Source: Helicobacteraceae bacterium
GTDB taxonomy: Bacteria > Campylobacterota > Campylobacteria > Campylobacterales > Sulfurimonadaceae
Length of the DNA: 64,000 nucleotides
Direction of reading: 5' to 3'
Assembly: GCA_947498025.1 (NCBI GenBank)
Contig: CANMJR010000013.1
Span: 1 to 64,000, forward strand
Numbering within the stretch: the stretch's first letter is position 1; the number at the start of each line of letters is the position of its first letter. The notes under the pieces are model-generated. The model was not told where the DNA came from. It saw only the letters and a program-made list of their open reading frames with translations, and did not search any database. Shown in pieces: positions 1-64,000 of the stretch. Position numbers and translations under genes: made by a program.

Positions 1-881
1 AGCAAACAACAGCTGAAAATACAGCTGCAGAAGTAGCAGAAAATACGGTTGCTGAGAATACAGCTGATGAAGTTGCAGAAAACACTGTTGATGAAGATAC
101 AGTCGCAGAAACTCCTGAATCAACAGTTGATGAAGATACTGTTGATGCAGTTACTGAAGATACAAAAGATATCGTTAATATAGAAGCGGTGGCTGAAAAT
201 ACAACTGAGGAAGTTGTAAATGTAGCAGCTGTGGCAGAAGATACTGCACCTGAAGATACGGTTGATGCAGTAGCAGAGAATACTGTTGATGGCGTAGAAG
301 TGACTCCGGCAAGCGATGAACAAACTACTGATGAAGTGGTAAATACTCCGGCAAGTGACGAAGATACTGCAGCAGAAAATACCATTGATGCAGTTGATGA
401 AGATACAGACGCAGAAGATACTATTGATGCGGTTGCAGAAGATACAGACGCAGAAGATACTACCGATGCAGTTGACGAAGAGACAACGGACGAAGTAGTC
501 AATACAGAAGCAGCAGATGCAGTTGTTGAAAGTAATGGAAACACAGACTTAAATATTGACGGTGAAATTCAAATCGACTTTGGTGCAATAGAAGGAGCTG
601 ATGCTCAAGGTCTTGATGCAATTAATCTCGGAGACGGCGCTCAAAATATTGCAATATCTTTAGACGATGTGATGGCAACATCGGATGACACAAGTGGCAA
701 TATAGAAATCACAATTGAAGGAGATGCATCAGATACAGTGAGCCTAAGCAGTGAAGAATTTGTCTTAGGTGCAACAGATATTGCTGTTGATGATACGGCT
801 ACAACATATGATGTTTATTCAAGTGTTGATGAAACGGTTACCCTCAATATTGATACTCAGATACAAGTGGAACAACACTAA
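1..881 (+). CDS. Large acidic type I-secreted adhesin, C-terminal part (5' end outside window)
   Basis: The frame is open from the first bases, so the ORF-track start at 189 is only an internal ATG; 292 residues are visible. About 170 residues are made almost only of Ala, Asp, Glu, Thr and Val in short repeats; two neighbouring 13-residue units (DAVDEDTDAEDTI, DAVAEDTDAEDTT) are clear. The last ~110 residues change character and resemble the C-terminal end of large RTX/VCBS-type surface proteins: 'INLGDGAQNIAISLDDVM', then 'ITIEGDASDTVSL', a 'YDVYSS' element and a terminal 'LNIDTQIQV'. In that family this region is the uncleaved type I secretion signal. A LapB/LapC-type exporter lies 4-10 kb downstream on the other strand. 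I infer a secreted or surface-anchored adhesin; the N-terminal modules are unseen. Confidence 0.8.
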   Translation, partial: QTTAENTAAEVAENTVAENTADEVAENTVDEDTVAETPESTVDEDTVDAVTEDTKDIVNIEAVAENTTEEVVNVAAVAEDTAPEDTVDAVAENTVDGVEVTPASDEQTTDEVVNTPASDEDTAAENTIDAVDEDTDAEDTIDAVAEDTDAEDTTDAVDEETTDEVVNTEAADAVVESNGNTDLNIDGEIQIDFGAIEGADAQGLDAINLGDGAQNIAISLDDVMATSDDTSGNIEITIEGDASDTVSLSSEEFVLGATDIAVDDTATTYDVYSSVDETVTLNIDTQIQVEQH

Positions 882-899
882 GATCTCTTATAAACAAGT

Positions 900-926
900 C
901 AAGCCCTCTTCATTGTGGGGGGCTTG
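900..926 (+). terminator. Hairpin after adhesin gene
   Basis: CAAGCCC (900-906) pairs perfectly with GGGCTTG (920-926), 19 bases after the stop codon. The T-tract behind it is poor (caataatttctta), so it may be a weak or Rho-assisted terminator. Confidence 0.5.
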
Positions 927-950
927 CAATAATTTCTTATGTGCTTATGA

Positions 951-956
951 TACAAT
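951..956 (+). promoter_or_regulatory. -10-like box before ATP-grasp gene
   Basis: TACAAT preceded by 'tga', 47 bases before the ATG at 1003. Sigma-70 promoters in Campylobacterota often show only a -10 box, so this is a plausible but unproven promoter. Confidence 0.35.
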
Positions 957-1002
957 TCTCACAATCCATATCTATTGAAACAACGCTTTAATAAGGTTTA
1001 CA

Positions 1003-2109
1003 ATGAACAACAATATAAAAAAATCAATTATTTCACTTGATGTAATGCCAAGAGATGTTTATGATAAATTTACTAAATTTGGAAATTTAGCAAATATGAC
1101 ACCGGATGAGATTTGGAGTCATTACCCAAAAACAGGAACAGGCACTTTTAACCCAAATACTATGGTGAAAGAAACTTCTATTATTGAGCCATACTTGATG
1201 GTTCATTATCTTAAACAAAAAGGGATAGAAACCAGATTCTGGTACAACAATGCACTCTTCACCTTTAATGAAAAACTTTTTAGAATTGCTGCGGGCAAAG
1301 TAATAGAAGTAGATATTACTAATCTCTATTTTATATCTTTTAGAGAATCTTTCGCTCACCCTTTTTATAAGATTTTAGAAATAGTTTTAGAAAAAAATGG
1401 TGGCAAACTCGTAAAGCCAAATATGCTCACCATGGCAAATACGGGATGCATGAATAAGCTTTATGCCCTAGCAGAACTCTATCACAGAAGAGAAGAGCTT
1501 TTTGGTGATGTAATCATCCCATTTAATATTACAGCTAGAGATTATCCCGCATTAATTGAGTTTATGAAAGAGAACATGGGTGACAAGGTTGTGTTTAAAA
1601 TAGATTGTGTTCAGGAGGGGCAGGGCGTTATATTTAAAGATTTATCCAAAGAGAACCAACTCGAATCAATTGCAAAAATTTTAAATGCTCATAAAGTAAA
1701 AGGCAAAGAAGTTTTTATAACTGCTGCCGTAGAGATTCTCAATGAGTATAGATGTTATTTTACCAATCATGGTCGTACAAAAACTGTATTTTCAATAAAA
1801 CAGCGTGTAAATAGCGATGAGATAAATGTGTATGAAAGAGATAACATACATATATATAAAAACATATCTGTTAAATGGCTGGAAGTTAAAACAGATTCTA
1901 AAGTATTTTCAGATGCTTCAAAAATAGCAAAATCGATTATGAAAGATATGAGTTACGACACAGGTTGTTTGGAATTTGCACACACAAAAGATGGAAAAAT
2001 AGTATTTTTTGAAGTAAACCAAATGGCCGGACCCCTCCCTTTTGATGGCGAAGACACTACAAACATGACACGCTATTACCATTCGATGTTTGACAAAATG
2101 ATGAATTAG
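1003..2109 (+). CDS. ATP-grasp domain protein (glutathione synthetase/RimK-like fold), substrate unknown
   Basis: 368 residues, no signal peptide. The C-terminal half reads as an ATP-grasp fold: a Lys-bearing strand 'VVFKIDCVQEGQGV' (about residues 193-206), 'AAVEILNEYRCYF' in the hinge region, and the metal-binding 'GCLEFAHTKDGKIVFFEVNQ' (acidic and Asn residues) near 330-345. The N-terminal ~150 residues are not recognisable. ATP-grasp enzymes ligate a carboxylate to an amine or thiol through an acyl-phosphate, but I cannot name the substrate. The next gene, 24 bases downstream on the same strand, is a predicted HD/kinase protein and probably co-transcribed. Confidence 0.7.
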   Translation: MNNNIKKSIISLDVMPRDVYDKFTKFGNLANMTPDEIWSHYPKTGTGTFNPNTMVKETSIIEPYLMVHYLKQKGIETRFWYNNALFTFNEKLFRIAAGKVIEVDITNLYFISFRESFAHPFYKILEIVLEKNGGKLVKPNMLTMANTGCMNKLYALAELYHRREELFGDVIIPFNITARDYPALIEFMKENMGDKVVFKIDCVQEGQGVIFKDLSKENQLESIAKILNAHKVKGKEVFITAAVEILNEYRCYFTNHGRTKTVFSIKQRVNSDEINVYERDNIHIYKNISVKWLEVKTDSKVFSDASKIAKSIMKDMSYDTGCLEFAHTKDGKIVFFEVNQMAGPLPFDGEDTTNMTRYYHSMFDKMMN

Positions 2110-2133
2110 AACTGTTTCGTAAAAGGATAACAG

Positions 2134-3222
2134 TTGCAGATATTAAAATGGTTTATTCAAAAATTTCCAGAGTATGTAAAGCAAATGAGAGAGTGTAGTT
2201 ACCATTATGATTACACTCATTTAAATCTTCATCATATAGAGGGCGATATTTGGAGTCATACTGTTTTGGCTTACAATAATGCCATAAAATCAAATGCTTC
2301 AGAGCCTCTGAAATGGGCAATACTTCTTCATGATATAGGTAGAATTTTTACAAGACGCGAAAACAGCAAAGAGTCCGAAGTGAGTTTTGGTGAGTTTGAG
2401 GGCATCTCTTGTTTTGTAGCATTAGAAATTTTAAACAAAAGCGATTTATCCGCAAACAAAATAAGCAGAATTCTAAAAATAATATCGTATCAATATACCG
2501 TTATTGACCATATTAAATATGACAAACCCTCTTTTAATGAACTTCTTGAAAAATTTAAGTATGAAAAAGAGTTGTTGAGCGATTTATCGTACTATGTGGA
2601 GTATGATCTCTTTGGAAGAATAGTGGATGAAAGTAGAGTTGAACTCTATGACTACAAAAGAGTAGAAGCTCTACAAAAACATGGTAAAAATGCAGATAAT
2701 TTTAAAAAAGCAAAATCATTAAAACAAAACACACTCTATCTTTTAGTAGGTCCTCCATGCTCCAGAAAAAGCAGCTGGATAGCAGAACAAACTGGAGATT
2801 TCATCGTAGTAAATCGTGATAGCTGTGTCGAGGAAATAGGCAAAAAATATGGAAAAAACAGTTATAACGAAGCCTATGATTTAATGAACGAAAATGAAGA
2901 GATTAAAAAAGAGATAGATGCACTGGAAAAAGAGAGAGAAAATTTTGCGAAAAATTCTCAAAAGAGAGACATTATAATCGACAATCCAAATTTAAGCCTT
3001 AAAAACAGAAAAGAGCAGATTGAAGCATTCTCAAAAACACATAAAATAGAAGTTTTACTCTTCTTAACACCCTTTGATGAATTGGTTGCATGTAACAAAA
3101 AAAGAGAAGAGAATATAAACAAATCCGTTTCTCAAAATGGTCTTATAAACAAATTAGAAACATTTACCTATCCTCTGTTAAATGAAGGAATTAATGAAAT
3201 CTTAATAAAGTTCAATGATTGA
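2134..3222 (+). CDS. HD-domain phosphohydrolase fused to a polynucleotide-kinase-like P-loop domain
   Basis: 362 residues from a TTG start preceded by 'aaaggataacag'. The N-terminal part carries an HD signature: 'WSHTVLAYNN' near residue 40 and 'ILLHDIGRIF' near 65. The C-terminal part (from ~205) resembles T4-PNK/AAA_33 kinases: 'LLVGPPCSRKSSW' as P-loop, 'VVNRDSC' matching the catalytic Asp region, and 'IIIDNPNLSLKNR' matching the family's 'IDNTN' element. The P-loop is odd: the glycine normally before Lys is Arg (SRKSS rather than SGKST). Known HD-PNK proteins process RNA or nucleotide ends; the role here is inference. It overlaps the convergent protease gene by 21 bases. Confidence 0.65.
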   Translation: MQILKWFIQKFPEYVKQMRECSYHYDYTHLNLHHIEGDIWSHTVLAYNNAIKSNASEPLKWAILLHDIGRIFTRRENSKESEVSFGEFEGISCFVALEILNKSDLSANKISRILKIISYQYTVIDHIKYDKPSFNELLEKFKYEKELLSDLSYYVEYDLFGRIVDESRVELYDYKRVEALQKHGKNADNFKKAKSLKQNTLYLLVGPPCSRKSSWIAEQTGDFIVVNRDSCVEEIGKKYGKNSYNEAYDLMNENEEIKKEIDALEKERENFAKNSQKRDIIIDNPNLSLKNRKEQIEAFSKTHKIEVLLFLTPFDELVACNKKREENINKSVSQNGLINKLETFTYPLLNEGINEILIKFND

Positions 3223-4212
3223 GTCAATAAAACTTTGATCAATGCTTTTTTCTTCAGATATATATTTTGCCACATGTGGATAGATTTTTTTTGCAAAAGC
3301 ATCATACTCTTGATTGTTATACCATTTGCCGTTTGAGTGCAATCCACCGCTTACTTTATAAAATGCCCAACCTGCTCCTATGGCAGTAGCAGTTGATTCA
3401 TTGAAAATATTTTTTACTTTCCCAGTTGATGCATGTTTACTGTTTTTAAAATAACTCGTTATCTGTTCTTTGTTTTTATCATAAATCGTATGAGCAATTT
3501 CATGAAAAATAGTAGCGCTTAACAGCCAAGCTATATTTGATTTTGGTTTATTGACTAAGACTCCTATGGATTCTACATCTCCAAGCATAAAAGCGAGCGT
3601 TTTGTCTCCGTCCGGAATCGGATAGAGTACCAAGTATATTTTATCGATATTATTTTTTTTGACGCCATAAAAATGAGCAGCTTTTACGATTAGCTGATCA
3701 TAATCGGCACTCTCCATGGCTTTTTTTATCTCTTGGCTCTTAAGTTTTAATTTCTGCTCATTTGAGTTCCAAATTAACTCCTCATAAATAGGCAAAAAAT
3801 ATTTAAGCATTTCAAAATAGGTATATGTACTGTTATCATCCACGCTATTTTTATAAGAAATTGAAATCTTTTTCAATTCATCCAAATTTTCAGCTACTAC
3901 ACTTTCTATTTTTATCATATTGTAAAAATTGATATTTTTTTTGTATTCATATACTCTTTTAGTTTTTATAGAATCGTAACTTTTAGTAAGTTCAAATAAT
4001 TTTTCTTGTGAAAGTTTATTGTTGCCATATTTTTGATTGTAGATATTTTGAAAAGATTTTAAAGAGTAGGGGGTTTTCATAATTGATTCGCCAAAACTGA
4101 TTAAACCATGCAATTTACTGATTTTAATCTCTACATACTCACTTGCGGATAGGTTAAAAAATTGTAAAAGAAATAGAAATAAAAAAATTATTTTTTTCAA
4201 ACTACTACTCAT
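3202..4212 (-). CDS. Secreted zinc metalloprotease-like protein (HExxH)
   Basis: 336 residues with an N-terminal signal peptide ('KKIIFLFLFLLQFFNLSAS'). 'ATIFHEIAHTIYD' at about residues 234-246 contains the HExxH zinc motif, and a later 'NESTATAIGAGW' could supply the third ligand Glu, as in gluzincins. I cannot place it in a named peptidase family. It sits between the HD-kinase gene (tail-to-tail, overlapping ends) and the type I secretion operon, reading in the same direction as that operon. A periplasmic or extracellular peptidase acting on envelope or adhesin substrates is possible, but unlike LapG it has no Cys-His-Asp signature. Confidence 0.6.
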   Translation of the reverse strand: MSSSLKKIIFLFLFLLQFFNLSASEYVEIKISKLHGLISFGESIMKTPYSLKSFQNIYNQKYGNNKLSQEKLFELTKSYDSIKTKRVYEYKKNINFYNMIKIESVVAENLDELKKISISYKNSVDDNSTYTYFEMLKYFLPIYEELIWNSNEQKLKLKSQEIKKAMESADYDQLIVKAAHFYGVKKNNIDKIYLVLYPIPDGDKTLAFMLGDVESIGVLVNKPKSNIAWLLSATIFHEIAHTIYDKNKEQITSYFKNSKHASTGKVKNIFNESTATAIGAGWAFYKVSGGLHSNGKWYNNQEYDAFAKKIYPHVAKYISEEKSIDQSFIDSIIELY

Positions 4213-4285
4213 AGTTCACAAATAAGATTTTAGAAATTAATGACTTATGCATACTATCATTTCTTGTAGCTTCAAAGTAATATGA

Positions 4286-4891
4286 TTATTTTAACAAAAG
4301 TACGAGTGACACTCTGTCGTTAACATGCAGCTTTGAAAAAATTGAGCCAACATGTGCTTTTACTGTTCTTGTAGTTATCTCAAGCGCCGAGGCAATTGCA
4401 TCGTTTGTGTAGCCTCCGAGAATCAGTTTTACAACTTCAATCTCTTTTGCAGTAAGTCTGTTGTTTAGGAGAGATTCTGACTCCTCTTTTAAGGGTTCAT
4501 CTTTTGAAATTTTAGAGAGAGCGGCTGTCAGTTCAGGGTAGGTCCATATTTTGTCATCCAAAATCGTTTGAAGCATCTGTATAAAGTGAACTGTGAGCAT
4601 TCTTGCATTTCCATAAGCCTTTACATTATGGGCAATAAGCATCTTCCCCGTTGCAATTTCAGGTTCTCTTTCCAAAATAATCATATTTTTTGGTACAGAG
4701 TTTGACGTAATCATTTTATTAATATCACCGGCAACACTATCGTAGTCGGCTATTAAAATGTAATCTGACAGCTCTGCTAGTACATTTTTTAGGGAGACTA
4801 AATCATAGCAGGTGATAGAGTGCTCTATATCATGTTTTACTCTCCACTCCTTAACTATCTCCATGTTCGCACTAAAAAATATAATTTCCAT
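4286..4891 (-). CDS. LuxR-family transcriptional regulator with receiver-like N-terminus
   Basis: The C-terminal ~60 residues are a LuxR/FixJ HTH: 'LTAKEIEVVKLILGGYTNDA' and 'ITTRTVKAHVGSIFSKLHV'. The N-terminal ~120 residues look like a divergent CheY-like domain with one candidate acceptor region 'YILIADYDS'; the usual N-terminal acidic pair is not seen. I use the ATG at 4891 (MEIIFF..) rather than the track start 4912 because GGAG lies 8 bases upstream of it and it falls directly after the stop of the upstream adaptor gene. That makes it the last gene of the type I secretion operon. CsgD/VpsT-like control of adhesin export is inference. Confidence 0.75.
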   Translation of the reverse strand: MEIIFFSANMEIVKEWRVKHDIEHSITCYDLVSLKNVLAELSDYILIADYDSVAGDINKMITSNSVPKNMIILEREPEIATGKMLIAHNVKAYGNARMLTVHFIQMLQTILDDKIWTYPELTAALSKISKDEPLKEESESLLNNRLTAKEIEVVKLILGGYTNDAIASALEITTRTVKAHVGSIFSKLHVNDRVSLVLLLK

Positions 4892-4892
4892 G

Positions 4893-6239
4893 TTATTTCT
4901 CCGTAAAGACATACTGCTTTGTTTTTAAGATAGGTTTTAGAATATACTGCATTACCGTTTTCTTGCCCGTAACTATATCAACACTCACCTGCATTCCTGG
5001 GATGATTTTAAGTGGCTTGTCCTCTGTGCCTAAATAACTTTTATCTGTCACAACATGTATAAGATAAAAGGTTTCCTCTTTTTTATCTGTAATAGTGTCC
5101 GGTGAAATAGATTCAACTCTTCCGGTAAGACCGCCATGAATATTAAAAGGGTAGGCCGAAACTTTTACCATAGCCTCTGCATCCGGATGGATAAATGCTA
5201 TGTCAGCGGGCTTTATTTTTATCTCTAAATAGAGTTTTTTACTAGAGGGAACAACCTCTACTAAGTCAGCACCGGGTTTGATGACACCGCCGACGGTATT
5301 TACATAAAGTTTTTGAATAATGCCTGAAACAGGCGACTTAACAACCGTTCTGTCAACTTGGTCGCTTAACTCCACCTGCTGAGTGCCAGTTCTTCCTAGT
5401 TCTGCTGTTACTTTGTTTAACTCCTCTTTAGCAGTGCTTATAAAGAGTTGTTTTGCTGCACTTCTATTGCCTTTGAACTCTTCTACTAGGGATGCTAAAC
5501 GAGGTAAAGAGAGTTTTGCAGCCTCAATATCATTTTCAATTGCACTCGCCTCTCTTTTGAGCTTTAAGAAGTCAACTTTTGATTTTACGCCCTGTGTTAC
5601 CATGGGTTCCGTCATGGCTATCTCTTCTGTTACAAACTCCAGAGATTTTTGTAGTGATGATATTCTGGCTCTTGCTTCTGTTAGTGCCTGTTTTTTTTGA
5701 CTTATCTGCTCCACAATTGAACCGTCTTTCGCTTCAAACTCAAGTTTATTTGAATCATAAAGCTTTTTTGCAAGGGAGAGTTGTTCGTTTAGCTCTTGGC
5801 TATCCGTTGGAACTATTACAAATTGAATATCATTTGCCTCTGCCTCAAGTCTCTGTCTTTGTGCTTCTAGCTCTTCATACTTCATCTGATTTGTAAGAGA
5901 GGTTGACACAGATTTAGCATTGCTGATTTTTAATATATCCTGCCCCGCTTCAACTCTTTCTCCTTCGTTTACAAGGATTGCTTCAACTATTCCACCCTCA
6001 AGGTTCTGAATAACTTGGTTTTTTCCATAGGGAACGACCTCTCCGTCCCCCTTTGTAATCTCATCAATCTCTGCAAAAGATGCCCATATAATAGATACAA
6101 AAATAGTAATAAGCCAAATTTTTATAACTCTGCTTGTTTTAGAAGGGGTAACTTGCAAAATAGCCGCACTTAGGCTATTCATAAATTCATAGTCTTTTTC
6201 AGTATATTCTAATGGTTTTGGTTTGTCAACTTTCTTCAA
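4893..6239 (-). CDS. lapC: Type I secretion membrane-fusion adaptor, HlyD/LapC family
   Basis: 448 residues. One N-terminal membrane helix ('IWLITIFVSIIWASF', near 43-57), then the biotinyl-lipoyl-like half 'GDGEVVPYGKNQVIQNLEGG', a long coiled-coil hairpin (about 110-270), the second lipoyl half 'VVKSPVSGIIQKLYVNTVGG' and a C-terminal beta-barrel with 'IIPGMQVSVDIVTGKKTV', a HlyD-family hallmark. It would bridge the inner-membrane ABC transporter to the TolC-type channel. Its start overlaps the end of the ABC transporter gene by 14 bases, showing translational coupling. Confidence 0.92.
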   Translation of the reverse strand: MKKVDKPKPLEYTEKDYEFMNSLSAAILQVTPSKTSRVIKIWLITIFVSIIWASFAEIDEITKGDGEVVPYGKNQVIQNLEGGIVEAILVNEGERVEAGQDILKISNAKSVSTSLTNQMKYEELEAQRQRLEAEANDIQFVIVPTDSQELNEQLSLAKKLYDSNKLEFEAKDGSIVEQISQKKQALTEARARISSLQKSLEFVTEEIAMTEPMVTQGVKSKVDFLKLKREASAIENDIEAAKLSLPRLASLVEEFKGNRSAAKQLFISTAKEELNKVTAELGRTGTQQVELSDQVDRTVVKSPVSGIIQKLYVNTVGGVIKPGADLVEVVPSSKKLYLEIKIKPADIAFIHPDAEAMVKVSAYPFNIHGGLTGRVESISPDTITDKKEETFYLIHVVTDKSYLGTEDKPLKIIPGMQVSVDIVTGKKTVMQYILKPILKTKQYVFTEK

Positions 6240-8397
6240 TTTTTTTGCCGCCGCTTTGTAATTTTTTGAGTGCTATATCTTTTTGAGCATCAATGAAAAC
6301 TTTTCCTTCATTCATAACTATGATTCTTGTGACAATTTTTAGCAGATTCATTTTTTGCGTTACTAATAGAGCAGTTTTTCCTTTCAAATTTTCACCCAAG
6401 CTGTCAATAAGTCTAGACTCCGATAACTGATCCATGGCATTGCTAGGCTCATCCATGAGCATAATAGGAGAGTCAAGTAAAAATGCACGAGCAATCCCGA
6501 TACTCTGTTTCTGACCGCCGGATAATCCCTGTCCTCTCTCGCCTATCGGCATTTCATACCCTTTGGGATGTTTTTTTACAAACTCAGAGGTTCCGCTGAT
6601 AATGGATGCTCTTAGCATGTCACTATCAGAACAGTGTGAAGCACGGTAGGTAATATTATCTTTCACAGTTCCGCGAAAGAGCATAATGTCTTGAGAAACA
6701 TAACCGATATTTTTTCGAAGATCCGCAGGGTCGATTTGGTTGATATCTATGCCATCTATTAAAATTTGTCCTGAGTCCGGCTCATAAAGTCCTAGAATAA
6801 GCTTTTGAATCGTACTCTTTCCTGAGCCGATGCGACCGATTATCGCTACATGCTCTCCCGGCTCTATCGTGAACGAGACATTTTTTAGTATCTGAAACCC
6901 TGTTTTTGGGTATGCAAATGTTACATCTATAAACTCGATTCTGCCGCTGAAATCCGGTCTTTTTACAAATTTTTTGCCGGCAGGTCTCTCGCTCGGTTGA
7001 GATAATATGTCGTTTATAGCGGAATAGGATGCTTTTGTGTTCTCATAATTGGTAAGTATTCCGGCAACTTGTCCCATAGGTCCAAGCACCCTCCCTGTTA
7101 AAATATTAATAGCTATTAAAGCACCCATAGAAAGCTCAAAGGCTTGAATGAGATAAACCCCATAAACTATTATCATAACTGTGTTTAATTGAATCAAAAA
7201 TTGAGTAATTGTCGGAATAGAAACGGATAACAGGCGAGTGGACATGCTTTTTGTAGCTATTTCACCGGTTGACTCTTCCCATTTCCACTGCGCCTGGTTG
7301 AGAGTACCAAGAGTTTTGAGTGTTTCAATATTGTTGAGTGTTTCAATTAAAATAGAACTTTTTATAGCACTTGCTTCTTTCGTATTGTCTATGCTGGCTC
7401 TTAATGGCTTTTTTATAAATATTGCGTAACCTATAATTAAAAACATAGTTACTAAAGGAATAGCAACTATCGAGCCACCGATATACCAAATAATAACTAA
7501 GAATATAACTGCGAATGGAAGGTCAATTATAGCGGCCATTGTAGCATTTGTTAAAAAGCTTCTTATATTATCAAAATCTCTTAAGTGATTAGAAAATGCA
7601 CCTACGGATGTTGGAATGTGTGACATTTTTAAGTCAAGTACTTTTTCAAAAATAATGGATGCCATGATAACATCACTCTTTTTTGCGGCACTCTCTAGTA
7701 AGTTGGTTCTTGTAAATTTTAAAAATGTATCAATAATATAGATAATAATAATACCGATTGAAAATACCCAAAGTGTTTCTATCGCATTATTTGGAACAAC
7801 CCTGTCGTAAATATTCATAGTAAAGAGAGGAGAAGCAACAATAAAAAGGTTTATTAGGAGAGATGCATATAAAACATCTTTATAAATGCCCAATGACAAT
7901 TTTAGAGTACTCCAAAACCAATGTTTCTGGTCTAAATGAAGAGATCTTGTGTTGTCATCTACATGTTCAAAAGCTTTTTTTATCATAAAGCCAAAGCCGA
8001 TATACTCATCTTTTAGTATATCTATATCAACCCACTGTTCAACAGCATCTTCAGTCGGCATGATTATTTTAGCTTCTTGCCCATCATCACTAAATCTATC
8101 GAGAATGCATGAGCCTTGATTGGAGAGTAGAATTATCATAGGGAGTTGGAGCGGAGAGATTTGTTCAAGAGGTCTTCTTAAGATGCTCGATTTTAGTCCG
8201 GCTCTTTCAGCTGCACGAGAGAAGAGACCTTTTGCATTATTTATTGAAAATAGCTCAGGCGTTTCTCTTCCCACCTCTATAGGTAACCCCGCAGTTAAAG
8301 CCTCTGCGGAGAATGGTTTATGATAAAGTTTTGTAAATAGAACCAAGCAGTCAAGCAAGGAGTCTATTTTCAAATTATCAACTCTTGTTACAAACAT
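6226..8397 (-). CDS. lapB: Type I secretion ABC transporter with C39-like domain (LapB/RtxB type)
   Basis: 723 residues. The first ~130 residues form a C39 peptidase-like domain without the catalytic cysteine, as in exporters of uncleaved RTX and adhesin substrates. Membrane helices occupy about 165-430. The nucleotide-binding domain has Walker A 'IIGRIGSGKST', signature 'LSGGQKQSIGIARA' and Walker B 'PIMLMDEPSNAMD'. Length and domain order match the LapB family. It is the ATP-driven inner-membrane motor of the secretion system and overlaps the adaptor gene. The likely cargo is the adhesin ending at 881. Confidence 0.93.
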   Translation of the reverse strand: MFVTRVDNLKIDSLLDCLVLFTKLYHKPFSAEALTAGLPIEVGRETPELFSINNAKGLFSRAAERAGLKSSILRRPLEQISPLQLPMIILLSNQGSCILDRFSDDGQEAKIIMPTEDAVEQWVDIDILKDEYIGFGFMIKKAFEHVDDNTRSLHLDQKHWFWSTLKLSLGIYKDVLYASLLINLFIVASPLFTMNIYDRVVPNNAIETLWVFSIGIIIIYIIDTFLKFTRTNLLESAAKKSDVIMASIIFEKVLDLKMSHIPTSVGAFSNHLRDFDNIRSFLTNATMAAIIDLPFAVIFLVIIWYIGGSIVAIPLVTMFLIIGYAIFIKKPLRASIDNTKEASAIKSSILIETLNNIETLKTLGTLNQAQWKWEESTGEIATKSMSTRLLSVSIPTITQFLIQLNTVMIIVYGVYLIQAFELSMGALIAINILTGRVLGPMGQVAGILTNYENTKASYSAINDILSQPSERPAGKKFVKRPDFSGRIEFIDVTFAYPKTGFQILKNVSFTIEPGEHVAIIGRIGSGKSTIQKLILGLYEPDSGQILIDGIDINQIDPADLRKNIGYVSQDIMLFRGTVKDNITYRASHCSDSDMLRASIISGTSEFVKKHPKGYEMPIGERGQGLSGGQKQSIGIARAFLLDSPIMLMDEPSNAMDQLSESRLIDSLGENLKGKTALLVTQKMNLLKIVTRIIVMNEGKVFIDAQKDIALKKLQSGGKKIEES

Positions 8398-8434
8398 ATC
8401 TTACCTCTAATATTTTACTTTTTATACAAATCAT

Positions 8435-10282
8435 TTAGTTATTTGCCGCATTCGTACTAGGCATCTTAAGTTTTCTTACAGCTATATCTACTCTGTTATT
8501 TAACTCAAGACCTTCGTTTTCAAATAGACTGTTTGTAAACATAGGCGCTTTGTTTGACTGCGCATGAACCGTTATATTTTCCTCTTTTGCTCCGGCTTCT
8601 ATTAGCTTTTCTTTAACTACGCTGGCTCTTTGCGCAGAGAGGAGAAGCATTTTTGCTTCATTCAGATTCTCATCGTCAACATTTCCGAAAACTTCAAATT
8701 TCATATTATCAAAGCCATACGGTTTAATCTGATCAATTAAATCATTAAGTTTCTTCTGACCTTTGTGAGTTAAGTCAGCATCTCTTGTTCCAAATAAAAA
8801 TCCGCTGTATCTCTCAATTTTCAGAGTATCATCATAGGTAAGCTCACATCCATAAGTGCTTCTCATTTTGTAGGTGAGTGAGTTGTTACATATATCCTGC
8901 TCATCAACAATTAAATCTTTATCCCCGTCAAGCATTATAGGGAGAGCATCGTTGTTTGAAGGGGCGTCCCCTTTTAATCCTACCTTTTCATACTCTATAT
9001 CTTCGCTGCCGATTACTGAGGGTACAAGTGTACCGAGAGCATCTAATATTCGGTACTTAGCAAAAAGAGCACTATACTCCGTATTGATAATTTGTGATTT
9101 TGAATTACTAAAATCACTCTGAGCAGACAGAAGATCCAAAAGTGTGCGGCGCCCCAAGTCATACTCTTTTTTATAAAGGGTAAGTGTTTTTTCCGAAAAT
9201 TCTCTATACCTCTGAAGGTGAACCATCTGTTGATTTAACTTTTCATAAGCTGCCCATGCTAAATTCAGATCTTCTATTGTATTGCGTCTAAGTTTATTTT
9301 TTATTTGAACTTCTTTATGAACTTCGCTTACACTTTTTTGTAGGGCTGCGGTATCGGCAAAACCGTTAAATAGATTGTATGAAAGATACGCCATTGCTCT
9401 GAAAGCATCACTCTCTCCTTCGGTTGCACTTAAATTTTTACTCATAGATTGGGACACTTCAACATCTACTTTAGGATAAAAAGGCGCCTTACTTTTATGA
9501 TTTGTCGCTTCTGCTAATCCAATATTGTATTTACTAACCAACAGGGACGGATTGTTTTGCATTGCAAATTGTGCTGCATCTTCAACTGTCTGGGGAAATC
9601 TAATCTCTTCGGTCGGTTTTTCCATACTTTCAATATCAAGATATCTTCCTAAAACAGCGTGCATGTTATATGTGACATCAAGGAGTGTATTCTCTTGAAC
9701 CACATAGTTTGATTTTGCCAACGCCAAAGATGACTCAATTTTATTTACCTCAGAGAGAGTTGTTAATCCGGAATCGTAGAGCTTTTGAACTTTAGCAATA
9801 ATCTCTTCGTTTATATCAATAGTTTCTTTAGCATTATCAAGTAACTCTCTTTGTCTTAGCACCTGCAAATAGGTATTTACCATGGCAAAAGAGATAGCAT
9901 TTACCTGTTCTATATATTTGTAGGCGGCGGAGAGAGTTCTATTTTCATTCTCTTTAATCTGATATGTAGTCTCAAACCCTTTAAAAATATTTTGCGTATA
10001 TTTTAAAGAGTTGTTATACACATTGTAATCAAAAGATTGATTTGCTACCCCAAGAGGACGATTATTCCTCTCTGTATGCTCATATCCAACACCAACCGAT
10101 ACATCGAGCTTTGGATAGTAGCCGGCCTGAGCAATCGTTACATCCTCTTTTGTAGAGTTGTAGTTTTTTAGCTGCTCCAAGATGGTTGGGTTTGTTGATA
10201 AAACTTCTTCTACAGTGGTTTTAAGATTTTGTGCATTAAGCAGCGTGCATAAAGATAAAGATAATAATATTTTTTTGTTCAT
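8435..10282 (-). CDS. TolC-family outer-membrane channel fused to a C-terminal OmpA-like domain
   Basis: 615 residues, much longer than a usual TolC (about 430-490). A signal peptide ('KILLSLSLCTLLNA') is followed by two outer-membrane-factor repeats (about 20-425), including 'AQAGYYPKLDVSVGVGYEH' and 'GRRTLLDLLSAQSDFSNSK'. Then comes a short Asp-rich TSP3/Ca-binding-like piece 'LDGDKDLIVDEQDIC' near 447-461. The last ~115 residues are OmpA-like ('GQKKLNDLIDQIKPYGF', 'SAQRASVVKEKLIEAG', 'LNNRVDIAV'). The fusion suggests a secretion channel that also grips peptidoglycan. It precedes lapB in the operon and is preceded by another TSP3-OmpA gene 21 bases away. Confidence 0.9.
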   Translation of the reverse strand: MNKKILLSLSLCTLLNAQNLKTTVEEVLSTNPTILEQLKNYNSTKEDVTIAQAGYYPKLDVSVGVGYEHTERNNRPLGVANQSFDYNVYNNSLKYTQNIFKGFETTYQIKENENRTLSAAYKYIEQVNAISFAMVNTYLQVLRQRELLDNAKETIDINEEIIAKVQKLYDSGLTTLSEVNKIESSLALAKSNYVVQENTLLDVTYNMHAVLGRYLDIESMEKPTEEIRFPQTVEDAAQFAMQNNPSLLVSKYNIGLAEATNHKSKAPFYPKVDVEVSQSMSKNLSATEGESDAFRAMAYLSYNLFNGFADTAALQKSVSEVHKEVQIKNKLRRNTIEDLNLAWAAYEKLNQQMVHLQRYREFSEKTLTLYKKEYDLGRRTLLDLLSAQSDFSNSKSQIINTEYSALFAKYRILDALGTLVPSVIGSEDIEYEKVGLKGDAPSNNDALPIMLDGDKDLIVDEQDICNNSLTYKMRSTYGCELTYDDTLKIERYSGFLFGTRDADLTHKGQKKLNDLIDQIKPYGFDNMKFEVFGNVDDENLNEAKMLLLSAQRASVVKEKLIEAGAKEENITVHAQSNKAPMFTNSLFENEGLELNNRVDIAVRKLKMPSTNAANN

Positions 10283-10303
10283 TTGGTGTTCCTAATCAAT
10301 ATG

Positions 10304-11383
10304 CTACTGTTTTGTAGCAGACGGTTTTAACTCAACTTCTATACGGCGGTTTTCTGCACGACCATCTCTGAGCAGGTTATCTGCAACAGGTCTATTTTCA
10401 CCCTCGCCGATAGCACTCAATCTGCCTGCCTCAATACTCTCTTGAATTAAAGATTTCATGACAGCATCTGCGCGATTTTGAGAGAGAAGCATATTCTCTT
10501 CACTGCTACCGATGGCATCTGTGTGACCGGAAATCAGAGCGTTATAGCCGCTATTATCTTTTAAAAACTGAGCAAACTTTTTTATATCTTCAGAGTAGTT
10601 GTCTTTTATATCATATTTATTTGTCTCAAAATTTACTTTTAATATTGCAGTTTGCGGACAGCCGACACCATCAACTTTAAATAATTTTGGAGTATCTGGA
10701 CATTTATCGTCTCTATCAAGAACGCCGTCTTCGTCGCTATCAGGCTCGCAACCATCTGCATTCACAGCTTTGCCCTCGGGAGTAGTCGGGCATTTGTCTA
10801 TGGAGTTTGCAATGGCGTCATGGTCATCATCGCCATCAATGCAGCAACCGGTAGCATCCACTTTTTTATTAAGTGGTGTTGTAGGACATTTGTCTATGGA
10901 TGTCGGAACCCCGTCATGGTCATGGTCGGCTTCCTCTGCTGCAATGGGAAGTATGCGCTTAAACTCGCCCTCGTTTATCTCTTTATTGTAGTTAGCATCC
11001 TCTGTTCTCATGCCGTTTGTAGCTGCTCCAACTGCAACATTATTGGTTTCCCAATCTTTCGGTGCGGCAACGGAACTTTTTTTGACCGCTTCAACTTCCG
11101 CCGCATTTCTAGCAGCTGCAGCTATTTCTGCTTTTTGAATCATCTCTTCTTTGGCTTTTTTAGCTGCTATTGCTTCAACTCTCTTCATTGCCGCTTTTTG
11201 CTCTGCATCAACTTTTGCTACTCCAATTGTTGCACCCTCTTCTTGTATCGGAGTTTCTGTTGTTGCAGTGGATGATGGAGTTGCTGATTTTTCTAGTTCT
11301 TCTGCGACAGAAGGCGGAATATTCCACCCGGCACTCAGTGTCGTTGCTAAAATCGTTAATGCCACTGCTATTTTTAATCTCAT
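10304..11383 (-). CDS. OmpA-family protein with thrombospondin type 3 repeats
   Basis: 359 residues. Signal peptide ('LKIAVALTILATTLSAG'), an Ala/Glu/Lys-rich helical stretch (about 55-105), then three Asp-rich TSP3-type calcium repeats each ending in 'DKCP.TP' ('DHDGVPTSIDKCPTTP', 'DHDAIANSIDKCPTTP', 'DEDGVLDRDDKCPDTP'). The C-terminal OmpA peptidoglycan-binding domain shows 'ALISGHTDAIGSSEENMLLS', 'NRADAV' and 'GRAENRRIEV'. First gene of the secretion operon. Together with the TolC-OmpA fusion it likely anchors or stabilises the exporter at the cell wall. Confidence 0.88.
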   Translation of the reverse strand: MRLKIAVALTILATTLSAGWNIPPSVAEELEKSATPSSTATTETPIQEEGATIGVAKVDAEQKAAMKRVEAIAAKKAKEEMIQKAEIAAAARNAAEVEAVKKSSVAAPKDWETNNVAVGAATNGMRTEDANYNKEINEGEFKRILPIAAEEADHDHDGVPTSIDKCPTTPLNKKVDATGCCIDGDDDHDAIANSIDKCPTTPEGKAVNADGCEPDSDEDGVLDRDDKCPDTPKLFKVDGVGCPQTAILKVNFETNKYDIKDNYSEDIKKFAQFLKDNSGYNALISGHTDAIGSSEENMLLSQNRADAVMKSLIQESIEAGRLSAIGEGENRPVADNLLRDGRAENRRIEVELKPSATKQ

Positions 11384-11522
11384 TTTCTACTTTCCTTCAT
11401 CTGGGCAATACTTAACTTAACTAATATTATGTTATAAAGGGTGATTATAACAGATAAAAACTGAATAATGAGCGAGCTCGATATACAAAAGCAAATCACC
11501 ATTCTCATGTTTCTGTTTATGC

Positions 11523-11528
11523 TACAAT
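11523..11528 (+). promoter_or_regulatory. -10-like box before mutS7
   Basis: TACAAT located 33 bases before the ATG of the MutS gene, in the spacer between the divergent OmpA and MutS genes. No convincing -35 box is visible. Confidence 0.4.
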
Positions 11529-11561
11529 ATCGACCTTAAAATCACAAACTAAAGCGGGCTT

Positions 11562-14500
11562 ATGCGTTCATCTGACTTAGACTCTATCATCAACAATAAA
11601 GAAAAATTTCTCACTCAAACCTACTTTGATTTGCAGAGATATTTTGAAGAAAAGTATGGAAAAGATACTGTTGTTTTTATGGAAATCGGAACTTTTTTTG
11701 AAGTTTATGAGGTAAATAACGATGATGAACAGATAGGTAAGGCAAAAGAGATAGCCGAACTTTTAAATATTCAGCTTACCAAAAAAAATAAAAATATTGT
11801 AGAGAACTCAGACAAAAATCCGCTTCTGGCAGGTGTTCCTGCCGTTTCTTTTGAGAGGTACTTAAGCCGTATAATCTCAGAACAAAAATATACCGTAATC
11901 GTCGTAAAACAAAAAGGCAACCCTCCCAATGTTAGCCGTTATATCTCGCAAATTGTCTCTCCCGGCACAAACTTTGACCATATCATTGATAACGACGATA
12001 ATTTTATCGTCTCAATATTGGTGGATAAACACAGAGATATTTATAACATCGGTTACTCCGCCATAGATGTAACAACGGGAAAAACATGGCTTTATGAGAC
12101 ACATGGAACAAGTGAAGACCCATCGTATGCGCTTGATGAAGTCTTTAACCTCTTAAATATTTACAGAACTTCAGAGATTGTTGTTACTTTTTTAGAGGGT
12201 GTTGAGAACCAAAAACATGTGATGCAGTATCTTGAAATTGCTGAACACTATCACTACAGCGTAAATAATGACAGACCTAAAATAGAGTTTCAAAATGAGC
12301 TTTTTCGTGAAGTGTATCAGATAAAATCTCTTCTCTCTGCCATAGAGCATCTGGATTTAGAACGATCTCCCATGATTACCGAATCTTTGGCTATTTTGAT
12401 TCATTTTATCGTAGAGCATGACATTCATATAGTGCAAAAACTCGATTTACCTCGCACCATAGACAACCGCCGTTTTATGTATTTGGGTAACAATGCGCTG
12501 GAGCAAGTCGGAATAATCTCAAAAGATAACAAAGAATTCACGCTCTTAAGAATGATGGATAGAAGCGCTACCGCTATAGGAAAAAGACTTTTAAAAGAGA
12601 GACTTTTAAACCCGATTATAGAAAAAGAGGAGCTTGAGAGACGCTATAACTTAATAGAAAAAGTTGCTTCGCATGTTCGTTTTCTTGATGAGACGATGCG
12701 GGGAATTTATGATTTAGAGAGACTCTCACGCCGTCTTGATTTGGCACGGCTTCACCCTTTTGAGATGAATCACATGTATGACTCCATGTTGAGTGTTAAA
12801 GAGATCATCGGATATGCAAAAAAGCATAAGATCCAAAAAAATTTATTTCATGAGACAGAAGTGGATGAGTTTTTAAGAGATATAAGTAAAAGCATAGATT
12901 TGGATATTTCTCGCCGTTTTACGCATGCAACGGTGGATGATAACTTTTTGATGAACGGGGTGGATGAAGCGGTGGATACGCTGGTGCGAGAAAACTCAGT
13001 GATGCTTGTTGCTTTTGAAGATATTATGATTCAAATTGAGAGTATGTTAGAGAGTTCTAATAGCGGGAGTTCTAGCCGTTTAGTCACTCTGGGGCTTCTT
13101 GAAAAAGAGGGCTACTATATTTCTCTTAGCAAAAACAGATTCTCTATGATTGAGGGTGTCTTTAAAAATGATGAGAATTTTGCAAAATTCAGCGTCAAAA
13201 AACTGACAAACAGTGTAAAAATTACATCTGATTTTACGGACAATCTCTCAGACAAAATTATGAAAAACCGCCGTAAAATAGTCTCACTCGTCAAAGAGAG
13301 ATTTATACAGCTCCAAGGAGTGTATGAGAGACGATACTCTCTCCTTTTTGACAGGGTAATAGCCTATATTGCAGACCTTGACGTGGCACTTAGCTCTTCA
13401 AAAGTTGCACAAATATACAACCATTCCAGACCCATGATAATCGATGCAAAAGAGGATGAAAACTTTATGCAAATCATGCAGCTCAGGCACCCGCTCATAG
13501 AGGTTCAGGAGCGAGGCGGAATCTATGTTCCAAACGATATTGTCATGGGCAATCGTGCCTACATGGATTTGCCTCATCCGAGTAGTGTAATGCTAGATGT
13601 TGCCGTACATGACGGATATCCGATAAACGGAGTTTTGCTTTATGGCATCAATTCCAGCGGTAAAAGTTCATTGATGAAAAGCATAGGAATTGCCATACTC
13701 ATGGCGCAATCTGGTTTTTTTGTGAGTGCCGCCGTTATGAAGTTTACCCTTTTTGATTCGCTCTTTACGCGCATTGTCTCGAAGGATAATCTTGCAAAAG
13801 GGCTTTCAACTTTTGCGGTGGAGATGTTGGAGTTAAAAAATATCTTCAACCGTGCCACAGTTCGCTCACTTGTCCTCGGCGATGAGATAAGCCACGGAAC
13901 AGAAACCCTCTCAGGCGTGGCAATAGTTGCAAGTGCTATCATCAAACTTGCAAAACTTCGTTCACTCTTTTTGTTCGCAACTCACCTGCATCAGCTCTCC
14001 ACCATGCAGGAAATTACAACGCTCGATTCAGTGGTAGATTTGCACCTAAGCGTGGAGTATGACGAAGAGAAGGACGCTCTTATTTTTAACCGTGTTTTAC
14101 AAGCAGGAAGCGGAAGCAGTATTTATGGTTTGGAGTTTGCAAAATCACTCCACATGGACAGCGACTTTTTAGATACGGCAAACCGCATCCGAAAAAGACT
14201 TGCAAATGATTTTGATGAGCTGGAACTTTTAGTGAAGAAAAAAACAAGCAAATACAACAAAGAGTTGTATGTAACTAAATGTATTATTTGTGGAGCTGTA
14301 GCCGAAGATGTACATCACATTTCACAACGCTCACTTGCAGATAAAGCAGGTTTTATCGGGCATTTTCATCAAAACAACAAGCACAATTTAATTCCGCTCT
14401 GTAAAGAGCATCACAACCAAATACATGACGGCAAAATCAAAGTCGATGGTTTTGTCATGACCTCAAACGGTTTGGAGCTGAAGTTTGAAGAGCAGATGAG

Positions 14501-14603
14501 TAAGCCAAAAAATGTTGAGGTTTTGGAGCCGAAAATTAATGAAGTTAAAGAGATGGAAGAGGTGAAAGTGGAGGGTAAGAAGTTTGTTTTGGATGATTGG
14601 TAA
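11562..14603 (+). CDS. mutS7: MutS7: MutS homologue with C-terminal HNH endonuclease domain
   Basis: 1013 residues. The N-terminal mismatch-recognition domain holds 'MEIGTFFEVYE', the GxFxE-type motif that stacks on a mismatch in MutS. The clamp and lever region spans about 260-620. The ATPase has 'LLYGINSSGKSSLMKSIGIA' as Walker A, 'TRIVSKDNLAKGLSTFAVEM' and Walker B 'RSLVLGDEISHGTE'. Unlike E. coli MutS, the C-terminus (about 905-960) is an HNH nuclease: 'CIICGAVAEDVHHISQRS' followed by 'HNLIPLCKEHHNQIHDG'. This MutS-HNH architecture is the MutS7 subfamily known from some Campylobacterota, giant viruses and octocoral mitochondria. Recognition and nicking may thus reside in one polypeptide. 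No mutL is nearby. Confidence 0.93.
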   Translation: MRSSDLDSIINNKEKFLTQTYFDLQRYFEEKYGKDTVVFMEIGTFFEVYEVNNDDEQIGKAKEIAELLNIQLTKKNKNIVENSDKNPLLAGVPAVSFERYLSRIISEQKYTVIVVKQKGNPPNVSRYISQIVSPGTNFDHIIDNDDNFIVSILVDKHRDIYNIGYSAIDVTTGKTWLYETHGTSEDPSYALDEVFNLLNIYRTSEIVVTFLEGVENQKHVMQYLEIAEHYHYSVNNDRPKIEFQNELFREVYQIKSLLSAIEHLDLERSPMITESLAILIHFIVEHDIHIVQKLDLPRTIDNRRFMYLGNNALEQVGIISKDNKEFTLLRMMDRSATAIGKRLLKERLLNPIIEKEELERRYNLIEKVASHVRFLDETMRGIYDLERLSRRLDLARLHPFEMNHMYDSMLSVKEIIGYAKKHKIQKNLFHETEVDEFLRDISKSIDLDISRRFTHATVDDNFLMNGVDEAVDTLVRENSVMLVAFEDIMIQIESMLESSNSGSSSRLVTLGLLEKEGYYISLSKNRFSMIEGVFKNDENFAKFSVKKLTNSVKITSDFTDNLSDKIMKNRRKIVSLVKERFIQLQGVYERRYSLLFDRVIAYIADLDVALSSSKVAQIYNHSRPMIIDAKEDENFMQIMQLRHPLIEVQERGGIYVPNDIVMGNRAYMDLPHPSSVMLDVAVHDGYPINGVLLYGINSSGKSSLMKSIGIAILMAQSGFFVSAAVMKFTLFDSLFTRIVSKDNLAKGLSTFAVEMLELKNIFNRATVRSLVLGDEISHGTETLSGVAIVASAIIKLAKLRSLFLFATHLHQLSTMQEITTLDSVVDLHLSVEYDEEKDALIFNRVLQAGSGSSIYGLEFAKSLHMDSDFLDTANRIRKRLANDFDELELLVKKKTSKYNKELYVTKCIICGAVAEDVHHISQRSLADKAGFIGHFHQNNKHNLIPLCKEHHNQIHDGKIKVDGFVMTSNGLELKFEEQMSKPKNVEVLEPKINEVKEMEEVKVEGKKFVLDDW

Positions 14604-14633
14604 TTTTTTATTTTTTTAAATACTGATTTGTTT

Positions 14634-14669
14634 CCTCGTTCCCAAGCTCCAGCTTGGGAATGCATACTT
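14634..14669 (+). repeat. REP-like palindrome, CAAGCT stem variant
   Basis: TTCCCAAGCT (14639-14648) and AGCTTGGGAA (14651-14660) form a perfect 10-bp stem with a 2-base turn. The flanks CTCGTT on the left and TGCATACTT on the right match the REP elements around the RAYT gene near 43 kb, although the stem sequence differs. Confidence 0.75.
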
Positions 14670-14751
14670 CAATATCACAAAATACAGGTAAGCATTCTCT
14701 CATACTTTTTTCTCCGCAAAAAAGTAAGCAAAAAGCTCTCACAACGGCTTC

Positions 14752-14774
14752 GAGTCCGACGGAGCGTCGGATTC
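14752..14774 (+). repeat. Hairpin of unknown role
   Basis: GAGTCCGAC pairs with GTCGGATTC (one G-T wobble) around a GGAGC loop. There is no T-tract, so terminator function is doubtful. It lies between the REP-like element and the accessory island. Confidence 0.45.
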
Positions 14775-15091
14775 CCAAAAAAGAGCAAACAAACCACTAA
14801 AAACAGAAAACTCGCTTTGCTCAAACAGTTCTGTTTTCTTAACGCGATTTATTCACTCTTCTTTGGCTCTGCAGGTGTTGCGAAGTTGACTGATGCATTG
14901 ATTTATTAGAATGAGTGAAAAGTGAAAATTCACTTACTAAGAGGTGTTATTTTCAACTTTATTAGCATGATAGATGTGTGTATTTTCCACATAATGACAC
15001 TCTTGCTATAGTCTAAGGTTACAAATAGTATCATTCCGCAATTTTTTAGTTACTATCAATACAATATTTATATTTTACAAGGGAGGTAACT

Positions 15092-15283
15092 GTGAAAAAC
15101 GAAGAATTAAACCCTCTGTCAATGATTCCAGCAACCGATGACCAATATGCGAAAATAATGCTGCCTAAGAATGGCGATAAATCTTTAGATGAAGTAATGA
15201 AAGATAAAGATGCTAGCTATTTTAATGACTCATTTTATGATTTGTCAAATTTTATGGATTTAGATGAACCGACTATCTGCTAG
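15092..15283 (+). CDS. Small hypothetical protein, first of an overlapping pair
   Basis: 63 residues from a GTG start with a strong GGGAGG ribosome-binding site 6 bases upstream. Acidic and Met/Asp-rich, with no signal peptide or known motif. Its 3' end overlaps the next gene by 20 bases in another frame, which suggests a co-translated two-gene unit like many toxin-antitoxin or small defence cassettes. I do not recognise the family. Confidence 0.55.
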   Translation: MKNEELNPLSMIPATDDQYAKIMLPKNGDKSLDEVMKDKDASYFNDSFYDLSNFMDLDEPTIC

Positions 15284-15767
15284 TCATATAAAAGATATAG
15301 CTATTCGTTTATGCGAGGGAGCTGTTCAAGCAAAAGCAGATGAACTTAAATTTAATAAAGAAAAACTTGATAATATTGTTTCATTATATGAGATTATGAT
15401 AGAAGAACTTAGAAATAAAATGAGAAGTAAAGATGTGCTTGATAGACATAAAATATCTGCATTGATAACAGTTTCATTTTTATATCATAGTCCATTAAGT
15501 ACAATTGGTGTCAATCCATCTTATTTTGCAAGAAATGCTAATTATATTATTGCTCTTAAAATTTCAACAGCTATTCTTGCAGCTTTTGAAGAAAAAAAAG
15601 ATTTTGAAATATCAAAACAATATACAGGCGAATTTATTCGTCTTTTGGAAAATAATAAAGCAAACTTAACATATATTGCAAGTTCAGATGGTAAAAACAA
15701 CATAGAAGCAATTTTCTTTTTGTCTCATATTTATTATTTTATAGAAAAATGTGAAAAAAGACAATAG
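15264..15767 (+). CDS. Hypothetical helical protein, second of an overlapping pair
   Basis: 167 residues, predicted mostly helical, AT-rich codons. A central 'DRHKISALITVSFLYHSPL' is the most motif-like part, but I cannot assign a family. It begins inside the preceding 63-residue gene and ends 57 bases before a strong hairpin. Position next to a nucleotidyltransferase/HEPN pair and a REP-like element points to an accessory island. A toxin or effector role is only a guess. Confidence 0.6.
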   Translation: MNRLSASHIKDIAIRLCEGAVQAKADELKFNKEKLDNIVSLYEIMIEELRNKMRSKDVLDRHKISALITVSFLYHSPLSTIGVNPSYFARNANYIIALKISTAILAAFEEKKDFEISKQYTGEFIRLLENNKANLTYIASSDGKNNIEAIFFLSHIYYFIEKCEKRQ

Positions 15768-15824
15768 AACTACATTTTTGTAAATGAATTTCCATCTTTT
15801 CTAAAGTAATCTAAATTTAGATAG

Positions 15825-15849
15825 CAGATAATAACTTTGTTGTTATCTG
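15825..15849 (+). terminator. Terminator-like hairpin
   Basis: CAGATAATAAC pairs with GTTGTTATCTG (one G-T wobble) around TTT: an 11-bp stem directly followed by 'tttcc'. It separates the hypothetical pair from the MNT/HEPN unit. Confidence 0.5.
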
Positions 15850-15910
15850 TTTCCACATGCCAAATATTTTCACACTTCCATCTCATTTGTTTGATTTATT
15901 TATATTTGTG

Positions 15911-15916
15911 TATAAT
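15911..15916 (+). promoter_or_regulatory. -10 box of MNT/HEPN operon
   Basis: TATAAT with an upstream 'tgtg' and T-rich sequence, 29 bases before the ATG. An AGGAGGG ribosome-binding site follows. Confidence 0.55.
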
Positions 15917-15944
15917 CAGCTAAATTACAGATAGGAGGGTTTAG

Positions 15945-16256
15945 ATGATAGATATTGAAGTGTTAAAGCATGAAATTGTCGAAAGACTTAAACCCCTTAG
16001 TCCAGATAAAATAATACTCTTTGGTTCTTATGCTTATGGTACTCCGAATGAGAATAGTGATATAGATTTGTTCTTGGTAAAGGATACTGAAGATAGAAAC
16101 TATGATGTTACTGCGAAGATGAAACTATTGGACTTAATCAGAAAGTATCATATTGGATTTGATATCCTCATAGCATCTAATAATTTTTTACAATCAAGAG
16201 AAGACTATTTCTACAAAGTCGATATCCTAGAAAAGGGACGAGTGATATATGAATAA
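15945..16256 (+). CDS. Minimal nucleotidyltransferase (MNT) antitoxin-type protein
   Basis: 103 residues. 'ILFGSYAYGTPNENSDIDLFLV' carries the GSx10DxD signature of the minimal nucleotidyltransferase fold near residues 28-46. In characterised MNT/HEPN pairs the MNT partner modifies and silences the HEPN RNase. It overlaps the HEPN gene by 8 bases, and a strong AGGAGGG site precedes the ATG. Accessory context supports a toxin-antitoxin role. Confidence 0.85.
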   Translation: MIDIEVLKHEIVERLKPLSPDKIILFGSYAYGTPNENSDIDLFLVKDTEDRNYDVTAKMKLLDLIRKYHIGFDILIASNNFLQSREDYFYKVDILEKGRVIYE

Positions 16257-16656
16257 AACAGCAGGTATTGAGTGGGTTGAAAAAGGATGGCATCATCTTA
16301 GTACTGCTCATATTTTACAAAACTGCAACCATTACACGGACATCATTGGTGTTGAACTTCATTACAGTATTGAAATCTTTCTAAAATCCCTATTGGCTTA
16401 CAACAATCTACAAATCAAAAAAACGCACGAACTGTATGATTTGTACACTATGGTAAATGATCATATTAATCTCAATAACGATGAAATTGAATTACTTCTT
16501 ATCGCAACCAAGTATTATATATTAGAGGCTTATCCAAATAGAAATCGAACGCTTCCACCAAGAGAGGAAATAAAAAAAGTTTTAGACTTCGCAAATGCTC
16601 TATTTATAGAAGTCTGTAGCGTACTAGATATTTCCATGGATGAGATAAAGGCTTAA
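16249..16656 (+). CDS. HEPN-domain protein, partner of MNT
   Basis: 135 residues, all-helical. 'VELHYSIEIFLKSLLAYNNL', 'KTHELYDLYTMV' and 'LEAYPNRNRTLPPREEI' fit the HEPN family (PF05168-like), which is typically encoded directly after a minimal nucleotidyltransferase. A clear Rx4-6H RNase motif is not visible, so catalytic activity is uncertain. Translationally coupled to the upstream gene. Confidence 0.78.
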   Translation: MNKTAGIEWVEKGWHHLSTAHILQNCNHYTDIIGVELHYSIEIFLKSLLAYNNLQIKKTHELYDLYTMVNDHINLNNDEIELLLIATKYYILEAYPNRNRTLPPREEIKKVLDFANALFIEVCSVLDISMDEIKA

Positions 16657-16785
16657 TAATAAGTTATTTAAGTTTTTTACCTTTATATGCATTCCAACAT
16701 CAAAGAACTAACCAAAGTGAAGCAATTCACCTCGGTATTAGCGCTCGTCCTATACCAAACATTTCTATATCTTCAGTGTTCCAAA

Positions 16786-17124
16786 CTACCTAAATTTTTT
16801 GTTATTTTCTACAAGAAGCTTATGAATAAATTCAAATTCATCACTGATGTATTCACTAAAAGTATAGGTAAAATCGAGTTCTTTTTTGATTTTATTTATA
16901 AAAGCATCAGCATCTTTACTTCCTGTGTGAGATAGATATACTACCAATAGCTCTGAAGTAAGCTGTTGAACTATATCCGTCTGTCTTGTGCGTTTATCCA
17001 ATACATCGAATGCGTTTTTATTATTTGTATTCACCAAAATAACAACCAAAGGAATCCTATATCTAGATGCCCTGTAAAATTCATCACTTCCAATATCCAA
17101 AATATTTTGTTTTATTAAATCCAC
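16786..17124 (-). CDS. Hypothetical protein, possibly a GGDEF-like remnant
   Basis: 112 residues from a GTG start with AGGGGG upstream. The text 'EFYRASRYRIPLVVILVNTN' and the strand-helix pattern after it recall the start of diguanylate-cyclase-type folds, but GGDEF itself is absent. No membrane segment or signal. Could be a degenerate signalling domain or an unrelated alpha/beta protein. It is transcribed alone, convergent with the HEPN gene. Confidence 0.45.
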   Translation of the reverse strand: MDLIKQNILDIGSDEFYRASRYRIPLVVILVNTNNKNAFDVLDKRTRQTDIVQQLTSELLVVYLSHTGSKDADAFINKIKKELDFTYTFSEYISDEFEFIHKLLVENNKKFR

Positions 17125-17234
17125 AGAAGCCCCCTAATTTATTGCATATCGACTAAATTAGACCAAGACTAAATATAAAATGTATTCATAAGTTACTTTT
17201 ATGCAGGGTGGTTTATGTGATTTTTATAAAAATC

Positions 17235-18200
17235 TTAACGATCAGCAGTTCCATAATCCAAATCAGACCGCCATTTTGGATGGTGAAAATGTAATCTATG
17301 GTCACATGATTCTGAGACCATGGATTTATCTAGTGTAATAGTTCCTATTTTTTGCCACTCTTTTTCTGTTTTTGTCATCTTGTTGGCTACAAATATATTA
17401 AAAATCAATGCCTCACCATCTTTAATCTTTAGCTCATCACGAAAATCTTTAGCATCCACTTTTGTGCTATTTTTTGCTTCTATTTTCATCCATTTTGGAG
17501 TGACGATATTTTTGCTCTCACCCTCTCCTAGTTGAGAAATCTCATAGAGCTGTCTTATGTTTGGATTTTCATCTGCCTTGGCAAATGTATGAGATACTTT
17601 TAAGGCGTACAATAGATTTTTAACAACTTCAAAAGTGATACTCAGAGCCGGCTCGTTTGTAAGTTGCACATCTGTATAGTGCTTCGCATCTGTTCCTCCC
17701 AAATTATCAATAAGAAAAAAATTGGCACTCTGTTCACTGTTTTTGCTGGTTGGATTTGTTGTGGGAAAAAGCTTTCCGGCAAATCCAAACGCCCTTGTAT
17801 CGCCACTTTGAGTATTGCTCATGGCAGAGGATGCTCTTGCAATTATAAGAGCTTGGCTACTCTTTTTAAAATAACCGCTATATATATTTTCGGTATCTAT
17901 ATCCCAAATTCCTTTGAAACATATACCCTTAGGATGTGCTAGTTTTTCAAAAGGTTCTAAAATATCTGAATGATTATCTAAAGTCCTGCGGGCATCTTTT
18001 AGGAGAGTATCTTCCTTAAATGAGGAGAGTCTAAAAAATGAGACTTCATCTTGAGGTAATGTCTGAAGCTCATCCGATTCTACTTGATTCCACACTTCGT
18101 TAAAACTAACATTGTAATCATTTTTTTCACTTTTAATTTCCATTTCTGCCCCACATCCGGATAACGAGAATAGCATTACTATTATTAACAGGAGCCTCAT
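17235..18200 (-). CDS. Lipoprotein of unknown function
   Basis: 321 residues. A lipoprotein signal peptide ends in the lipobox 'FSLSGC' (Cys16). The mature part has no motif I recognise; it contains 'LKIKDGEALIFNIFVANKMT', reminiscent of a beta-rich domain. It follows the deformylase-like gene by 49 bases on the same strand and may be in the same transcript. Confidence 0.6.
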   Translation of the reverse strand: MRLLLIIVMLFSLSGCGAEMEIKSEKNDYNVSFNEVWNQVESDELQTLPQDEVSFFRLSSFKEDTLLKDARRTLDNHSDILEPFEKLAHPKGICFKGIWDIDTENIYSGYFKKSSQALIIARASSAMSNTQSGDTRAFGFAGKLFPTTNPTSKNSEQSANFFLIDNLGGTDAKHYTDVQLTNEPALSITFEVVKNLLYALKVSHTFAKADENPNIRQLYEISQLGEGESKNIVTPKWMKIEAKNSTKVDAKDFRDELKIKDGEALIFNIFVANKMTKTEKEWQKIGTITLDKSMVSESCDHRLHFHHPKWRSDLDYGTADR

Positions 18201-18249
18201 TTTGAATCTATTTCTAAATCTTCAAATATAGATAGATTAGAGTGATTTC

Positions 18250-19059
18250 TTACCAAAGCAAGAAAAAGTTCAATAAAAATAGAGCACCGAGTTTGATGAG
18301 TGAGACTAGAGTTGTGCCTATAATGTTTCCAATCTGGCATGAGGTGCAGTGCTTGTACTGTTTGCCTTCGTATTGTGCATAAAAAAAGTAGATAATAAGC
18401 AACAAACTCATCAATAGCATAGTGTAATTTTCAACCGATACCAATGTACCAAGCATCTCTTGGCTTATGAAAAATTTGGATGTTACACCTAGTAGTCCGC
18501 CTACAAAAAGGTATTTAAAAAGTTGCAGAATTCTGTCTCTTTTAAAAACCGTAGGGCAGTCATTTTGCGTAATTGAGTCTGTTCCAAACTCCAGTTTTGA
18601 GTCAAAAAGTTTTTTCTCATCAGCACCTAATCTTATTCTGAAGTTTGAGCCAAACAGATAGTCTATTTTTCTTTGAATCGTTATTGATAAATCACCGTCT
18701 GCTTCAAGAAACTTCTGAGTTGCATCTCTGTCTTCATACATGACTTTGATTTTTCCATATCGTATTGTTTCTGCACTCAGTCCCGGGAAATAGGCTGTGG
18801 TTTCTGTTGGTGTTACTGTGCCTTCTCTTGTGAGAACTTTAGGATTAATTAACTCTAAATATTCGCCGTTTTCATCTTTTAAAACTAGCACACCAAGAGG
18901 AGAACCTATCTGAAACCCGGCAAGTGCATTTAAACCGTTCGCCTCCATGGTGTCTTTTAAATCCTGAATCAGATTGAAGAGTTCATCGTTAAAGTGTCGA
19001 ACATTCGCACCAAACTCTAAACTTGCGGTTGTGGGGTATTTTGTAATCTCTTTTATCAT
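18250..19059 (-). CDS. Degenerate peptide-deformylase-like domain fused to membrane segments
   Basis: 269 residues. Residues ~1-150 follow the peptide deformylase layout: 'TMEANGLNALAGFQIGSPLG' corresponds to GxGxAAxQ, 'AYFPGLSA' to EGCLS, and 'ITIQRKIDYLFG' to QHExDHLxG. All three zinc ligands (Cys, His, His) and the catalytic Glu are replaced, so it should not be an active deformylase. After ~180 there are about three hydrophobic helices ('LFKYLFVGGLLGVTSKFFI', 'YTMLLMSLLLIIYFFYA', 'TTLVSLIKLGALFLLNFFLL') with an intervening 'HCTSCQIG'. Downstream of dsrE-like and ahpD-like genes; a membrane-bound binding or regulatory role is inference. Confidence 0.7.
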   Translation of the reverse strand: MIKEITKYPTTASLEFGANVRHFNDELFNLIQDLKDTMEANGLNALAGFQIGSPLGVLVLKDENGEYLELINPKVLTREGTVTPTETTAYFPGLSAETIRYGKIKVMYEDRDATQKFLEADGDLSITIQRKIDYLFGSNFRIRLGADEKKLFDSKLEFGTDSITQNDCPTVFKRDRILQLFKYLFVGGLLGVTSKFFISQEMLGTLVSVENYTMLLMSLLLIIYFFYAQYEGKQYKHCTSCQIGNIIGTTLVSLIKLGALFLLNFFLLW

Positions 19060-19068
19060 TTTATATTC

Positions 19069-19515
19069 CTAATTTAATGGCATTAAGGCATAACCTAAAT
19101 TTTGGTATTTTATAGTTTCTAAAAAACTATTTTTAGAAATTGCAACAAAAGGCAAAACATCCTCTTTCTCAATTGCATTGGCTTCGAGTGACATAGCACA
19201 AGCAATTATCTTAACACCTTTTTCCTTTGAGAGCTTTGTAATAGTCTCTTGAGCTTTTGAAATGTAAGGTAAATCTTCATCAGTAGTTGTATCTTCATAA
19301 GTCTTAGAAACCATAGGAACACAGCCTCCATGAAGAGTTAAAACAAATTTTGCTTTCTCGTTGTCTTTCTCTATCATGTTTATTGTTTTTTCTATGAGCA
19401 TCATACGGCTCGCTATGTATTTTGGATTACTGGAACTACAGTCAAAAATAGCTTTAAACTCATGCGCTTGAGAAAAACTAAAAAGAAATATAAGTATATA
19501 AAAACTTTTTTTCAT
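19069..19515 (-). CDS. DsrE-family-like secreted protein
   Basis: 148 residues from the ATG at 19515; the ORF track uses a GTG two codons upstream. The N-terminus 'MKKSFYILIFLFSFSQA' is a signal peptide, so the protein is periplasmic. The alpha/beta pattern with 'FVLTLHGGCVPMV', 'GVKIIACAMSLEANAI' and 'YQNLGYALMPLN' fits the DsrE/DsrF-like (YchN) fold, with a Cys at the usual active-site position. Sulfur-trafficking chemistry is typical of the family. It immediately follows the AhpD-like gene. Confidence 0.72.
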   Translation of the reverse strand: MKKSFYILIFLFSFSQAHEFKAIFDCSSSNPKYIASRMMLIEKTINMIEKDNEKAKFVLTLHGGCVPMVSKTYEDTTTDEDLPYISKAQETITKLSKEKGVKIIACAMSLEANAIEKEDVLPFVAISKNSFLETIKYQNLGYALMPLN

Positions 19516-19520
19516 TAACA

Positions 19521-20051
19521 CTATTCCCCTAATGAAAAAACATTAGAGAGAGTGTTAATGTAGTTAAAATAACCAGTGATAGCTACTGCTTCCAAAATTT
19601 GAACATCACTGAAGCCAAGCTCTTTGAGTGCATCTATATCACTTTTTAAGATTTTGTAGTTATCTTTTTGAGAAGCTTTGATACAAAATCGTAAAAGTTC
19701 TTTTTCGGCATCTGATGTTTTAATAGAATCTATACCATGTAAAATCTCTTCTATCTGCTCATCACTTAAACCAAGCATTTTTGCTATACTTTTATGGACA
19801 TCAACGCACATTTTACACCCATTTTCTTTTGAAATCAAAAGTGCGATAGCTTCTTTAATATGGTACGAGAGGGTAGTTTTATCAAGTAGGTATTTTTGAA
19901 TCATTCCATCCGTAGCAAAATAGATTTTTTCATCTATAGCCAAGAGTTTAAATATCTCACCAAGTTTTCCTGTTTTTTCTAAAATAGGTTTTGCTTTTGC
20001 TTGAATTGCCGGACTCATGTCTTCGAATTCCGGTAGTTTTATATGTGCCAT
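19521..20051 (-). CDS. AhpD-like carboxymuconolactone decarboxylase family protein
   Basis: I take the ATG at 20051 (MAHIKLPEF) because AAGGA sits 6 bases upstream of it, while it directly abuts the ATG at 20057. 'SKENGCKMCVDVHKSIAKML' contains the CxxC plus His motif of AhpD-like alkylhydroperoxidases, which use a disulfide relay. The gene heads a minus-strand group with DsrE-like, deformylase-like and lipoprotein genes, and lies back-to-back with a merR-type regulator that probably controls it. The substrate is unknown. Confidence 0.85.
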   Translation of the reverse strand: MAHIKLPEFEDMSPAIQAKAKPILEKTGKLGEIFKLLAIDEKIYFATDGMIQKYLLDKTTLSYHIKEAIALLISKENGCKMCVDVHKSIAKMLGLSDEQIEEILHGIDSIKTSDAEKELLRFCIKASQKDNYKILKSDIDALKELGFSDVQILEAVAITGYFNYINTLSNVFSLGE

Positions 20052-20114
20052 GTGCATTCCTTAATTAATATGTAAAAAAAACGTTAAGTTAAACTTTACG
20101 ATAAAATTATAGGG

Positions 20115-20120
20115 TATAAT
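20115..20120 (+). promoter_or_regulatory. -10 box of merR-type gene
   Basis: TATAAT 30 bases before the TTG start, within the short divergent spacer that also serves the ahpD-like operon. Confidence 0.5.
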
Positions 20121-20149
20121 TCTTATGAAAATATTAAAAAGAGAACAAC

Positions 20150-20827
20150 TTGGAATATAAGATATCTGAACTTGTAGAAAGAACCGGTGTACCAAAATCA
20201 ACTATATTATATTACATCCGAGAGGGTCTGTTGCCTGAGGCAAAAAAGCTTAAATCGAATGTGCATAGATACAATGATGAGCATGTGGAGCTGATTAAAT
20301 ATATCAAGTACATGCAAGGAGAGATAGGCAGTTCTAATGAGCAGATAAAGTATGCTCTGCAAAATAAGAATCAGTCCATGTCCAGCTCTTTTGCCATGCT
20401 GGAGCCACTTATGAATACACTTGGCTCGATTCCAAAAGAGGCAGTTCACTATTCAAAAGAGGAGTTTATAAAATTTTTTAGTATTGATACTGAAGTTTTA
20501 GAAGAACTTTTGAAAGATGGAATTTTAATGCCTCTAAGCAGTGATGATTTTACAGATAAGGAAGCATCGATTATTAAACTTGTTGCATATTTTCAAGAGG
20601 TGGGAGTTGAGTATGGGATACTTAAATCTTATGTGCACCATGCTCAAATTTTATGTAAACTTGAACATGAGATGCAAATACAGCTCTGTACTAAAAGAAG
20701 TGACGAAAATTTTTCTACTTTATGGAGAATCATGTTTGAGACTCTTTTTAATGCAAAAGATTATATCTTCAAAAGAAATACGTATAAAATTCTTTTAGGT
20801 GCACTTAAAAGTGAAATCTTAAAATAG
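20150..20827 (+). CDS. MerR-family transcriptional regulator
   Basis: 225 residues from a TTG start. The N-terminal winged HTH reads 'KISELVERTGVPKSTILYYI' then 'REGLLPEAKK' and 'HVELIKYIKYMQGEIG', typical of MerR. No cysteine cluster for metal binding stands out, and the ~140-residue C-terminal part is longer than in metal sensors. Divergent from the AhpD-like/DsrE-like genes, the natural target. Stop codon directly abuts the convergent pirin gene. Confidence 0.85.
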   Translation: MEYKISELVERTGVPKSTILYYIREGLLPEAKKLKSNVHRYNDEHVELIKYIKYMQGEIGSSNEQIKYALQNKNQSMSSSFAMLEPLMNTLGSIPKEAVHYSKEEFIKFFSIDTEVLEELLKDGILMPLSSDDFTDKEASIIKLVAYFQEVGVEYGILKSYVHHAQILCKLEHEMQIQLCTKRSDENFSTLWRIMFETLFNAKDYIFKRNTYKILLGALKSEILK

Positions 20828-21532
20828 TTACACTTTATTCATCTCTATAAAAAGAAAATGCGATTTTTCTAAAGCTCTAATCGATAGAGAATTTTCATCT
20901 GTAATTTCCATAGCATCCGAATCATTTAACATGGTTCCGTTTATATCTGAAGTACCTTCTATCTGAACAAAGTATATCTGTCTGTGTTCTTTCATTGAAT
21001 ACTCTAGACTTTTATCAGCATCAAGTTCACAAACATAAATATTAACATCTTGACGAATTTTGATTTTAGCACTGCCATCTTTACTGGAAACGATATTTAA
21101 GAGTCTGTTTTGCCGTTCATCCTCAGTATATAACTCCTCTCCATACATTGGCGCTAACCCTTTTTCTGGAGGCAAAATCCAGATTTGAAGAAGTCTTAAA
21201 TCCTCTTCTTTACTATGGTTGTATTCGGAGTGTAAAACACCGCTTCCGGCACTCATATATTGCACTTCACCGCGCCCCAGCGTTCTTTCGTTGCCCATAG
21301 AGTCTTTGTGTGTAATCTTACCATCGACTACATAGGAAATTATCTCCATATCTCGATGCGGATGCATTCCAAAGCCACTCTCTGGGTGGACGATATCATC
21401 ATTTAAAACTCGTAACACTCCAAAGTGCATATTTTCTGGGTTGTGATACTCAGCGAATGAAAAATGAAATCTGCTCTCAAGCCAACCCTGATTTGAGAGA
21501 TACATTGCATCTTTTGATATTTTTTTTAACAT
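20828..21532 (-). CDS. Pirin-family cupin protein
   Basis: 234 residues. 'SGFGMHPHRDMEIISYVVDG' and 'GEVQYMSAGSGVLHSEYN' provide the His/His/Glu metal ligands of the pirin first cupin (YhhW-type quercetinase homologues). Cytoplasmic. Convergent with merR and upstream of yceI on the same strand. The physiological substrate is unknown. Confidence 0.9.
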   Translation of the reverse strand: MLKKISKDAMYLSNQGWLESRFHFSFAEYHNPENMHFGVLRVLNDDIVHPESGFGMHPHRDMEIISYVVDGKITHKDSMGNERTLGRGEVQYMSAGSGVLHSEYNHSKEEDLRLLQIWILPPEKGLAPMYGEELYTEDERQNRLLNIVSSKDGSAKIKIRQDVNIYVCELDADKSLEYSMKEHRQIYFVQIEGTSDINGTMLNDSDAMEITDENSLSIRALEKSHFLFIEMNKV

Positions 21533-21601
21533 TTTGAACTCCTCCTAAAGTTAAAGCAAGAAGCTTTAAGAAATATTTTCTCGTCATGGTTTATCCATGT
21601 G

Positions 21602-22171
21602 CTATTTTGCTAAAATACCTTCTAGCTCAATACTGATTTTTACTTCATCTGCAACTAGTACACCGCCTGTTTCAAGTGCTTGATTCCAATTCAATCCGAA
21701 ATCTTTTCTGTTTATTTTACCCGATAGAGATAATCCGGTTCTTGTACTTCCCCATGGGTCTTTGACTACGATACCACTTGTTTCAAGCTCCATTTTTACA
21801 TCTTTTGTAATTCCGTGCATTGTAAGTTTCAGATACGCCGTATTTCCCTCTACTTTTACAAGAACCAAGCTCATAGACGGGTATTTTGCAACATCAAAAA
21901 AATCTGCACTTTTTAGGTGTGTATCTCTTTTTTCAATTTGTGTATTTATAGAGTTTACATCCACATCGCCATGGAGTGCTACTAAAGATTTCGTTTTTTC
22001 ATCATACTCAAATGTACCGCTGAACTTGTCAAATTGACCTTTTACATTCGATATCATCAAGTGCTGAACTTTAAAAGCAACATTGGAATGTGCCGAATCA
22101 ACATTGTAATTTCCTGCAAACAGAGTCCCTGCGCTAAGCAAAGAAGCTAATACTATCGTTCTTATTTTCAT
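21602..22171 (-). CDS. yceI: YceI-family periplasmic lipid-binding-like protein
   Basis: 189 residues. Signal peptide 'IRTIVLASLLSAGTLFAG' and then 'YNVDSAHSNVAFKVQHLMIS', 'GQFDKFSGTFEYD' and 'TRTGLSLSGKINRKDFGLNW', the standard YceI lipocalin-like signature; length is typical. YceI proteins bind isoprenoid-type lipids. A perfect 16-bp palindrome overlaps its promoter region and matches one before the adjacent marR, suggesting MarR control. Confidence 0.92.
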   Translation of the reverse strand: MKIRTIVLASLLSAGTLFAGNYNVDSAHSNVAFKVQHLMISNVKGQFDKFSGTFEYDEKTKSLVALHGDVDVNSINTQIEKRDTHLKSADFFDVAKYPSMSLVLVKVEGNTAYLKLTMHGITKDVKMELETSGIVVKDPWGSTRTGLSLSGKINRKDFGLNWNQALETGGVLVADEVKISIELEGILAK

Positions 22172-22185
22172 CTTATATCCTTTAA

Positions 22186-22201
22186 ATTACTAATTAGTAA
22201 T
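22186..22201. promoter_or_regulatory. Palindromic operator before yceI
   Basis: ATTACTAATTAGTAAT is a perfect 16-bp inverted repeat 14 bases before the yceI start. Its half-site ATTACTA also occurs before marR. Confidence 0.6.
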
Positions 22202-22219
22202 ATTTAATTAAAAAAAAAG

Positions 22220-22672
22220 CTAATGTGACTTTTGCAGTTTTCTTAATAGGTTAAATAACGTATCCATTTCATCATCGTTTAAAACCTCAAAATAGCTTTC
22301 AAGGTTTTTAGCATGCTCCGGAAACAACTTTTCAATAACATCTTTGCCTTTTGGCGTAATAGAGAGCATTGAAGTTCTTTTATCTTTTGAATGTGGAATA
22401 ACGCTGATAAAACCGTCTCTTTTTAAGTTCCGCACAACAACAGTGACATTCCCCGGTGTTCCCATCGTAAGTTTAGTGATGGCACCGATACTTAAATCAC
22501 CTCTGTGATATAAAACCTCTAAAACCTGAAATTGGTTCATAGTCAAATCAAACGATTGAATATAAAGCGACTCTTTGGCTCTAATTTTGTTATATGACCT
22601 AAAAAGCTGTATCCAAGTTTTCATGGCTTTGTCTGTGCTCAAACCATAACTTTTAAGTTCATTTATTTTCAT
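22220..22672 (-). CDS. MarR-family transcriptional regulator
   Basis: 150 residues. The winged helix is visible in 'LTMNQFQVLEVLYHRGDLSI', 'TKLTMGTPGNVTVVVRNLKR' and 'VIPHSKDKRTSMLSITPKGK'. Located just upstream of yceI on the same strand. Inverted repeats of ATTACTA precede both genes, so autoregulation plus yceI control is likely. Ligand unknown. Confidence 0.9.
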   Translation of the reverse strand: MKINELKSYGLSTDKAMKTWIQLFRSYNKIRAKESLYIQSFDLTMNQFQVLEVLYHRGDLSIGAITKLTMGTPGNVTVVVRNLKRDGFISVIPHSKDKRTSMLSITPKGKDVIEKLFPEHAKNLESYFEVLNDDEMDTLFNLLRKLQKSH

Positions 22673-22694
22673 CTTATTTATTCCTCAACAGCAT

Positions 22695-22713
22695 ATTACT
22701 ACTAGTTAGTAAT
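22695..22713. promoter_or_regulatory. Palindromic operator before marR
   Basis: ATTACTA and TAGTAAT half-sites are separated by 5 bases (CTAGT), 22 bases before the marR start. The same half-sites before yceI are 2 bases apart. Confidence 0.55.
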
Positions 22714-22728
22714 AATGTCAACTGTTTT

Positions 22729-22890
22729 TCAGTCAATAGGATTAAAGTACTCTTTTTCAGCGCCACATCCCGGGCAAACCCAACTATCAGGTAAATCTTC
22801 AAACGCAGTACCCGCCGGTATTCCATGCTTCTCATCACCAATTTCCGGGTTATAGACCCAACCGCAAAAAGCACATTTGTATTTTTTCAT
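22729..22890 (-). CDS. Rubredoxin
   Basis: 53 residues, too short for the ORF track, whose line at 22674-22874 is a shadow in another frame. The translation begins [19 protein letters not shown] and contains '[15 protein letters not shown]': two CxxC pairs for an Fe(SCys)4 site and the conserved aromatic residues. An AAGGA ribosome-binding site precedes the ATG. Single-electron carrier, often for oxygen or peroxide reduction. It lies upstream of marR on the same strand. Confidence 0.95.
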
Positions 22891-22918
22891 TTCTTATCCT
22901 TTACTATTGATTTTACTC

Positions 22919-23452
22919 TTAAAGTATCTCTTTTTTATCAGTTTTTGTGTTGGATGCACTTAGCATTTGTTCTAAAAAGTTGAGTACATTTTTAGATGTA
23001 TTTTCTGCATCTTTTGCTAGTTTAACAGTTGATAAAATGTCTGAAGTAGAGAGTGATTGTTTCGTATTGTCTTTGTGTGCTTGTTCGGCTTTTTGTGCTT
23101 CCATCAACTCTTTAATCAGTTTTTTCTTAAAATCACTCACCATCTTCTCAATATCCATCGGTTTCGTTGGATCGGCTTTTTGTTCTTCTAAAAGTTTTTG
23201 TCTGTATTTCTCAACAAGTGCATTAATCTTCTCTTCATTCAAATCTTTGAGAAATTCTGTTGCGCCTTTTGTTTTTAAATCTTTTTTAAATTGAGCCAAC
23301 TCTGGGTCACTATCATTTATTTCATCCCGTGTTTTATATGCAACGGTTGGAAATAACCTGTTCATTACTTTGAGATACTCACCGTCAACACTTTTATCTT
23401 CTTTTGAGAGTTCGACACTGTTTGTAGAGTTTAAAAGAGAGGAAACTTGCAT
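22919..23452 (-). CDS. Hypothetical cytoplasmic helical protein
   Basis: 177 residues, highly charged and Lys/Glu-rich, no signal peptide. Long helices are likely around 65-135, with 'EEKINALVEKYRQKLLEEQK' as an example. No family recognised. It precedes the rubredoxin gene on the same strand and could share its transcript. Confidence 0.55.
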   Translation of the reverse strand: MQVSSLLNSTNSVELSKEDKSVDGEYLKVMNRLFPTVAYKTRDEINDSDPELAQFKKDLKTKGATEFLKDLNEEKINALVEKYRQKLLEEQKADPTKPMDIEKMVSDFKKKLIKELMEAQKAEQAHKDNTKQSLSTSDILSTVKLAKDAENTSKNVLNFLEQMLSASNTKTDKKEIL

Positions 23453-23585
23453 TTGTAACTCCTTTGGCGATACTTATGCCAAATTTAAAAGCAAAAAAAG
23501 TTCCATTGTTATATACTTAATTTGCTCTGGAACAAAAAATGCTCAGTTTAAATATATTAAATATAATTAAAGAGAGGTTGCTAAA

Positions 23586-23726
23586 ATGAGTGCTTTTGAT
23601 AAAATAGTAAAACAGATTAAAAACCCACCGCAAAGCGGACATGTTCTAGGAAATATTAAAAATATTAAGAGTTTGACACAAGCCAAAGATGAGATAGAGA
23701 AGATGTTAAAATCAAATAGTAAATAG
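23586..23726 (+). CDS. Small conserved-looking ORF of 46 residues
   Basis: ATG at 23586 with GAGAGG 7 bases upstream. The product begins MSAFDKIVKQIKNPPQSG, is basic and Lys-rich, and ends 'DEIEKMLKSNSK'. Absent from the ORF track because of its length. Good ribosome-binding site and clean frame support coding; function unknown. Confidence 0.5.
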   Translation: MSAFDKIVKQIKNPPQSGHVLGNIKNIKSLTQAKDEIEKMLKSNSK

Positions 23727-23801
23727 ATAATATCATCATTAACCCTCTATTTTTACGCAGATTTATTTGCAGCCGGTTTTTTAAAAATTTCTAAAAAACA
23801 G

Positions 23802-23807
23802 TATAAT
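23802..23807 (+). promoter_or_regulatory. -10 box of lipoprotein-dapE operon
   Basis: TATAAT 27 bases before the TTG start at 23835, preceded by T/A-rich sequence. Confidence 0.5.
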
Positions 23808-23834
23808 TCGCTCATTACAACATAGGAGCGTGAG

Positions 23835-24188
23835 TTGAAAAAATTAGTATTCATTTGTACTCTGGCTGTGGCAATTTTATTTACCGCATGTACACAAGAG
23901 ACACAAAACAAAATGGGCAGAAGCATCCAAAACTGGACTGGAACCAACGGCGTTTTAGACATTTACATGGGTGAAAAGCTCGTTCAGAGATTTATAAAAA
24001 TAGATAAACTCTCAACCGCAGATGCGACGCAGGGCGAAGGTAGCAGAGATTACCGTTACGGCTACGGGTATCTAGATTTAAACTTCAACTACAAAGTGGA
24101 TGAGAGCGAGAAAAAGCTCTATTTTGAGATTAGTGAATATTCAACTCCTTATATATTTTATGAAAATCCGGGTGTTGCCCAACAATGA
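23835..24188 (+). CDS. Small lipoprotein
   Basis: 117 residues from a TTG start with AGGAG upstream. Signal peptide with lipobox 'ILFTAC' (Cys19). The mature part has 'DYRYGYGYLDLNFNYKVDES', suggesting a beta-rich fold. No family recognised. The stop overlaps the dapE start (ATGA), so it is co-translated with dapE. Confidence 0.7.
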   Translation: MKKLVFICTLAVAILFTACTQETQNKMGRSIQNWTGTNGVLDIYMGEKLVQRFIKIDKLSTADATQGEGSRDYRYGYGYLDLNFNYKVDESEKKLYFEISEYSTPYIFYENPGVAQQ

Positions 24189-25282
24189 GTGTTATTGAAC
24201 TTTTTAAATATATGATTGCCTGTAAAAGCGAAACGCCGGATGACGGGGGGCTTTTAGAATTTATAACTGATTATCTTCCAAATTTCACAGCCATTCGTGT
24301 AGATGTTGAGGATGTTAAGAACCTTTTTATCTACAAAAAATTCGGCGAAGGTGAGCATCTCTGCTTTGCCGGACATGTGGATGTTGTTCCCGCCGGAAGT
24401 GGCTGGGATACAGACCCTTACGAAGCGGTAGAAAAAGATGGGTTCATTTACGGTCGCGGCACGCAGGACATGAAAAGCGGAGTGGCGGCTTTTGTTCAGG
24501 CAGCCAAAGAGACCGAAAATTTCAGCGGAACTTTGTCGCTTTTGCTCACTTCAGATGAAGAGGGCGACGCAGTAAACGGAACTGTAAAGGTTTTGGAGTA
24601 TCTCAAAGAGAATAATCTACTTCCAGATGCCGTAGTCGTGGCTGAACCTACATGCGAAGAGGAATTTGGCGATGCAATCAAGGTGGGGCGAAGAGGCTCA
24701 ATCAACGGCTATATCACAATTAAGGGGAAGCAGGGGCATGCAGCATATCCAGAGAAAGCTGTTAACCCTGTAAACCTGATTGCTCCAAGACTTGCAGGCA
24801 TGGCCGGGGTAGATTTAGACAGCGGCGATGCGTTCTTCAGCCCGAGCAAATTTGTTATAACAGACATCAGAGCAGGGATGCAGGTCACAAATGTAACCCC
24901 GAATGAGCTGAAGATGATGTTTAATGTCCGTAATACTACTATTACTTCGCAAAAAGAGGTGAGCGAATTTGTTGCAAAGAATCTTGACGGGCTTGATTAC
25001 GAGCTCAAACTCTCCCAAGGCTCCTACACGTTTTGCACAAACACAGATACAAAACTTGTCCGCAACATCGACATGGCGATAGAAAAAGTAACAGGATTAA
25101 AACCCCGCCACTCCACCGCAGGCGGAACAAGCGATGCGAGATTTATAGCTCCGCTTGGCATCTCTGTCATAGAATTCGGCGTAAAAAACGATACAATTCA
25201 CTCCGTAAATGAGAGAACAACTCGTAAAGAGGTGGAAGATTTACATGAAGTTTTCAAAATTTTAATTGACATGTGGAGATAG
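24185..25282 (+). CDS. dapE: Succinyl-diaminopimelate desuccinylase
   Basis: 365 residues, typical length. Metal and catalytic motifs of M20 peptidases: 'LCFAGHVDVVPAGSGWDTDP', 'YGRGTQDMKSG', 'LLTSDEEGDAVNGT' (catalytic Glu pair), 'EPTCEEEFGDAIKVGRRGSI' and C-terminal 'EFGVKNDTIHSVNER'. Hydrolyses N-succinyl-LL-diaminopimelate in lysine and peptidoglycan precursor synthesis. Overlaps the preceding lipoprotein gene by 4 bases. Confidence 0.96.
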   Translation: MSVIELFKYMIACKSETPDDGGLLEFITDYLPNFTAIRVDVEDVKNLFIYKKFGEGEHLCFAGHVDVVPAGSGWDTDPYEAVEKDGFIYGRGTQDMKSGVAAFVQAAKETENFSGTLSLLLTSDEEGDAVNGTVKVLEYLKENNLLPDAVVVAEPTCEEEFGDAIKVGRRGSINGYITIKGKQGHAAYPEKAVNPVNLIAPRLAGMAGVDLDSGDAFFSPSKFVITDIRAGMQVTNVTPNELKMMFNVRNTTITSQKEVSEFVAKNLDGLDYELKLSQGSYTFCTNTDTKLVRNIDMAIEKVTGLKPRHSTAGGTSDARFIAPLGISVIEFGVKNDTIHSVNERTTRKEVEDLHEVFKILIDMWR

Positions 25283-25289
25283 GAGATAG

Positions 25290-25697
25290 ATGAAATTTTT
25301 ACTATTGGCAGCAGTGCTTATTTCGACTCTTTTGAGTGCGGAGATTGATTGGACAAACGATTACAAAAAAGCCCTCACTCAGGCAACTAAAGAGAAAAAA
25401 CAGATTTACATACTTATAACATCAAGCAGTTGCGGATGGTGTAGAAAGTTTGAAAACACAACACTCAAAGATGAGGCAGTTCTTAAACGATTGAAGCAAA
25501 AATTTGTTCTTGTGCATGTGGACAGAGACATAGATGAATTACCGGAAATGTTTAAAATGGAGAGAGTTCCGAGACACTACTTCGTGACCCAGAAAGGCGA
25601 AATTATCCACACATTTATGGGCTACTGGAGCAGCGAGGATTTTAACTCACTTTTGGATGATGTGGACAAAAAAATAATTAAAGGAAATACAATATGA
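25290..25697 (+). CDS. Thioredoxin-like periplasmic protein
   Basis: 135 residues. Short signal peptide 'LLLAAVLISTLLSA', then 'ILITSSSCGWCRKFENTTLK' with a CGWC active site and 'MERVPRHYFVTQKGE' carrying the cis-Pro region. This is the thioredoxin_7/DUF255-type fold. Probably a periplasmic thiol reductant or disulfide handler. Overlaps the ridA start by 4 bases. Confidence 0.85.
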   Translation: MKFLLLAAVLISTLLSAEIDWTNDYKKALTQATKEKKQIYILITSSSCGWCRKFENTTLKDEAVLKRLKQKFVLVHVDRDIDELPEMFKMERVPRHYFVTQKGEIIHTFMGYWSSEDFNSLLDDVDKKIIKGNTI

Positions 25698-26068
25698 AAT
25701 TCGTACAAACAAACAGAGCGCCATCGGCGATAGGACCATACTCTCAGGCGGTTGTGGCAAACGGCATGGTTTACACTTCAGGACAAATTGCACTCACACC
25801 GGAAGGAATAATGCTTGAAAATGATGTTCTAATTCAGACGAAACAGGTTTTAAAAAATCTGAGCGCTGTTTTAGAGGAGGCGGGAAGTTCTTTAGGTGAT
25901 GTACTAAAAACAACCATTTTTTTAGCAGACATGAATGATTTCGCAGCGGTGAATGAAATATATGCGGAAGCTTTTGGCTCACACAAACCGGCTCGTTCAA
26001 CAGTGGCTGTAAAAACTCTGCCAAAAAATGCTTTGGTTGAAATAGACGCGGTGGCTTTGGTTCGATAG
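25694..26068 (+). CDS. ridA: RidA-family enamine/imine deaminase
   Basis: 124 residues, family length. 'IGPYSQAVVANGMVYTSGQI', 'TKQVLKNLSAVLEEAGSS', 'VVKTT'-like 'DVLKTTIFLADMNDFAAVNE' and 'ARSTVAVKTLPKNALVEIDA' contain the signature including the catalytic Arg. Removes reactive enamine or imine intermediates formed by PLP enzymes. End of the lipoprotein-dapE-thioredoxin-ridA operon. Confidence 0.96.
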   Translation: MKFVQTNRAPSAIGPYSQAVVANGMVYTSGQIALTPEGIMLENDVLIQTKQVLKNLSAVLEEAGSSLGDVLKTTIFLADMNDFAAVNEIYAEAFGSHKPARSTVAVKTLPKNALVEIDAVALVR

Positions 26069-26077
26069 TTTAAATAA

Positions 26078-26095
26078 GTTTCATTTTTATGAAAC
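26078..26095. terminator. Hairpin between ridA and MFS gene
   Basis: GTTTCAT and ATGAAAC pair perfectly around TTTT. No T-run follows, so it may be an mRNA end structure rather than an efficient terminator. Confidence 0.35.
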
Positions 26096-26110
26096 CCCAG
26101 AGGCTGCTAC

Positions 26111-27325
26111 ATGAATAAAAATATCTACTATTTAGGATTTGTCAGCCTCTTTACCGATTTAGCTTCAGCGATGATAACTCCTATTCTGCCGATTTACATT
26201 GTTTATGTTCTGCATGACTCCATTGACAAACTCGGTGTTGTCGTTGCCATGGCTACCTTTGTATCCTACTTCTTTAGAATACTCTTTGGGTACCTGAGCG
26301 ACAAATATCAAATTACAAAACCCTTTATTCTAGTTGGTTATCTCCTCTCCGCCATCACAAAACCGCTTTTTGCTTTTTCATCTTCCTTCGCGAATATCGC
26401 CATTTTACAGTCCACTGAGCGATTAGGCAAAGCAATACGAAGCGCCCCAAAAGATACATTAATCTCCTACTATGCCAAAGAAAACGAGAGCGGAAAAACT
26501 TTTGGATTTCATAAAACAATGGATATTGCAGGGGAACTCTTCGGTGCAACCCTGATTTTTCTTATATTCTATTTGTATGGCGACAGCGTAGAGGTGTTCA
26601 AAAATATATTTTTACTCACTTTTATCCCCAGTTTGCTCGGTGTTTTAATCGTCTGGTTTTTGGTAGAGGATTCAGTGCCAAAAAAAGGAGCTGTGAAATA
26701 TGAGTTTCAAAAGGCGGATTACAAACTTTTCCCTCTTTTGTTTAGCTACTTCTTCTTTATTTTCTTTATATTCAGTGATGCTTTTTTCATAATTATTGCA
26801 AAAGAGAGCGGCTATATCACGGTTTTTATTCCGCTATTTGTGATAGTTTTGACACTTACCCAAACGCTTTGCAGCTACTGTTTTGGTGTGATGAATGATA
26901 AAAAAAGCAGTGCATTTGTGCTCAAACTCTCTTACCTTTTCGGTATTTTCTCCATTGTGGCACTCATGTTCAATCTTTTATGGATAGGATTTATATTTTT
27001 GGGAATATTCACAGTCGCTTCGCTCAACGCGACAAGAAGCTACATCTCGGCAAATGCAATAAACAAAGCATCAATATACGGTATATTTTATGCAGGTATC
27101 GCACTTTTCAGCTCACTCGGCGCATTAAGTATCGGCTATATTTGGCACTATTTCGGGCAGAGTCATGCCCTCTATTTTTCACTCATCGGGATGATGATTG
27201 TATTTATAATTTCACTGCTAAAAATTGATAAGAAAAGGGATGGAACTTTAGCCCAATTAAAACATATCTATTTTCAAATGAAATTTGGAAATGAGAAAAG
27301 TGGAGATTCATTCTCAAGGGTGTAG
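26111..27325 (+). CDS. Major facilitator superfamily transporter
   Basis: 404 residues with about 12 hydrophobic segments. The cytoplasmic loop motif after helix 2 reads 'FRILFGYLSDKYQITKP', an MFS motif A, and 'ERLGKAIRSAPKDTLISYYA' follows helix 4. Substrate unknown. The last residues (KSGDSFSRV) are encoded by copy 1 of a short dispersed repeat, so the C-terminal tail appears to be acquired sequence. Confidence 0.85.
   Translation: MNKNIYYLGFVSLFTDLASAMITPILPIYIVYVLHDSIDKLGVVVAMATFVSYFFRILFGYLSDKYQITKPFILVGYLLSAITKPLFAFSSSFANIAILQSTERLGKAIRSAPKDTLISYYAKENESGKTFGFHKTMDIAGELFGATLIFLIFYLYGDSVEVFKNIFLLTFIPSLLGVLIVWFLVEDSVPKKGAVKYEFQKADYKLFPLLFSYFFFIFFIFSDAFFIIIAKESGYITVFIPLFVIVLTLTQTLCSYCFGVMNDKKSSAFVLKLSYLFGIFSIVALMFNLLWIGFIFLGIFTVASLNATRSYISANAINKASIYGIFYAGIALFSSLGALSIGYIWHYFGQSHALYFSLIGMMIVFIISLLKIDKKRDGTLAQLKHIYFQMKFGNEKSGDSFSRV
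27296..27323 (+). repeat. Short dispersed repeat, copy 1
   Basis: AAAAGTGGAGATTCATTCTC followed by AAGGGTGT. Lies at the 3' end of the MFS gene, in frame. Shares the core AAGTGGAGATTYATTYWCAR with three other copies at 28.2, 29.1 and 30.2 kb. Confidence 0.8.
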
Positions 27326-27344
27326 ATACTAATGGAGATTTTAA

Positions 27345-28127
27345 ATGTTCAAAATACTTTTATTTTTACTGCTAATTACTAACATGTCACTTTTGGCAAA
27401 AGATTATAAATTAGACTTAGGTCTTGGCGTTGGTTCGCTGTATTATCCAAATTACATCAGTTCTAAATCAACACAAATCTTAACACTTCCATTGCCATAT
27501 ATACGATATAAAGGGGATTATTTTCGTATTGACGAGAACGGAATAAGCGGAAAACTTTTTGGAATAGACGGATTGAGACTCGATTTGAGTGTCAGCGGTT
27601 CTCTGCCTGCAACCAGTGAAAAAAACGGTGTCAGAGAAGGTATGCCCGACTTAGACTTAACAGGTGAAGTCGGTTTCCAACTCACATATAAACTTTTTCA
27701 CAAGGGAGTAAGTAAATTAGAATTTGAGTTTCCACTCCGCGCTGTTTTATCTACGGATTTTACAAACATTCAATACCAAGGCATAGTCTCAAATCCTCAG
27801 TTAAAGTACTCATTAGGTTATACGCATCTTTCATGGACACTGAGAAGCGGCGTCATGTTAGCCGATGAAAATTACAACAGTTATTATTATGAAGTAGCAG
27901 ATAAATATGCAACTCCCTCAAGACCTGCATATGATGCAAAGGGTGGTTTTAGCGGTATTAGAAACAGAATAGGCATGACTTACAAAGAGGGCAATTGGTG
28001 GTATGGAGCGTTCATCTCTCACTTTAATATTAACAATGCCGTATTTAAAGATTCGCCACTCGTTCAAACATATGATGCCACATACGCAGGTGTTTCGGTT
28101 GCTTATATATTTTATACTCAGGATTAG
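27345..28127 (+). CDS. MipA/OmpV-family outer-membrane protein
   Basis: 260 residues. Signal peptide 'ILLFLLLITNMSLLA' and then alternating beta strands: 'KLDLGLGVGSLYYPNYISSK', 'LPLPYIRYKGDYFRID', 'GLRLDLSVSGSLPATSEKN', ending 'AGVSVAYIFYTQD' with a barrel-like end. This is the MipA/OmpV pattern. Follows the MFS gene by 19 bases. An outer-membrane beta barrel; exact role unclear. Confidence 0.82.
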   Translation: MFKILLFLLLITNMSLLAKDYKLDLGLGVGSLYYPNYISSKSTQILTLPLPYIRYKGDYFRIDENGISGKLFGIDGLRLDLSVSGSLPATSEKNGVREGMPDLDLTGEVGFQLTYKLFHKGVSKLEFEFPLRAVLSTDFTNIQYQGIVSNPQLKYSLGYTHLSWTLRSGVMLADENYNSYYYEVADKYATPSRPAYDAKGGFSGIRNRIGMTYKEGNWWYGAFISHFNINNAVFKDSPLVQTYDATYAGVSVAYIFYTQD

Positions 28128-28224
28128 AGTTTGTTGAATTTTATTAAGTTCAGCTGCATAAACTTTTCAAAAAATACAGATAAACATTATATTGAGATGC
28201 TTTAGCAGAGGATTGAATGAGGAA

Positions 28225-28256
28225 AAAAGTGGAGATTTATTTACAGGGGAGGGTGT
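28225..28256 (+). repeat. Short dispersed repeat, copy 2
   Basis: AAAAGTGGAGATTTATTTAC followed by AGGGGAGGGTGT; compared with the others it has a small insertion in the G-run. Non-coding, between mipA-like gene and MNT/HepT pair. Confidence 0.8.
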
Positions 28257-28291
28257 AACTTCTTATAATCCTCAATTATTCTGATGTGTGT

Positions 28292-28297
28292 TATAAT
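28292..28297 (+). promoter_or_regulatory. -10 box of second MNT/HepT operon
   Basis: TATAAT preceded by 'gtgtgt', 30 bases before the ATG. Very similar to the box at 15911 before the other MNT gene (both TATAATCA). Confidence 0.55.
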
Positions 28298-28327
28298 CAA
28301 AAAACAAGATTTTAAGGGGTTTTACAG

Positions 28328-28630
28328 ATGACAAAGATTCAAATTTTAGAGTATCTCAAAAGCAAAAAAGAAGAACTTTATAAAAAATATGGCGTTATAT
28401 CTTTGGGTTTGTATGGAAGTTATGCGAGAGATGAAGCTACTCAAAATAGCGATGTTGATATATTTTACGAAAGAGACAGCGGTTTTGAGCTAGAAAGCGG
28501 ATTAGAGTTTTTAAGTATTGATAAACAACTGGCAGATGATTTGCATGTCTCAAAAGTGGATTTTGTCTCACTCTCTTTTATGAACCCCATCATAAAGCAC
28601 TATGCAAAAAAAGATTTTATTTATGTATGA
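28328..28630 (+). CDS. mntA: MntA-type nucleotidyltransferase antitoxin
   Basis: 100 residues. 'LGLYGSYARDEATQNSDVDI' has the GSx10DxD signature of minimal nucleotidyltransferases. In MntA/HepT systems MntA inactivates the RNase by adding AMP to a tyrosine next to the catalytic motif. Overlaps hepT by 4 bases. Confidence 0.88.
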   Translation: MTKIQILEYLKSKKEELYKKYGVISLGLYGSYARDEATQNSDVDIFYERDSGFELESGLEFLSIDKQLADDLHVSKVDFVSLSFMNPIIKHYAKKDFIYV

Positions 28631-29049
28631 TGCAAAGAATCTCATCTATATCTTTAACCATGTTGGAGTGCATAGAAAAAACTTGGATTTATACAGAGGA
28701 GTTTAAAAATCCGAGTGATTTTATTTGGGCAAATGAGCAAAAAGAGTTAAATGCAACTATCTCACTTTTTATAGCCATCGGTGAAGAAGCTAAAAAAATT
28801 GACGAATCCTTAAAAGAGGCGGTAAGTTGTGATTTATCTTGGAGAGATATAGCAGGTCTTAGAGACAAAATCTCACATGATTACAGAGGTGTAGATGCCG
28901 ATATATTGTGGGCTGTAATTTATAAAGACCTACAAAAATTAAAAACAACTTTGATAGAAATGACCAATAAAATAAATCCTCCCAAAGAACTACTAAAAGA
29001 GTTTTTAGCAACCCCGCATTATAAGCACATTCAATATTTGATTTTTTAG
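28627..29049 (+). CDS. hepT: HepT-type RNase toxin (DUF86/HEPN)
   Basis: 140 residues. 'IAGLRDKISHDYRGVDADIL' contains the Rx4H motif (RDKISH) followed by the Tyr that MntA enzymes AMPylate in studied systems. 'FIAIGEEAKKIDESLKEAV' is the typical preceding helix. Belongs to the DUF86/HepT family. Directly coupled to mntA. The gene pair is bounded by copies 2 and 3 of the dispersed repeat. Confidence 0.9.
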   Translation: MMQRISSISLTMLECIEKTWIYTEEFKNPSDFIWANEQKELNATISLFIAIGEEAKKIDESLKEAVSCDLSWRDIAGLRDKISHDYRGVDADILWAVIYKDLQKLKTTLIEMTNKINPPKELLKEFLATPHYKHIQYLIF

Positions 29050-29057
29050 AAATTTAA

Positions 29058-29085
29058 AAAAGTGGAGATTCATTCACAGGGGTGT
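29058..29085 (+). repeat. Short dispersed repeat, copy 3
   Basis: AAAAGTGGAGATTCATTCAC followed by AGGGGTGT, 8 bases after the hepT stop codon. Closest in sequence to copy 1. Confidence 0.8.
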
Positions 29086-29188
29086 GGATTTGTGAATTTT
29101 TACAGAAGGTGTAAATTAAGGAAGTCAAATTAAACCATACTTTAATACTAAAAAGATAAAATTAACTTATAAAATATAAAGGGAATGA

Positions 29189-29935
29189 ATGGTAGATAAT
29201 AATACATCATTAATAACGCTAGAAATAGCTATGAGTAGGTTAAACTGGTATATTGGTGTCAGTATTGTGGCGAGTGCTATATCTGTTATAGCGATAGTAA
29301 TTAGTTTCATATCTAGCAGAAACCAACTTAAAGCTAATCATGATTGGAACAGAAGGTCTTTTACAACTCAACAGCTAAAAGATTTTATCACAAGATTGTC
29401 TTCTATTAGAGATGAGCTTGATAGATTAACAACACCAACCATTACTACTGAATGTGTAGATGGAAAAATGATTGAAACTACAAAAAATGAAGTTATAAAA
29501 AATGATGAAGGTAAATTTATAAACTTTACGGATAGATTGTTACTATACAAAAATTTAACTTCTGATGAAGTTCATAAGTGGGTTTGTAAAGGAAGCCCAA
29601 CTAGCTCTTCAGGTTATGAAAAAACGGCTGTTGGTGATGGTAAGCCATGCAAAACTACAAATAATGGTGAAATTATAGTAAATAATTTGCTTGAATTTAT
29701 TAGCATATATGAACAGATAGCTATCGGTCTATTAAATAAAGTTTTTGATGAGAAAATTATATGTGACACTCTAAAAAGCCCTATTAAAGGAAATTATGAA
29801 TTTTATAAGGAATATATACAACACAGAAGGGATAAACATCAAGATGACAACTTTGCAGAGTCATTTAAGCAAATGTATATAAAATTTTGGGGCGAGGCTT
29901 TAACTGGGGATGAAAGAAAAAAAACAGAGGGATAA
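29189..29935 (+). CDS. Single-pass membrane protein of unknown function (DUF4760-like)
   Basis: 248 residues. One N-terminal membrane helix ('IGVSIVASAISVIAIVISFI', residues ~28-47) with a basic cytoplasmic start 'SSRNQLKANHDWNRRSF'. The C-terminal domain contains 'NNLLEFISIYEQIAIGLLNK' and 'YEFYKEYIQHRRDK', resembling DUF4760-type proteins. AT-rich, alone, set between repeat copies 3 and 4. Accessory gene; function unknown, defence is possible but unsupported. Confidence 0.5.
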   Translation: MVDNNTSLITLEIAMSRLNWYIGVSIVASAISVIAIVISFISSRNQLKANHDWNRRSFTTQQLKDFITRLSSIRDELDRLTTPTITTECVDGKMIETTKNEVIKNDEGKFINFTDRLLLYKNLTSDEVHKWVCKGSPTSSSGYEKTAVGDGKPCKTTNNGEIIVNNLLEFISIYEQIAIGLLNKVFDEKIICDTLKSPIKGNYEFYKEYIQHRRDKHQDDNFAESFKQMYIKFWGEALTGDERKKTEG

Positions 29936-29946
29936 TCCCCCCTCTG
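29925..29946 (+). terminator. Hairpin at end of the DUF4760-like gene
   Basis: CAGAGGG (overlapping the last codons) pairs with CCCTCTG, followed by 'ctaattatactctt'. A modest Rho-independent terminator candidate. Confidence 0.5.
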
Positions 29947-30150
29947 CTAATTATACTCTTGTTACATCTTGCATAATTACAATCTCCAATTCTTATGAGA
30001 GCTAACTAAAACTTAGCGCATAGAACAAAACACTTCTCATTAAAATGTAGCAAAGACCATTCCAACACAAAAGAAAATATAAATTTTTCCCGGGAAAATC
30101 CTTGTTTTCGAGTCTGATTGTAACACATGTTTCTTAAATATACATAATAA

Positions 30151-30180
30151 TTACACAATAGTTATATCATTGTTGTGTAA
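30151..30180. promoter_or_regulatory. Inverted repeat, possible operator
   Basis: TTACACAA and TTGTGTAA are perfect 8-base arms separated by 14 AT-rich bases, about 150 bases before the efflux operon. Could be a two-site operator or a cruciform; no regulator gene is adjacent. Confidence 0.35.
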
Positions 30181-30225
30181 TAGTACAATGGACTACACGT
30201 AAAAATTGTATTATATATTTGTTTG

Positions 30226-30254
30226 ACATCCCTTGTAAATAAATCTCCACTTTT
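30226..30254 (-). repeat. Short dispersed repeat, copy 4 (inverted)
   Basis: Read on the minus strand: AAAAGTGGAGATTTATTTAC followed by AAGGGATGT. Opposite orientation to copies 1-3, closing the accessory stretch just before the ABC efflux operon. Confidence 0.8.
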
Positions 30255-30301
30255 CAAAACTTCAGAATATTCTCTCCATATTTCACAAATAAAAAATGAG
30301 A

Positions 30302-30307
30302 TATAAT
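30302..30307 (+). promoter_or_regulatory. -10 box of ABC efflux operon
   Basis: TATAAT 26 bases before the ATG at 30334; an ACGAGGAG ribosome-binding site lies between. Confidence 0.5.
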
Positions 30308-30333
30308 TATCAGCATATGAACGAGGAGTTTTT

Positions 30334-31302
30334 ATGAGTAAATATTTTTTAATTGTTTTGATAATTGTAACACTTGGCGGTTGTTCTAAGAAAGAGAACG
30401 GAGAGCTTAAATTTTACGGAAATATTGATGTAAGAACGGTCTCTTTGGCTTTTGAAGTGGGCGGTAAGATTAATACTGTCAACCTTGATGAGGGGCAGAA
30501 GGTTAAAAAAGGCGATACCATTGCTACGATTGATGGCGCACTTTATAAAGAGTATCTCAATCAGATAAATGCTCAAGTTGAGATGCAAAAAGCGCAGCTT
30601 CAAAAGCTTGAAAAAGGCTACAGAGCAGAAGAGATTGAAAAAGCAAAAGCTACCATGGAACAGAAAAAAGTTCTGATGCAAAATGATAAAAATGCGTATT
30701 TGAGGTACGAAAAACTTTATAAATCAAACTCCGTTTCGCAGGAAAAGTTTGATGATATAAAAACGGCATACGGGAGTTCAAACGCACTTTACATGTATGC
30801 AAAAAGCAGTTATGAACTTCTGCAAAACGGCTATGAAAAAGAGGATATTTTAGGGGCAAAAGCACAGCTCGACTCTTTAATGGCACAAAAAAATCAGAGC
30901 CAAAAACATCTTGATGATACAACTCTCTATGCACCTGCAAACGGGACACTTTTGAGCAGAATATATGAGGTTGGTTCTATCGTTAATCCTTCGCAGGTGG
31001 TTGTTGAGATTGCAAAAGAGGATGAGTATTGGGCGAGAAGTTATATCTCCGAAAAATATTTGGGATTGATAAAGCAGGGGATGAAGGCTTTGGTTTACAC
31101 GGACGGCGGACAGAGTTACGAAGGTGTCGTGAGCTTTATCTCACCTTTAGCTGAATTTACTCCAAAGAGCGTGCAGACAGAGGATTTGAGAACGGATTTG
31201 GTCTACAGATTCAGAATCATTTTAAACGCACATGACGACAGGATAAAGCAGGGAATGCCGGTGACCATCAAGTTTCCTGAACTCAAATCAGATAAAAAAT
31301 AA
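30334..31302 (+). CDS. Lipid-anchored membrane-fusion protein of ABC efflux system (YbhG-like)
   Basis: 322 residues. A lipoprotein signal peptide with 'TLGGC' (Cys16). The MFP layout follows: 'VNLDEGQKVKKGDTIATIDG' (lipoyl half), coiled-coil ~70-190, 'TTLYAPANGTLLSRIYEVGS' (second half) and 'RIKQGMPVTIKFPE' at the end. It would link the ABC exporter to an outer-membrane channel. First gene of a four-gene operon with ATPase and two permeases. Confidence 0.9.
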   Translation: MSKYFLIVLIIVTLGGCSKKENGELKFYGNIDVRTVSLAFEVGGKINTVNLDEGQKVKKGDTIATIDGALYKEYLNQINAQVEMQKAQLQKLEKGYRAEEIEKAKATMEQKKVLMQNDKNAYLRYEKLYKSNSVSQEKFDDIKTAYGSSNALYMYAKSSYELLQNGYEKEDILGAKAQLDSLMAQKNQSQKHLDDTTLYAPANGTLLSRIYEVGSIVNPSQVVVEIAKEDEYWARSYISEKYLGLIKQGMKALVYTDGGQSYEGVVSFISPLAEFTPKSVQTEDLRTDLVYRFRIILNAHDDRIKQGMPVTIKFPELKSDKK

Positions 31303-31311
31303 GTATTTCAG

Positions 31312-33012
31312 ATGCCCTTAGTAGTAGCGAAAAATCTGACAAAATTTTTTGAGAGTATCAAGGCTGTTGACGGCATTAATTTGAAGGTTTTGAGAGGAAA
31401 AATTACGGGGCTCGTGGGACCTGACGGCGCCGGAAAAACTACACTTATAAGGCTTATGGCAGGCTTGCTTATTCAAGACGGCGGAGAGCTGAGCGTGCTT
31501 GGTCTGCACATGCCAAAAGATACCTTTGAAGTGCAGTCGCTCATAGGGTACATGCCTCAAAAATTTGGTCTCTATGAGGATTTGAGCGTAGAGGAAAATT
31601 TAAACCTCTATGCAAACCTGCAATCCATTGACAAAAAAATCCAAGGGCATAGAATAGATGAGCTTTTGGAGTTCACTTCACTGACTCCCTTTAAATTTTT
31701 TTTGGCTGGTGAACTTTCGGGCGGTATGAAACAGAAGCTGGGATTGGCATGTGCTTTGATTAAAAAACCGCAACTTCTGCTTTTGGATGAGCCTGGGGTA
31801 GGGGTTGACCCAATCTCAAGGCGTGAACTTTGGCGCATGGTAAAAGAGCTTATAAGTGAGGATGTAGGCGTTGTTTGGAGTACCGCATATTTGGATGAAG
31901 CGTCACACTTTGATGATGTAATACTGCTGAGCGAAGGGAAGATTCTTTTTCAGGGTAAGCCGAAAAAACTGACCGATACGATGCAGGGCAGAGTATTTAA
32001 AATAGTCGGAGATATAAAAGACAAAAGAAAAACCCTGAAGCTCTCTCTTTCACATGAGAGCGTGCGAGACGGCATAATTCTGGGCAATAAAATAAAACTC
32101 ATCTGTGATGCAAAAGAGCATTTGCCGCGCCTTGAAGAGATAGAAGCGCAGAACTGCAGATACGAGGATGAAAACCCTAATTTTGAAGATGGTTTTATCA
32201 ACATACTCGGCGGAAATTTTGACGGAACTTCCGCTTTGGCAAATCAGATGCAAGAGATACTGCCCACAACTCAGTTCGTCATAGAGGCAAAAAATCTTAC
32301 TAAAAAGTTCGGTTCATTTGTAGCTGCGGAGAGTGTGAATTTTGAGATAAAGAGAGGGGAGATTTTCGGATTTCTGGGACCAAACGGAGCCGGAAAATCT
32401 ACAACCTTTAAAATGCTATGTGGACTTATGACTCCAACGAGCGGGATCTCCTATGTTTTGGGGCAAAGCCTTGAAAAATCATCCTATAAATCAAGGGCAA
32501 AAATCGGCTACATGTCTCAGAAATTCTCTCTTTACGGAGATATATCCGTACTTGAAAATTTGAGATTTTTTGCAGGTGTTTATGAATTAAAGGGAAAAAT
32601 AAAAGAGAAAAAAATAGCAGACATGTTAGATATTTTTGATTTGAAAAAGTATCAAAAAACGGCTTCAAAAAATTTGCCGCTTGGATACAAACAGAGACTC
32701 TCTTTGGCATGTGCCGTAATGCATGACCCGGCTGTTCTCTTTTTGGATGAGCCGACCTCAGGCGTTGACCCAATCACAAGAAGAGAGTTTTGGAACCACA
32801 TCTATGCCATGGTGCAAAAAGGGATGACGATTATGGTGACAACCCATTTTATGGATGAGGCTGAGTATTGCGACCGCATCGCTTTGATTTACAAAGGCGC
32901 TTCCATTGCTTTGGGAACACCGCATAGTTTGATTGAACAAGTCTCGGAAGATGCGACCATGGAAGAGGCATTTATAGAACTCATAAAAAGAAGTGACAAT
33001 GCAGAGACTTAG
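31312..33012 (+). CDS. Tandem ABC ATPase of multidrug-type exporter (YbhF-like)
   Basis: 566 residues with two full nucleotide-binding domains. Domain 1: 'GLVGPDGAGKTTLIRLMAGL', 'LSGGMKQKLGLACAL', 'LLLLDEPGVGVDP'. Domain 2: 'GFLGPNGAGKSTTFKMLCGL', 'LPLGYKQRLSLACAV' (signature varied to LPLGY), 'AVLFLDEPTSGVDP'. Fused twin ATPases are characteristic of YbhF. Its 3' end overlaps the first permease gene by 20 bases. Confidence 0.93.
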   Translation: MPLVVAKNLTKFFESIKAVDGINLKVLRGKITGLVGPDGAGKTTLIRLMAGLLIQDGGELSVLGLHMPKDTFEVQSLIGYMPQKFGLYEDLSVEENLNLYANLQSIDKKIQGHRIDELLEFTSLTPFKFFLAGELSGGMKQKLGLACALIKKPQLLLLDEPGVGVDPISRRELWRMVKELISEDVGVVWSTAYLDEASHFDDVILLSEGKILFQGKPKKLTDTMQGRVFKIVGDIKDKRKTLKLSLSHESVRDGIILGNKIKLICDAKEHLPRLEEIEAQNCRYEDENPNFEDGFINILGGNFDGTSALANQMQEILPTTQFVIEAKNLTKKFGSFVAAESVNFEIKRGEIFGFLGPNGAGKSTTFKMLCGLMTPTSGISYVLGQSLEKSSYKSRAKIGYMSQKFSLYGDISVLENLRFFAGVYELKGKIKEKKIADMLDIFDLKKYQKTASKNLPLGYKQRLSLACAVMHDPAVLFLDEPTSGVDPITRREFWNHIYAMVQKGMTIMVTTHFMDEAEYCDRIALIYKGASIALGTPHSLIEQVSEDATMEEAFIELIKRSDNAET

Positions 33013-34111
33013 AAGGTTCCGTGCACTTTTCTTAAAAGAGACTTTCCAAATCATAAGAGACCCAAGCTCGATTCTGATAGCGGTCTTTTTGCCTCTGATA
33101 CTTCTCTTTTTAATGGGGTACGCAATATCTCTCGATTCAAAAAATATACCCGTCGGCATCGTGGTGGAGCAGTCAAGCCGATATACGCAAAGTTTGGTGG
33201 ACGCATTTAAGATGTCGCCCAGTTTTCATGTATATGAAGGCAAAAACAGAGAAGTATTTAACGAGGCAATCCAAAGAGGCGATATCCGTTCCATTATCGT
33301 GATACCCTCTAGCTTTGCAAAAGATTTGCTTACCAATTCTGTGAAGATACAAATCATAGCAGACGCTACAGAGCCGAATATTGCGGGATATGTACAGAAA
33401 TACAGCAGTGAAGTGTGGCAAAATTGGCTCATGTTAGAGGAGTTTGACAAAAAAAGCGGCTCTACATTTGTTGAAGTAAACAGCCGATACTGGTTTAACG
33501 CACCGCTCTACAGTCGTTATTTTTTACTTCCCGGTTCTATCGCCATAATCCTGACTCTCATCGGCACACTTTTGACAGCACTCGTAGTCTCGAGAGAGTG
33601 GGAGAGGGGAACCATGGAGGCAATTATGTCCACTCCGATAACCATTGTCGAACTCCTTTTGGGAAAACTTTTTCCCTACTTTGTGCTTGGCATGGTATCG
33701 CTGCTAATTTGTGTGGCTATTACGATAGCTTGGTTTGAGGTGCCTTTTCGCGGCTCTTATTGGCTTTTGTTTGTCACATCGAGTCTCTATCTTTTTCCGG
33801 CACTCAGCCTCGGTCTGCTCATCTCTACTCTGGCTAAAAATCAGTTCGTAGCAGCACAGGCAGCTCTGATTGCAGGCTTTTTACCTGCATTTTTGCTCTC
33901 CGGATTTCTTTTTCAAATCAGCTCTATGCCTGTATGGTTGCAGTATATTACACATGCCATCCCTGCAAGATATTTTATAGAGATTTTACAGACGCTCTTT
34001 TTGGCAGGAGATATCTATGAAGTTATCCTTCCAAATCTTTTAGCAATGCTTTTTATAGGTTCTCTCCTCTTTACAATTATTTTGAAAATCACAAGAAAAA
34101 GGCTCGACTGA
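32993..34111 (+). CDS. ABC-2 permease subunit 1 (YbhS-like)
   Basis: 372 residues. One N-terminal helix ('SSILIAVFLPLILLFLMGYA'), a ~130-residue periplasmic loop, then five C-terminal helices; 'LVVSREWERGTMEAIMSTPI' is the ABC-2 permease coupling region. Translationally coupled to both neighbours (20-base overlap with the ATPase, 1-base with the next permease). Confidence 0.92.
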   Translation: MTMQRLRRFRALFLKETFQIIRDPSSILIAVFLPLILLFLMGYAISLDSKNIPVGIVVEQSSRYTQSLVDAFKMSPSFHVYEGKNREVFNEAIQRGDIRSIIVIPSSFAKDLLTNSVKIQIIADATEPNIAGYVQKYSSEVWQNWLMLEEFDKKSGSTFVEVNSRYWFNAPLYSRYFLLPGSIAIILTLIGTLLTALVVSREWERGTMEAIMSTPITIVELLLGKLFPYFVLGMVSLLICVAITIAWFEVPFRGSYWLLFVTSSLYLFPALSLGLLISTLAKNQFVAAQAALIAGFLPAFLLSGFLFQISSMPVWLQYITHAIPARYFIEILQTLFLAGDIYEVILPNLLAMLFIGSLLFTIILKITRKRLD

Positions 34112-35196
34112 TGTATCCACTTTTGGCACTGATTAGAAAAGAGTTTTTGGCTATCTGGAGCGATAAAAAATCAAGAACAATCATCATCATTCCTCCTCTT
34201 CTTCAGCTTATACTCTTCTCTTTTGCCGTGACGCTCGAGGTTAAGAATATTAGCATCGGAGTGCTAGACCGTGACAATACGCCGCAGAGTCAGGAGATAA
34301 TCAGAACGCTTGCCCTGAGCAATACTTTTACAACTGTTTACATGTTAAAAAGCGAGACGGAGCTTACTTCGTACATAGATTCGCAAAAAGTATTGGCAAC
34401 TCTCTACATTCCGCAAAACTTTGCACAAAAAGTGAGTGCAGGGCAGAAGACATCCCTTCAAATCATAGCTGACGGAAGAAAATCAAATACGGCTCAAATA
34501 GCAGAGTCCTACATGCGAACAGCAATATCCAAAACATTTCCTCATTCCAAGAGCATGGATACCTTTGTCGGCAGAAGCTGGTATAACCCAAACTTGGATA
34601 ACTTCTGGTGGATACTTCCAAATCTGATGGGAACTTTATCAATGACAATCGCCATACTTCTAACCTCTCTTTCGGTTGCAAGAGAGCGGGAGCTCGGAAC
34701 ATTTGAGCAGATATTGGTCTCGCCGCTTTCACCGACTATTTTGATTATCGGCAAAACAATTCCACCTCTGATTATAAGCACAGTAGAGGCAAGTTTTATA
34801 TTCTTTGCTGCGACCACTTTTTTTGGAGTCCCATTTGTCGGCTCAATATTTATTTTGTATTTTGGTTTAGTCTCTTTTTTATTCTCGATTGTTGGAATGG
34901 GACTCTTTATCTCATCCATCTCATCCACGCAGCAACAGGGAATATTAGGAGCTTTTGTTCTTCTTGTGCCCTATATTTTGATGTCAGGCTTCGCAACGCC
35001 GGTTGAGAATATGCCCTCATGGCTTATTCCTGTAACAGACTTTGTCTCTCTTAAATATTTCTTAGTGCTGCTAAAGGGAGTGTTTTTGAAAGATATCTCT
35101 TTTAGCATCGCACTGAAACTTATCATTCCAATGCTTTTGCTTGGCTTTTTTTCTCTTCTTGTCGCTTCATGGATGTTTAGGCGAAAGATAGCCTAA
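34111..35196 (+). CDS. ABC-2 permease subunit 2 (YbhR-like)
   Basis: 361 residues with the same topology as the preceding permease; 'SLSVARERELGTFEQILVSP' is the coupling region and 'LMSGFATPVENMPSWL' is typical of ABC-2 exporters. The two permeases likely form a heterodimer. Its stop codon touches the end of the decayed P-type ATPase gene on the other strand. Confidence 0.92.
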   Translation: MYPLLALIRKEFLAIWSDKKSRTIIIIPPLLQLILFSFAVTLEVKNISIGVLDRDNTPQSQEIIRTLALSNTFTTVYMLKSETELTSYIDSQKVLATLYIPQNFAQKVSAGQKTSLQIIADGRKSNTAQIAESYMRTAISKTFPHSKSMDTFVGRSWYNPNLDNFWWILPNLMGTLSMTIAILLTSLSVARERELGTFEQILVSPLSPTILIIGKTIPPLIISTVEASFIFFAATTFFGVPFVGSIFILYFGLVSFLFSIVGMGLFISSISSTQQQGILGAFVLLVPYILMSGFATPVENMPSWLIPVTDFVSLKYFLVLLKGVFLKDISFSIALKLIIPMLLLGFFSLLVASWMFRRKIA

Positions 35197-36306
35197 AACT
35201 TTCTGCTAGCCATTATTATGGCTTGAGGCACCTCTTCATGCGGCGGGTCGATTATGCCTACAATACCCAGTAAAATGAGCTCATTTTCAACACTCTCCTC
35301 GGATAAATTTATATCCTCAGGGAGTTTTCTAAAGGCGATAGCCAGAGTTCTCAGCCTAGCTTGATTGAGCCATGCTTTGTATGCGGCAACAACCAAAGCT
35401 GCTTCAGTCGGTTTTCCAATAACTTCTCATTCTGAATTACTTTTTTCCGGCAACTTCAAAGTGTTTGGCAGGGTCGTAACCGTTTCCCGTAACCTCAATC
35501 TCTGTATCAAGGAGCCAAATCTTTTTCACCGTCATCTGGTTTTGTGTCAGTGTTCCGGTTTTATCTGTACAAATTGTGGTTGCGGCTCCGAGAGTTTCAG
35601 CAGCCTGAAGACGCCTAAGAAGTGCCTTCTCCTTTGCCATCGCTTTTTATGCCCAGAGCGAGTGTGATAGTTACAACGGCTTTAGCACGCCCGTTTACTA
35701 TAGATGTGCCCATCTAAGCTATGTTTGACTCTTCCATGTTTGACTCTTTTGGCAGGGCGCTTTTTGAGACAGAATTTGATTCACCGGTTAAAGCAGATTC
35801 ATCCACTTTTAGATTAAAACACTCTATAAGTCTTAAATCGGCTGGAACTCTGTTTCCAATATTGAGTAAAACAATATCTCCTCTGACAAGTAGTTTTGCA
35901 TCAATTATTTTCTCATATGAGTCACGGATTACCAAACATGTTGGATGTAACATCTGTTTGAGCGCTTCAATTGCATTCCCGGCTTTAAACTCCTGAAAAA
36001 AACCAAGAAGCCCATTGAACAGAAGAATAAGTAAGATTGTTATAGCATCTCCAACCTTACCAACTGCGAGTGAAATTGCTGCAGTGATAAGGAGTATGAT
36101 GATGAGAACATCGGTAAATTACCTCATAAATACATGTACCAAGGTGCTTTATTAATACCTATAATCTCATTCTCTCCGTCTATCTCGACTCTTTTGTTTG
36201 CTTCTTTTTCACTCATGCCAATTTTTTTATCACTTCTTAGGGCTTCCAAAAGTTTTATATCATCATAACTCTGCCACTGAATACTATTCTTCATGAAATA
36301 CCCCAT
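35193..36306 (-). pseudogene. Decayed cation-transporting P-type ATPase
   Basis: Four out-of-frame fragments in the right order on the minus strand: N-terminus (36306-36124, 'QWQSYDDIKLLEALRSDKKI'), helix 1-2 and actuator domain (about 36120-35714, 'VDESALTGESNSVSK' with TGES), phosphorylation site (35640-35437, '[16 protein letters not shown]') and P-domain start (35396-35193, 'LLGIVGIIDPPHEEVPQA'). A stop codon interrupts 'NIA*MGTSIVNGRAKAVV', there are frameshifts near 36122 and 35645, about 80 residues before the phosphorylation site and most of the N domain are gone, and everything after 'AIIMASRKF' is missing. Not functional. Confidence 0.92.
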
Positions 36307-36384
36307 CTTTCCAAATAAGAATTATTATATCATTGCTTTAGTTTTTAAGTATTTAAGTTAAGGATGAGTTAATAAATTAAAATA

Positions 36385-36390
36385 TATAAT
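36385..36390 (+). promoter_or_regulatory. -10 box of tetR-RND operon
   Basis: TATAAT 45 bases before the tetR start codon and 8 bases before the operator-like palindrome, so a bound repressor would cover the start site. Confidence 0.5.
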
Positions 36391-36397
36391 CCTAGAT

Positions 36398-36414
36398 TGA
36401 CTGATAGTCGGTCA
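36398..36414. promoter_or_regulatory. TetR-type operator
   Basis: TGACTGATAGTCGGTCA fits TGACNGANNNTCNGTCA, a dyad common for TetR-family repressors, placed at the predicted transcription start of the tetR-tolC-hlyD-RND operon. Confidence 0.65.
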
Positions 36415-36434
36415 TTTTAAATTAGGTAGGTTGA

Positions 36435-37031
36435 ATGGCAATAATAGTTGATAAAGTGCAAAAGAGAAAAGATATAGCACTCTCATGTAAAGGGTTGTTT
36501 ATTAGAAATGGAATCAAAGATTTGACTATTTCTGAAGTTGCAAAAACTGCAGGAGTGGGGAAGGGTACGATTTATGAATATTTCAAAAACAAAGAAGAGA
36601 TAGTTTTTGAGATAGTCAATATTTTGCTTCAAGAATATAATATAGAAAAGAAATTAAGAATAGACTCTAAAAGCAGCTCAAAAGAGAAGATTATTGAGTT
36701 TTTCGGCGTATTTTACAGAGAGGAAGATGTTGAGCTGAGAGAACTATATAAGGAGTTTATCTCTATCTCACTCGCTAATCCGCTTCAAGAGATGATAGAG
36801 TTTCAAAGTACATGTTCTGCTACATATTTTAAGTGGTTTGAAGAGATAATTCAAACTGGAATTGAGAAAGGGGAACTACTTGAATGTTCCAAAAACTTAG
36901 CGAGAGGGCTTTTTGTAATGGGTGAGGGCTTGTTTGTAGCAAGCTGTACGACAACTACGATAGATAATTTAAAAAAAGAGTTAGATACTTTTTACGATAC
37001 TTTATTTGAACTTATGGAGGTTAAAAGATGA
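36435..37031 (+). CDS. TetR-family transcriptional repressor of efflux operon
   Basis: 198 residues. N-terminal HTH: 'GLFIRNGIKDLTISEVAKTA' and 'GVGKGTIYEYFKNKEEIVFE', a textbook TetR motif. The C-terminal ligand domain is not conserved. First gene of an operon with outer-membrane factor, adaptor and RND pump (ATGA overlap with the next gene). A dyad at its promoter suggests autorepression relieved by a pump substrate. Confidence 0.93.
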   Translation: MAIIVDKVQKRKDIALSCKGLFIRNGIKDLTISEVAKTAGVGKGTIYEYFKNKEEIVFEIVNILLQEYNIEKKLRIDSKSSSKEKIIEFFGVFYREEDVELRELYKEFISISLANPLQEMIEFQSTCSATYFKWFEEIIQTGIEKGELLECSKNLARGLFVMGEGLFVASCTTTTIDNLKKELDTFYDTLFELMEVKR

Positions 37032-38254
37032 AAAGATTACTGTTTCTATTGGCACCCGCTTTACTCTTTGGAGATGATTTAAAATCACTCTTAGAGTATG
37101 CAAAAAATAATAATGACCTTTTGGTTTCAAGCAAATTTGCACAAGATGCAAAAGCACAAGAAATTGAGTCAAAAAAGAGTGCCTATTTTCCAACGATTGA
37201 TGTTGGAGCATTTTATAAGAGTACTGAGGAGCGAAATCTCATGCAGGCAGGCGATGTTTACAGCGGATATGCAAAAGCCGGTTTGGATATTTACGACGGC
37301 GGCAGAAAATCATCTCTTTTAGATCAGGCTAAAAATGAGCATAAAGCGAGTGAACATGACACAAATGAGATGAAAAAGGCTCTAAGTCTGGATATAACAA
37401 AAGATTTTTATGCCATCAAAAGTTTAGAAGCCTCTTTGGTTGCAAAACAGGATGCGAGCAAATCTCTGCAAGAGCAACTCTTGCGAATCAAAAAATATTT
37501 TGAAGCCAAACTTGCAACAAGAGATGACATTGATAGACTTCAGGCAGCCTATGACACGAACATGTATGACATTGAAGCTCTAAGATTTCAGATACTCTCA
37601 ACGCATAAACTCCTAGAGTTAAAAGTTGGAAAAAATATCGATTCTCTGGATAGTTCAAACTTTAAAGAGACACTCCTGCAAAATCTGGAAAATAGTGATG
37701 CAATTGCCTCTATGATGGCAAAAGAGAGTTCACTAAGAAACGGTGCGGAATCTATAAACAGCGGTTATTATCCCCAAATTAGGGTAGAAGATAGTTATAA
37801 TATTTATGGTTACGAGAGAGCAGATGCAGCCCACTTGGCAGGTGTGGATAATCAAAATGTTCTTATGCTCAGTGCAAATATGAGAATTTTTGATTATGGA
37901 ACTCTCAGCGATGCAAAACAGGCGGTTATAGTAAACTCCTATGCACTCAAAGCGCAGGTGGCGTATAAAACAAAAGAGCAAAAAATGCAGCAAGAATTAG
38001 CTCTTTTTAGAATTGAAACAGGCGAAATAAAAATCAAAAGTGCAAAGAGTGCTTTAGTTGCGGCAACAAGTGCCTATACGACAATAAATGAGAAATACAA
38101 TGTCGGAGTGGTTGATTATATCGTTTATTTGAATGCCTTAACAGCTAAAACAGGTGCGAAAGCTTTGTATGAAACATCGCTCAATGAGCTAGAGGTAGCC
38201 TATGCTTCGTACTATTACTACAGTGGAAAAAATTTAGAGGAGTTTATAAAATGA
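37028..38254 (+). CDS. TolC-family outer-membrane efflux protein
   Basis: 408 residues. Short signal peptide ('LLFLLAPALLFG'), two OMF repeats with 'QEIESKKSAYFPTIDVGAFY' and 'ESINSGYYPQIRVEDSYNIY', and the second-repeat motif 'YNVGVVDYIVYLNALTAKTG'. Outer-membrane duct of the tripartite pump. Overlaps tetR and the adaptor gene by 4 bases each. Confidence 0.92.
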   Translation: MKRLLFLLAPALLFGDDLKSLLEYAKNNNDLLVSSKFAQDAKAQEIESKKSAYFPTIDVGAFYKSTEERNLMQAGDVYSGYAKAGLDIYDGGRKSSLLDQAKNEHKASEHDTNEMKKALSLDITKDFYAIKSLEASLVAKQDASKSLQEQLLRIKKYFEAKLATRDDIDRLQAAYDTNMYDIEALRFQILSTHKLLELKVGKNIDSLDSSNFKETLLQNLENSDAIASMMAKESSLRNGAESINSGYYPQIRVEDSYNIYGYERADAAHLAGVDNQNVLMLSANMRIFDYGTLSDAKQAVIVNSYALKAQVAYKTKEQKMQQELALFRIETGEIKIKSAKSALVAATSAYTTINEKYNVGVVDYIVYLNALTAKTGAKALYETSLNELEVAYASYYYYSGKNLEEFIK

Positions 38255-39003
38255 TAAAAATTGTACTTGGTTTAATGAGTTTGGTTTTGGTGATGAGTGC
38301 GGATGATGTCTATGCAAGTTTTTATTGTGCTGCACAAAAAAGTGCGAATCTTGCTTTTGATGCAAGCGGAGTTGTAAAAAGTGTTTTTGTGGATGCTTCG
38401 AGTGTTGTAAAAAAGGGGGACAAACTTGTTGAGCTTTACAGCGATGATTTAAAGGCATCTTTAGAGATTGCAAAAGCCTCCGTTGTAAGTGCCGAAGTGG
38501 CTCTAAAGTTTGCTCAAAAAGATTACGATAGACAGGTAGTTATAAAACACCTTATCGATGAAGCTCAGTTTGATAAATATGCCATGAACTATGAGAGTGC
38601 AAAAGCGGCGCTTTTAGTGGCAAAAGCGAACCTTGCCTACAGACAAACTCTCTATGACAAAACAACTATTTATGCACCGTTTGATGGGGTGATTTTTGAA
38701 AAAGCTGTTGAGGTCGGTGATGTTGTAAACGGAATGGTTTTGAGAACAATCTTTAAAATTCAGAGTCAGAGTGAGAGAAAACTTGTTTTAGAATTTGACC
38801 AAAAGTATTGGAAAAGTGTTGCGGTCGGGCAAATATTCAAATATACGATTGACGGAGACAAACAAAGTTATGAGGGGAAAATAATAAATATATACCCGCA
38901 TGCGAACGATGCAAACAGAAAACTGCTCGCTGAGGTAAAAGCAAAAGATTTTATAGTAGGACTTGTGGGGAACGGCTATATAACCACAGCTGCAAAAGAG
39001 TAA
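38251..39003 (+). CDS. RND-pump membrane-fusion adaptor
   Basis: 250 residues, short for the family. Signal peptide 'VLGLMSLVLVMSA'; lipoyl halves 'SVFVDASSVVKKGDKLVELY' and 'TTIYAPFDGVIFEKAVEVGD', a short hairpin between, and a beta-barrel with 'SVAVGQIFKYTIDGDK'. The membrane-proximal domain seems reduced. Lies between the TolC and RND genes. Confidence 0.9.
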   Translation: MIKIVLGLMSLVLVMSADDVYASFYCAAQKSANLAFDASGVVKSVFVDASSVVKKGDKLVELYSDDLKASLEIAKASVVSAEVALKFAQKDYDRQVVIKHLIDEAQFDKYAMNYESAKAALLVAKANLAYRQTLYDKTTIYAPFDGVIFEKAVEVGDVVNGMVLRTIFKIQSQSERKLVLEFDQKYWKSVAVGQIFKYTIDGDKQSYEGKIINIYPHANDANRKLLAEVKAKDFIVGLVGNGYITTAAKE

Positions 39004-39007
39004 AAAC

Positions 39008-42000
39008 ATGTATAAATTAGCAATAAAAAGACCAATTACGACGCTGATGTATGTGTTGACGATGGTTATATTTGGATACATGAGTTTCAAATCTATGCCC
39101 TCGGCTCTTTTTCCAAATATAGATTTTCCGATAGTTACAATTAAAACAACCTATCCGGGTGCCGAAGCAGGCACCATGGAGTCTCAGGTAACAGATAAAA
39201 TCGAAGAGGCAATTTCAAGAATCGGCGGAGTGGACAGTATCACTTCAACGAGCGCCGACAATGTAAGTATTGTTATCGTGAAGTTCTTTTTAGAGAGAGA
39301 CATGGACGAGTGTGCCAACGATGTAAGGGACAAAGTCTCAGCGGTTGTACTTCCAAAAAATGCAGATGCACCTCTTGTGAGTAAGCTCGACATCGGCGGA
39401 GCTTCGGTTATAAATGTTTTTTTAACGGCTAAAAATGACAGCATTAAAAATCTTATGCTCTTTGCAGATGAGAAGGTAAAACCAAAGATTCAAAAAATCA
39501 ACGGCGTAGGTGCGATTAATATCATCGGATATAAAGACAGAGAGATAAAAATATTTCCACATGCAGAGGCTCTCAATAAATACGGCATTACAATCGCAGA
39601 ATTAAACTCGATAGTTGCAAAAGAAAATATAAAAATAGGCGGCGGTAAACTTATCACCTCCACGGAGGAGTTTACCCTCAAAACAAAGGCGGACGCTCTC
39701 AGTATAAGTGAACTTGAAGAGATTGAGATAAAAAGCAATGTAAAATTAAAAGATATTGCAACTGTACAAGATGGACTGAGCGATTCAAAAAGTTATGCCT
39801 CTTTTAACGGTGTTGAGGGTGTGATGCTTGAGGTTCAAAAAATCTCCGGTACGAATACGCTCGATATTGTTGACATGGTAAAAAAAGTTGTTCCCGAACT
39901 TAAAAATATGGCGGGAGATAAGTTTGATGTTCAGATACTAAGCGACACCTCTCCGTTTATTTTAGAGTCTCTTAAAAGTGTTGAGTTTGACCTTATTTAC
40001 GGAGCGATTCTGGCGGCTCTCATCGTCTTTGTTTTTTTGAGAAACTTCACAATCACGATGGTTTCGGCTCTCTCCATTCCCGCTTCCATCATGGGTACTT
40101 TCGCACTTATGGATTACATGGGCTTTGAGCTTAACAAAATGACACTCATCGGTCTTACTTTGGCTATCGGAATTATCATCGATGATGCCATCGTTGTTAT
40201 TGAGAATATCTATAAAAAGATGGAAGCCGGCATGAGTAAATACGATGCGGCATATGAGGGAACAAAAGAGATGGCTTTTACTATTTTGGCAATCTCAGCG
40301 ATGCTTCTTGCGGTTTTTATTCCTGTTTCATTTATGAGCGGAATCGTCGGGAAGTTCTTTGAGAGTTTTGCCATGACGGTCGGTTTTGCAATTATCATCT
40401 CCTACTCGATTGCTCTAAGTTTTATCCCGAGTTTGAGTGCAAGAACACTTCACAAGGGCGAGAGTAAATTTTATAATAGTACGGAGCCGATATTTAAAGG
40501 TATTGAAAAAACTTACGAGAAAACTTTAAAAGCTGTTTTGCGATTTAAAGTCATTACTCTGATTTTAGTATTTATAATCTTTTTTGCTTCTTTGAGCCTC
40601 TTTCCAAAAATCGGTATGGATTTTATCCCAAAAGAGGACAAGGGAGAGTTTGAAATATCTCTCAAAGCAAATGCAGGAATATCGCTCGAAGAGATGGTAA
40701 GAAAATCTAAGCTTGTCGAAGAGATGGTAAAGAAAAATCCTGCCGTTGAATACACAACGCTCGGCGTGGGTTACAACTCTTCACAAGAGAAACACAAAGC
40801 GACTATTTATGTAAAACTTGTAGAGAAGACAAAACGAGCGCTCAATCAGGAGCATATTATTCAAGAGCTCCGAGGAGAACTCACACCCTTTAAAAAAGAT
40901 ATGTTTATAACTGCTGCGGCAATACCAAATATCAAAGGAGCCGGAGTTTCTGTGCCGTACCAGATAGTTTTAAAATCGGACTCTTTTGAAGATTTGATGA
41001 CTGCAAAGAAAAATCTGACGGAGTATCTGGCGAAGAAAAAAGGGTTTGTGGATATTGACACAAATCTTGATGATCCAAAACCTCAGATTGACATAAAAAT
41101 ATTGAGAGATAACGCCGCTAGGTTAGGTATTTCAGCGTCACAAATAGCTGAAGCAATATCTGTTGCATTTTCAAGTGATATGGAGGTTTCCTACTTTGAG
41201 GAGAACGGAAAACAGTATGACATCACTCTAAGATTCAGTGATGAAAACAGAATGAGACTAGAGGATATTAAAAAACTTCAGTTAAGAACAAACAGCGGAA
41301 ATTTAGTGTATCTTGACGGGCTTGTTGAGTTTAGCAAAAGTACGACACTCGGTGCTATAAATCACTTTGACAGACAAAGACAGGTTATAGTTTACTCAGA
41401 CCTTTTCGGGCTTGATTTGGGTGGAGCGGTTGCCTACACAAAAGCAGAAATTGATACTCTTATGCCAAAAGGTGTTATTTACAGATTTACAGGTTTTGCG
41501 GAAGAGATGGTAAAAACAGGTAAAGCTTTCGGCACGGCGCTGAGCCTTTCCGTAATCTTGATGTTTATTATTTTGGCGATTTTGTATGAGTCTTTAATTC
41601 AGCCGATTATCATCATGGTTGCACTTCCGCTGAGCATCATCGGTGTTATGTTGGCTCTGTATCTCAGCGGATTGCAGTTTAGCTTATTTGTAATGATTGG
41701 ATTTATGCTCCTTATGGGAATGGTCGGCAAAAATGCCGTCCTGCTTGTGGACTTTGCAAACAACGCCGTAGCAAGTGGAAAGAGTGCAGATGAAGCACTT
41801 ATAGAAGCTGGAGAGAAGAGACTTCGCCCGATTCTTATGACAACAATCGCCATGGTTTTTGCCATGTTACCTCTTGCTCTTGGAACAGGTTTGGGAAGTG
41901 AAACAAAAGCTCCTATGGCAATAGCAATCATAGGCGGACTTCTAAGCTCCATGGTTCTAACGCTTTTAGTTGTTCCTGTGATGTACAAAATGATAAGCCC

Positions 42001-42049
42001 GCTCGACAGATGGCTGAGAAAGTTTTATGAGTCAAAACAGGCTGATTAA
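39008..42049 (+). CDS. RND-family inner-membrane efflux pump (HAE1-like)
   Basis: 1013 residues, standard size. Start 'IKRPITTLMYVLTMVIFGYM', then 'FPNIDFPIVTIKTTYPGAEA', helix 4 'IGLTLAIGIIIDDAIVVIEN' with the proton-relay Asp pair, 'FIPVSFMSGIVGKFFESFA', 'GMDFIPKEDKGEF' before the second periplasmic domain and 'GMVGKNAVLLVDFAN' in the second half. Proton-driven export; the substrate is unknown. Final gene of the tetR operon. Confidence 0.95.
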   Translation: MYKLAIKRPITTLMYVLTMVIFGYMSFKSMPSALFPNIDFPIVTIKTTYPGAEAGTMESQVTDKIEEAISRIGGVDSITSTSADNVSIVIVKFFLERDMDECANDVRDKVSAVVLPKNADAPLVSKLDIGGASVINVFLTAKNDSIKNLMLFADEKVKPKIQKINGVGAINIIGYKDREIKIFPHAEALNKYGITIAELNSIVAKENIKIGGGKLITSTEEFTLKTKADALSISELEEIEIKSNVKLKDIATVQDGLSDSKSYASFNGVEGVMLEVQKISGTNTLDIVDMVKKVVPELKNMAGDKFDVQILSDTSPFILESLKSVEFDLIYGAILAALIVFVFLRNFTITMVSALSIPASIMGTFALMDYMGFELNKMTLIGLTLAIGIIIDDAIVVIENIYKKMEAGMSKYDAAYEGTKEMAFTILAISAMLLAVFIPVSFMSGIVGKFFESFAMTVGFAIIISYSIALSFIPSLSARTLHKGESKFYNSTEPIFKGIEKTYEKTLKAVLRFKVITLILVFIIFFASLSLFPKIGMDFIPKEDKGEFEISLKANAGISLEEMVRKSKLVEEMVKKNPAVEYTTLGVGYNSSQEKHKATIYVKLVEKTKRALNQEHIIQELRGELTPFKKDMFITAAAIPNIKGAGVSVPYQIVLKSDSFEDLMTAKKNLTEYLAKKKGFVDIDTNLDDPKPQIDIKILRDNAARLGISASQIAEAISVAFSSDMEVSYFEENGKQYDITLRFSDENRMRLEDIKKLQLRTNSGNLVYLDGLVEFSKSTTLGAINHFDRQRQVIVYSDLFGLDLGGAVAYTKAEIDTLMPKGVIYRFTGFAEEMVKTGKAFGTALSLSVILMFIILAILYESLIQPIIIMVALPLSIIGVMLALYLSGLQFSLFVMIGFMLLMGMVGKNAVLLVDFANNAVASGKSADEALIEAGEKRLRPILMTTIAMVFAMLPLALGTGLGSETKAPMAIAIIGGLLSSMVLTLLVVPVMYKMISPLDRWLRKFYESKQAD

Positions 42050-42075
42050 ACGCTAGTTTCACATGCCAAGATTTT

Positions 42076-42110
42076 TCTCGTTCCACCTCTCCCGAGGTGG
42101 AATGCATACT
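42076..42110 (+). repeat. REP element b
   Basis: TCTCGTTCCACCTCTCCCGA continuing GGTGGAATGCATACT. TTCCACCTC/GAGGTGGAA is a perfect 9-bp stem with a 4-base loop. Forms an inverted pair with element c around the VapB-like gene. Confidence 0.88.
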
Positions 42111-42120
42111 AATATTCATA

Positions 42121-42303
42121 CTACTCCGGCTGTTCACGCTGAGATATAAAATCATCAGAAAACTTTTCAAGAGAGTCAAACAAGATGTTAAATTTACTAC
42201 TTTTTGGAAGTAAAATAACAGCATCCTCCTTTTTGACAATAAACACTTCATCCTGATTCTCAACCTTGCTCTTACTATGAGGAAAGATTTTTGCAGTTGT
42301 CAT
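42121..42303 (-). CDS. Orphan VapB-like (AbrB/SpoVT-type) antitoxin, internally shortened
   Basis: 60 residues with AAAGGAG 5 bases before the ATG. The start 'MTTAKIF', the middle 'DEVFIVKKEDAVILLPKSS' and the end 'LFDSLEKFSDDFISQREQP' match VapB-type antitoxins, whose usual end is FSxDFMxxRxQP. The expected 'NGxSQAVRLPKEFRF' DNA-binding segment is missing, so only ~60 instead of ~75-80 residues remain. No VapC follows: a REP element and then the RND gene lie downstream. Likely a remnant or a degenerate antitoxin. Confidence 0.7.
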   Translation of the reverse strand: MTTAKIFPHSKSKVENQDEVFIVKKEDAVILLPKSSKFNILFDSLEKFSDDFISQREQPE

Positions 42304-42397
42304 CTTAACTCCTTTCTCAATATATATTTATGAGTATATATTATATGTGAGAATTTATCAACTTGGCATGTGGATATTATAGTATTGATTGATTTGA

Positions 42398-42430
42398 GTA
42401 TGCATTCCACCTCGGGAGAGGTGGAACGAG
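42398..42430 (-). repeat. REP element c (inverted)
   Basis: GTATGCATTCCACCTCGGGA continuing GAGGTGGAACGAG, the reverse complement of element b with an identical stem and loop. Confidence 0.88.
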
Positions 42431-42514
42431 AAGAAAAAATAATAATTATTTAAGTTTAGAATTGTTAGAACAAAGGTACTATGTTGCTTAACTTTTAAAG
42501 TTGGGAGGAATATT

Positions 42515-42943
42515 GTGAAAAATATTACAATTATTGCTGTATTAGCAATATTATTTAGTGGTTGTGCTACGAAGCTGACAACATATCAAGATCATGAGTT
42601 ACAGTCTTATAAATCGAAAAATTTATATTTTGAAGAAAAATCACCAGGAGCGGCAGCAGGATTTGGGATATTACCAGGAGGTGGATCATTTTACACAGGA
42701 AATTATGGGTTAGGTGTTGTTAACTTGTTACTATGGCCTGTTTCAATATTATGGGATCCAATTAGTGGATATGATGGAGCTGAAACTATTAACTACCATG
42801 CAACAAAAGCAAATGTAAATAGACGTAAAAATCAAGATATGAAATTTATAGACAGAGAACTAGAAGATGGCAAACTTGAACGGGATATATATATAGTAAA
42901 AAAACGTGAGATTGAAGACAGATATTCTTCAGATGCATTGTAG
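42515..42943 (+). CDS. Lipoprotein of unknown function
   Basis: 142 residues from a GTG start with GGGAGG upstream. Lipobox 'ILFSGC' (Cys17). A Gly-rich hydrophobic centre 'GAAAGFGILPGGGSFYTGNY' then 'GLGVVNLLLWPVSILWDP' suggests a membrane-associated hairpin; the C-terminal ~50 residues are charged and helical. No family name recognised. It lies between REP elements c and d. Confidence 0.7.
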   Translation: MKNITIIAVLAILFSGCATKLTTYQDHELQSYKSKNLYFEEKSPGAAAGFGILPGGGSFYTGNYGLGVVNLLLWPVSILWDPISGYDGAETINYHATKANVNRRKNQDMKFIDRELEDGKLERDIYIVKKREIEDRYSSDAL

Positions 42944-42959
42944 CACTAAGCAACTATTT

Positions 42960-42976
42960 TCGTTTCCAAGCTGGAG
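42960..42976 (+). repeat. Partial REP-like sequence
   Basis: TCGTTTCCAAGCTGGAG resembles the left half of the CAAGCT stem variant seen at 14634 but lacks the right arm. Probably a degraded copy lying directly before element d. Confidence 0.4.
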
Positions 42977-42984
42977 TTTTTCCT

Positions 42985-43019
42985 TCTCGTTCCACCTCTC
43001 CCGAGGTGGAATGCATACT
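42985..43019 (+). repeat. REP element d
   Basis: Identical over 35 bases to element b. Together with inverted element e it brackets the RAYT gene. Confidence 0.88.
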
Positions 43020-43061
43020 GCACACATGCGCTCTTAAGCCAAACTAAACTACAATAACCCC

Positions 43062-43595
43062 ATGGGAAGAAGCAGATATAAAATCTATGAAACGACACAT
43101 CCGCATTTTGTAACTTGCACGATACTTCATTGGTTGCCTCTTTTTACACGACAAGAAAGTGTTCAAATAATTCTAGATTGTCTGAAGTTTTTACAAGAAA
43201 AAGATAATCTAAAACTCTATGCTTATGTGATTTTGGAAAATCATTTGCACATGGTTATTTCTAGTGATGATTTACATAAAACTATGCAATCTTTTAAACA
43301 ATACACCGCAAAACAACTTCTTGAACTACTGAAAAAAGAGAATGTAACAACTCTTTTAGAGCAACTCGCTTTTTATAAAAAAGCACATCATCAAGAGAAA
43401 AGTTATCAAGTGTGGGAAGAGGGATACCAACCTAAATTGATTCAAGATGAGGCAATGATGAAAATTAAAGTGGATTATATTCATAACAATCCTGTAAAAA
43501 GAGGTTATGTGGATGAAGATATTCATTGGCGATATAGCAGTGCGAGAGATTATAATGGTATGATTGGGTTAATTGAAATTGAGAGATTATGGTGA
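43062..43595 (+). CDS. REP-associated tyrosine transposase (RAYT, IS200-like Y1 family)
   Basis: 177 residues. Begins MGRSRYKIYETTHPHFVTCT, typical of RAYTs, with the HUH motif in 'LENHLHMVISS' (HLH), the candidate catalytic Tyr in 'QSFKQYTAKQLLELL' and the family end 'KVDYIHNNPVKRGYVDEDIHWRYSSA'. RAYTs are single-copy enzymes that cut single-stranded REP hairpins rather than moving as classical insertion sequences. Elements d and e flank the gene in inverted orientation, so enzyme and substrates are together here. Confidence 0.93.
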   Translation: MGRSRYKIYETTHPHFVTCTILHWLPLFTRQESVQIILDCLKFLQEKDNLKLYAYVILENHLHMVISSDDLHKTMQSFKQYTAKQLLELLKKENVTTLLEQLAFYKKAHHQEKSYQVWEEGYQPKLIQDEAMMKIKVDYIHNNPVKRGYVDEDIHWRYSSARDYNGMIGLIEIERLW

Positions 43596-43606
43596 TTTGA
43601 GTTGTT

Positions 43607-43640
43607 GTATGCATTCCACCTCGGGAGAGGTGGAACGAGA
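43607..43640 (-). repeat. REP element e (inverted)
   Basis: GTATGCATTCCACCTCGGGA continuing GAGGTGGAACGAGA, same stem as b, c and d. Begins 12 bases after the RAYT stop codon. Confidence 0.88.
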
Positions 43641-43709
43641 TAAAAGTAGAAGCAGTCATCGATATTTCCTTAGATTGATGGTTATTGTACCCAATTTTTT
43701 ATGTTTTTT

Positions 43710-43740
43710 TCGCTCCCAATCTTCAGCTTGGGAGTGTATA
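43710..43740 (+). repeat. REP-like element f, CAAnCT stem variant
   Basis: CTCCCAA and TTGGGAG pair around 'tcttcagc', with flank 'TCG' on the left and a diverged 'TGTATA' on the right. Forms an inverted pair with element g. Confidence 0.65.
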
Positions 43741-43776
43741 TTTATACTTATGATTGATATGCAGATGGTTATGGAT

Positions 43777-43810
43777 GTATGCATTCCCAATGAGGACATT
43801 GGGAACGAGA
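43777..43810 (-). repeat. REP-like element g (inverted), CAATG stem variant
   Basis: GTATGCATTCCCAATGAGGA continuing CATTGGGAACGAGA. TTCCCAATG/CATTGGGAA is a perfect 9-bp stem; both flanks match the REP consensus exactly but the stem is different. Confidence 0.8.
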
Positions 43811-43824
43811 AATATTTCCAATTA

Positions 43825-43841
43825 CGAACGCACCGCGTTCG
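43825..43841. repeat. GC-rich palindrome
   Basis: CGAACGC and GCGTTCG pair around ACC, 15 bases after element g and before the MFS gene. No T-run. Could be a terminator stem for the RAYT region or another small repeat. Confidence 0.4.
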
Positions 43842-43868
43842 CAATTCAATTCGAGGATAAATAATAAA

Positions 43869-45020
43869 ATGCTTCAAATAAACAACGCAACAAAATTCAC
43901 TCTCCTGCTTATGTCCATGATGACGATGATGTCCAATGTTGCGATTGTAACAACTTTGCCACACCTTAGCTCTGTTTTTAAAGATGTAGAAAATATTGAG
44001 TTTTTATCCAGACTTATGATAACGCTTCCCTCTTTGGCGATAGCTTTTCTTGCACCGTTTTTGGGGCATGTTGTTAGTCGGTTTGGCAAAAAAAGTTCGG
44101 CGATGGTGGCTTTGGTTTTTTTCTCTGTGTTCGGGAGTGCAGGGCTCTATTTAGAAACCATCTATGAACTTTTAGCTTCAAGATTCTTCTTCGGAATTGC
44201 CATTGCAGTTTTAATGATAGTCTCAACCTCTTTAATAGGTGATTACTTCAAAGATGAGGCAAGACATAAATTTATGGGATTGCAAAGTGCTTTTATGGCA
44301 CTTGGCGGAGTTTTTTTTCTCGTTGGAGGTGGGTTTTTATCGGATTTAAATTGGAGATACCCGTTTGGAATCTATCTTGTGGGTTTTTTTATAATCATCT
44401 TTGTAGCAAAATTTTTGGTTCATAAAGAGAGTGATTTAGAGCAAGAGACAGAGATAATCCATAACCTTTTTCCCATCTACATTTTGGCCTTTTTACTCAT
44501 GATGATTTTTTATATCCTGCCGACGCAAATGCCGTTTTTGATTATTAATGTTTTTCATGCAAACGGCACACTCGCGGGCGAAATCATAGCAACAGCCTTT
44601 ATTTTCAATGCTCTGGGTGCCATGAGTTTTGTCTTTTTAAAAAAGCGATTTGATTTTAAAACTATCTACATGATAGGCATGGGCATTGTCGCGATTGGTT
44701 TTATCTTGATTGGTTTAGTAGAAAATGTCTATCTCTTCTTTGTAACATCGCCTATTATGGGCTTTGGCGGAGGAGTGCTTATGACAAATATAACTGCATG
44801 GATGTTAAGTCATGCGCACCATACAAAAAGAGTAAAATCATCAAGCTACTTAACAAGTGCGCTTTTTTTGGGACAATTTAGCTCGCCGATTGTTTTTCAC
44901 CCCTTTGTGAGCTACTTTGGAGTGGAGCACTTTTTTGAAGTTGTCGGAGTGCTTCTCCTCACAATTTTGGTAGCTCTCTATTTTTATAGACGCTCTCTTA
45001 GCCCTAACGGAGTTATATGA
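43869..45020 (+). CDS. Major facilitator superfamily transporter
   Basis: 383 residues with ~12 hydrophobic segments. 'LAPFLGHVVSRFGKKSSAMV' is the loop 2-3 motif A. Probably a drug/H+ antiporter-type carrier; the substrate is not evident. Overlaps the hydrogenase protease gene by 4 bases, so it is translated with the hydrogenase maturation genes, which may hint at a metal- or hydrogenase-linked substrate. Confidence 0.85.
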   Translation: MLQINNATKFTLLLMSMMTMMSNVAIVTTLPHLSSVFKDVENIEFLSRLMITLPSLAIAFLAPFLGHVVSRFGKKSSAMVALVFFSVFGSAGLYLETIYELLASRFFFGIAIAVLMIVSTSLIGDYFKDEARHKFMGLQSAFMALGGVFFLVGGGFLSDLNWRYPFGIYLVGFFIIIFVAKFLVHKESDLEQETEIIHNLFPIYILAFLLMMIFYILPTQMPFLIINVFHANGTLAGEIIATAFIFNALGAMSFVFLKKRFDFKTIYMIGMGIVAIGFILIGLVENVYLFFVTSPIMGFGGGVLMTNITAWMLSHAHHTKRVKSSSYLTSALFLGQFSSPIVFHPFVSYFGVEHFFEVVGVLLLTILVALYFYRRSLSPNGVI

Positions 45021-45550
45021 AAACTGTTATTATCGGGGTAGGAAGTATATTGTTTCAAGATGAGGGCGTTGGTGTTTATGCCTCAAAATATCTTGATAAG
45101 AACTACACATTCAGCGGCGATGTGACGCTGGTTGACGGTGGCGTTTTAGGATTTCACTTAATTGGGTACTATCTTGATTACGATAAGGTTTTGATACTAG
45201 ATACCATAACCATGGATGATGTGGCAGGTTCCATCTACAATCTCCCCGACAGAGAGCTTTTGGGGCTTGGGAGTTACAAGCAGAGCGTACATGAGGTGGA
45301 GGTTGTCGAGATGTTGGAGATAGCTTCGCTTCATGAGAAGAGCGCCGAGGTAAATGTTATCGGCATTGTCCCGGAAGATATTAAAAACATAAATATAGGG
45401 TTGAGCGATGTGATTGTGGCAAGATTTGATGCTTTTATTGACGCAGCTTTAGATGCGCTTGAACATTTTGGTGTAAAATATACAAAAAACACAACCGAGT
45501 TCTCGCTTGAGAGTGTAATAGAGAGTTACAGGAATCCACAGAATGATTAG
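45017..45550 (+). CDS. hyaD: [NiFe]-hydrogenase maturation endopeptidase (HyaD/HupD family)
   Basis: 177 residues. 'VIIGVGSILFQDEGVGVYAS' matches the family GxGNxLxxDxGxG signature with the Ni-binding acidic residue; 'LILDTITMDD' gives the second acidic ligand and 'YKQSVHEVEVVEMLEIA' the His. It cleaves the C-terminal tail of the hydrogenase large subunit after Ni insertion. Overlaps hypF by 8 bases. Confidence 0.93.
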   Translation: MKTVIIGVGSILFQDEGVGVYASKYLDKNYTFSGDVTLVDGGVLGFHLIGYYLDYDKVLILDTITMDDVAGSIYNLPDRELLGLGSYKQSVHEVEVVEMLEIASLHEKSAEVNVIGIVPEDIKNINIGLSDVIVARFDAFIDAALDALEHFGVKYTKNTTEFSLESVIESYRNPQND

Positions 45551-47774
45551 AAAAAGCTTTCTTATTTATGGAGTTGTTCAGGGCGTTGGATTTCGCCCTT
45601 TTATTTATAAGATAGCATGCAAAAATAAACTTTGCGGATTTGTGAAAAATGATAGTGAGGGAGTGGAGTTAGAAGTTGAAGGGTCTGAAGAGAATATAAA
45701 GATATTTGAAGAGCAACTCCACGCACAGCTCCCGCCACTTGCAAGAATTGACACAATCAAAACCAAAGAGTTAGAACCGCTTTATGAAAAAAGTTTTGAG
45801 ATTAGAGAGAGTTCAATTTACGCAAATAATGCAAAAACGGCTCTCATTTCACCCGACATTGCAACATGTCACGAGTGTTTGGAAGATAAAAAAAAAGAGG
45901 GCAAATACCACAACTATTTTGCCACAAACTGCACAAACTGCGGACCGAGATACAGTATTATAAAAACTGTACCCTACGACAGAAGTAACACTTCGATGGA
46001 TAAATTTGCGATGTGCGAATCTTGTCTTGAAGAGTATAAAAATCCACTCAGCAGAAGATACCATGCCCAGCCCATCTCTTGCAACAGTTGCGGGCCAAAA
46101 TTATCTCTTTGGCATGCCCAGAGTAAAACAGCAATAGATGAAACCGATATTTTTAAAAAGGTTGCCGACTTTATTGAGAGTGGCAAAATTGTAGCAATAA
46201 AAGGGATTGGCGGATTTCATATAGTTTGTGATGCCTCAAACGATGCGGTGATTTTAAAGCTAAGAGAGTTCAAAAACAGACCGACAAAACCATTGGCAAT
46301 CATGTGTAAAGATAGTGTGCAGATAAAATCTTTGGCGTGCGTGAATGAGAAAGAGGAGGAGTTGCTTACTTCAAAAGAAGCGCCGATAGTAATTTTGAAA
46401 AAAAGCCTGTTTTCCTATGTAAAACTATCGAAGTTTTTGGCTCCAAATATAGATAGAATAGGGTGTATGTTAGCCTATACACCGCTTCATCATCTATTAT
46501 TTCAATATTTAAATACTCCAATAGTTGCCACAAGCGCGAACTTGGGAGATGAGCCTATCCTAACCAAAATGGAGGATATATTCAGTAAGTTGCCGTTTAT
46601 TGATTTTGTTTTGGATTTTAATAGAGAGATAATAAATGGGGTGGATGACTCTCTGCTTCAAGTCGTGAACGGGAAAACTCAGACGCTCCGCCTTTCTCGC
46701 GGATACGCTCCGAAGGTGATAAAACTCCCATTTAAGAGTGAGAAAAAAATTCTCGCAGTCGGTGCAAATGCTAAAAACTCCATAGCTTTTGTGATGGGCA
46801 ACAATCTTATTCTCTCCCCGCATATCGGCGATTTAGACAGCCTGAAAGCCTTTGAGTATTTTGAACGCACAATAGAGACTTTCAAAAGGTTCTACGACTT
46901 TGAACCGGACATTATCGTGCATGACAAACACCCAAATTACGAAACAACAAAATGGGCGAAAAAGCAAAACAAGGAACTTGTAGAAGTCGGTCACCACTTA
47001 GCACACATCTATGCATGTAAGGCTGAATTTGGGTTGAGCGGTGATTACTTAGGTTTTAGTTTTGACGGTACAGGGTTTGGGGATGGTAAGATTCTTTGGG
47101 GCGGAGAGATTTTTGTGGGGGATGAGAGAAAATATCATTTCAAACCTATAAAACTTTTAGGCGGTGAAAAAGCGATAAAAGAGCCGAGACGCGTGGCGCT
47201 GAGCATGCTTTTTGATGCACTGAGTTTAGAAGAGGTGCAAGAGCTTGATTTGGCATGCGTAAAAGAGTTTTCACCTGAGAACTTAAAACTCCTGCACCAA
47301 AGCCACACAAAAAATTTAAACGCACCGCAAAGCTCGTCTGTCGGCAGAATGTTTGATGCTATCGTTTCATTTTCAGACATCGCTCAAACCATAAGTTACG
47401 AGGGGGAAAGTGGACTTTTATGTGAGAGCTACTATGATGAAAATAGAACTAGAAGTTTCAATTACGCCATAACGGATGGTGTTATAGATATGAAAATAGT
47501 CGAGTTTATTTTAAACAATAAGTTTGATAAAAAAGAGCTCAATAGCATGTTTATAAATACTCTGGTAGAAATTATAATAAGTATCTCAAAAAAAGAAAAA
47601 CTAAAAGTGATTCTCAGCGGTGGGGTGTTTCAGAACAAAACTCTGCTAGAACTCGCGGCATGTGGACTTGAAAAAGAAAATATCTCGTACTTTTTTCAAC
47701 AGCAAACAGCCATTAATGATGGTGGAATAGCCCTTGGGCAGGCATATTTTTGCGTGAAAAACAATATAGGATAA
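45543..47774 (+). CDS. hypF: Carbamoyltransferase HypF
   Basis: 743 residues, full length. N-terminal acylphosphatase domain 'YGVVQGVGFRPFIYKIACKN'; two zinc fingers beginning 'CHECLEDKKKEGKYHNYFAT' and 'CESCLEEYKNPLSRRYHAQP'; YrdC-like domain with 'KGIGGFHIVCDASND'; Kae1-like C-terminal domain with 'VGHHLAHIYACKAEFG' and 'GFSFDGTGFGDGKILWGGEI'. Converts carbamoyl phosphate to the thiocarbamate on HypE, source of the CN ligands. Ends 'INDGGIALGQAYFCVKNNIG'; a second copy of this end lies 570 bases downstream. Confidence 0.97.
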   Translation: MIRKSFLIYGVVQGVGFRPFIYKIACKNKLCGFVKNDSEGVELEVEGSEENIKIFEEQLHAQLPPLARIDTIKTKELEPLYEKSFEIRESSIYANNAKTALISPDIATCHECLEDKKKEGKYHNYFATNCTNCGPRYSIIKTVPYDRSNTSMDKFAMCESCLEEYKNPLSRRYHAQPISCNSCGPKLSLWHAQSKTAIDETDIFKKVADFIESGKIVAIKGIGGFHIVCDASNDAVILKLREFKNRPTKPLAIMCKDSVQIKSLACVNEKEEELLTSKEAPIVILKKSLFSYVKLSKFLAPNIDRIGCMLAYTPLHHLLFQYLNTPIVATSANLGDEPILTKMEDIFSKLPFIDFVLDFNREIINGVDDSLLQVVNGKTQTLRLSRGYAPKVIKLPFKSEKKILAVGANAKNSIAFVMGNNLILSPHIGDLDSLKAFEYFERTIETFKRFYDFEPDIIVHDKHPNYETTKWAKKQNKELVEVGHHLAHIYACKAEFGLSGDYLGFSFDGTGFGDGKILWGGEIFVGDERKYHFKPIKLLGGEKAIKEPRRVALSMLFDALSLEEVQELDLACVKEFSPENLKLLHQSHTKNLNAPQSSSVGRMFDAIVSFSDIAQTISYEGESGLLCESYYDENRTRSFNYAITDGVIDMKIVEFILNNKFDKKELNSMFINTLVEIIISISKKEKLKVILSGGVFQNKTLLELAACGLEKENISYFFQQQTAINDGGIALGQAYFCVKNNIG

Positions 47775-47786
47775 GAGAAGAGAAAG

Positions 47787-48347
47787 ATGTTTGATAAATT
47801 TATGATTTATATTAAAAGAATGAATGGGTTTGAGAAAAGTCCGCCACGAAAGCCTTTTTCAAAAATTCTTTGGTCATGGCTGGGTGCATTTTTAGGTATT
47901 TATTTAATTTCAATTTTAAATGACAGTATTCACTCCAATGTAATAGATAAGATTTTTCTGATTGGCTCATTTGGTGCATCGGCAGTATTGATATACGGTG
48001 CACCGCAAGTGGAGTTTTCTCAACCTCGGAATGTTTTAGGAGGACATGTTTTATCAGCGTTAGTAGGTGTAACGGTTTATAAATTTTTACCTTTTGATCC
48101 TTCTGTCTTAAGTGCTATTGCTGTCTCAATGGCTATTGTAGTTATGCATTTTACAGGTACTCTTCATCCGCCGGGCGGGGCTACTTCATTAATCGCAGTC
48201 ATCGGAAGTTCTCAAATACATGACATTGGATATACATTTGTTCTTCTTCCGGTCGCACTAGATGCCTTCGTGATGCTGCTTGTTGCATTACTTGTTAATA
48301 ATTTATCAAAAAATCCAAAGAGGCACTATCCGCGTTATTGGTTCTAA
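47787..48347 (+). CDS. HPP-family integral membrane protein
   Basis: 186 residues with four hydrophobic segments and the family motif in 'FTGTLHPPGGATSLIAVIGS'. HPP proteins have been linked to nitrite transport in plants and cyanobacteria; in bacteria the role is open. It starts 12 bases after hypF and ends exactly at a remnant of a second hypF end, so it seems to have been brought in by recombination at hypF. Confidence 0.88.
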   Translation: MFDKFMIYIKRMNGFEKSPPRKPFSKILWSWLGAFLGIYLISILNDSIHSNVIDKIFLIGSFGASAVLIYGAPQVEFSQPRNVLGGHVLSALVGVTVYKFLPFDPSVLSAIAVSMAIVVMHFTGTLHPPGGATSLIAVIGSSQIHDIGYTFVLLPVALDAFVMLLVALLVNNLSKNPKRHYPRYWF

Positions 48348-48403
48348 ATGACGGCGGAATAGCTTTGGGACAGATTTATTACGCTTTTTTTCATAAATTT
48401 TAA
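48344..48403 (+). pseudogene. Remnant of a second hypF 3' end
   Basis: The frame starting at 48344 reads LNDGGIALGQIYYAFFHKF and a stop. NDGGIALGQ is identical to the end of the intact HypF (47713-47750 region), the C-terminal signature of the Kae1-like domain; the rest differs. Overlaps the HPP stop codon by 4 bases. Interpreted as the original hypF terminus stranded after HPP was inserted or exchanged. Confidence 0.85.
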
Positions 48404-48413
48404 ATCTGTTTGA

Positions 48414-48419
48414 TATAAT
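48414..48419 (+). promoter_or_regulatory. -10 box of LPP20-like gene
   Basis: TATAAT directly after the hypF remnant, 27 bases before the GTG start at 48447. Confidence 0.5.
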
Positions 48420-48446
48420 TCCAATATTATATCAAAGGAATTTATA

Positions 48447-49112
48447 GTGATAAATGTAAAAAAAGTTTTTAATATTGCAGCTTTAGGTGTTTTTCTCGCT
48501 CTGTTTGGTGGGTGTGCAAGTCCCGTTACCAATCCACAGGTGAAATCGGAGTGTATGCAAGAGGGTGTTGGTGCACCGTCTTGGGTTTGTAAGCCACAGG
48601 TCATGAATGGGTATTCGAGCTTGGGAATAGCAGAAAACTATAAAGCTAACCCAGCTCAAACAATACATGAGGCTCTTAATAACGGCCGCACCGAGATTGC
48701 AAAACAGATACAATTGCAAGTAAAAGATAAAATCAATAATTTTTCCCGTGTAACTGAAATAAGCAGTAAAGAAAAGGTTGATAATCTTTATGCATCCATC
48801 GCAGAGGAAGTGAAGCCCATGAATATAACTCTTGAAAAAGAGATGAAATCTTGGATTTCTCCTTCGGGTAAATTGTATGTGCATGTCATAGCTCCAAAAT
48901 CAACTTCTGATGAAGAGATTAAAACAGCAGTTAAAACAAGCTATGCAAATGACAGGGTTACATGGCTCAGTTTTAAATCCAAAGAAGCATTGAATAATCT
49001 TGAAAAAGAGTTTGGTGTAACGATGCCAATACAGCAGCAGGTAACTGTGGCAGAAATGTTTCGGACAGAAAAGGTGACACAAAGCTCGGTAGGACGCAAT
49101 AGAAAAAAATAG
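48447..49112 (+). CDS. LPP20-family lipoprotein
   Basis: 221 residues from GTG with AAAGGA 8 bases upstream. Lipobox 'LALFGGC' (Cys23). 'PSWVCKPQVMNGYSSLGIAE' and 'AQTIHEALNNGRTEIAKQIQ' follow the LPP20 pattern (small Ala/Lys-rich helix after 'GxA'). Outer-membrane lipoprotein; the function is unknown. Independent promoter, so unlikely to be part of the hyp operon. Confidence 0.82.
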   Translation: MINVKKVFNIAALGVFLALFGGCASPVTNPQVKSECMQEGVGAPSWVCKPQVMNGYSSLGIAENYKANPAQTIHEALNNGRTEIAKQIQLQVKDKINNFSRVTEISSKEKVDNLYASIAEEVKPMNITLEKEMKSWISPSGKLYVHVIAPKSTSDEEIKTAVKTSYANDRVTWLSFKSKEALNNLEKEFGVTMPIQQQVTVAEMFRTEKVTQSSVGRNRKK

Positions 49113-49132
49113 TGGCAAGAAATTTTATATTA

Positions 49133-49801
49133 TTAAAAATTTTGATATAAATTTATCAAAATTTTTTCCTGCAGAGACTCTTTATAATTAAACTTAAACT
49201 TAAACTCAATCTCTTTCAAATAATAGAAAAAATTCTCACCGCTCACACCCTTGTACTTCAGAATGGATTTCTCAAAAAAAAGCCAAAACTGCGTGATAAT
49301 ATTTTCTCTTTTTTTTGTTTTTGAGATTTTGTTAAACATCATAAATTTTGAGAACTCTTTGAAATAAATACTTTTCGACCCATTTTCTAAAAACTGGTTT
49401 TTGTATTTGTTCAGATTTGGCATAAGTATGTTATAAACTCTGCTTTCATAATGAAATGTTAAAAAATTCTGAGCATCAAAAATATTCTCTTTTACCTTCT
49501 TTTTACTTTTTTCCAGATAGATATATTCATCATATTCTAAAACTATTTTCTCTCTGTATTCATCCTCTAAATAGTTCGCAATTAATTGGCGAAAGAGCTT
49601 ATATCTACTTTTTACAGTCATATAATTTATGGCTAATTTTTTACTCGCTTGGTTAATTGTGAGGCTCTCACAAAAGCACTTTATAATCTCAACATCAGTT
49701 TTTATTTTTTTTGCAGAGAACTTTTTTTTGCATTTTGCACATTTGAGTTGTTCCGATTTGAGTTCATAGAGTTTTTCATGATTACAATAGATACATTTCA
49801 T
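49133..49801 (-). CDS. Zinc-ribbon/HTH protein, transposase-like N-terminus
   Basis: I start at 49801 (MKCIYCNHEK) because the zinc ribbon begins there; the track start at 49882 adds a hydrophobic stretch with no family support. 'CIYCNHEKLYELKSEQLKCA' plus 'KCKKKFSAKK' is a two-CxxC ribbon, followed by HTH-like 'LTINQASKKLAINYMTVKSR'. This resembles the N-terminus of IS1595-type transposases and some Campylobacterota regulators, but I see no DDE motif. The C-terminal 130 residues are aromatic- and Lys-rich. It splits the hyp genes in the opposite orientation. Confidence 0.55.
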   Translation of the reverse strand: MKCIYCNHEKLYELKSEQLKCAKCKKKFSAKKIKTDVEIIKCFCESLTINQASKKLAINYMTVKSRYKLFRQLIANYLEDEYREKIVLEYDEYIYLEKSKKKVKENIFDAQNFLTFHYESRVYNILMPNLNKYKNQFLENGSKSIYFKEFSKFMMFNKISKTKKRENIITQFWLFFEKSILKYKGVSGENFFYYLKEIEFKFKFNYKESLQEKILINLYQNF

Positions 49802-49913
49802 AAGGAATTTTATCACAAGTTGGTGCCAAAAGTAACTAAGAAATAGAAAAATTAATAATACTTTCACACTAAAGATATACAATTGTGAGAGTTATTAATA
49901 CGATGAGGGTAAG

Positions 49914-50555
49914 ATGGAAAACTTAGGATTGGTAATTATATTCTGGTACGGCGTTTTACATGCTTTTGGAGCTGACCACCTAACTGCAATTGCAGATTTT
50001 TCTATCGGTAAAAACAAAAAAAAGACTATGCTCATTACAACTCTGTTTGCAATAGGGCATGGATTATCTCTTTTTATATTTGCAAAAATTTTAGAGAGTT
50101 ATCATATAAGTGAAACTATTTTGGGTTATGGAGATACTATCTCTTCAACTGTAATACTCGGGATGGGAGTCTATCTTCTATTTATGGTTTTTACAGACCG
50201 AATTCAGTTAAAAAAGCATATTCACCACGGCGAGGAACATGTCCACATCTGGTTTGGCAAAGAGCATACCCACAACAACACCGACACAACTTCTGCATTC
50301 ACTATCGGCGCATTAATGGGTATAGGCGGAGTTCGCGGCATGCTTATAACTCTTGGTGCGATTGAAGGGCAGAGTGTTGATTTTATGATGGTTCTTGTTT
50401 TTACTCTCGGAGTGATGAGCATATTTGTGGGCTTTGGTGCTGTGATACTCTCTATTAATAAAAATCTACTAAACTCTAAACAAAATTTAAAAAAAGTTTT
50501 CGCAGCTGCAGGAATTGTATCGGTAGTTGTCGGCTCAAGTATGTTACTAAATTAA
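49914..50555 (+). CDS. Nickel/cobalt permease-like transporter (HX4DH family)
   Basis: 213 residues with about six hydrophobic segments. 'YGVLHAFGADHLTAIADFSI' holds the HX4DH metal-binding motif of the nickel-transport superfamily; 'FAIGHGLSLFIF' is the second conserved element, and a His-rich loop 'HHGEEHVHIWFGKEHTHNN' follows. It directly precedes hypB, so it most likely supplies Ni for hydrogenase maturation. Confidence 0.87.
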   Translation: MENLGLVIIFWYGVLHAFGADHLTAIADFSIGKNKKKTMLITTLFAIGHGLSLFIFAKILESYHISETILGYGDTISSTVILGMGVYLLFMVFTDRIQLKKHIHHGEEHVHIWFGKEHTHNNTDTTSAFTIGALMGIGGVRGMLITLGAIEGQSVDFMMVLVFTLGVMSIFVGFGAVILSINKNLLNSKQNLKKVFAAAGIVSVVVGSSMLLN

Positions 50556-50567
50556 AGGATAAATCAG

Positions 50568-51362
50568 ATGTGTAAAGATTGCGGTTGTAGTATAACAGGA
50601 CCTTCCCACGAAGAAAAGGCTCACTCCCATGAGCATCATGAAAAACATTCACATGAACACCACCATCATGGAGGTTCACATAAACATCTTCATGATAATC
50701 CTCAACTCAATGACCCTAAAACAATTTCGGTTATTACAAAGATTTTGGATAAAAATAACCAAGAAGCTGGGCACAATCGCGATCATTTTAACTCGCATGG
50801 AGTTTTGTGTATCAATCTTATGAGTAGTCCGGGAAGCGGAAAAACAGCTTTGCTTGAGGCTTTGTCAAAAATTGCAGAGTTTAAATTCGGTGTCATCGAG
50901 GGCGACTTAGAGACAAGCAAAGATGCTGACAGACTCACGGCATGTGGAATACAGGCACATCAGATTCAGACAGGTTCCGCATGTCACTTAGATGCCTTTA
51001 TGGTACACAAAGCACTGCACCATATGGATTTAGAAAACATGGATGTCTGTTTTATAGAGAATGTCGGAAACCTTGTTTGTCCGGCAAGTTATGATGTGGG
51101 AAGCCACCTCAATATTGTTCTTGTAAGTATTCCTGAGGGCGAAGACAAAATAGCGAAATATCCGGTTATGTTCCGACAGGCGGATTTGATTTTGTTTACG
51201 AAAACAGATTTGCTTCCCCATTTTGAGTACGACATGGAGAAAGAAAAAGAGATGGCAAGAAAACTCAAACCAAGTGTGGATATTTTAGAAGTAAGCACTA
51301 AAGATGAGGCATCTCTGAAAAAAGTAGCATCATGGATTAAGTTTAAAATGGAGATGAGATAA
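50568..51362 (+). CDS. hypB: Hydrogenase nickel-incorporation GTPase HypB
   Basis: 264 residues. N-terminal 'MCKDCGCSITG' is the high-affinity metal motif, followed by a His-rich stretch (~20-45) that can store Ni. G domain: 'LMSSPGSGKTALLEALSKIA' (P-loop), 'GVIEGDLETSKDADRL', 'CFIENVGNLVCPASYDVG' and 'LILFTKTDLLPHFEYD'. Delivers Ni with HypA. ATG of hypC overlaps its stop (TAATG). Confidence 0.97.
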   Translation: MCKDCGCSITGPSHEEKAHSHEHHEKHSHEHHHHGGSHKHLHDNPQLNDPKTISVITKILDKNNQEAGHNRDHFNSHGVLCINLMSSPGSGKTALLEALSKIAEFKFGVIEGDLETSKDADRLTACGIQAHQIQTGSACHLDAFMVHKALHHMDLENMDVCFIENVGNLVCPASYDVGSHLNIVLVSIPEGEDKIAKYPVMFRQADLILFTKTDLLPHFEYDMEKEKEMARKLKPSVDILEVSTKDEASLKKVASWIKFKMEMR

Positions 51363-51652
51363 TGTGCCTCTCCATACCGAGTAAAGTTGTAAAAATAGAT
51401 AAAGAAAACAACATGGCAACGGTTGATACTATGGGTGTTCAAAGAGATGCAAGTTTAGTTTTAATGGGCGAAGAGGATGTAAAGATAGGCGACTATGTAC
51501 TTTTGCACATCGGGTTTATTATGAATAAGATTGATGAAGAGGATGCACTTCTCTCCCTTGAAACATACAGGCAAATCATAGAAGCGATGGATGAAGAGGA
51601 GAGGCAAAGGGCGGTTTTGGACGAAAGTGAATGTCAAAATAGGGGTGCGTAA
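51362..51652 (+). CDS. hypC: Hydrogenase assembly chaperone HypC
   Basis: 96 residues beginning MCLSIPSKVVKI; the essential Cys2 and the 'P' of the MCLxxP start are present, followed by 'GVQRDASLVLMGEEDVKIGD' and 'YVLLHIGFIMNKIDEEDA', the HypC OB fold. Carries the Fe(CN)2CO group with HypD. Immediately followed by hypD with no gap. Confidence 0.97.
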   Translation: MCLSIPSKVVKIDKENNMATVDTMGVQRDASLVLMGEEDVKIGDYVLLHIGFIMNKIDEEDALLSLETYRQIIEAMDEEERQRAVLDESECQNRGA

Positions 51653-52813
51653 ATGGAACTCGAACTTAAAAATCTTTATGACGATTTTAGAAATGCCAAC
51701 ACCATAAAAGCGTATGCAAAAATAATTAGAGAAGATGCTCTCAAACTTCCTCATCCGATAAATATAATGGAAGTGTGCGGAGGGCATACGCACACGATTA
51801 TGAAATACGGTATCCTCCAACTTCTGCCAGAAAATATAAAGTTTGTGCATGGTCCGGGTTGCCCGGTGTGCATCATGCCAAAAGAGCGGATTGACCATGC
51901 TTATGTTTTGGCGATGCAGAGAGATGTGATTTTGGTCACTTTAGGGGACATGATAAAAGTGCCGGGAAGCAACGGAAGCCTTCAAGATGCAAGAAGCAGA
52001 GGTGCGGATGTACGGTTTGTTTACTCTCCGCTAGATTGTCTAAAAATCGCCCATGAAAACCCACAAAAAAAAGTAATTTTCTTCGCCATAGGTTTTGAGA
52101 CCACAACCCCGATGACTGCCGCATTGCTAGATACCGTTGCAAAACAAAACAAGGTGAATGGCGAAGCCAGAGAAGGTGCCCTGGGGTATATAAAAAACAT
52201 CTTTTTTCATATAAACCATGTAACGGTTCCCGAAGCGATGGCGGCACTTATCTCAGACAAAGAGTGCAACATAGACGCATTTTTGGGACCTGCGCATGTG
52301 AGCGTGATTAGCGGAAGCAAGATTTACGAGGAGTTTCCACAGGATTTTAACAAGCCGGTTGTTGTCTCAGGATTTGAGCCTGTGGATGTCATGCAAAGTA
52401 TCAGCATGCTAGTAAAACAGTTTGCAGAGGGTAGATGTGCGCTTGAAGTGGAGTATAAAAGAGCCGTTACTCGCGATGGCAATTTAAAAGCACAAGCGTT
52501 GATAGAGAAGTACTTTGAAAAAGCGCAAAATTTCAGATGGAGAGGTCTTGGCGATATTCCTCAAAGCGGCTTAAAACTCAGAGCCGAATTTGATGGTTAC
52601 AATGCCGAAGTGATTTACAAAAATATTTTGCCGCATGAGCCAATCGACGACCACAAACTCTGCATCTGCGGAGATATACTCAAAGGCAAAGCAAACCCGC
52701 CGGAGTGCAAAATATTTGGTACTGCATGTAAGCCCACTAGTCCGATAGGAAGCTGCATGGTAAGCTCTGAGGGCGCATGTGCGGCGTATTATAAATATGG
52801 AAATCTATTGTAA
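51653..52813 (+). CDS. hypD: Hydrogenase Fe(CN)2CO assembly protein HypD
   Basis: 386 residues. Conserved cysteine motifs: 'IMEVCGGHTHTIMKYG', 'VHGPGCPVCIMPKERID', 'FAIGFETTTPMTAAL' and the [4Fe-4S]-binding end 'KLCICGDILKGKANPPECKI' with 'SPIGSCMVSSEGAC'. Scaffold on which the Fe(CN)2CO unit is assembled with HypC and HypE. Follows hypC by zero bases. Confidence 0.97.
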   Translation: MELELKNLYDDFRNANTIKAYAKIIREDALKLPHPINIMEVCGGHTHTIMKYGILQLLPENIKFVHGPGCPVCIMPKERIDHAYVLAMQRDVILVTLGDMIKVPGSNGSLQDARSRGADVRFVYSPLDCLKIAHENPQKKVIFFAIGFETTTPMTAALLDTVAKQNKVNGEAREGALGYIKNIFFHINHVTVPEAMAALISDKECNIDAFLGPAHVSVISGSKIYEEFPQDFNKPVVVSGFEPVDVMQSISMLVKQFAEGRCALEVEYKRAVTRDGNLKAQALIEKYFEKAQNFRWRGLGDIPQSGLKLRAEFDGYNAEVIYKNILPHEPIDDHKLCICGDILKGKANPPECKIFGTACKPTSPIGSCMVSSEGACAAYYKYGNLL

Positions 52814-52824
52814 GTAAGGATATT

Positions 52825-53523
52825 ATGAAGAAACAGCATTGCATGAAAAAATTAGAAGAGTTTAAAAAACATCTTCAAAGTTTTGTTAAGTTAGAAAAAT
52901 GCAGTAATAAAGATATTCATACTTTAAGAGTAGTAAGCAGAGATTTGTGTTCGCTGCTTAGTGCTGATGAACCTTTTTATGATAGCGTCAAAAGAGTGAT
53001 TAAAATAAGCAATAAGATAAGAGATATGGATGTTTTTTTTGAGTACTTTCTCTTATCTCTGCCAAAAAAATATCTTGCAAAATTAGATAGAGTGAGTATT
53101 GAAAAATTTACAAATGAGAGTAGAAAAAAGAAGATAAATAAGCTTCATGAATACCTAAAATCTTTAGTAATTCCCAAAAGTGTTCTGTGTAAATACGAAG
53201 AAGATATATTTAGTTTCATGGATAGTAATGAACTGATATTAAGTAAAATAGAACTGCATAAATATAGAATATATATTAAAAAAGTGTTAGCTAGAGAAAA
53301 AAACGGTGCTTCAAAAAATGAGACAAAAATAAAAACTCTTAACAAAATAAAAGATATTTTGGGAAGCATAAATGACAACTATCATGGATTGGAGAGGTTG
53401 AACAGTTATGAAATAGATGCGTCGCTATTTAAAAAAATAAAGAACTATGTACAAAAAGAGAACCTAAAACTTTTTAACCTATTTAAAAAATTAAATCAAA
53501 TATACACAAGGAGTCTTTTGTGA
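52825..53523 (+). CDS. CHAD-domain protein
   Basis: 232 residues, all-helical and basic. 'DIHTLRVVSRDLCSLLSADE' and 'RVIKISNKIRDMDVFFEYFL' match the CHAD signature (conserved His and the RDxxV helix), and 'LHKYRIYIKKVLA' the second half. CHAD domains bind polyphosphate. Located between hypD and sixA with a 4-base overlap to sixA; its presence within the hyp operon is unusual. Confidence 0.82.
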   Translation: MKKQHCMKKLEEFKKHLQSFVKLEKCSNKDIHTLRVVSRDLCSLLSADEPFYDSVKRVIKISNKIRDMDVFFEYFLLSLPKKYLAKLDRVSIEKFTNESRKKKINKLHEYLKSLVIPKSVLCKYEEDIFSFMDSNELILSKIELHKYRIYIKKVLAREKNGASKNETKIKTLNKIKDILGSINDNYHGLERLNSYEIDASLFKKIKNYVQKENLKLFNLFKKLNQIYTRSLL

Positions 53524-54023
53524 AAAAAGTTTATTTAATCAGACATGCTAAATCAAGTTGGAAGGATTCTTTACAGAGTGACTTCGAGCGACCGCTGAGT
53601 AAAAGAGGCAAAGCAGATGCACCTTTGATGGGAGCTAAACTAAAGGGTAAAAAAATTGTGCCGGATATAATCTACTCAAGTCCTGCGGTAAGGGCTAAAA
53701 CTACCGCAGAGATAATTGCAAAAAAAGTAGGGTTTGAAAAAGAGATTGTATTTAAGAAAGATATTTACGAGGCAAGTGTAAGTACGCTTCACAAAATATT
53801 GACCAAAATAGCGGATAAAAAAAGTGTAGCGTTTTTGTTTGGACACAATCCGAGTTTGAACGAGCTGGCTGAAAAATATCTAAATTTTAACGAAAACATC
53901 CCGACATGCGGAGTTGTGGAGATTGAGTTTGACTGCGATAGTTGGGCGGATATAGGTGCAGAAAGTGCAAGGTTGGTCTTGTTTGATTATCCGAAAAAAG
54001 ATAGCGTAAGCCTAAAAAATTAG
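53520..54023 (+). CDS. sixA: SixA-type phosphohistidine phosphatase
   Basis: 167 residues. 'VYLIRHAKSSWKDSLQSDFE' carries the RHG-type catalytic motif (RHA), 'PDIIYSSPAVRAKTTAEIIA' the Arg, and 'VAFLFGHNPSLNELAEKYLN' the second His. Removes phosphate from phosphohistidine proteins in the SixA group. GTG start overlaps the CHAD gene; hypE follows by 10 bases. Confidence 0.9.
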   Translation: MKKVYLIRHAKSSWKDSLQSDFERPLSKRGKADAPLMGAKLKGKKIVPDIIYSSPAVRAKTTAEIIAKKVGFEKEIVFKKDIYEASVSTLHKILTKIADKKSVAFLFGHNPSLNELAEKYLNFNENIPTCGVVEIEFDCDSWADIGAESARLVLFDYPKKDSVSLKN

Positions 54024-54033
54024 GAGCAATAGA

Positions 54034-55026
54034 ATGACAAAAACAATAACCTTAGCATGTGGAAACGGTGGAGAGGAGAATAATGAACTTATCTCTCATG
54101 TGTTTTACAAAGCCTTTAAAAACGAGATTTTAGAAAAAAGTGAAGATGCGGCGATTATTCATGGTGGGGAGCTGGCATTTTCTACCGATAGTTTTACTGT
54201 TTCGCCTCTCTTTTTTGCAGGTGCTGATATAGGAAAACTTGCGGTTTGCGGAACATGTAATGACCTCGCTATGATGGGTGCGAAGCCTAAATATTTGACA
54301 TGCAGCGTAATTATAGAAGAGGGGTTTGAACTCTCGCAGCTTGAACGCATAGTCGAGAGTATGAGAAAAGAGCTTGAAATCAACGGCGCTATTGTGGTGA
54401 GCGGTGATACAAAAGTCGTGCCTCGCGGAAGTGTGGACAAGATTTTTATCAATACTACGGGCATTGGCGAAGTGTTGCAGAAGGGGATTAGTTCTAACAA
54501 TATTACTGAAGAGGATGTGATTTTGGTGAACCGTGACATCGGCTGTCATGGTGCGACTATTTTTGCTGCAAGGGAGGGGATTGAGATGAGTAGCTCCTTG
54601 CAAAGTGACTGCACTTCACTCTTTCCACATGTCAAAGCGTTACTGGATGCAAAGATAAAAATAACCGCGATGCGAGATGCAACAAGGGGCGGAGTAAGTG
54701 CTGTTTTGAACGAATGGGCGAAACAGTCAAATGTTTGCATAGAGGTCGAAGAGGAAAAAATTCCTATCAGTGATGAGGTAAATGGCATTTGTGAAATGCT
54801 TGGTTTCGAGGCTACTGCTTTGGCGAATGAGGGTACATTTGTATTGGCTATTAAAAAAGAGGATGCAGATGCGGCATGTGAAATTTTGAAAGCGTTTAAT
54901 CCACATGCCGAGATTATAGGAATCGTTACAAATAGACATGTGAAAAAAGTAATACTCAAAAGTGCTTGGGGAACCTCAAGATTCTTGGAGACGCCTACGG
55001 GTGAGCTTTTGCCTAGGATTTGCTAA
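54034..55026 (+). CDS. hypE: Hydrogenase maturation protein HypE (carbamoyl dehydratase)
   Basis: 330 residues. '[20 protein letters not shown]' start, '[20 protein letters not shown]' (ATP site), 'VGCGT.ND'-like '[20 protein letters not shown]', and the exact C-terminal 'ELLPRIC', whose Cys is carbamoylated by HypF and dehydrated to the thiocyanate. Its stop overlaps the hypA start (TAATG). Confidence 0.97.
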
Positions 55027-55367
55027 TGCATGAATATAGCATTGTCGGGTCTCTGATAGATGCATGTGAAGAGAATGCAAAAGCGAATGTTGCCACAAAA
55101 GTAACAAAAGTTGTGGTAAAAATCGGCGTAATGAGCGGAGTTGAACCAGAGCTTTTAAAAACAGCTTTTGATACTTTTAAAGAGCAAACTATTTGTGATG
55201 GTGCTGAATTTATTATGAATATTCAGCCGGTAGTTATAAAGTGCAATAGCTGTTTGAATGAATCAATTTTAAAAAAGTTGGAGTACTCCTGCCCAATATG
55301 CAAGAGCATAGAACTTGATATAACAGATGGCGAAGATATGTACCTTATGCAGTTGGAGTTAGAGTAA
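55026..55367 (+). CDS. hypA: Hydrogenase nickel-insertion protein HypA
   Basis: 113 residues from the ATG at 55026 ([10 protein letters not shown]). The ORF track starts two codons earlier at TTG, but HypA needs Met-His-Glu at its N-terminus because His2 binds Ni. Structural zinc site: '[11 protein letters not shown]' and '[11 protein letters not shown]'. Passes Ni with HypB to the hydrogenase large subunit. Last gene of the hyp cluster. Confidence 0.96.
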
Positions 55368-55403
55368 ACAACAAAAAAATTACTTATTTTCTAGATATCT
55401 TGA

Positions 55404-55446
55404 ACACTACCTAAAACTTAGAAAAACAGTGTAGTTTTTTTCTTTT
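55404..55446 (+). terminator. Terminator-like structure after hypA
   Basis: ACACT (404-408) pairs with AGTGT (428-432), with a nested CTAA/TTAG inside, followed by 'agttttttttc'. The stem is short but the T-run is good. It could also serve the convergent orphan gene. Confidence 0.4.
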
Positions 55447-55458
55447 TTGGATTAATAG

Positions 55459-56166
55459 TTATTCCACAATTTCACCATCTATAATTTCATCTTTAGTATC
55501 ATTTATTTCTAAAAAGTCACTATATGGAATTTGTTCATTTTTCTCTGATAATCCTGAATATTTATTTTCCATTTTATTTATAGCTTTTATTAACTCAGTC
55601 GTATCTTTTAAAATTGGTGATATTACTTCTTTTCTGCCAAAACTTAAAATATTTATTATTGACAGTGCTTTACCTTTTATTATCTCACCATCACTAATCT
55701 TTTTATCTAACTGAGCTTGCATTTCATTTAATTTTTTTAAAATTCTATCTTTATGCTCATCTTCAAGTTGCTTATTACTATGAATTTTATTTCTAAGTTC
55801 ATTTATCATATTTTGTATAGTGTTATATTCATCATCATTTATTTTGTTATTTGAAATAAATAAGTCATCTAAGTTTTCATCATATTCATCAGTTAGTAAT
55901 AACTCTAATCTAGCTTTCACTGCGTCTATAAATCCTTTACCAAGTGAACTGTATTGAATATTAGCCAAATCAATTGTTGATAATTGATTTTGTTTAGAAA
56001 ATGCATTGATAATATTTAATGATTTGATTGCTTGCAGTCTATTAACTCCACTATTCTTATATTCGACTTCCATATTACTGAGAGTGCTAGATAACAACTC
56101 CTCTAATTTTAAAGTTGCAGTTTTATATTCTTTATTAATTATATTTCTATCTATATGAGTTGTCAT
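55459..56166 (-). CDS. Hypothetical cytoplasmic helical protein
   Basis: 235 residues, strongly AT-rich codons, no signal peptide. Long helices and a likely coiled coil around 110-160 ('MINELRNKIHSNKQLEDEHK'). C-terminal acidic tail 'DTKDEIIDGEIVE'. No family recognised. It stands alone in reverse orientation between the hyp cluster and rplU; the base composition and isolation suggest an acquired gene. Confidence 0.55.
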   Translation of the reverse strand: MTTHIDRNIINKEYKTATLKLEELLSSTLSNMEVEYKNSGVNRLQAIKSLNIINAFSKQNQLSTIDLANIQYSSLGKGFIDAVKARLELLLTDEYDENLDDLFISNNKINDDEYNTIQNMINELRNKIHSNKQLEDEHKDRILKKLNEMQAQLDKKISDGEIIKGKALSIINILSFGRKEVISPILKDTTELIKAINKMENKYSGLSEKNEQIPYSDFLEINDTKDEIIDGEIVE

Positions 56167-56392
56167 TCATAGCCCCCAATATTTTAATGTAAACTATAAC
56201 AGAACAATGCTTAACTTAAAAGTGAAAATAATTAGATTAAAGAGCTGTACTGTTTTTGTACCTCTTTTTTTCAAGAGGTTTTCAATAAGGAGAAGAAGCG
56301 TTGTTTATAGGGAGTGCTATTTTCTTTTATTTCGTGAAATGCAAATGTAAAAATTTGCGTTTAGGTTAAACAAAACTTAAAGCTTAGATGGT

Positions 56393-56398
56393 TATAAT
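56393..56398 (+). promoter_or_regulatory. -10 box of rplU-rpmA
   Basis: TATAAT in 'ggtTATAATtccgg', placing the transcript start near 56405, just at the left arm of the leader structure. Confidence 0.6.
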
Positions 56399-56409
56399 TC
56401 CGGACTTTT

Positions 56410-56457
56410 TGTAGAAATTGGACTTCTGGGTGCGTGATTTTTCTACACTCAGAAGTT
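56410..56457 (+). promoter_or_regulatory. Structured rplU leader with two competing helices
   Basis: Helix 1: TGTAGAAA (56410-56417) with TTTCTACA (56440-56447), 8 bp. Helix 2: GACTTCTGGG (56421-56430) with CTCAGAAGTT (56448-56457), 10 bp including two G-U pairs. The arms interleave (1a, 2a, 1b, 2b), so the helices either exclude each other or form a pseudoknot. Position in the 5' UTR of a ribosomal protein operon suggests autoregulation. Confidence 0.55.
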
Positions 56458-56488
56458 TATGTTAATATAATATATTTAAGGACTATAG

Positions 56489-56797
56489 ATGTACGCAATT
56501 ATTAAAAATGGTGGTAAGCAGTATAAAGTTCAAGAGGGTGATATCTTAAAATTTGATAACATGTCTCTTGAGCCAAAAACTATCATCGAAATCAAAGAAG
56601 TTTTGGCTGTAAATGCTGGTGAACTTAAAATGGGAACACCTTTCGTTGAAGGTGCTATTGTGACTGCTGAAGTTATCAATGAGGGTCGTGACAAAAAAGT
56701 TATTACTTTTAAAAAGCGTCGTCGTAAAGATAGTAAAGTTAAAAGAGGTTTCAGAAGAGACTTCACTCGTGTTCGTATCACGAAAATAGCTGCGTAA
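56489..56797 (+). CDS. rplU: 50S ribosomal protein L21
   Basis: 102 residues starting [18 protein letters not shown], then '[20 protein letters not shown]' and '[11 protein letters not shown]', the standard L21 sequence. An AAGGAC ribosome-binding site precedes it. rpmA follows 20 bases later, the usual order. Confidence 0.99.
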
Positions 56798-56817
56798 TTA
56801 AGATTAAGGAGTAAAAT

Positions 56818-57075
56818 ATGGCACATAAGAAAGGTCAAGGTAGTACACAGAATAATCGTGACTCGGCTGGTAGAAGACTTGGTGTTAAGAAGTATGGTGG
56901 CGAGGCCGTAATAGCCGGTAACATCATTATTCGTCAAAGAGGAACGAAAGTTCACCCAGGTAAAAATGTTGGTATGGGAAAAGACCATACAATCTATGCA
57001 CTTATTGAAGGTGTTGTTAAATTCGAAAGAAAAGACAAAAATCGTCAACAAGTTTCTATAGTAGCTGCTGCGTAA
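56818..57075 (+). CDS. rpmA: 50S ribosomal protein L27
   Basis: 85 residues starting [20 protein letters not shown] with '[20 protein letters not shown]' and '[15 protein letters not shown]'. The mature-type N-terminus with no cleaved leader is the form found in most Proteobacteria-like groups. Co-transcribed with rplU. Confidence 0.99.
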
Positions 57076-57085
57076 TTCTACAATG

Positions 57086-57102
57086 TTTGGGCTTTGCCCA
57101 AA
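57086..57102 (+). terminator. Hairpin between rpmA and obg
   Basis: TTTGGGC and GCCCAAA pair perfectly around TTT, 11 bases after the rpmA stop. Followed by 'tattctacttc', a weak T-tract, so partial termination or mRNA 3' end protection is plausible. Confidence 0.55.
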
Positions 57103-57213
57103 TATTCTACTTCAATCACTAGGTTTTGCACCTAAATAAATAAAATATTTAACAGTTTACTCTTTTTAAAAATCAAGTGAATTTTTAAGTATTATCAACT
57201 AAGGATATCTACA

Positions 57214-58320
57214 ATGTTTACAGATAGTGTTGAATTAACCGTTTCATCCGGAAAAGGTGGACAGGGATGCGTTGCATTTCGTCGTGAAAAATTTGTTCTC
57301 AACGGTGGACCAAACGGCGGGGATGGCGGAAAGGGTGGCGACATTTGGTTTAAGTGTGACAACAACACACATACGCTCTCACATTTTCAAAAAAAGATGC
57401 ATATAAAAGCTGAAAACGGTGTTCAGGGGGAAGGTCGAAATATGACCGGTCGTTCCGGTGCCAAAGAGGTTATTATCGTTCCACCGGGAACACAGATTAT
57501 TGATGCAGAGAGCGGTGAAGTTCTTTTTGATATGTTGATGGACGGTCAAGAAGTAGAGTTCATTACGGGTGGAAAAGGCGGGCTTGGAAATACTCGCTTT
57601 AAGTCATCTACAAACCAGAGACCGACATATGCGCAGCCCGGTGAAAAAGGTAAGACAAGACAGATAAAGTTAGACCTGAAACTTATTGCCGATGTTGGGC
57701 TTGTCGGTTTTCCTAATGTTGGAAAGTCAACTCTCATCTCAACGGTTTCAAACGCTCGTCCAGAGATTGCAAACTACGAATTTACTACGCTAACTCCAAA
57801 ACTGGGTCAAGTAAATATAGGTGACTTTGAATCATTTGTTATGGCTGATATTCCAGGAATTATCGGTGGAGCGCATGAGGGTAAAGGTTTAGGAATTCAA
57901 TTTTTACAACACATTGAGAGAACAGAGATCCTTTTGTACATGATAGATCTGGCTTCATACCGAGATTTAAAAGAGCAGATAGAGACTCTAAAAAGTGAAA
58001 TTGCCGCATTTTCTGCAAAAATGGGTGAAAGTAGGTTTGCAATTGCTTTAACAAGAGTAGATATTGTACCACCGGAAGAAGTCCCTGAATTGGTGAATGG
58101 TTTTTTAAATCTGATTGGTGTGAGTGCAAATAAAGCAAGTGAATTTGATTTTGACCCTGAAATTCCATATTTTATTCAAGAGAGTGCTGATGAAACACTC
58201 GGATTTGATAAATCTTTACCATATTTTATAGCCGCAATCTCCTCTGCAACAAGCAAAAATATTGAAGCATTGAAGTATTCCCTATTTAATTTAGTACATA
58301 CAAATAGAAAAGTTTATTAG
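57214..58320 (+). CDS. obg: Ribosome-assembly GTPase Obg/CgtA
   Basis: 368 residues. Gly-rich Obg fold at the N-terminus ('GPNGGDGGKGGDIWF', 'GKGGLGNTRFKSS'), then the G domain: 'VGLVGFPNVGKSTLISTVSN' (G1), 'FVMADIPGIIGGAHEGKGLG' (G3), 'ALTRVDIV' (G4). Lacks the OCT extension of longer homologues. Acts in 50S assembly and stress control. Confidence 0.97.
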   Translation: MFTDSVELTVSSGKGGQGCVAFRREKFVLNGGPNGGDGGKGGDIWFKCDNNTHTLSHFQKKMHIKAENGVQGEGRNMTGRSGAKEVIIVPPGTQIIDAESGEVLFDMLMDGQEVEFITGGKGGLGNTRFKSSTNQRPTYAQPGEKGKTRQIKLDLKLIADVGLVGFPNVGKSTLISTVSNARPEIANYEFTTLTPKLGQVNIGDFESFVMADIPGIIGGAHEGKGLGIQFLQHIERTEILLYMIDLASYRDLKEQIETLKSEIAAFSAKMGESRFAIALTRVDIVPPEEVPELVNGFLNLIGVSANKASEFDFDPEIPYFIQESADETLGFDKSLPYFIAAISSATSKNIEALKYSLFNLVHTNRKVY

Positions 58321-58330
58321 TTTTACGAAG

Positions 58331-59098
58331 ATGAAAAGAGTAGTTGTAAAAGTTGGAAGTGCAGTTTTAGCCCAAAATGGCGTTATTGCACTTGATAGAA
58401 TGAGAGCATTGGTTGATTTTTTGAGTGAACTTCAAAAAGAGAATGAAGTTATTTTAGTCTCTTCCGGAGCGGTCGCAGCGGGCTATACAAAGTTAAAACT
58501 CGATAGAAGCGTATTGAAAAATAAACAGGCACTCGCCGCGATTGGGCAACCGATTTTGATGAAAACCTATGCTAAAAAATTTGCAACACATGAGATTATC
58601 ACGGCTCAGGTTTTAGTATCCGCAGCAAACTTTAGCAAAATGGATGATATTGAGAGAATTAAAAATACCGTTGACACTCTTCTTTCTAGCGGTGTTATTC
58701 CTATCGTAAATGAAAATGATGCAACTGCAACAGAAGAGCTTGTAGTTGGCGATAACGACCAACTCTCTGCCTACATGACAAAGCACACAGATTCAAATAT
58801 TTTGATAATACTCTCAGACATAGATGCCTTCTATGACAGCGATCCGCGACAAAATCCAGATGCAAATATTTTAAAAGTTGTAAATAGTATTGATAAAAAC
58901 GAACTTGAAAAAGAGGTAAATCCAAACAATATTTTTGCAACAGGCGGCATTGTCACAAAACTAAAAGCAGCCGATTACCTCCTCTCATGTGGGATTGATA
59001 TGTTTTTGTCAAGTGGATTTGATTTGTCTAATGTAAAAAGTTTTATGTTAGATAAAAAGCATGTTGGCGGAACATTTTTTACAAGCGGAATTAAATGA
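58331..59098 (+). CDS. proB: Glutamate 5-kinase
   Basis: 255 residues, the short form without a PUA domain. 'MKRVVVKVGSAVLAQNG', 'ILVSSGAVAAGYTKL', 'PIVNENDATATEELVVGDND' and 'LILSDIDAFYDSDPRQNPDA' are amino-acid-kinase motifs. First step of proline synthesis. Stop overlaps fmt start (ATGA-type, 4 bases). Confidence 0.95.
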   Translation: MKRVVVKVGSAVLAQNGVIALDRMRALVDFLSELQKENEVILVSSGAVAAGYTKLKLDRSVLKNKQALAAIGQPILMKTYAKKFATHEIITAQVLVSAANFSKMDDIERIKNTVDTLLSSGVIPIVNENDATATEELVVGDNDQLSAYMTKHTDSNILIILSDIDAFYDSDPRQNPDANILKVVNSIDKNELEKEVNPNNIFATGGIVTKLKAADYLLSCGIDMFLSSGFDLSNVKSFMLDKKHVGGTFFTSGIK

Positions 59099-60003
59099 AA
59101 ATTATCTTCATGGGTACGCCTGATTATGCAAAAAAGATTTTGCAACGACTCATCGGTACAAAAGGGATGGAAGTAGTTGCTGTTTACACTCAGCCCGATA
59201 AGCCGGTCGGTAGAAAAAAAGTGATGACTGCGCCAGAGGTTAAAACCTTGGCATGCGAATTAAACATACCTGTATATCAGCCAAATAGGCTTCGTGAGAG
59301 CGAAGTTGTAAAAGAGCTTTTGAAAATAGAGTGTGATTATGTAGTTGTGGCAGCATATGGGCAGATTCTTCCAAGAGAAATTTTGGATCACGCGCCTTGT
59401 ATTAACCTTCACGCTTCAATATTGCCGCAGTATCGCGGAGCAAGCCCGATTCAGCAAACGCTTTTAAATGCAGATAAAAGAACCGGTGTTACTGCTATGC
59501 TTATGGAAGAAGGTTTAGATACGGGGGACATAATTAAGATAGAGAGTATTGAAGTCGGTGACGATGAGATGCAAGACACTCTGTTTGAGAGATTAACAAA
59601 AACAGCAGCAAATTTAACTGTAGATGTACTAGAAAATTTTGACTCATACACGCCAATAAAACAAGATAATTCGCAAGCTACGCACTGCTCAAAAATAACA
59701 AAACAAAATGGTGAAGTAAACTTTGAAAATGCGGTTGAAGTTTATAACAAATATCGCGCATTCACCCCTTGGCCAGGGATTTACTTGGCATGTGGCTTGA
59801 AGCTTAAAAAAATATCATTAGAAGAGAAAATAGGCAAAAACGAGATGGGTACAATTTTAAAAATAGACCCTTCGAGTATTGTTGTTGGATGTAAAGAGGG
59901 CAGTATTAGAATTTTCAAAGTTCAGCCAGAGTCAAAAAATGAGATGGATATAATTTCATACATTAACGGTAAAAGATTGGCTCTTGAAGATATCTTATCT
60001 TGA
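59095..60003 (+). CDS. fmt: Methionyl-tRNA formyltransferase
   Basis: 302 residues. 'IIFMGTPDYAKKILQRLIGT', catalytic 'CINLHASILPQYRGASPIQQ' (Asn-His, with Asp in 'EEGLDTGDIIK'), and C-terminal domain 'YNKYRAFTPWPGIYLACG'. Formylates initiator Met-tRNA. Overlaps proB by 4 and birA by 20 bases. Confidence 0.97.
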   Translation: MKIIFMGTPDYAKKILQRLIGTKGMEVVAVYTQPDKPVGRKKVMTAPEVKTLACELNIPVYQPNRLRESEVVKELLKIECDYVVVAAYGQILPREILDHAPCINLHASILPQYRGASPIQQTLLNADKRTGVTAMLMEEGLDTGDIIKIESIEVGDDEMQDTLFERLTKTAANLTVDVLENFDSYTPIKQDNSQATHCSKITKQNGEVNFENAVEVYNKYRAFTPWPGIYLACGLKLKKISLEEKIGKNEMGTILKIDPSSIVVGCKEGSIRIFKVQPESKNEMDIISYINGKRLALEDILS

Positions 60004-60619
60004 GAGTGTTGACTCAACGCAAAACTATTTAAAAGAGTTAGTTCGAGAAGATAGCTTAAAACTTCCACATGCAATAGTAGCTGAGATGCAAACGGATGGT
60101 ATCGGTAGCAGAGGTAACGCTTGGAGCGGAATAAGAGGCAATCTTTTTGTATCTTTTGCCATGCGTTTAAAAGATTTACCGTTTGATTTGAAACTCGAAT
60201 CGTCATCAATCTATTTTGCATATATTTTGAAAGAGAGTTTAGCAGAGTTAAATTCGCGAGTTTGGTTAAAGTGGCCGAATGATTTTTACATAGACGAATT
60301 AAAAATAGGCGGAATGATTACAAATGTTGTAAAAGAGTCTATTGTATGTGGCGTTGGATTAAATTTAGTTATAGCACCAGAGGGATTTGGAACTTTAGAT
60401 ATTGCTATTTCTAGGGAAGAGTTGCTAAAAAGATATTTTGAGAATATTGAAAAAAATATCTCATGGAAGCAAGTTTTTAGTAAATATGAGTTAGAATTTT
60501 ACAAGAACAAAAACTTTTCCACACACGCAAATAATTTAAAAATTTCATTAGCTGAGGCAACACTTCAAGGTGACGGCTCAATAATTAGCAACTCCAAGAG
60601 GATATTTAGTTTAAGATGA
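59984..60619 (+). CDS. birA: Biotin-protein ligase
   Basis: 211 residues from a TTG start inside the fmt end. 'LESVDSTQNYLKELV', 'EMQTDGIGSRGNAWSGIRGN' (GRGR-type loop with SRGN), 'RVWLKWPNDFYIDELKIGGM' and 'CGVGLNLV'. No N-terminal repressor HTH, so a monofunctional ligase attaching biotin to carboxylases. Overlaps parA by 4 bases. Confidence 0.93.
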   Translation: MKISYLESVDSTQNYLKELVREDSLKLPHAIVAEMQTDGIGSRGNAWSGIRGNLFVSFAMRLKDLPFDLKLESSSIYFAYILKESLAELNSRVWLKWPNDFYIDELKIGGMITNVVKESIVCGVGLNLVIAPEGFGTLDIAISREELLKRYFENIEKNISWKQVFSKYELEFYKNKNFSTHANNLKISLAEATLQGDGSIISNSKRIFSLR

Positions 60620-61398
60620 GCGAAGTAATAGTAATAGCAAATCAAAAAGGTGGAGTTGGTAAAACGACTACCGCTGTAAATTTAGCAGCCTCACTTGCAG
60701 TTGCAGAAAAAAAAGTGCTTTTGATTGACTCAGACCCTCAAGCAAACGCCACAACCTCGTTGGGCTTTCATAGAAATGATTATGAATTTAATATTTATCA
60801 TGTACTTATTGGTACCAAAAAAATTAAAGATATTATATTAAAGTCAGATTTACCGACTCTTCATTTGGCACCATCGAACATAGGTTTAGTCGGAATCGAA
60901 AAAGAGTATTATGATGCAAGTAAAACACAAGGTCGTGAACTTGTTTTAAAAAGAGCGATTGAGAGCATAAGAAAAGATTACGATTATATTATTATAGACT
61001 CACCACCGGCTCTTGGACCGATGACAATCAATGCACTCTCAGCCTCTAACTCGGTAATTATTCCTATTCAATGTGAATTTTTTGCACTTGAGGGCTTGGC
61101 ACAACTTTTGAATACTGTAAAATTGGTGAGAAAATCAATAAATCCAAAACTAAGCGTAAAAGGTTTTCTACCAACTATGTTTAGTGCACAAAATAATCTT
61201 TCAAAACAAGTTTTTGCAGATTTACGACAACATTTTAAAAGCAAACTTTTTAAAGATGAAGATGATAGATATATAGTGGTTCCAAGAAATGTCAAACTTG
61301 CAGAATCACCATCTTTTGGAAAGCCTGCTATATTGTATGATGTAAAATCGAGTGGAACTGTTGCATATCAAAATTTAGCACAAGCGATAATGAAGTAA
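60616..61398 (+). CDS. parA: Chromosome partitioning ATPase ParA/Soj
   Basis: 260 residues. Deviant Walker A 'IANQKGGVGKTTTAVNLAAS', 'VLLIDSDPQANATTSLG' (A'), 'YIIIDSPPALGPMTINAL' (B). Moves ParB-bound origins. Stop overlaps the parB start by 1 base, the usual soj-spo0J arrangement. Confidence 0.98.
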   Translation: MSEVIVIANQKGGVGKTTTAVNLAASLAVAEKKVLLIDSDPQANATTSLGFHRNDYEFNIYHVLIGTKKIKDIILKSDLPTLHLAPSNIGLVGIEKEYYDASKTQGRELVLKRAIESIRKDYDYIIIDSPPALGPMTINALSASNSVIIPIQCEFFALEGLAQLLNTVKLVRKSINPKLSVKGFLPTMFSAQNNLSKQVFADLRQHFKSKLFKDEDDRYIVVPRNVKLAESPSFGKPAILYDVKSSGTVAYQNLAQAIMK

Positions 61399-62240
61399 TG
61401 AAATCTCAAAAGTTAGGCAGGGGCTTGGATGCACTTTTTGGTGAGATAAATGAAGCGTATGAGAATGAAGGTACCCATCAAGATGCTATATTGGAATTGT
61501 CAATTAAAGAGATTCGACCAAATCCATTTCAACCAAGAAAAACTTTTGATGAAGCTTCATTAGCAGAGTTGGCAGAATCTATTAAAAAAGATGGTTTAAT
61601 CCAGCCAATTGTTGTTACTGAAGATATGGATGGCTATATATTGATAGCCGGAGAAAGAAGGCTTCGTGCATCAAAGTTGGCTAAACTTAAAACTATTCGC
61701 TCAGTAGTTTTAAAGAGAGATGAGCAAAAAATGAGACAATTTGCTCTTATTGAAAATATTCAAAGAGAAGATTTAAACTCAATAGAACTTGCAGATGCTT
61801 ATCATGAACTTATAAAATTGCATAATATAACGCATGAAGAGTTGGCGGTTATGATAAATAAAAGTAGAACCCACATTACAAACAGTTTAAGACTTTTGCA
61901 ACTTTCTCCGAAAACACAAAAATCACTTATTGAAAAAAAAATAACTGCCGGTCATGCTAAGGTTTTGGTTGGTCTAGATGAAAAGCAGCAACAACTTATG
62001 GTGAACTCTATCATAGGGCAAAAACTAAGTGTGAGAGAAGTCGAGAGCACTATAAAAAACATAAAAGATGAAAAACAGATTCTTGGAGACAAGGAAATTG
62101 TTAAGTCATATGATTTTTTTAAGATTAAAAATGAGTTAAATTCTTTAGGTTATAAAACAAACTCTTCTAGAAATAAATTAACTATTGAGTTTGAGAGCGA
62201 AGCCCAAGTTAAACAATTTTTAAACAATTTTCTCACATAA
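61398..62240 (+). CDS. parB: Chromosome partitioning protein ParB/Spo0J
   Basis: 280 residues. Starts 'KLGRGLDALFGEINEA'; CTPase/ParB domain 'IRPNPFQPRKTFDEASLAEL' and 'YILIAGERRLRASKLAKLKT' (GERR motif), HTH 'ELAVMINKSRTHITNSLRLL', C-terminal dimer region. No parS site (TGTTTCACGTGAAACA type) seen in the window. Followed by the ATP synthase operon. Confidence 0.98.
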   Translation: MKSQKLGRGLDALFGEINEAYENEGTHQDAILELSIKEIRPNPFQPRKTFDEASLAELAESIKKDGLIQPIVVTEDMDGYILIAGERRLRASKLAKLKTIRSVVLKRDEQKMRQFALIENIQREDLNSIELADAYHELIKLHNITHEELAVMINKSRTHITNSLRLLQLSPKTQKSLIEKKITAGHAKVLVGLDEKQQQLMVNSIIGQKLSVREVESTIKNIKDEKQILGDKEIVKSYDFFKIKNELNSLGYKTNSSRNKLTIEFESEAQVKQFLNNFLT

Positions 62241-62338
62241 TACCGATATTAATATGCAGCGTTGCTAATTTTTTATAAAAAATGTAAAATTCTTTTATTT
62301 TTTTTCTTACTTTAACTATCCTTTCAATTTTCTCATAG

Positions 62339-62344
62339 TATAAT
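62339..62344 (+). promoter_or_regulatory. -10 box of ATP synthase operon
   Basis: TATAAT 22 bases before the atpF' ATG, preceded by T-rich sequence. An AGGAGG ribosome-binding site lies between. Confidence 0.55.
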
Positions 62345-62366
62345 CACGCAACTTTTAGGAGGTGCT

Positions 62367-62789
62367 ATGTTAGATATAAATCCGATACTACTTTTGGCTA
62401 CATTTGTTGTATTTCTTTCACTTATTGCCGCTCTGAACAGTTGGCTTTATAATCCATTATTCGCTTACATGAAAAAACGTGATGAAGATATCAAGAAAGA
62501 CTTGGAAAAAGTCGGTTCTAATGATGATGAAATTCATGAGTTATATTCAAAAGCTGAATCAATAATTATGAACGCTAAGCTGGAAGCTGCAGCCCTAAGA
62601 GAGAAAGTAATTGCGGATGCTAAGGAATTGGCTGATAGTAAGTTAGAAGCTAAACGAGCTGAATTAGCAAATGAGTATTTAGAGTTTGAAAAATCTCTTC
62701 ATAATTCTAGAAAGCAGTTGAATGATGAGTTAATGTCTCAAATTCCAATGTTTAAAGAAGCTGTAAAAGCTAAATTTAGTCAAATATAA
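62367..62789 (+). CDS. atpF': F0F1 ATP synthase subunit b'
   Basis: 140 residues. One N-terminal membrane helix ('LLLATFVVFLSLIAALNSWL'), then a long charged coiled coil (~35-140, 'KKRDEDIKKDLEKVGSNDDE'). The first of two b-type stalk genes, as in Campylobacterota with heterodimeric b/b' stators. Strong AGGAGG site. Confidence 0.9.
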   Translation: MLDINPILLLATFVVFLSLIAALNSWLYNPLFAYMKKRDEDIKKDLEKVGSNDDEIHELYSKAESIIMNAKLEAAALREKVIADAKELADSKLEAKRAELANEYLEFEKSLHNSRKQLNDELMSQIPMFKEAVKAKFSQI

Positions 62790-62799
62790 AGGATGTAAT

Positions 62800-63318
62800 G
62801 TGAGTAGAATTTTAGTATTTATGCTAATGATATCAACTTATGCATTGGCATCTGGTGGTAGTGCAGAAGGTGCTGGTACAGATATCGTTCAAAGAACGGT
62901 TAACTTTGTACTATTTGCAGGTCTAGTTTGGTACCTTGTTGCTGAACCGGTAAAAAATTATTTTGTATCAAGAAGTCAAGCTATTGCTGATGAATTGAAA
63001 AAAGTTCAAGATAAATTGAATGAAACTATTGCTCTAAAAAAAGAGGCATTGGCTAAGATTTCTGATGCTGAAAAGTATGCGGATGGATTGGCTATTTCTT
63101 TAAAGAAAGAGAATAAAATCATAAGTGATAGTATCATAACTCAGTGTGAAGGTGAGCTGGAAACATTATCTAAACAACATGCAGTAATGAAAGAGTTCGA
63201 GCAGAGAAAAATGGTTCGTAATGTTGTAAAAGATGTGTTAAATCAAGTTTTAGCTCAAAGTAGTGATGATTTTGATATAGAAGCTATGGCTAATGTTATC
63301 TTAAAGAAGGTGGCATAG
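62800..63318 (+). CDS. atpF: F0F1 ATP synthase subunit b
   Basis: 172 residues. N-terminal signal-like helix ('ILVFMLMISTYALASGG') followed by a second hydrophobic helix ('TVNFVLFAGLVWYLVAEPVK') and a charged coiled coil. The longer b subunit with an extra N-terminal segment is common in this phylum. GTG start; atpH begins one base after its stop codon. Confidence 0.92.
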   Translation: MSRILVFMLMISTYALASGGSAEGAGTDIVQRTVNFVLFAGLVWYLVAEPVKNYFVSRSQAIADELKKVQDKLNETIALKKEALAKISDAEKYADGLAISLKKENKIISDSIITQCEGELETLSKQHAVMKEFEQRKMVRNVVKDVLNQVLAQSSDDFDIEAMANVILKKVA

Positions 63319-63319
63319 T

Positions 63320-63853
63320 ATGGAAAAATTAATTGCAAAACGATATATTAAAGCTTTAAAAGATGGTTCCGATGCTGAAGTTGTGGGGATAGCTACAAAT
63401 ATTTTCTCTGCTTTAGCTGAATCATTTAAAGATAAAAAGTTTGTTCAAATTATGGATAATCCAAATGTTTCTATTAGCGACAAATCAACTATTTTACTAA
63501 AAGCAGTTGAGTCTGTAAAATCTGAGAAGATTAATAATTTTATTAAACTTCTTGCTGAAAACAGACGAATTAATATCATTCCTGCAATAGCGGAAGCATT
63601 GCGAAAAGATGTTGCGTTGTCAACAAAAACTTACGAGGGTATTATTTATAGTAACAATAACATTGCTACAAAAGTAATAGAAGAGCTAAGTAGCGGTTTA
63701 AGTAAAAAATTTGATTCTAAGATATCATTAATATTTGTAAAAAATAATTTTGATGGCATAAAGGTTGATGTAGAAGACCTTGGAGTAGAGATTAATTTTT
63801 CTAAGACAAGAATTAATAATCAATTAATAGAACATATAATAAAAGCAATTTAA
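63320..63853 (+). CDS. atpH: F0F1 ATP synthase subunit delta
   Basis: 177 residues starting 'LIAKRYIKALKDGSD', with the C-terminal 'GIKVDVEDLGVEINFSKTRI' typical of OSCP/delta, which links the peripheral stalk to the F1 head. Normal length and operon position. Confidence 0.95.
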   Translation: MEKLIAKRYIKALKDGSDAEVVGIATNIFSALAESFKDKKFVQIMDNPNVSISDKSTILLKAVESVKSEKINNFIKLLAENRRINIIPAIAEALRKDVALSTKTYEGIIYSNNNIATKVIEELSSGLSKKFDSKISLIFVKNNFDGIKVDVEDLGVEINFSKTRINNQLIEHIIKAI

Positions 63854-63874
63854 CTTCATGAGAGGAAAACAATA

Positions 63875-64000
63875 GTGATAGCAAAAATTCAAGCTGATGA
63901 AATCAGCTCAATAATTAAAGAGCGTATCAATAACTTTGAATTAAGTGTTGATATTAATGAAACAGGTAAAATTGTTTCTTATGCTGATGGTGTTGCACAA
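63875..64000 (+). CDS. atpA: F0F1 ATP synthase subunit alpha, N-terminal part (runs off the window)
   Basis: From a GTG start with GAGAGGA 8 bases upstream, 42 codons are visible: '[20 protein letters not shown]', then '[18 protein letters not shown]', the conserved N-terminus of the alpha subunit. Not in the ORF track because it is cut by the window end. Confidence 0.95.

Follow-up and report, generated by a model that had tools for sequence, protein, structure and literature searches.

The DNA analysed here (the window, a stretch of 64,000 nucleotides) comes from a genome of 2.93 Mb in the Sulfurimonas lineage. It contains an intact hypF gene, followed by a gene for an HPP transmembrane protein, a short hypF-derived sequence that we call stub A, a lipoprotein gene, a putative regulator, a HupE-like gene and hypB, as listed below.

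45543..47774, plus strand: hypF, intact, 743 aa (Pfam PF00708, PF07503, PF01300, PF17788, PF22521)
47715..47774, plus strand: present hypF terminus, type B, NDGGIALGQAYFCVKNNIG then stop, common to the sister genomes G069 and G095
47787..48347, plus strand: HPP transmembrane protein gene (PF04982, E 5e-57), read here as inserted cargo
48344..48403, plus strand: stub A, stranded hypF terminus, LNDGGIALGQIYYAFFHKF then stop, overlapping the HPP stop
48345..48347, plus strand: junction, with the HPP stop TAA on hypF-derived sequence TAAATGAC (possible 3-4-nt microhomology)
48447..49112, plus strand: LPP20-like lipoprotein gene (PF02169 just below the cut-off), with stub A on its 5' side
49133..49882, minus strand: putative regulator, which in relatives without cargo directly abuts the hypF stop
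49914..50555, plus strand: HupE/NiCoT-like membrane protein gene (no Pfam hit), right border of the slot
50568..51362, plus strand: hypB (PF02492)

A Pfam search found acylphosphatase, two zinc-finger, YrdC and Kae1-like domains in HypF, whose C-terminal end is ...INDGGIALGQAYFCVKNNIG, with the stop at 47774. The names HupE and regulator were taken from gene context. An IS200-like (Y1-type) transposase gene lies upstream of the hyp cluster (43062-43595), and a palindrome, TTTGATATAAT-N6-ATTATATCAAA (48409-48436), overlaps the likely promoter of the lipoprotein gene and is partly kept in relatives.

Stub A reads CTA AAT GAC GGC GGA ATA GCT TTG GGA CAG ATT TAT TAC GCT TTT TTT CAT AAA TTT TAA from 48344 to 48403. 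Its reading frame differs from that of HPP, with which it shares the bases of the HPP stop TAA at 48345-48347; HPP orthologues elsewhere mostly end in TGG-codon-stop, the same way as HPP in the window. The original prediction had placed a second HypF terminus behind HPP, and this was borne out, with the intact gene ending separately at 47774. The interval it gave, 47713-48403, also takes in the HPP gene; the remnant proper is the roughly 20 codons at 48344-48403.

Could such a stub be a chance resemblance or an assembly artefact? The match is short, but the best alignment to hypF ends scored 59, against a maximum of 28 for shuffled sequences, and three genomes carry the layout, on contigs that are 6, 64 and 422 kb long. 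A hypF-end pattern gave two matches in the window genome, and a reversed-pattern control gave none over 135 genomes. We regard chance or artefact as so improbable that it can be set aside: the stub is a real, decaying leftover hypF end.

The order hypF-HPP-stub-lipoprotein also occurs in the two sister genomes, on separate contigs. Read from the DNA, their stubs are LNEGGIAEGQIYYAFFHKF (G069) and LKEGGIALRQIHYAFFHNF (G095), with substitutions at the N, D and G of the motif, residues that almost all the intact hypF genes surveyed keep. Most of the genomes compared are metagenome assemblies; as the sisters have this layout in common and their stubs are mutated at conserved HypF residues, it does not reflect an assembly error. 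HPP is 93-96% identical among the three genomes; in G056 and other relatives, no HPP gene follows hypF. This identity, together with the same gene order in all three, makes the insertion older than the three species.

From which hypF does the stub derive? We aligned it against 150-nt hypF ends, for which shuffle noise was ~28. It scored 59, 56, 55 and 55 against the ends of G047, G012, G106 and G108, and 55 against the end of a pseudo-hypF on contig C31 of the window genome (88% over 41 bp), compared with 27, 19 and 33 against the present hypF ends of the window genome (G000), G069 and G095. High scores against the hypF ends of other species, combined with a noise-level score against the adjacent hypF, rule out both a copy of the current end and a chance match. 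These comparisons show the remnant to be the end of a hypF from a lineage other than that of the present gene.

The C31 match speaks for a duplication within the genome followed by deletion, which would have reduced a second hypF copy to its final codons. In G128 and G140, described below, only the gene end occurs twice, on either side of the cargo, and nothing there points to a larger second hypF. No longer hypF remnant was found between HPP and the lipoprotein gene in the window genome, G069 or G095. Such a duplication would also leave the sharp junction at the HPP stop unexplained, and we think it very unlikely. Contig C31 itself holds a second hydrogenase accessory locus (61-8954), with genes for a NiFe-hydrogenase large-subunit-like protein, a HycI-like protease, a hypF-related 555-aa protein, a cytosine methyltransferase, an EcoO109I-type endonuclease and hypB; the decayed hypF pseudogene lies on its minus strand at about 4480-4860.

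The same stub precedes lipoprotein orthologues far from any hypF (G080:C8 and G108:C50), and only its last part is kept before the lipoprotein gene in G043:C45. In a lipoprotein tree the copy of the three sister species (the trio) is sister to copies elsewhere that carry hypF-end sequence on their 5' flank, at 46-60% identity, and the linkage of stub and lipoprotein gene is therefore old. The window stub still reads perfectly despite this old linkage. Taken together, the simplest reading is that the stub belonged to a functional hypF until just before the three species split, and that the arrival of HPP then severed it; that it was intact until that time and is now decaying is supported. None of the genomes sampled had an intact hypF with the lipoprotein gene directly behind it, which counts against this order of events. 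In several species (G108, G043, G016) the LPP20-like lipoprotein gene adjoins a nifE-like gene.

The converse order would have HPP already behind hypF, with a unit of hypF stub and lipoprotein gene inserted later between HPP and the regulator. The occurrence of stub and lipoprotein gene away from hypF counts for this order and against ours: they may have arrived as a unit behind HPP. In addition, G119 has a decayed B-type stub before HPP (contig C42; a weak match, 36 vs 34 for shuffles, but in register), so the adjacency of hypF and HPP may be old; G119 apart, no hypF stub preceded HPP in ten other orthologues inspected. However, erosion of the kind seen in G108 and G043 would be expected of a stub that had travelled for long, whereas that of the window is intact although its linkage to the lipoprotein gene is as old as ~55% protein identity. 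The in situ parallels below also have the stub as the recipient-side end. We consider this later arrival rather unlikely, and prefer HPP having been wedged in before the stub.

The original prediction also placed a left crossover inside hypF, making the gene a chimera. We built trees for four blocks of hypF (codons 1-175, 241-420, 421-600 and 601-743). In all four the trio grouped with or beside G119, G106, G056 and G105, some of it with low support; G092 joined these relatives in the last block, and HypB likewise grouped with G119. With no switch in affinity across the four blocks, a crossover in the gene body is not supported. It is possible that the crossover lies in the last ~50 hypF codons, a stretch too short for a tree test, or upstream of hypF. 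A small patch in the window genome (codons 691-720) is 89% identical to G119 vs 80% to the sisters; being younger than the three-species split, it was ruled out as a trace of the insertion. Elsewhere in hypF, in-frame inserts of ~24-36 residues occur in G069 (~codon 182), G095 (~codon 268) and G119 (~codon 290), and these (CAVSASEEVPLG repeats; MRLLHFVRNDKSRHCEALKKPW) look like translated repeat elements. A 39-bp sequence with the translation KVNGEARE(G/S)ALG, which resembles an in-frame inserted repeat, lies in frame in the hypD region (window 52151-52189) and also in hypF of G069, G095 and G108, with a second copy on contig C70.

The commonest simple arrangement in relatives has hypF and the regulator tail to tail, followed by hupE and hypB (G075, G021, G062, G032, G134 and, nearly, G074), and we read hypF abutting the regulator as the ancestral state. 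Across genomes the borders of this slot are conserved (hypF on one side; regulator, hupE and hypB on the other) and its content varies.

No content: several relatives
HPP and lipoprotein: window genome, G069, G095
MoxR-TgpA operon: G080
EcoO109I-type restriction endonuclease and cytosine methyltransferase: C31, with homologues in G092
AbiL-like pair: G025
PD-Lambda-1 defence gene: G128
Sulfatase-like gene and pseudouridine synthase: G103, G016, G127
PAS/antiporter-like genes: other relatives

Severed hypF ends were found in place behind other cargo as well, independently in G128, G080 and G140. In G128, hypF is followed by a 2.7-kb insert with PD-Lambda-1 and then by 92 bp of hypF end, 96.7% identical. 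G080 has hypF, three genes (MoxR-TgpA) and a stub just before the regulator. Among 399 genomes of the order, scanned for the pattern, at least one further in situ case was found, in another family (G140: hypF, ~0.5 kb, stub, then hupE-hypB), and a displaced stub lies before a cytosine methyltransferase gene in G103:C82. The duplications, about 57-92 bp long, are always of the gene end. The stub starts at seven junctions lie 49-92 nt upstream of the hypF stop, at positions that are not identical; G084 keeps a longer hypF fragment. Thus, the slot between hypF and hupE/hypB appears to be a recurrent insertion hot spot rather than the site of a single event.

As a control, about 780 genes in ~860 kb of G128, G069 and the window were tested for 3'-end duplication. 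These other genes yielded tandem paralogues, one short repeat that was not terminal and one dispersed repeat, but no comparable terminal duplication around cargo; as the test detects only fairly recent events, this is a lower bound for other genes. A candidate second scar in the window (gene at 26111-27325, repeat at 29044) was ruled out as a dispersed genus-wide repeat. This sequence, GTGGAGATTCATTCACAGGGGTGT (27290-27330 and 29044-29085), is present in 57/135 genomes of the genus, with as many as 20 copies; in the window it makes up the end of an MFS gene. Behind a MipA gene, at 28328-29049, lies a pair encoding an MNT nucleotidyltransferase and a HepT-like protein, a probable toxin-antitoxin system.

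How did the cargo enter? None of the stub-flanked inserts examined contains an integrase or transposase; the IS-like transposase of G128 lies beyond the stub, and none of the best PF00589 matches listed lies beside hypF. A transposon target-site duplication was ruled out, as the repeats measure about 57-92 bp and are not repeats of a few bp accompanied by terminal repeats.

Some integrative elements use the 3' ends of genes (tRNA genes, icd, guaA). Similarly, site-specific elements that bring a replacement gene end with them could attach at the end of hypF, and the stubs would then be attR sites. As at those sites, the incoming DNA here restores the gene end on the left and the old end stays at the far border; the stub starts cluster, and the cargo includes defence genes. 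In contrast to such elements, the hypF inserts examined contain no integrase, and their cargo is one to three genes. Direct repeats are present, and their starts vary between 49 and 92 nt from the stop. Viral contigs yielded no hypF-end site, the three that matched the pattern doing so coincidentally, inside unrelated proteins, and nothing relevant was found in the literature on hypF as an integration site. We consider attachment of this kind improbable. It is also doubtful that the last ~60-90 bp of hypF are a specific acquisition site, where small cargo, anti-phage genes among it, is repeatedly put in place by a trans-acting recombinase or by targeted recombination, each time with a new hypF end.

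The concept of the minimal mobile element is reportedly that of Saunders and Snyder in 2002. PMC8627216, which quotes the definition, describes such an element as an integrase-free slot between conserved genes. The hypF slot resembles it in that two conserved genes flank variable content, including restriction-modification genes, with no transfer machinery; no mobility gene was present in the inserts examined. It differs in that a severed end of the flanking gene remains beside several of the inserts, and in that the slot was compared between species, not strains. The slot is most likely of this general kind, with cargo that may be transferred by transformation and homologous recombination.

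We conclude that stub A is probably an old hypF terminus that was severed at a recurrent insertion site. In the ancestor of the three species, a working hypF with an end of type A would have had the lipoprotein gene immediately behind it. DNA with a type-B hypF end and HPP would then have integrated at hypF; the B end would have taken over as the functional terminus, leaving the former A end as a stub of ~57 nt, which is now decaying. This retains the proposal that an incoming hypF 3' end and HPP left the old terminus as a scar, in keeping with the foreign-lineage terminus and the in situ parallels, and drops the crossover in the hypF body.

Both homology-facilitated illegitimate recombination (HFIR) and single-crossover integration have been described as routes (PMC3240628). 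Homologous recombination in hypF on the left, if the far side was joined illegitimately or by a single crossover, would account for a new end on the left and the old end on the right, and we put forward this RecA-type route tentatively, at slightly less than even chances. HFIR likewise has one homologous and one microhomology side and small inserts of ~1 kb, and a single crossover duplicates the homologous segment. At the HPP stop, the TAA/TAAATG overlap would fit the HFIR microhomology of 3-10 bp, but it is short. However, HFIR usually removes DNA of the recipient; that the end of the recipient gene has survived here counts against this route, and for these uncultured bacteria both competence and mechanism are putative. 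The clustering of stub starts, tighter than a random join would give, also counts against it, with the longer fragment in G084 as a qualification.

The hot spot adjoins hydrogenase maturation genes in Campylobacterota and carries phage-defence genes, an association that we did not find in the literature searched. The stub is a readable molecular fossil of the addition of a gene to a core operon without mobile-element machinery. With such stubs, unlike with plain minimal mobile elements, the order of insertions and their junctions can be read directly.
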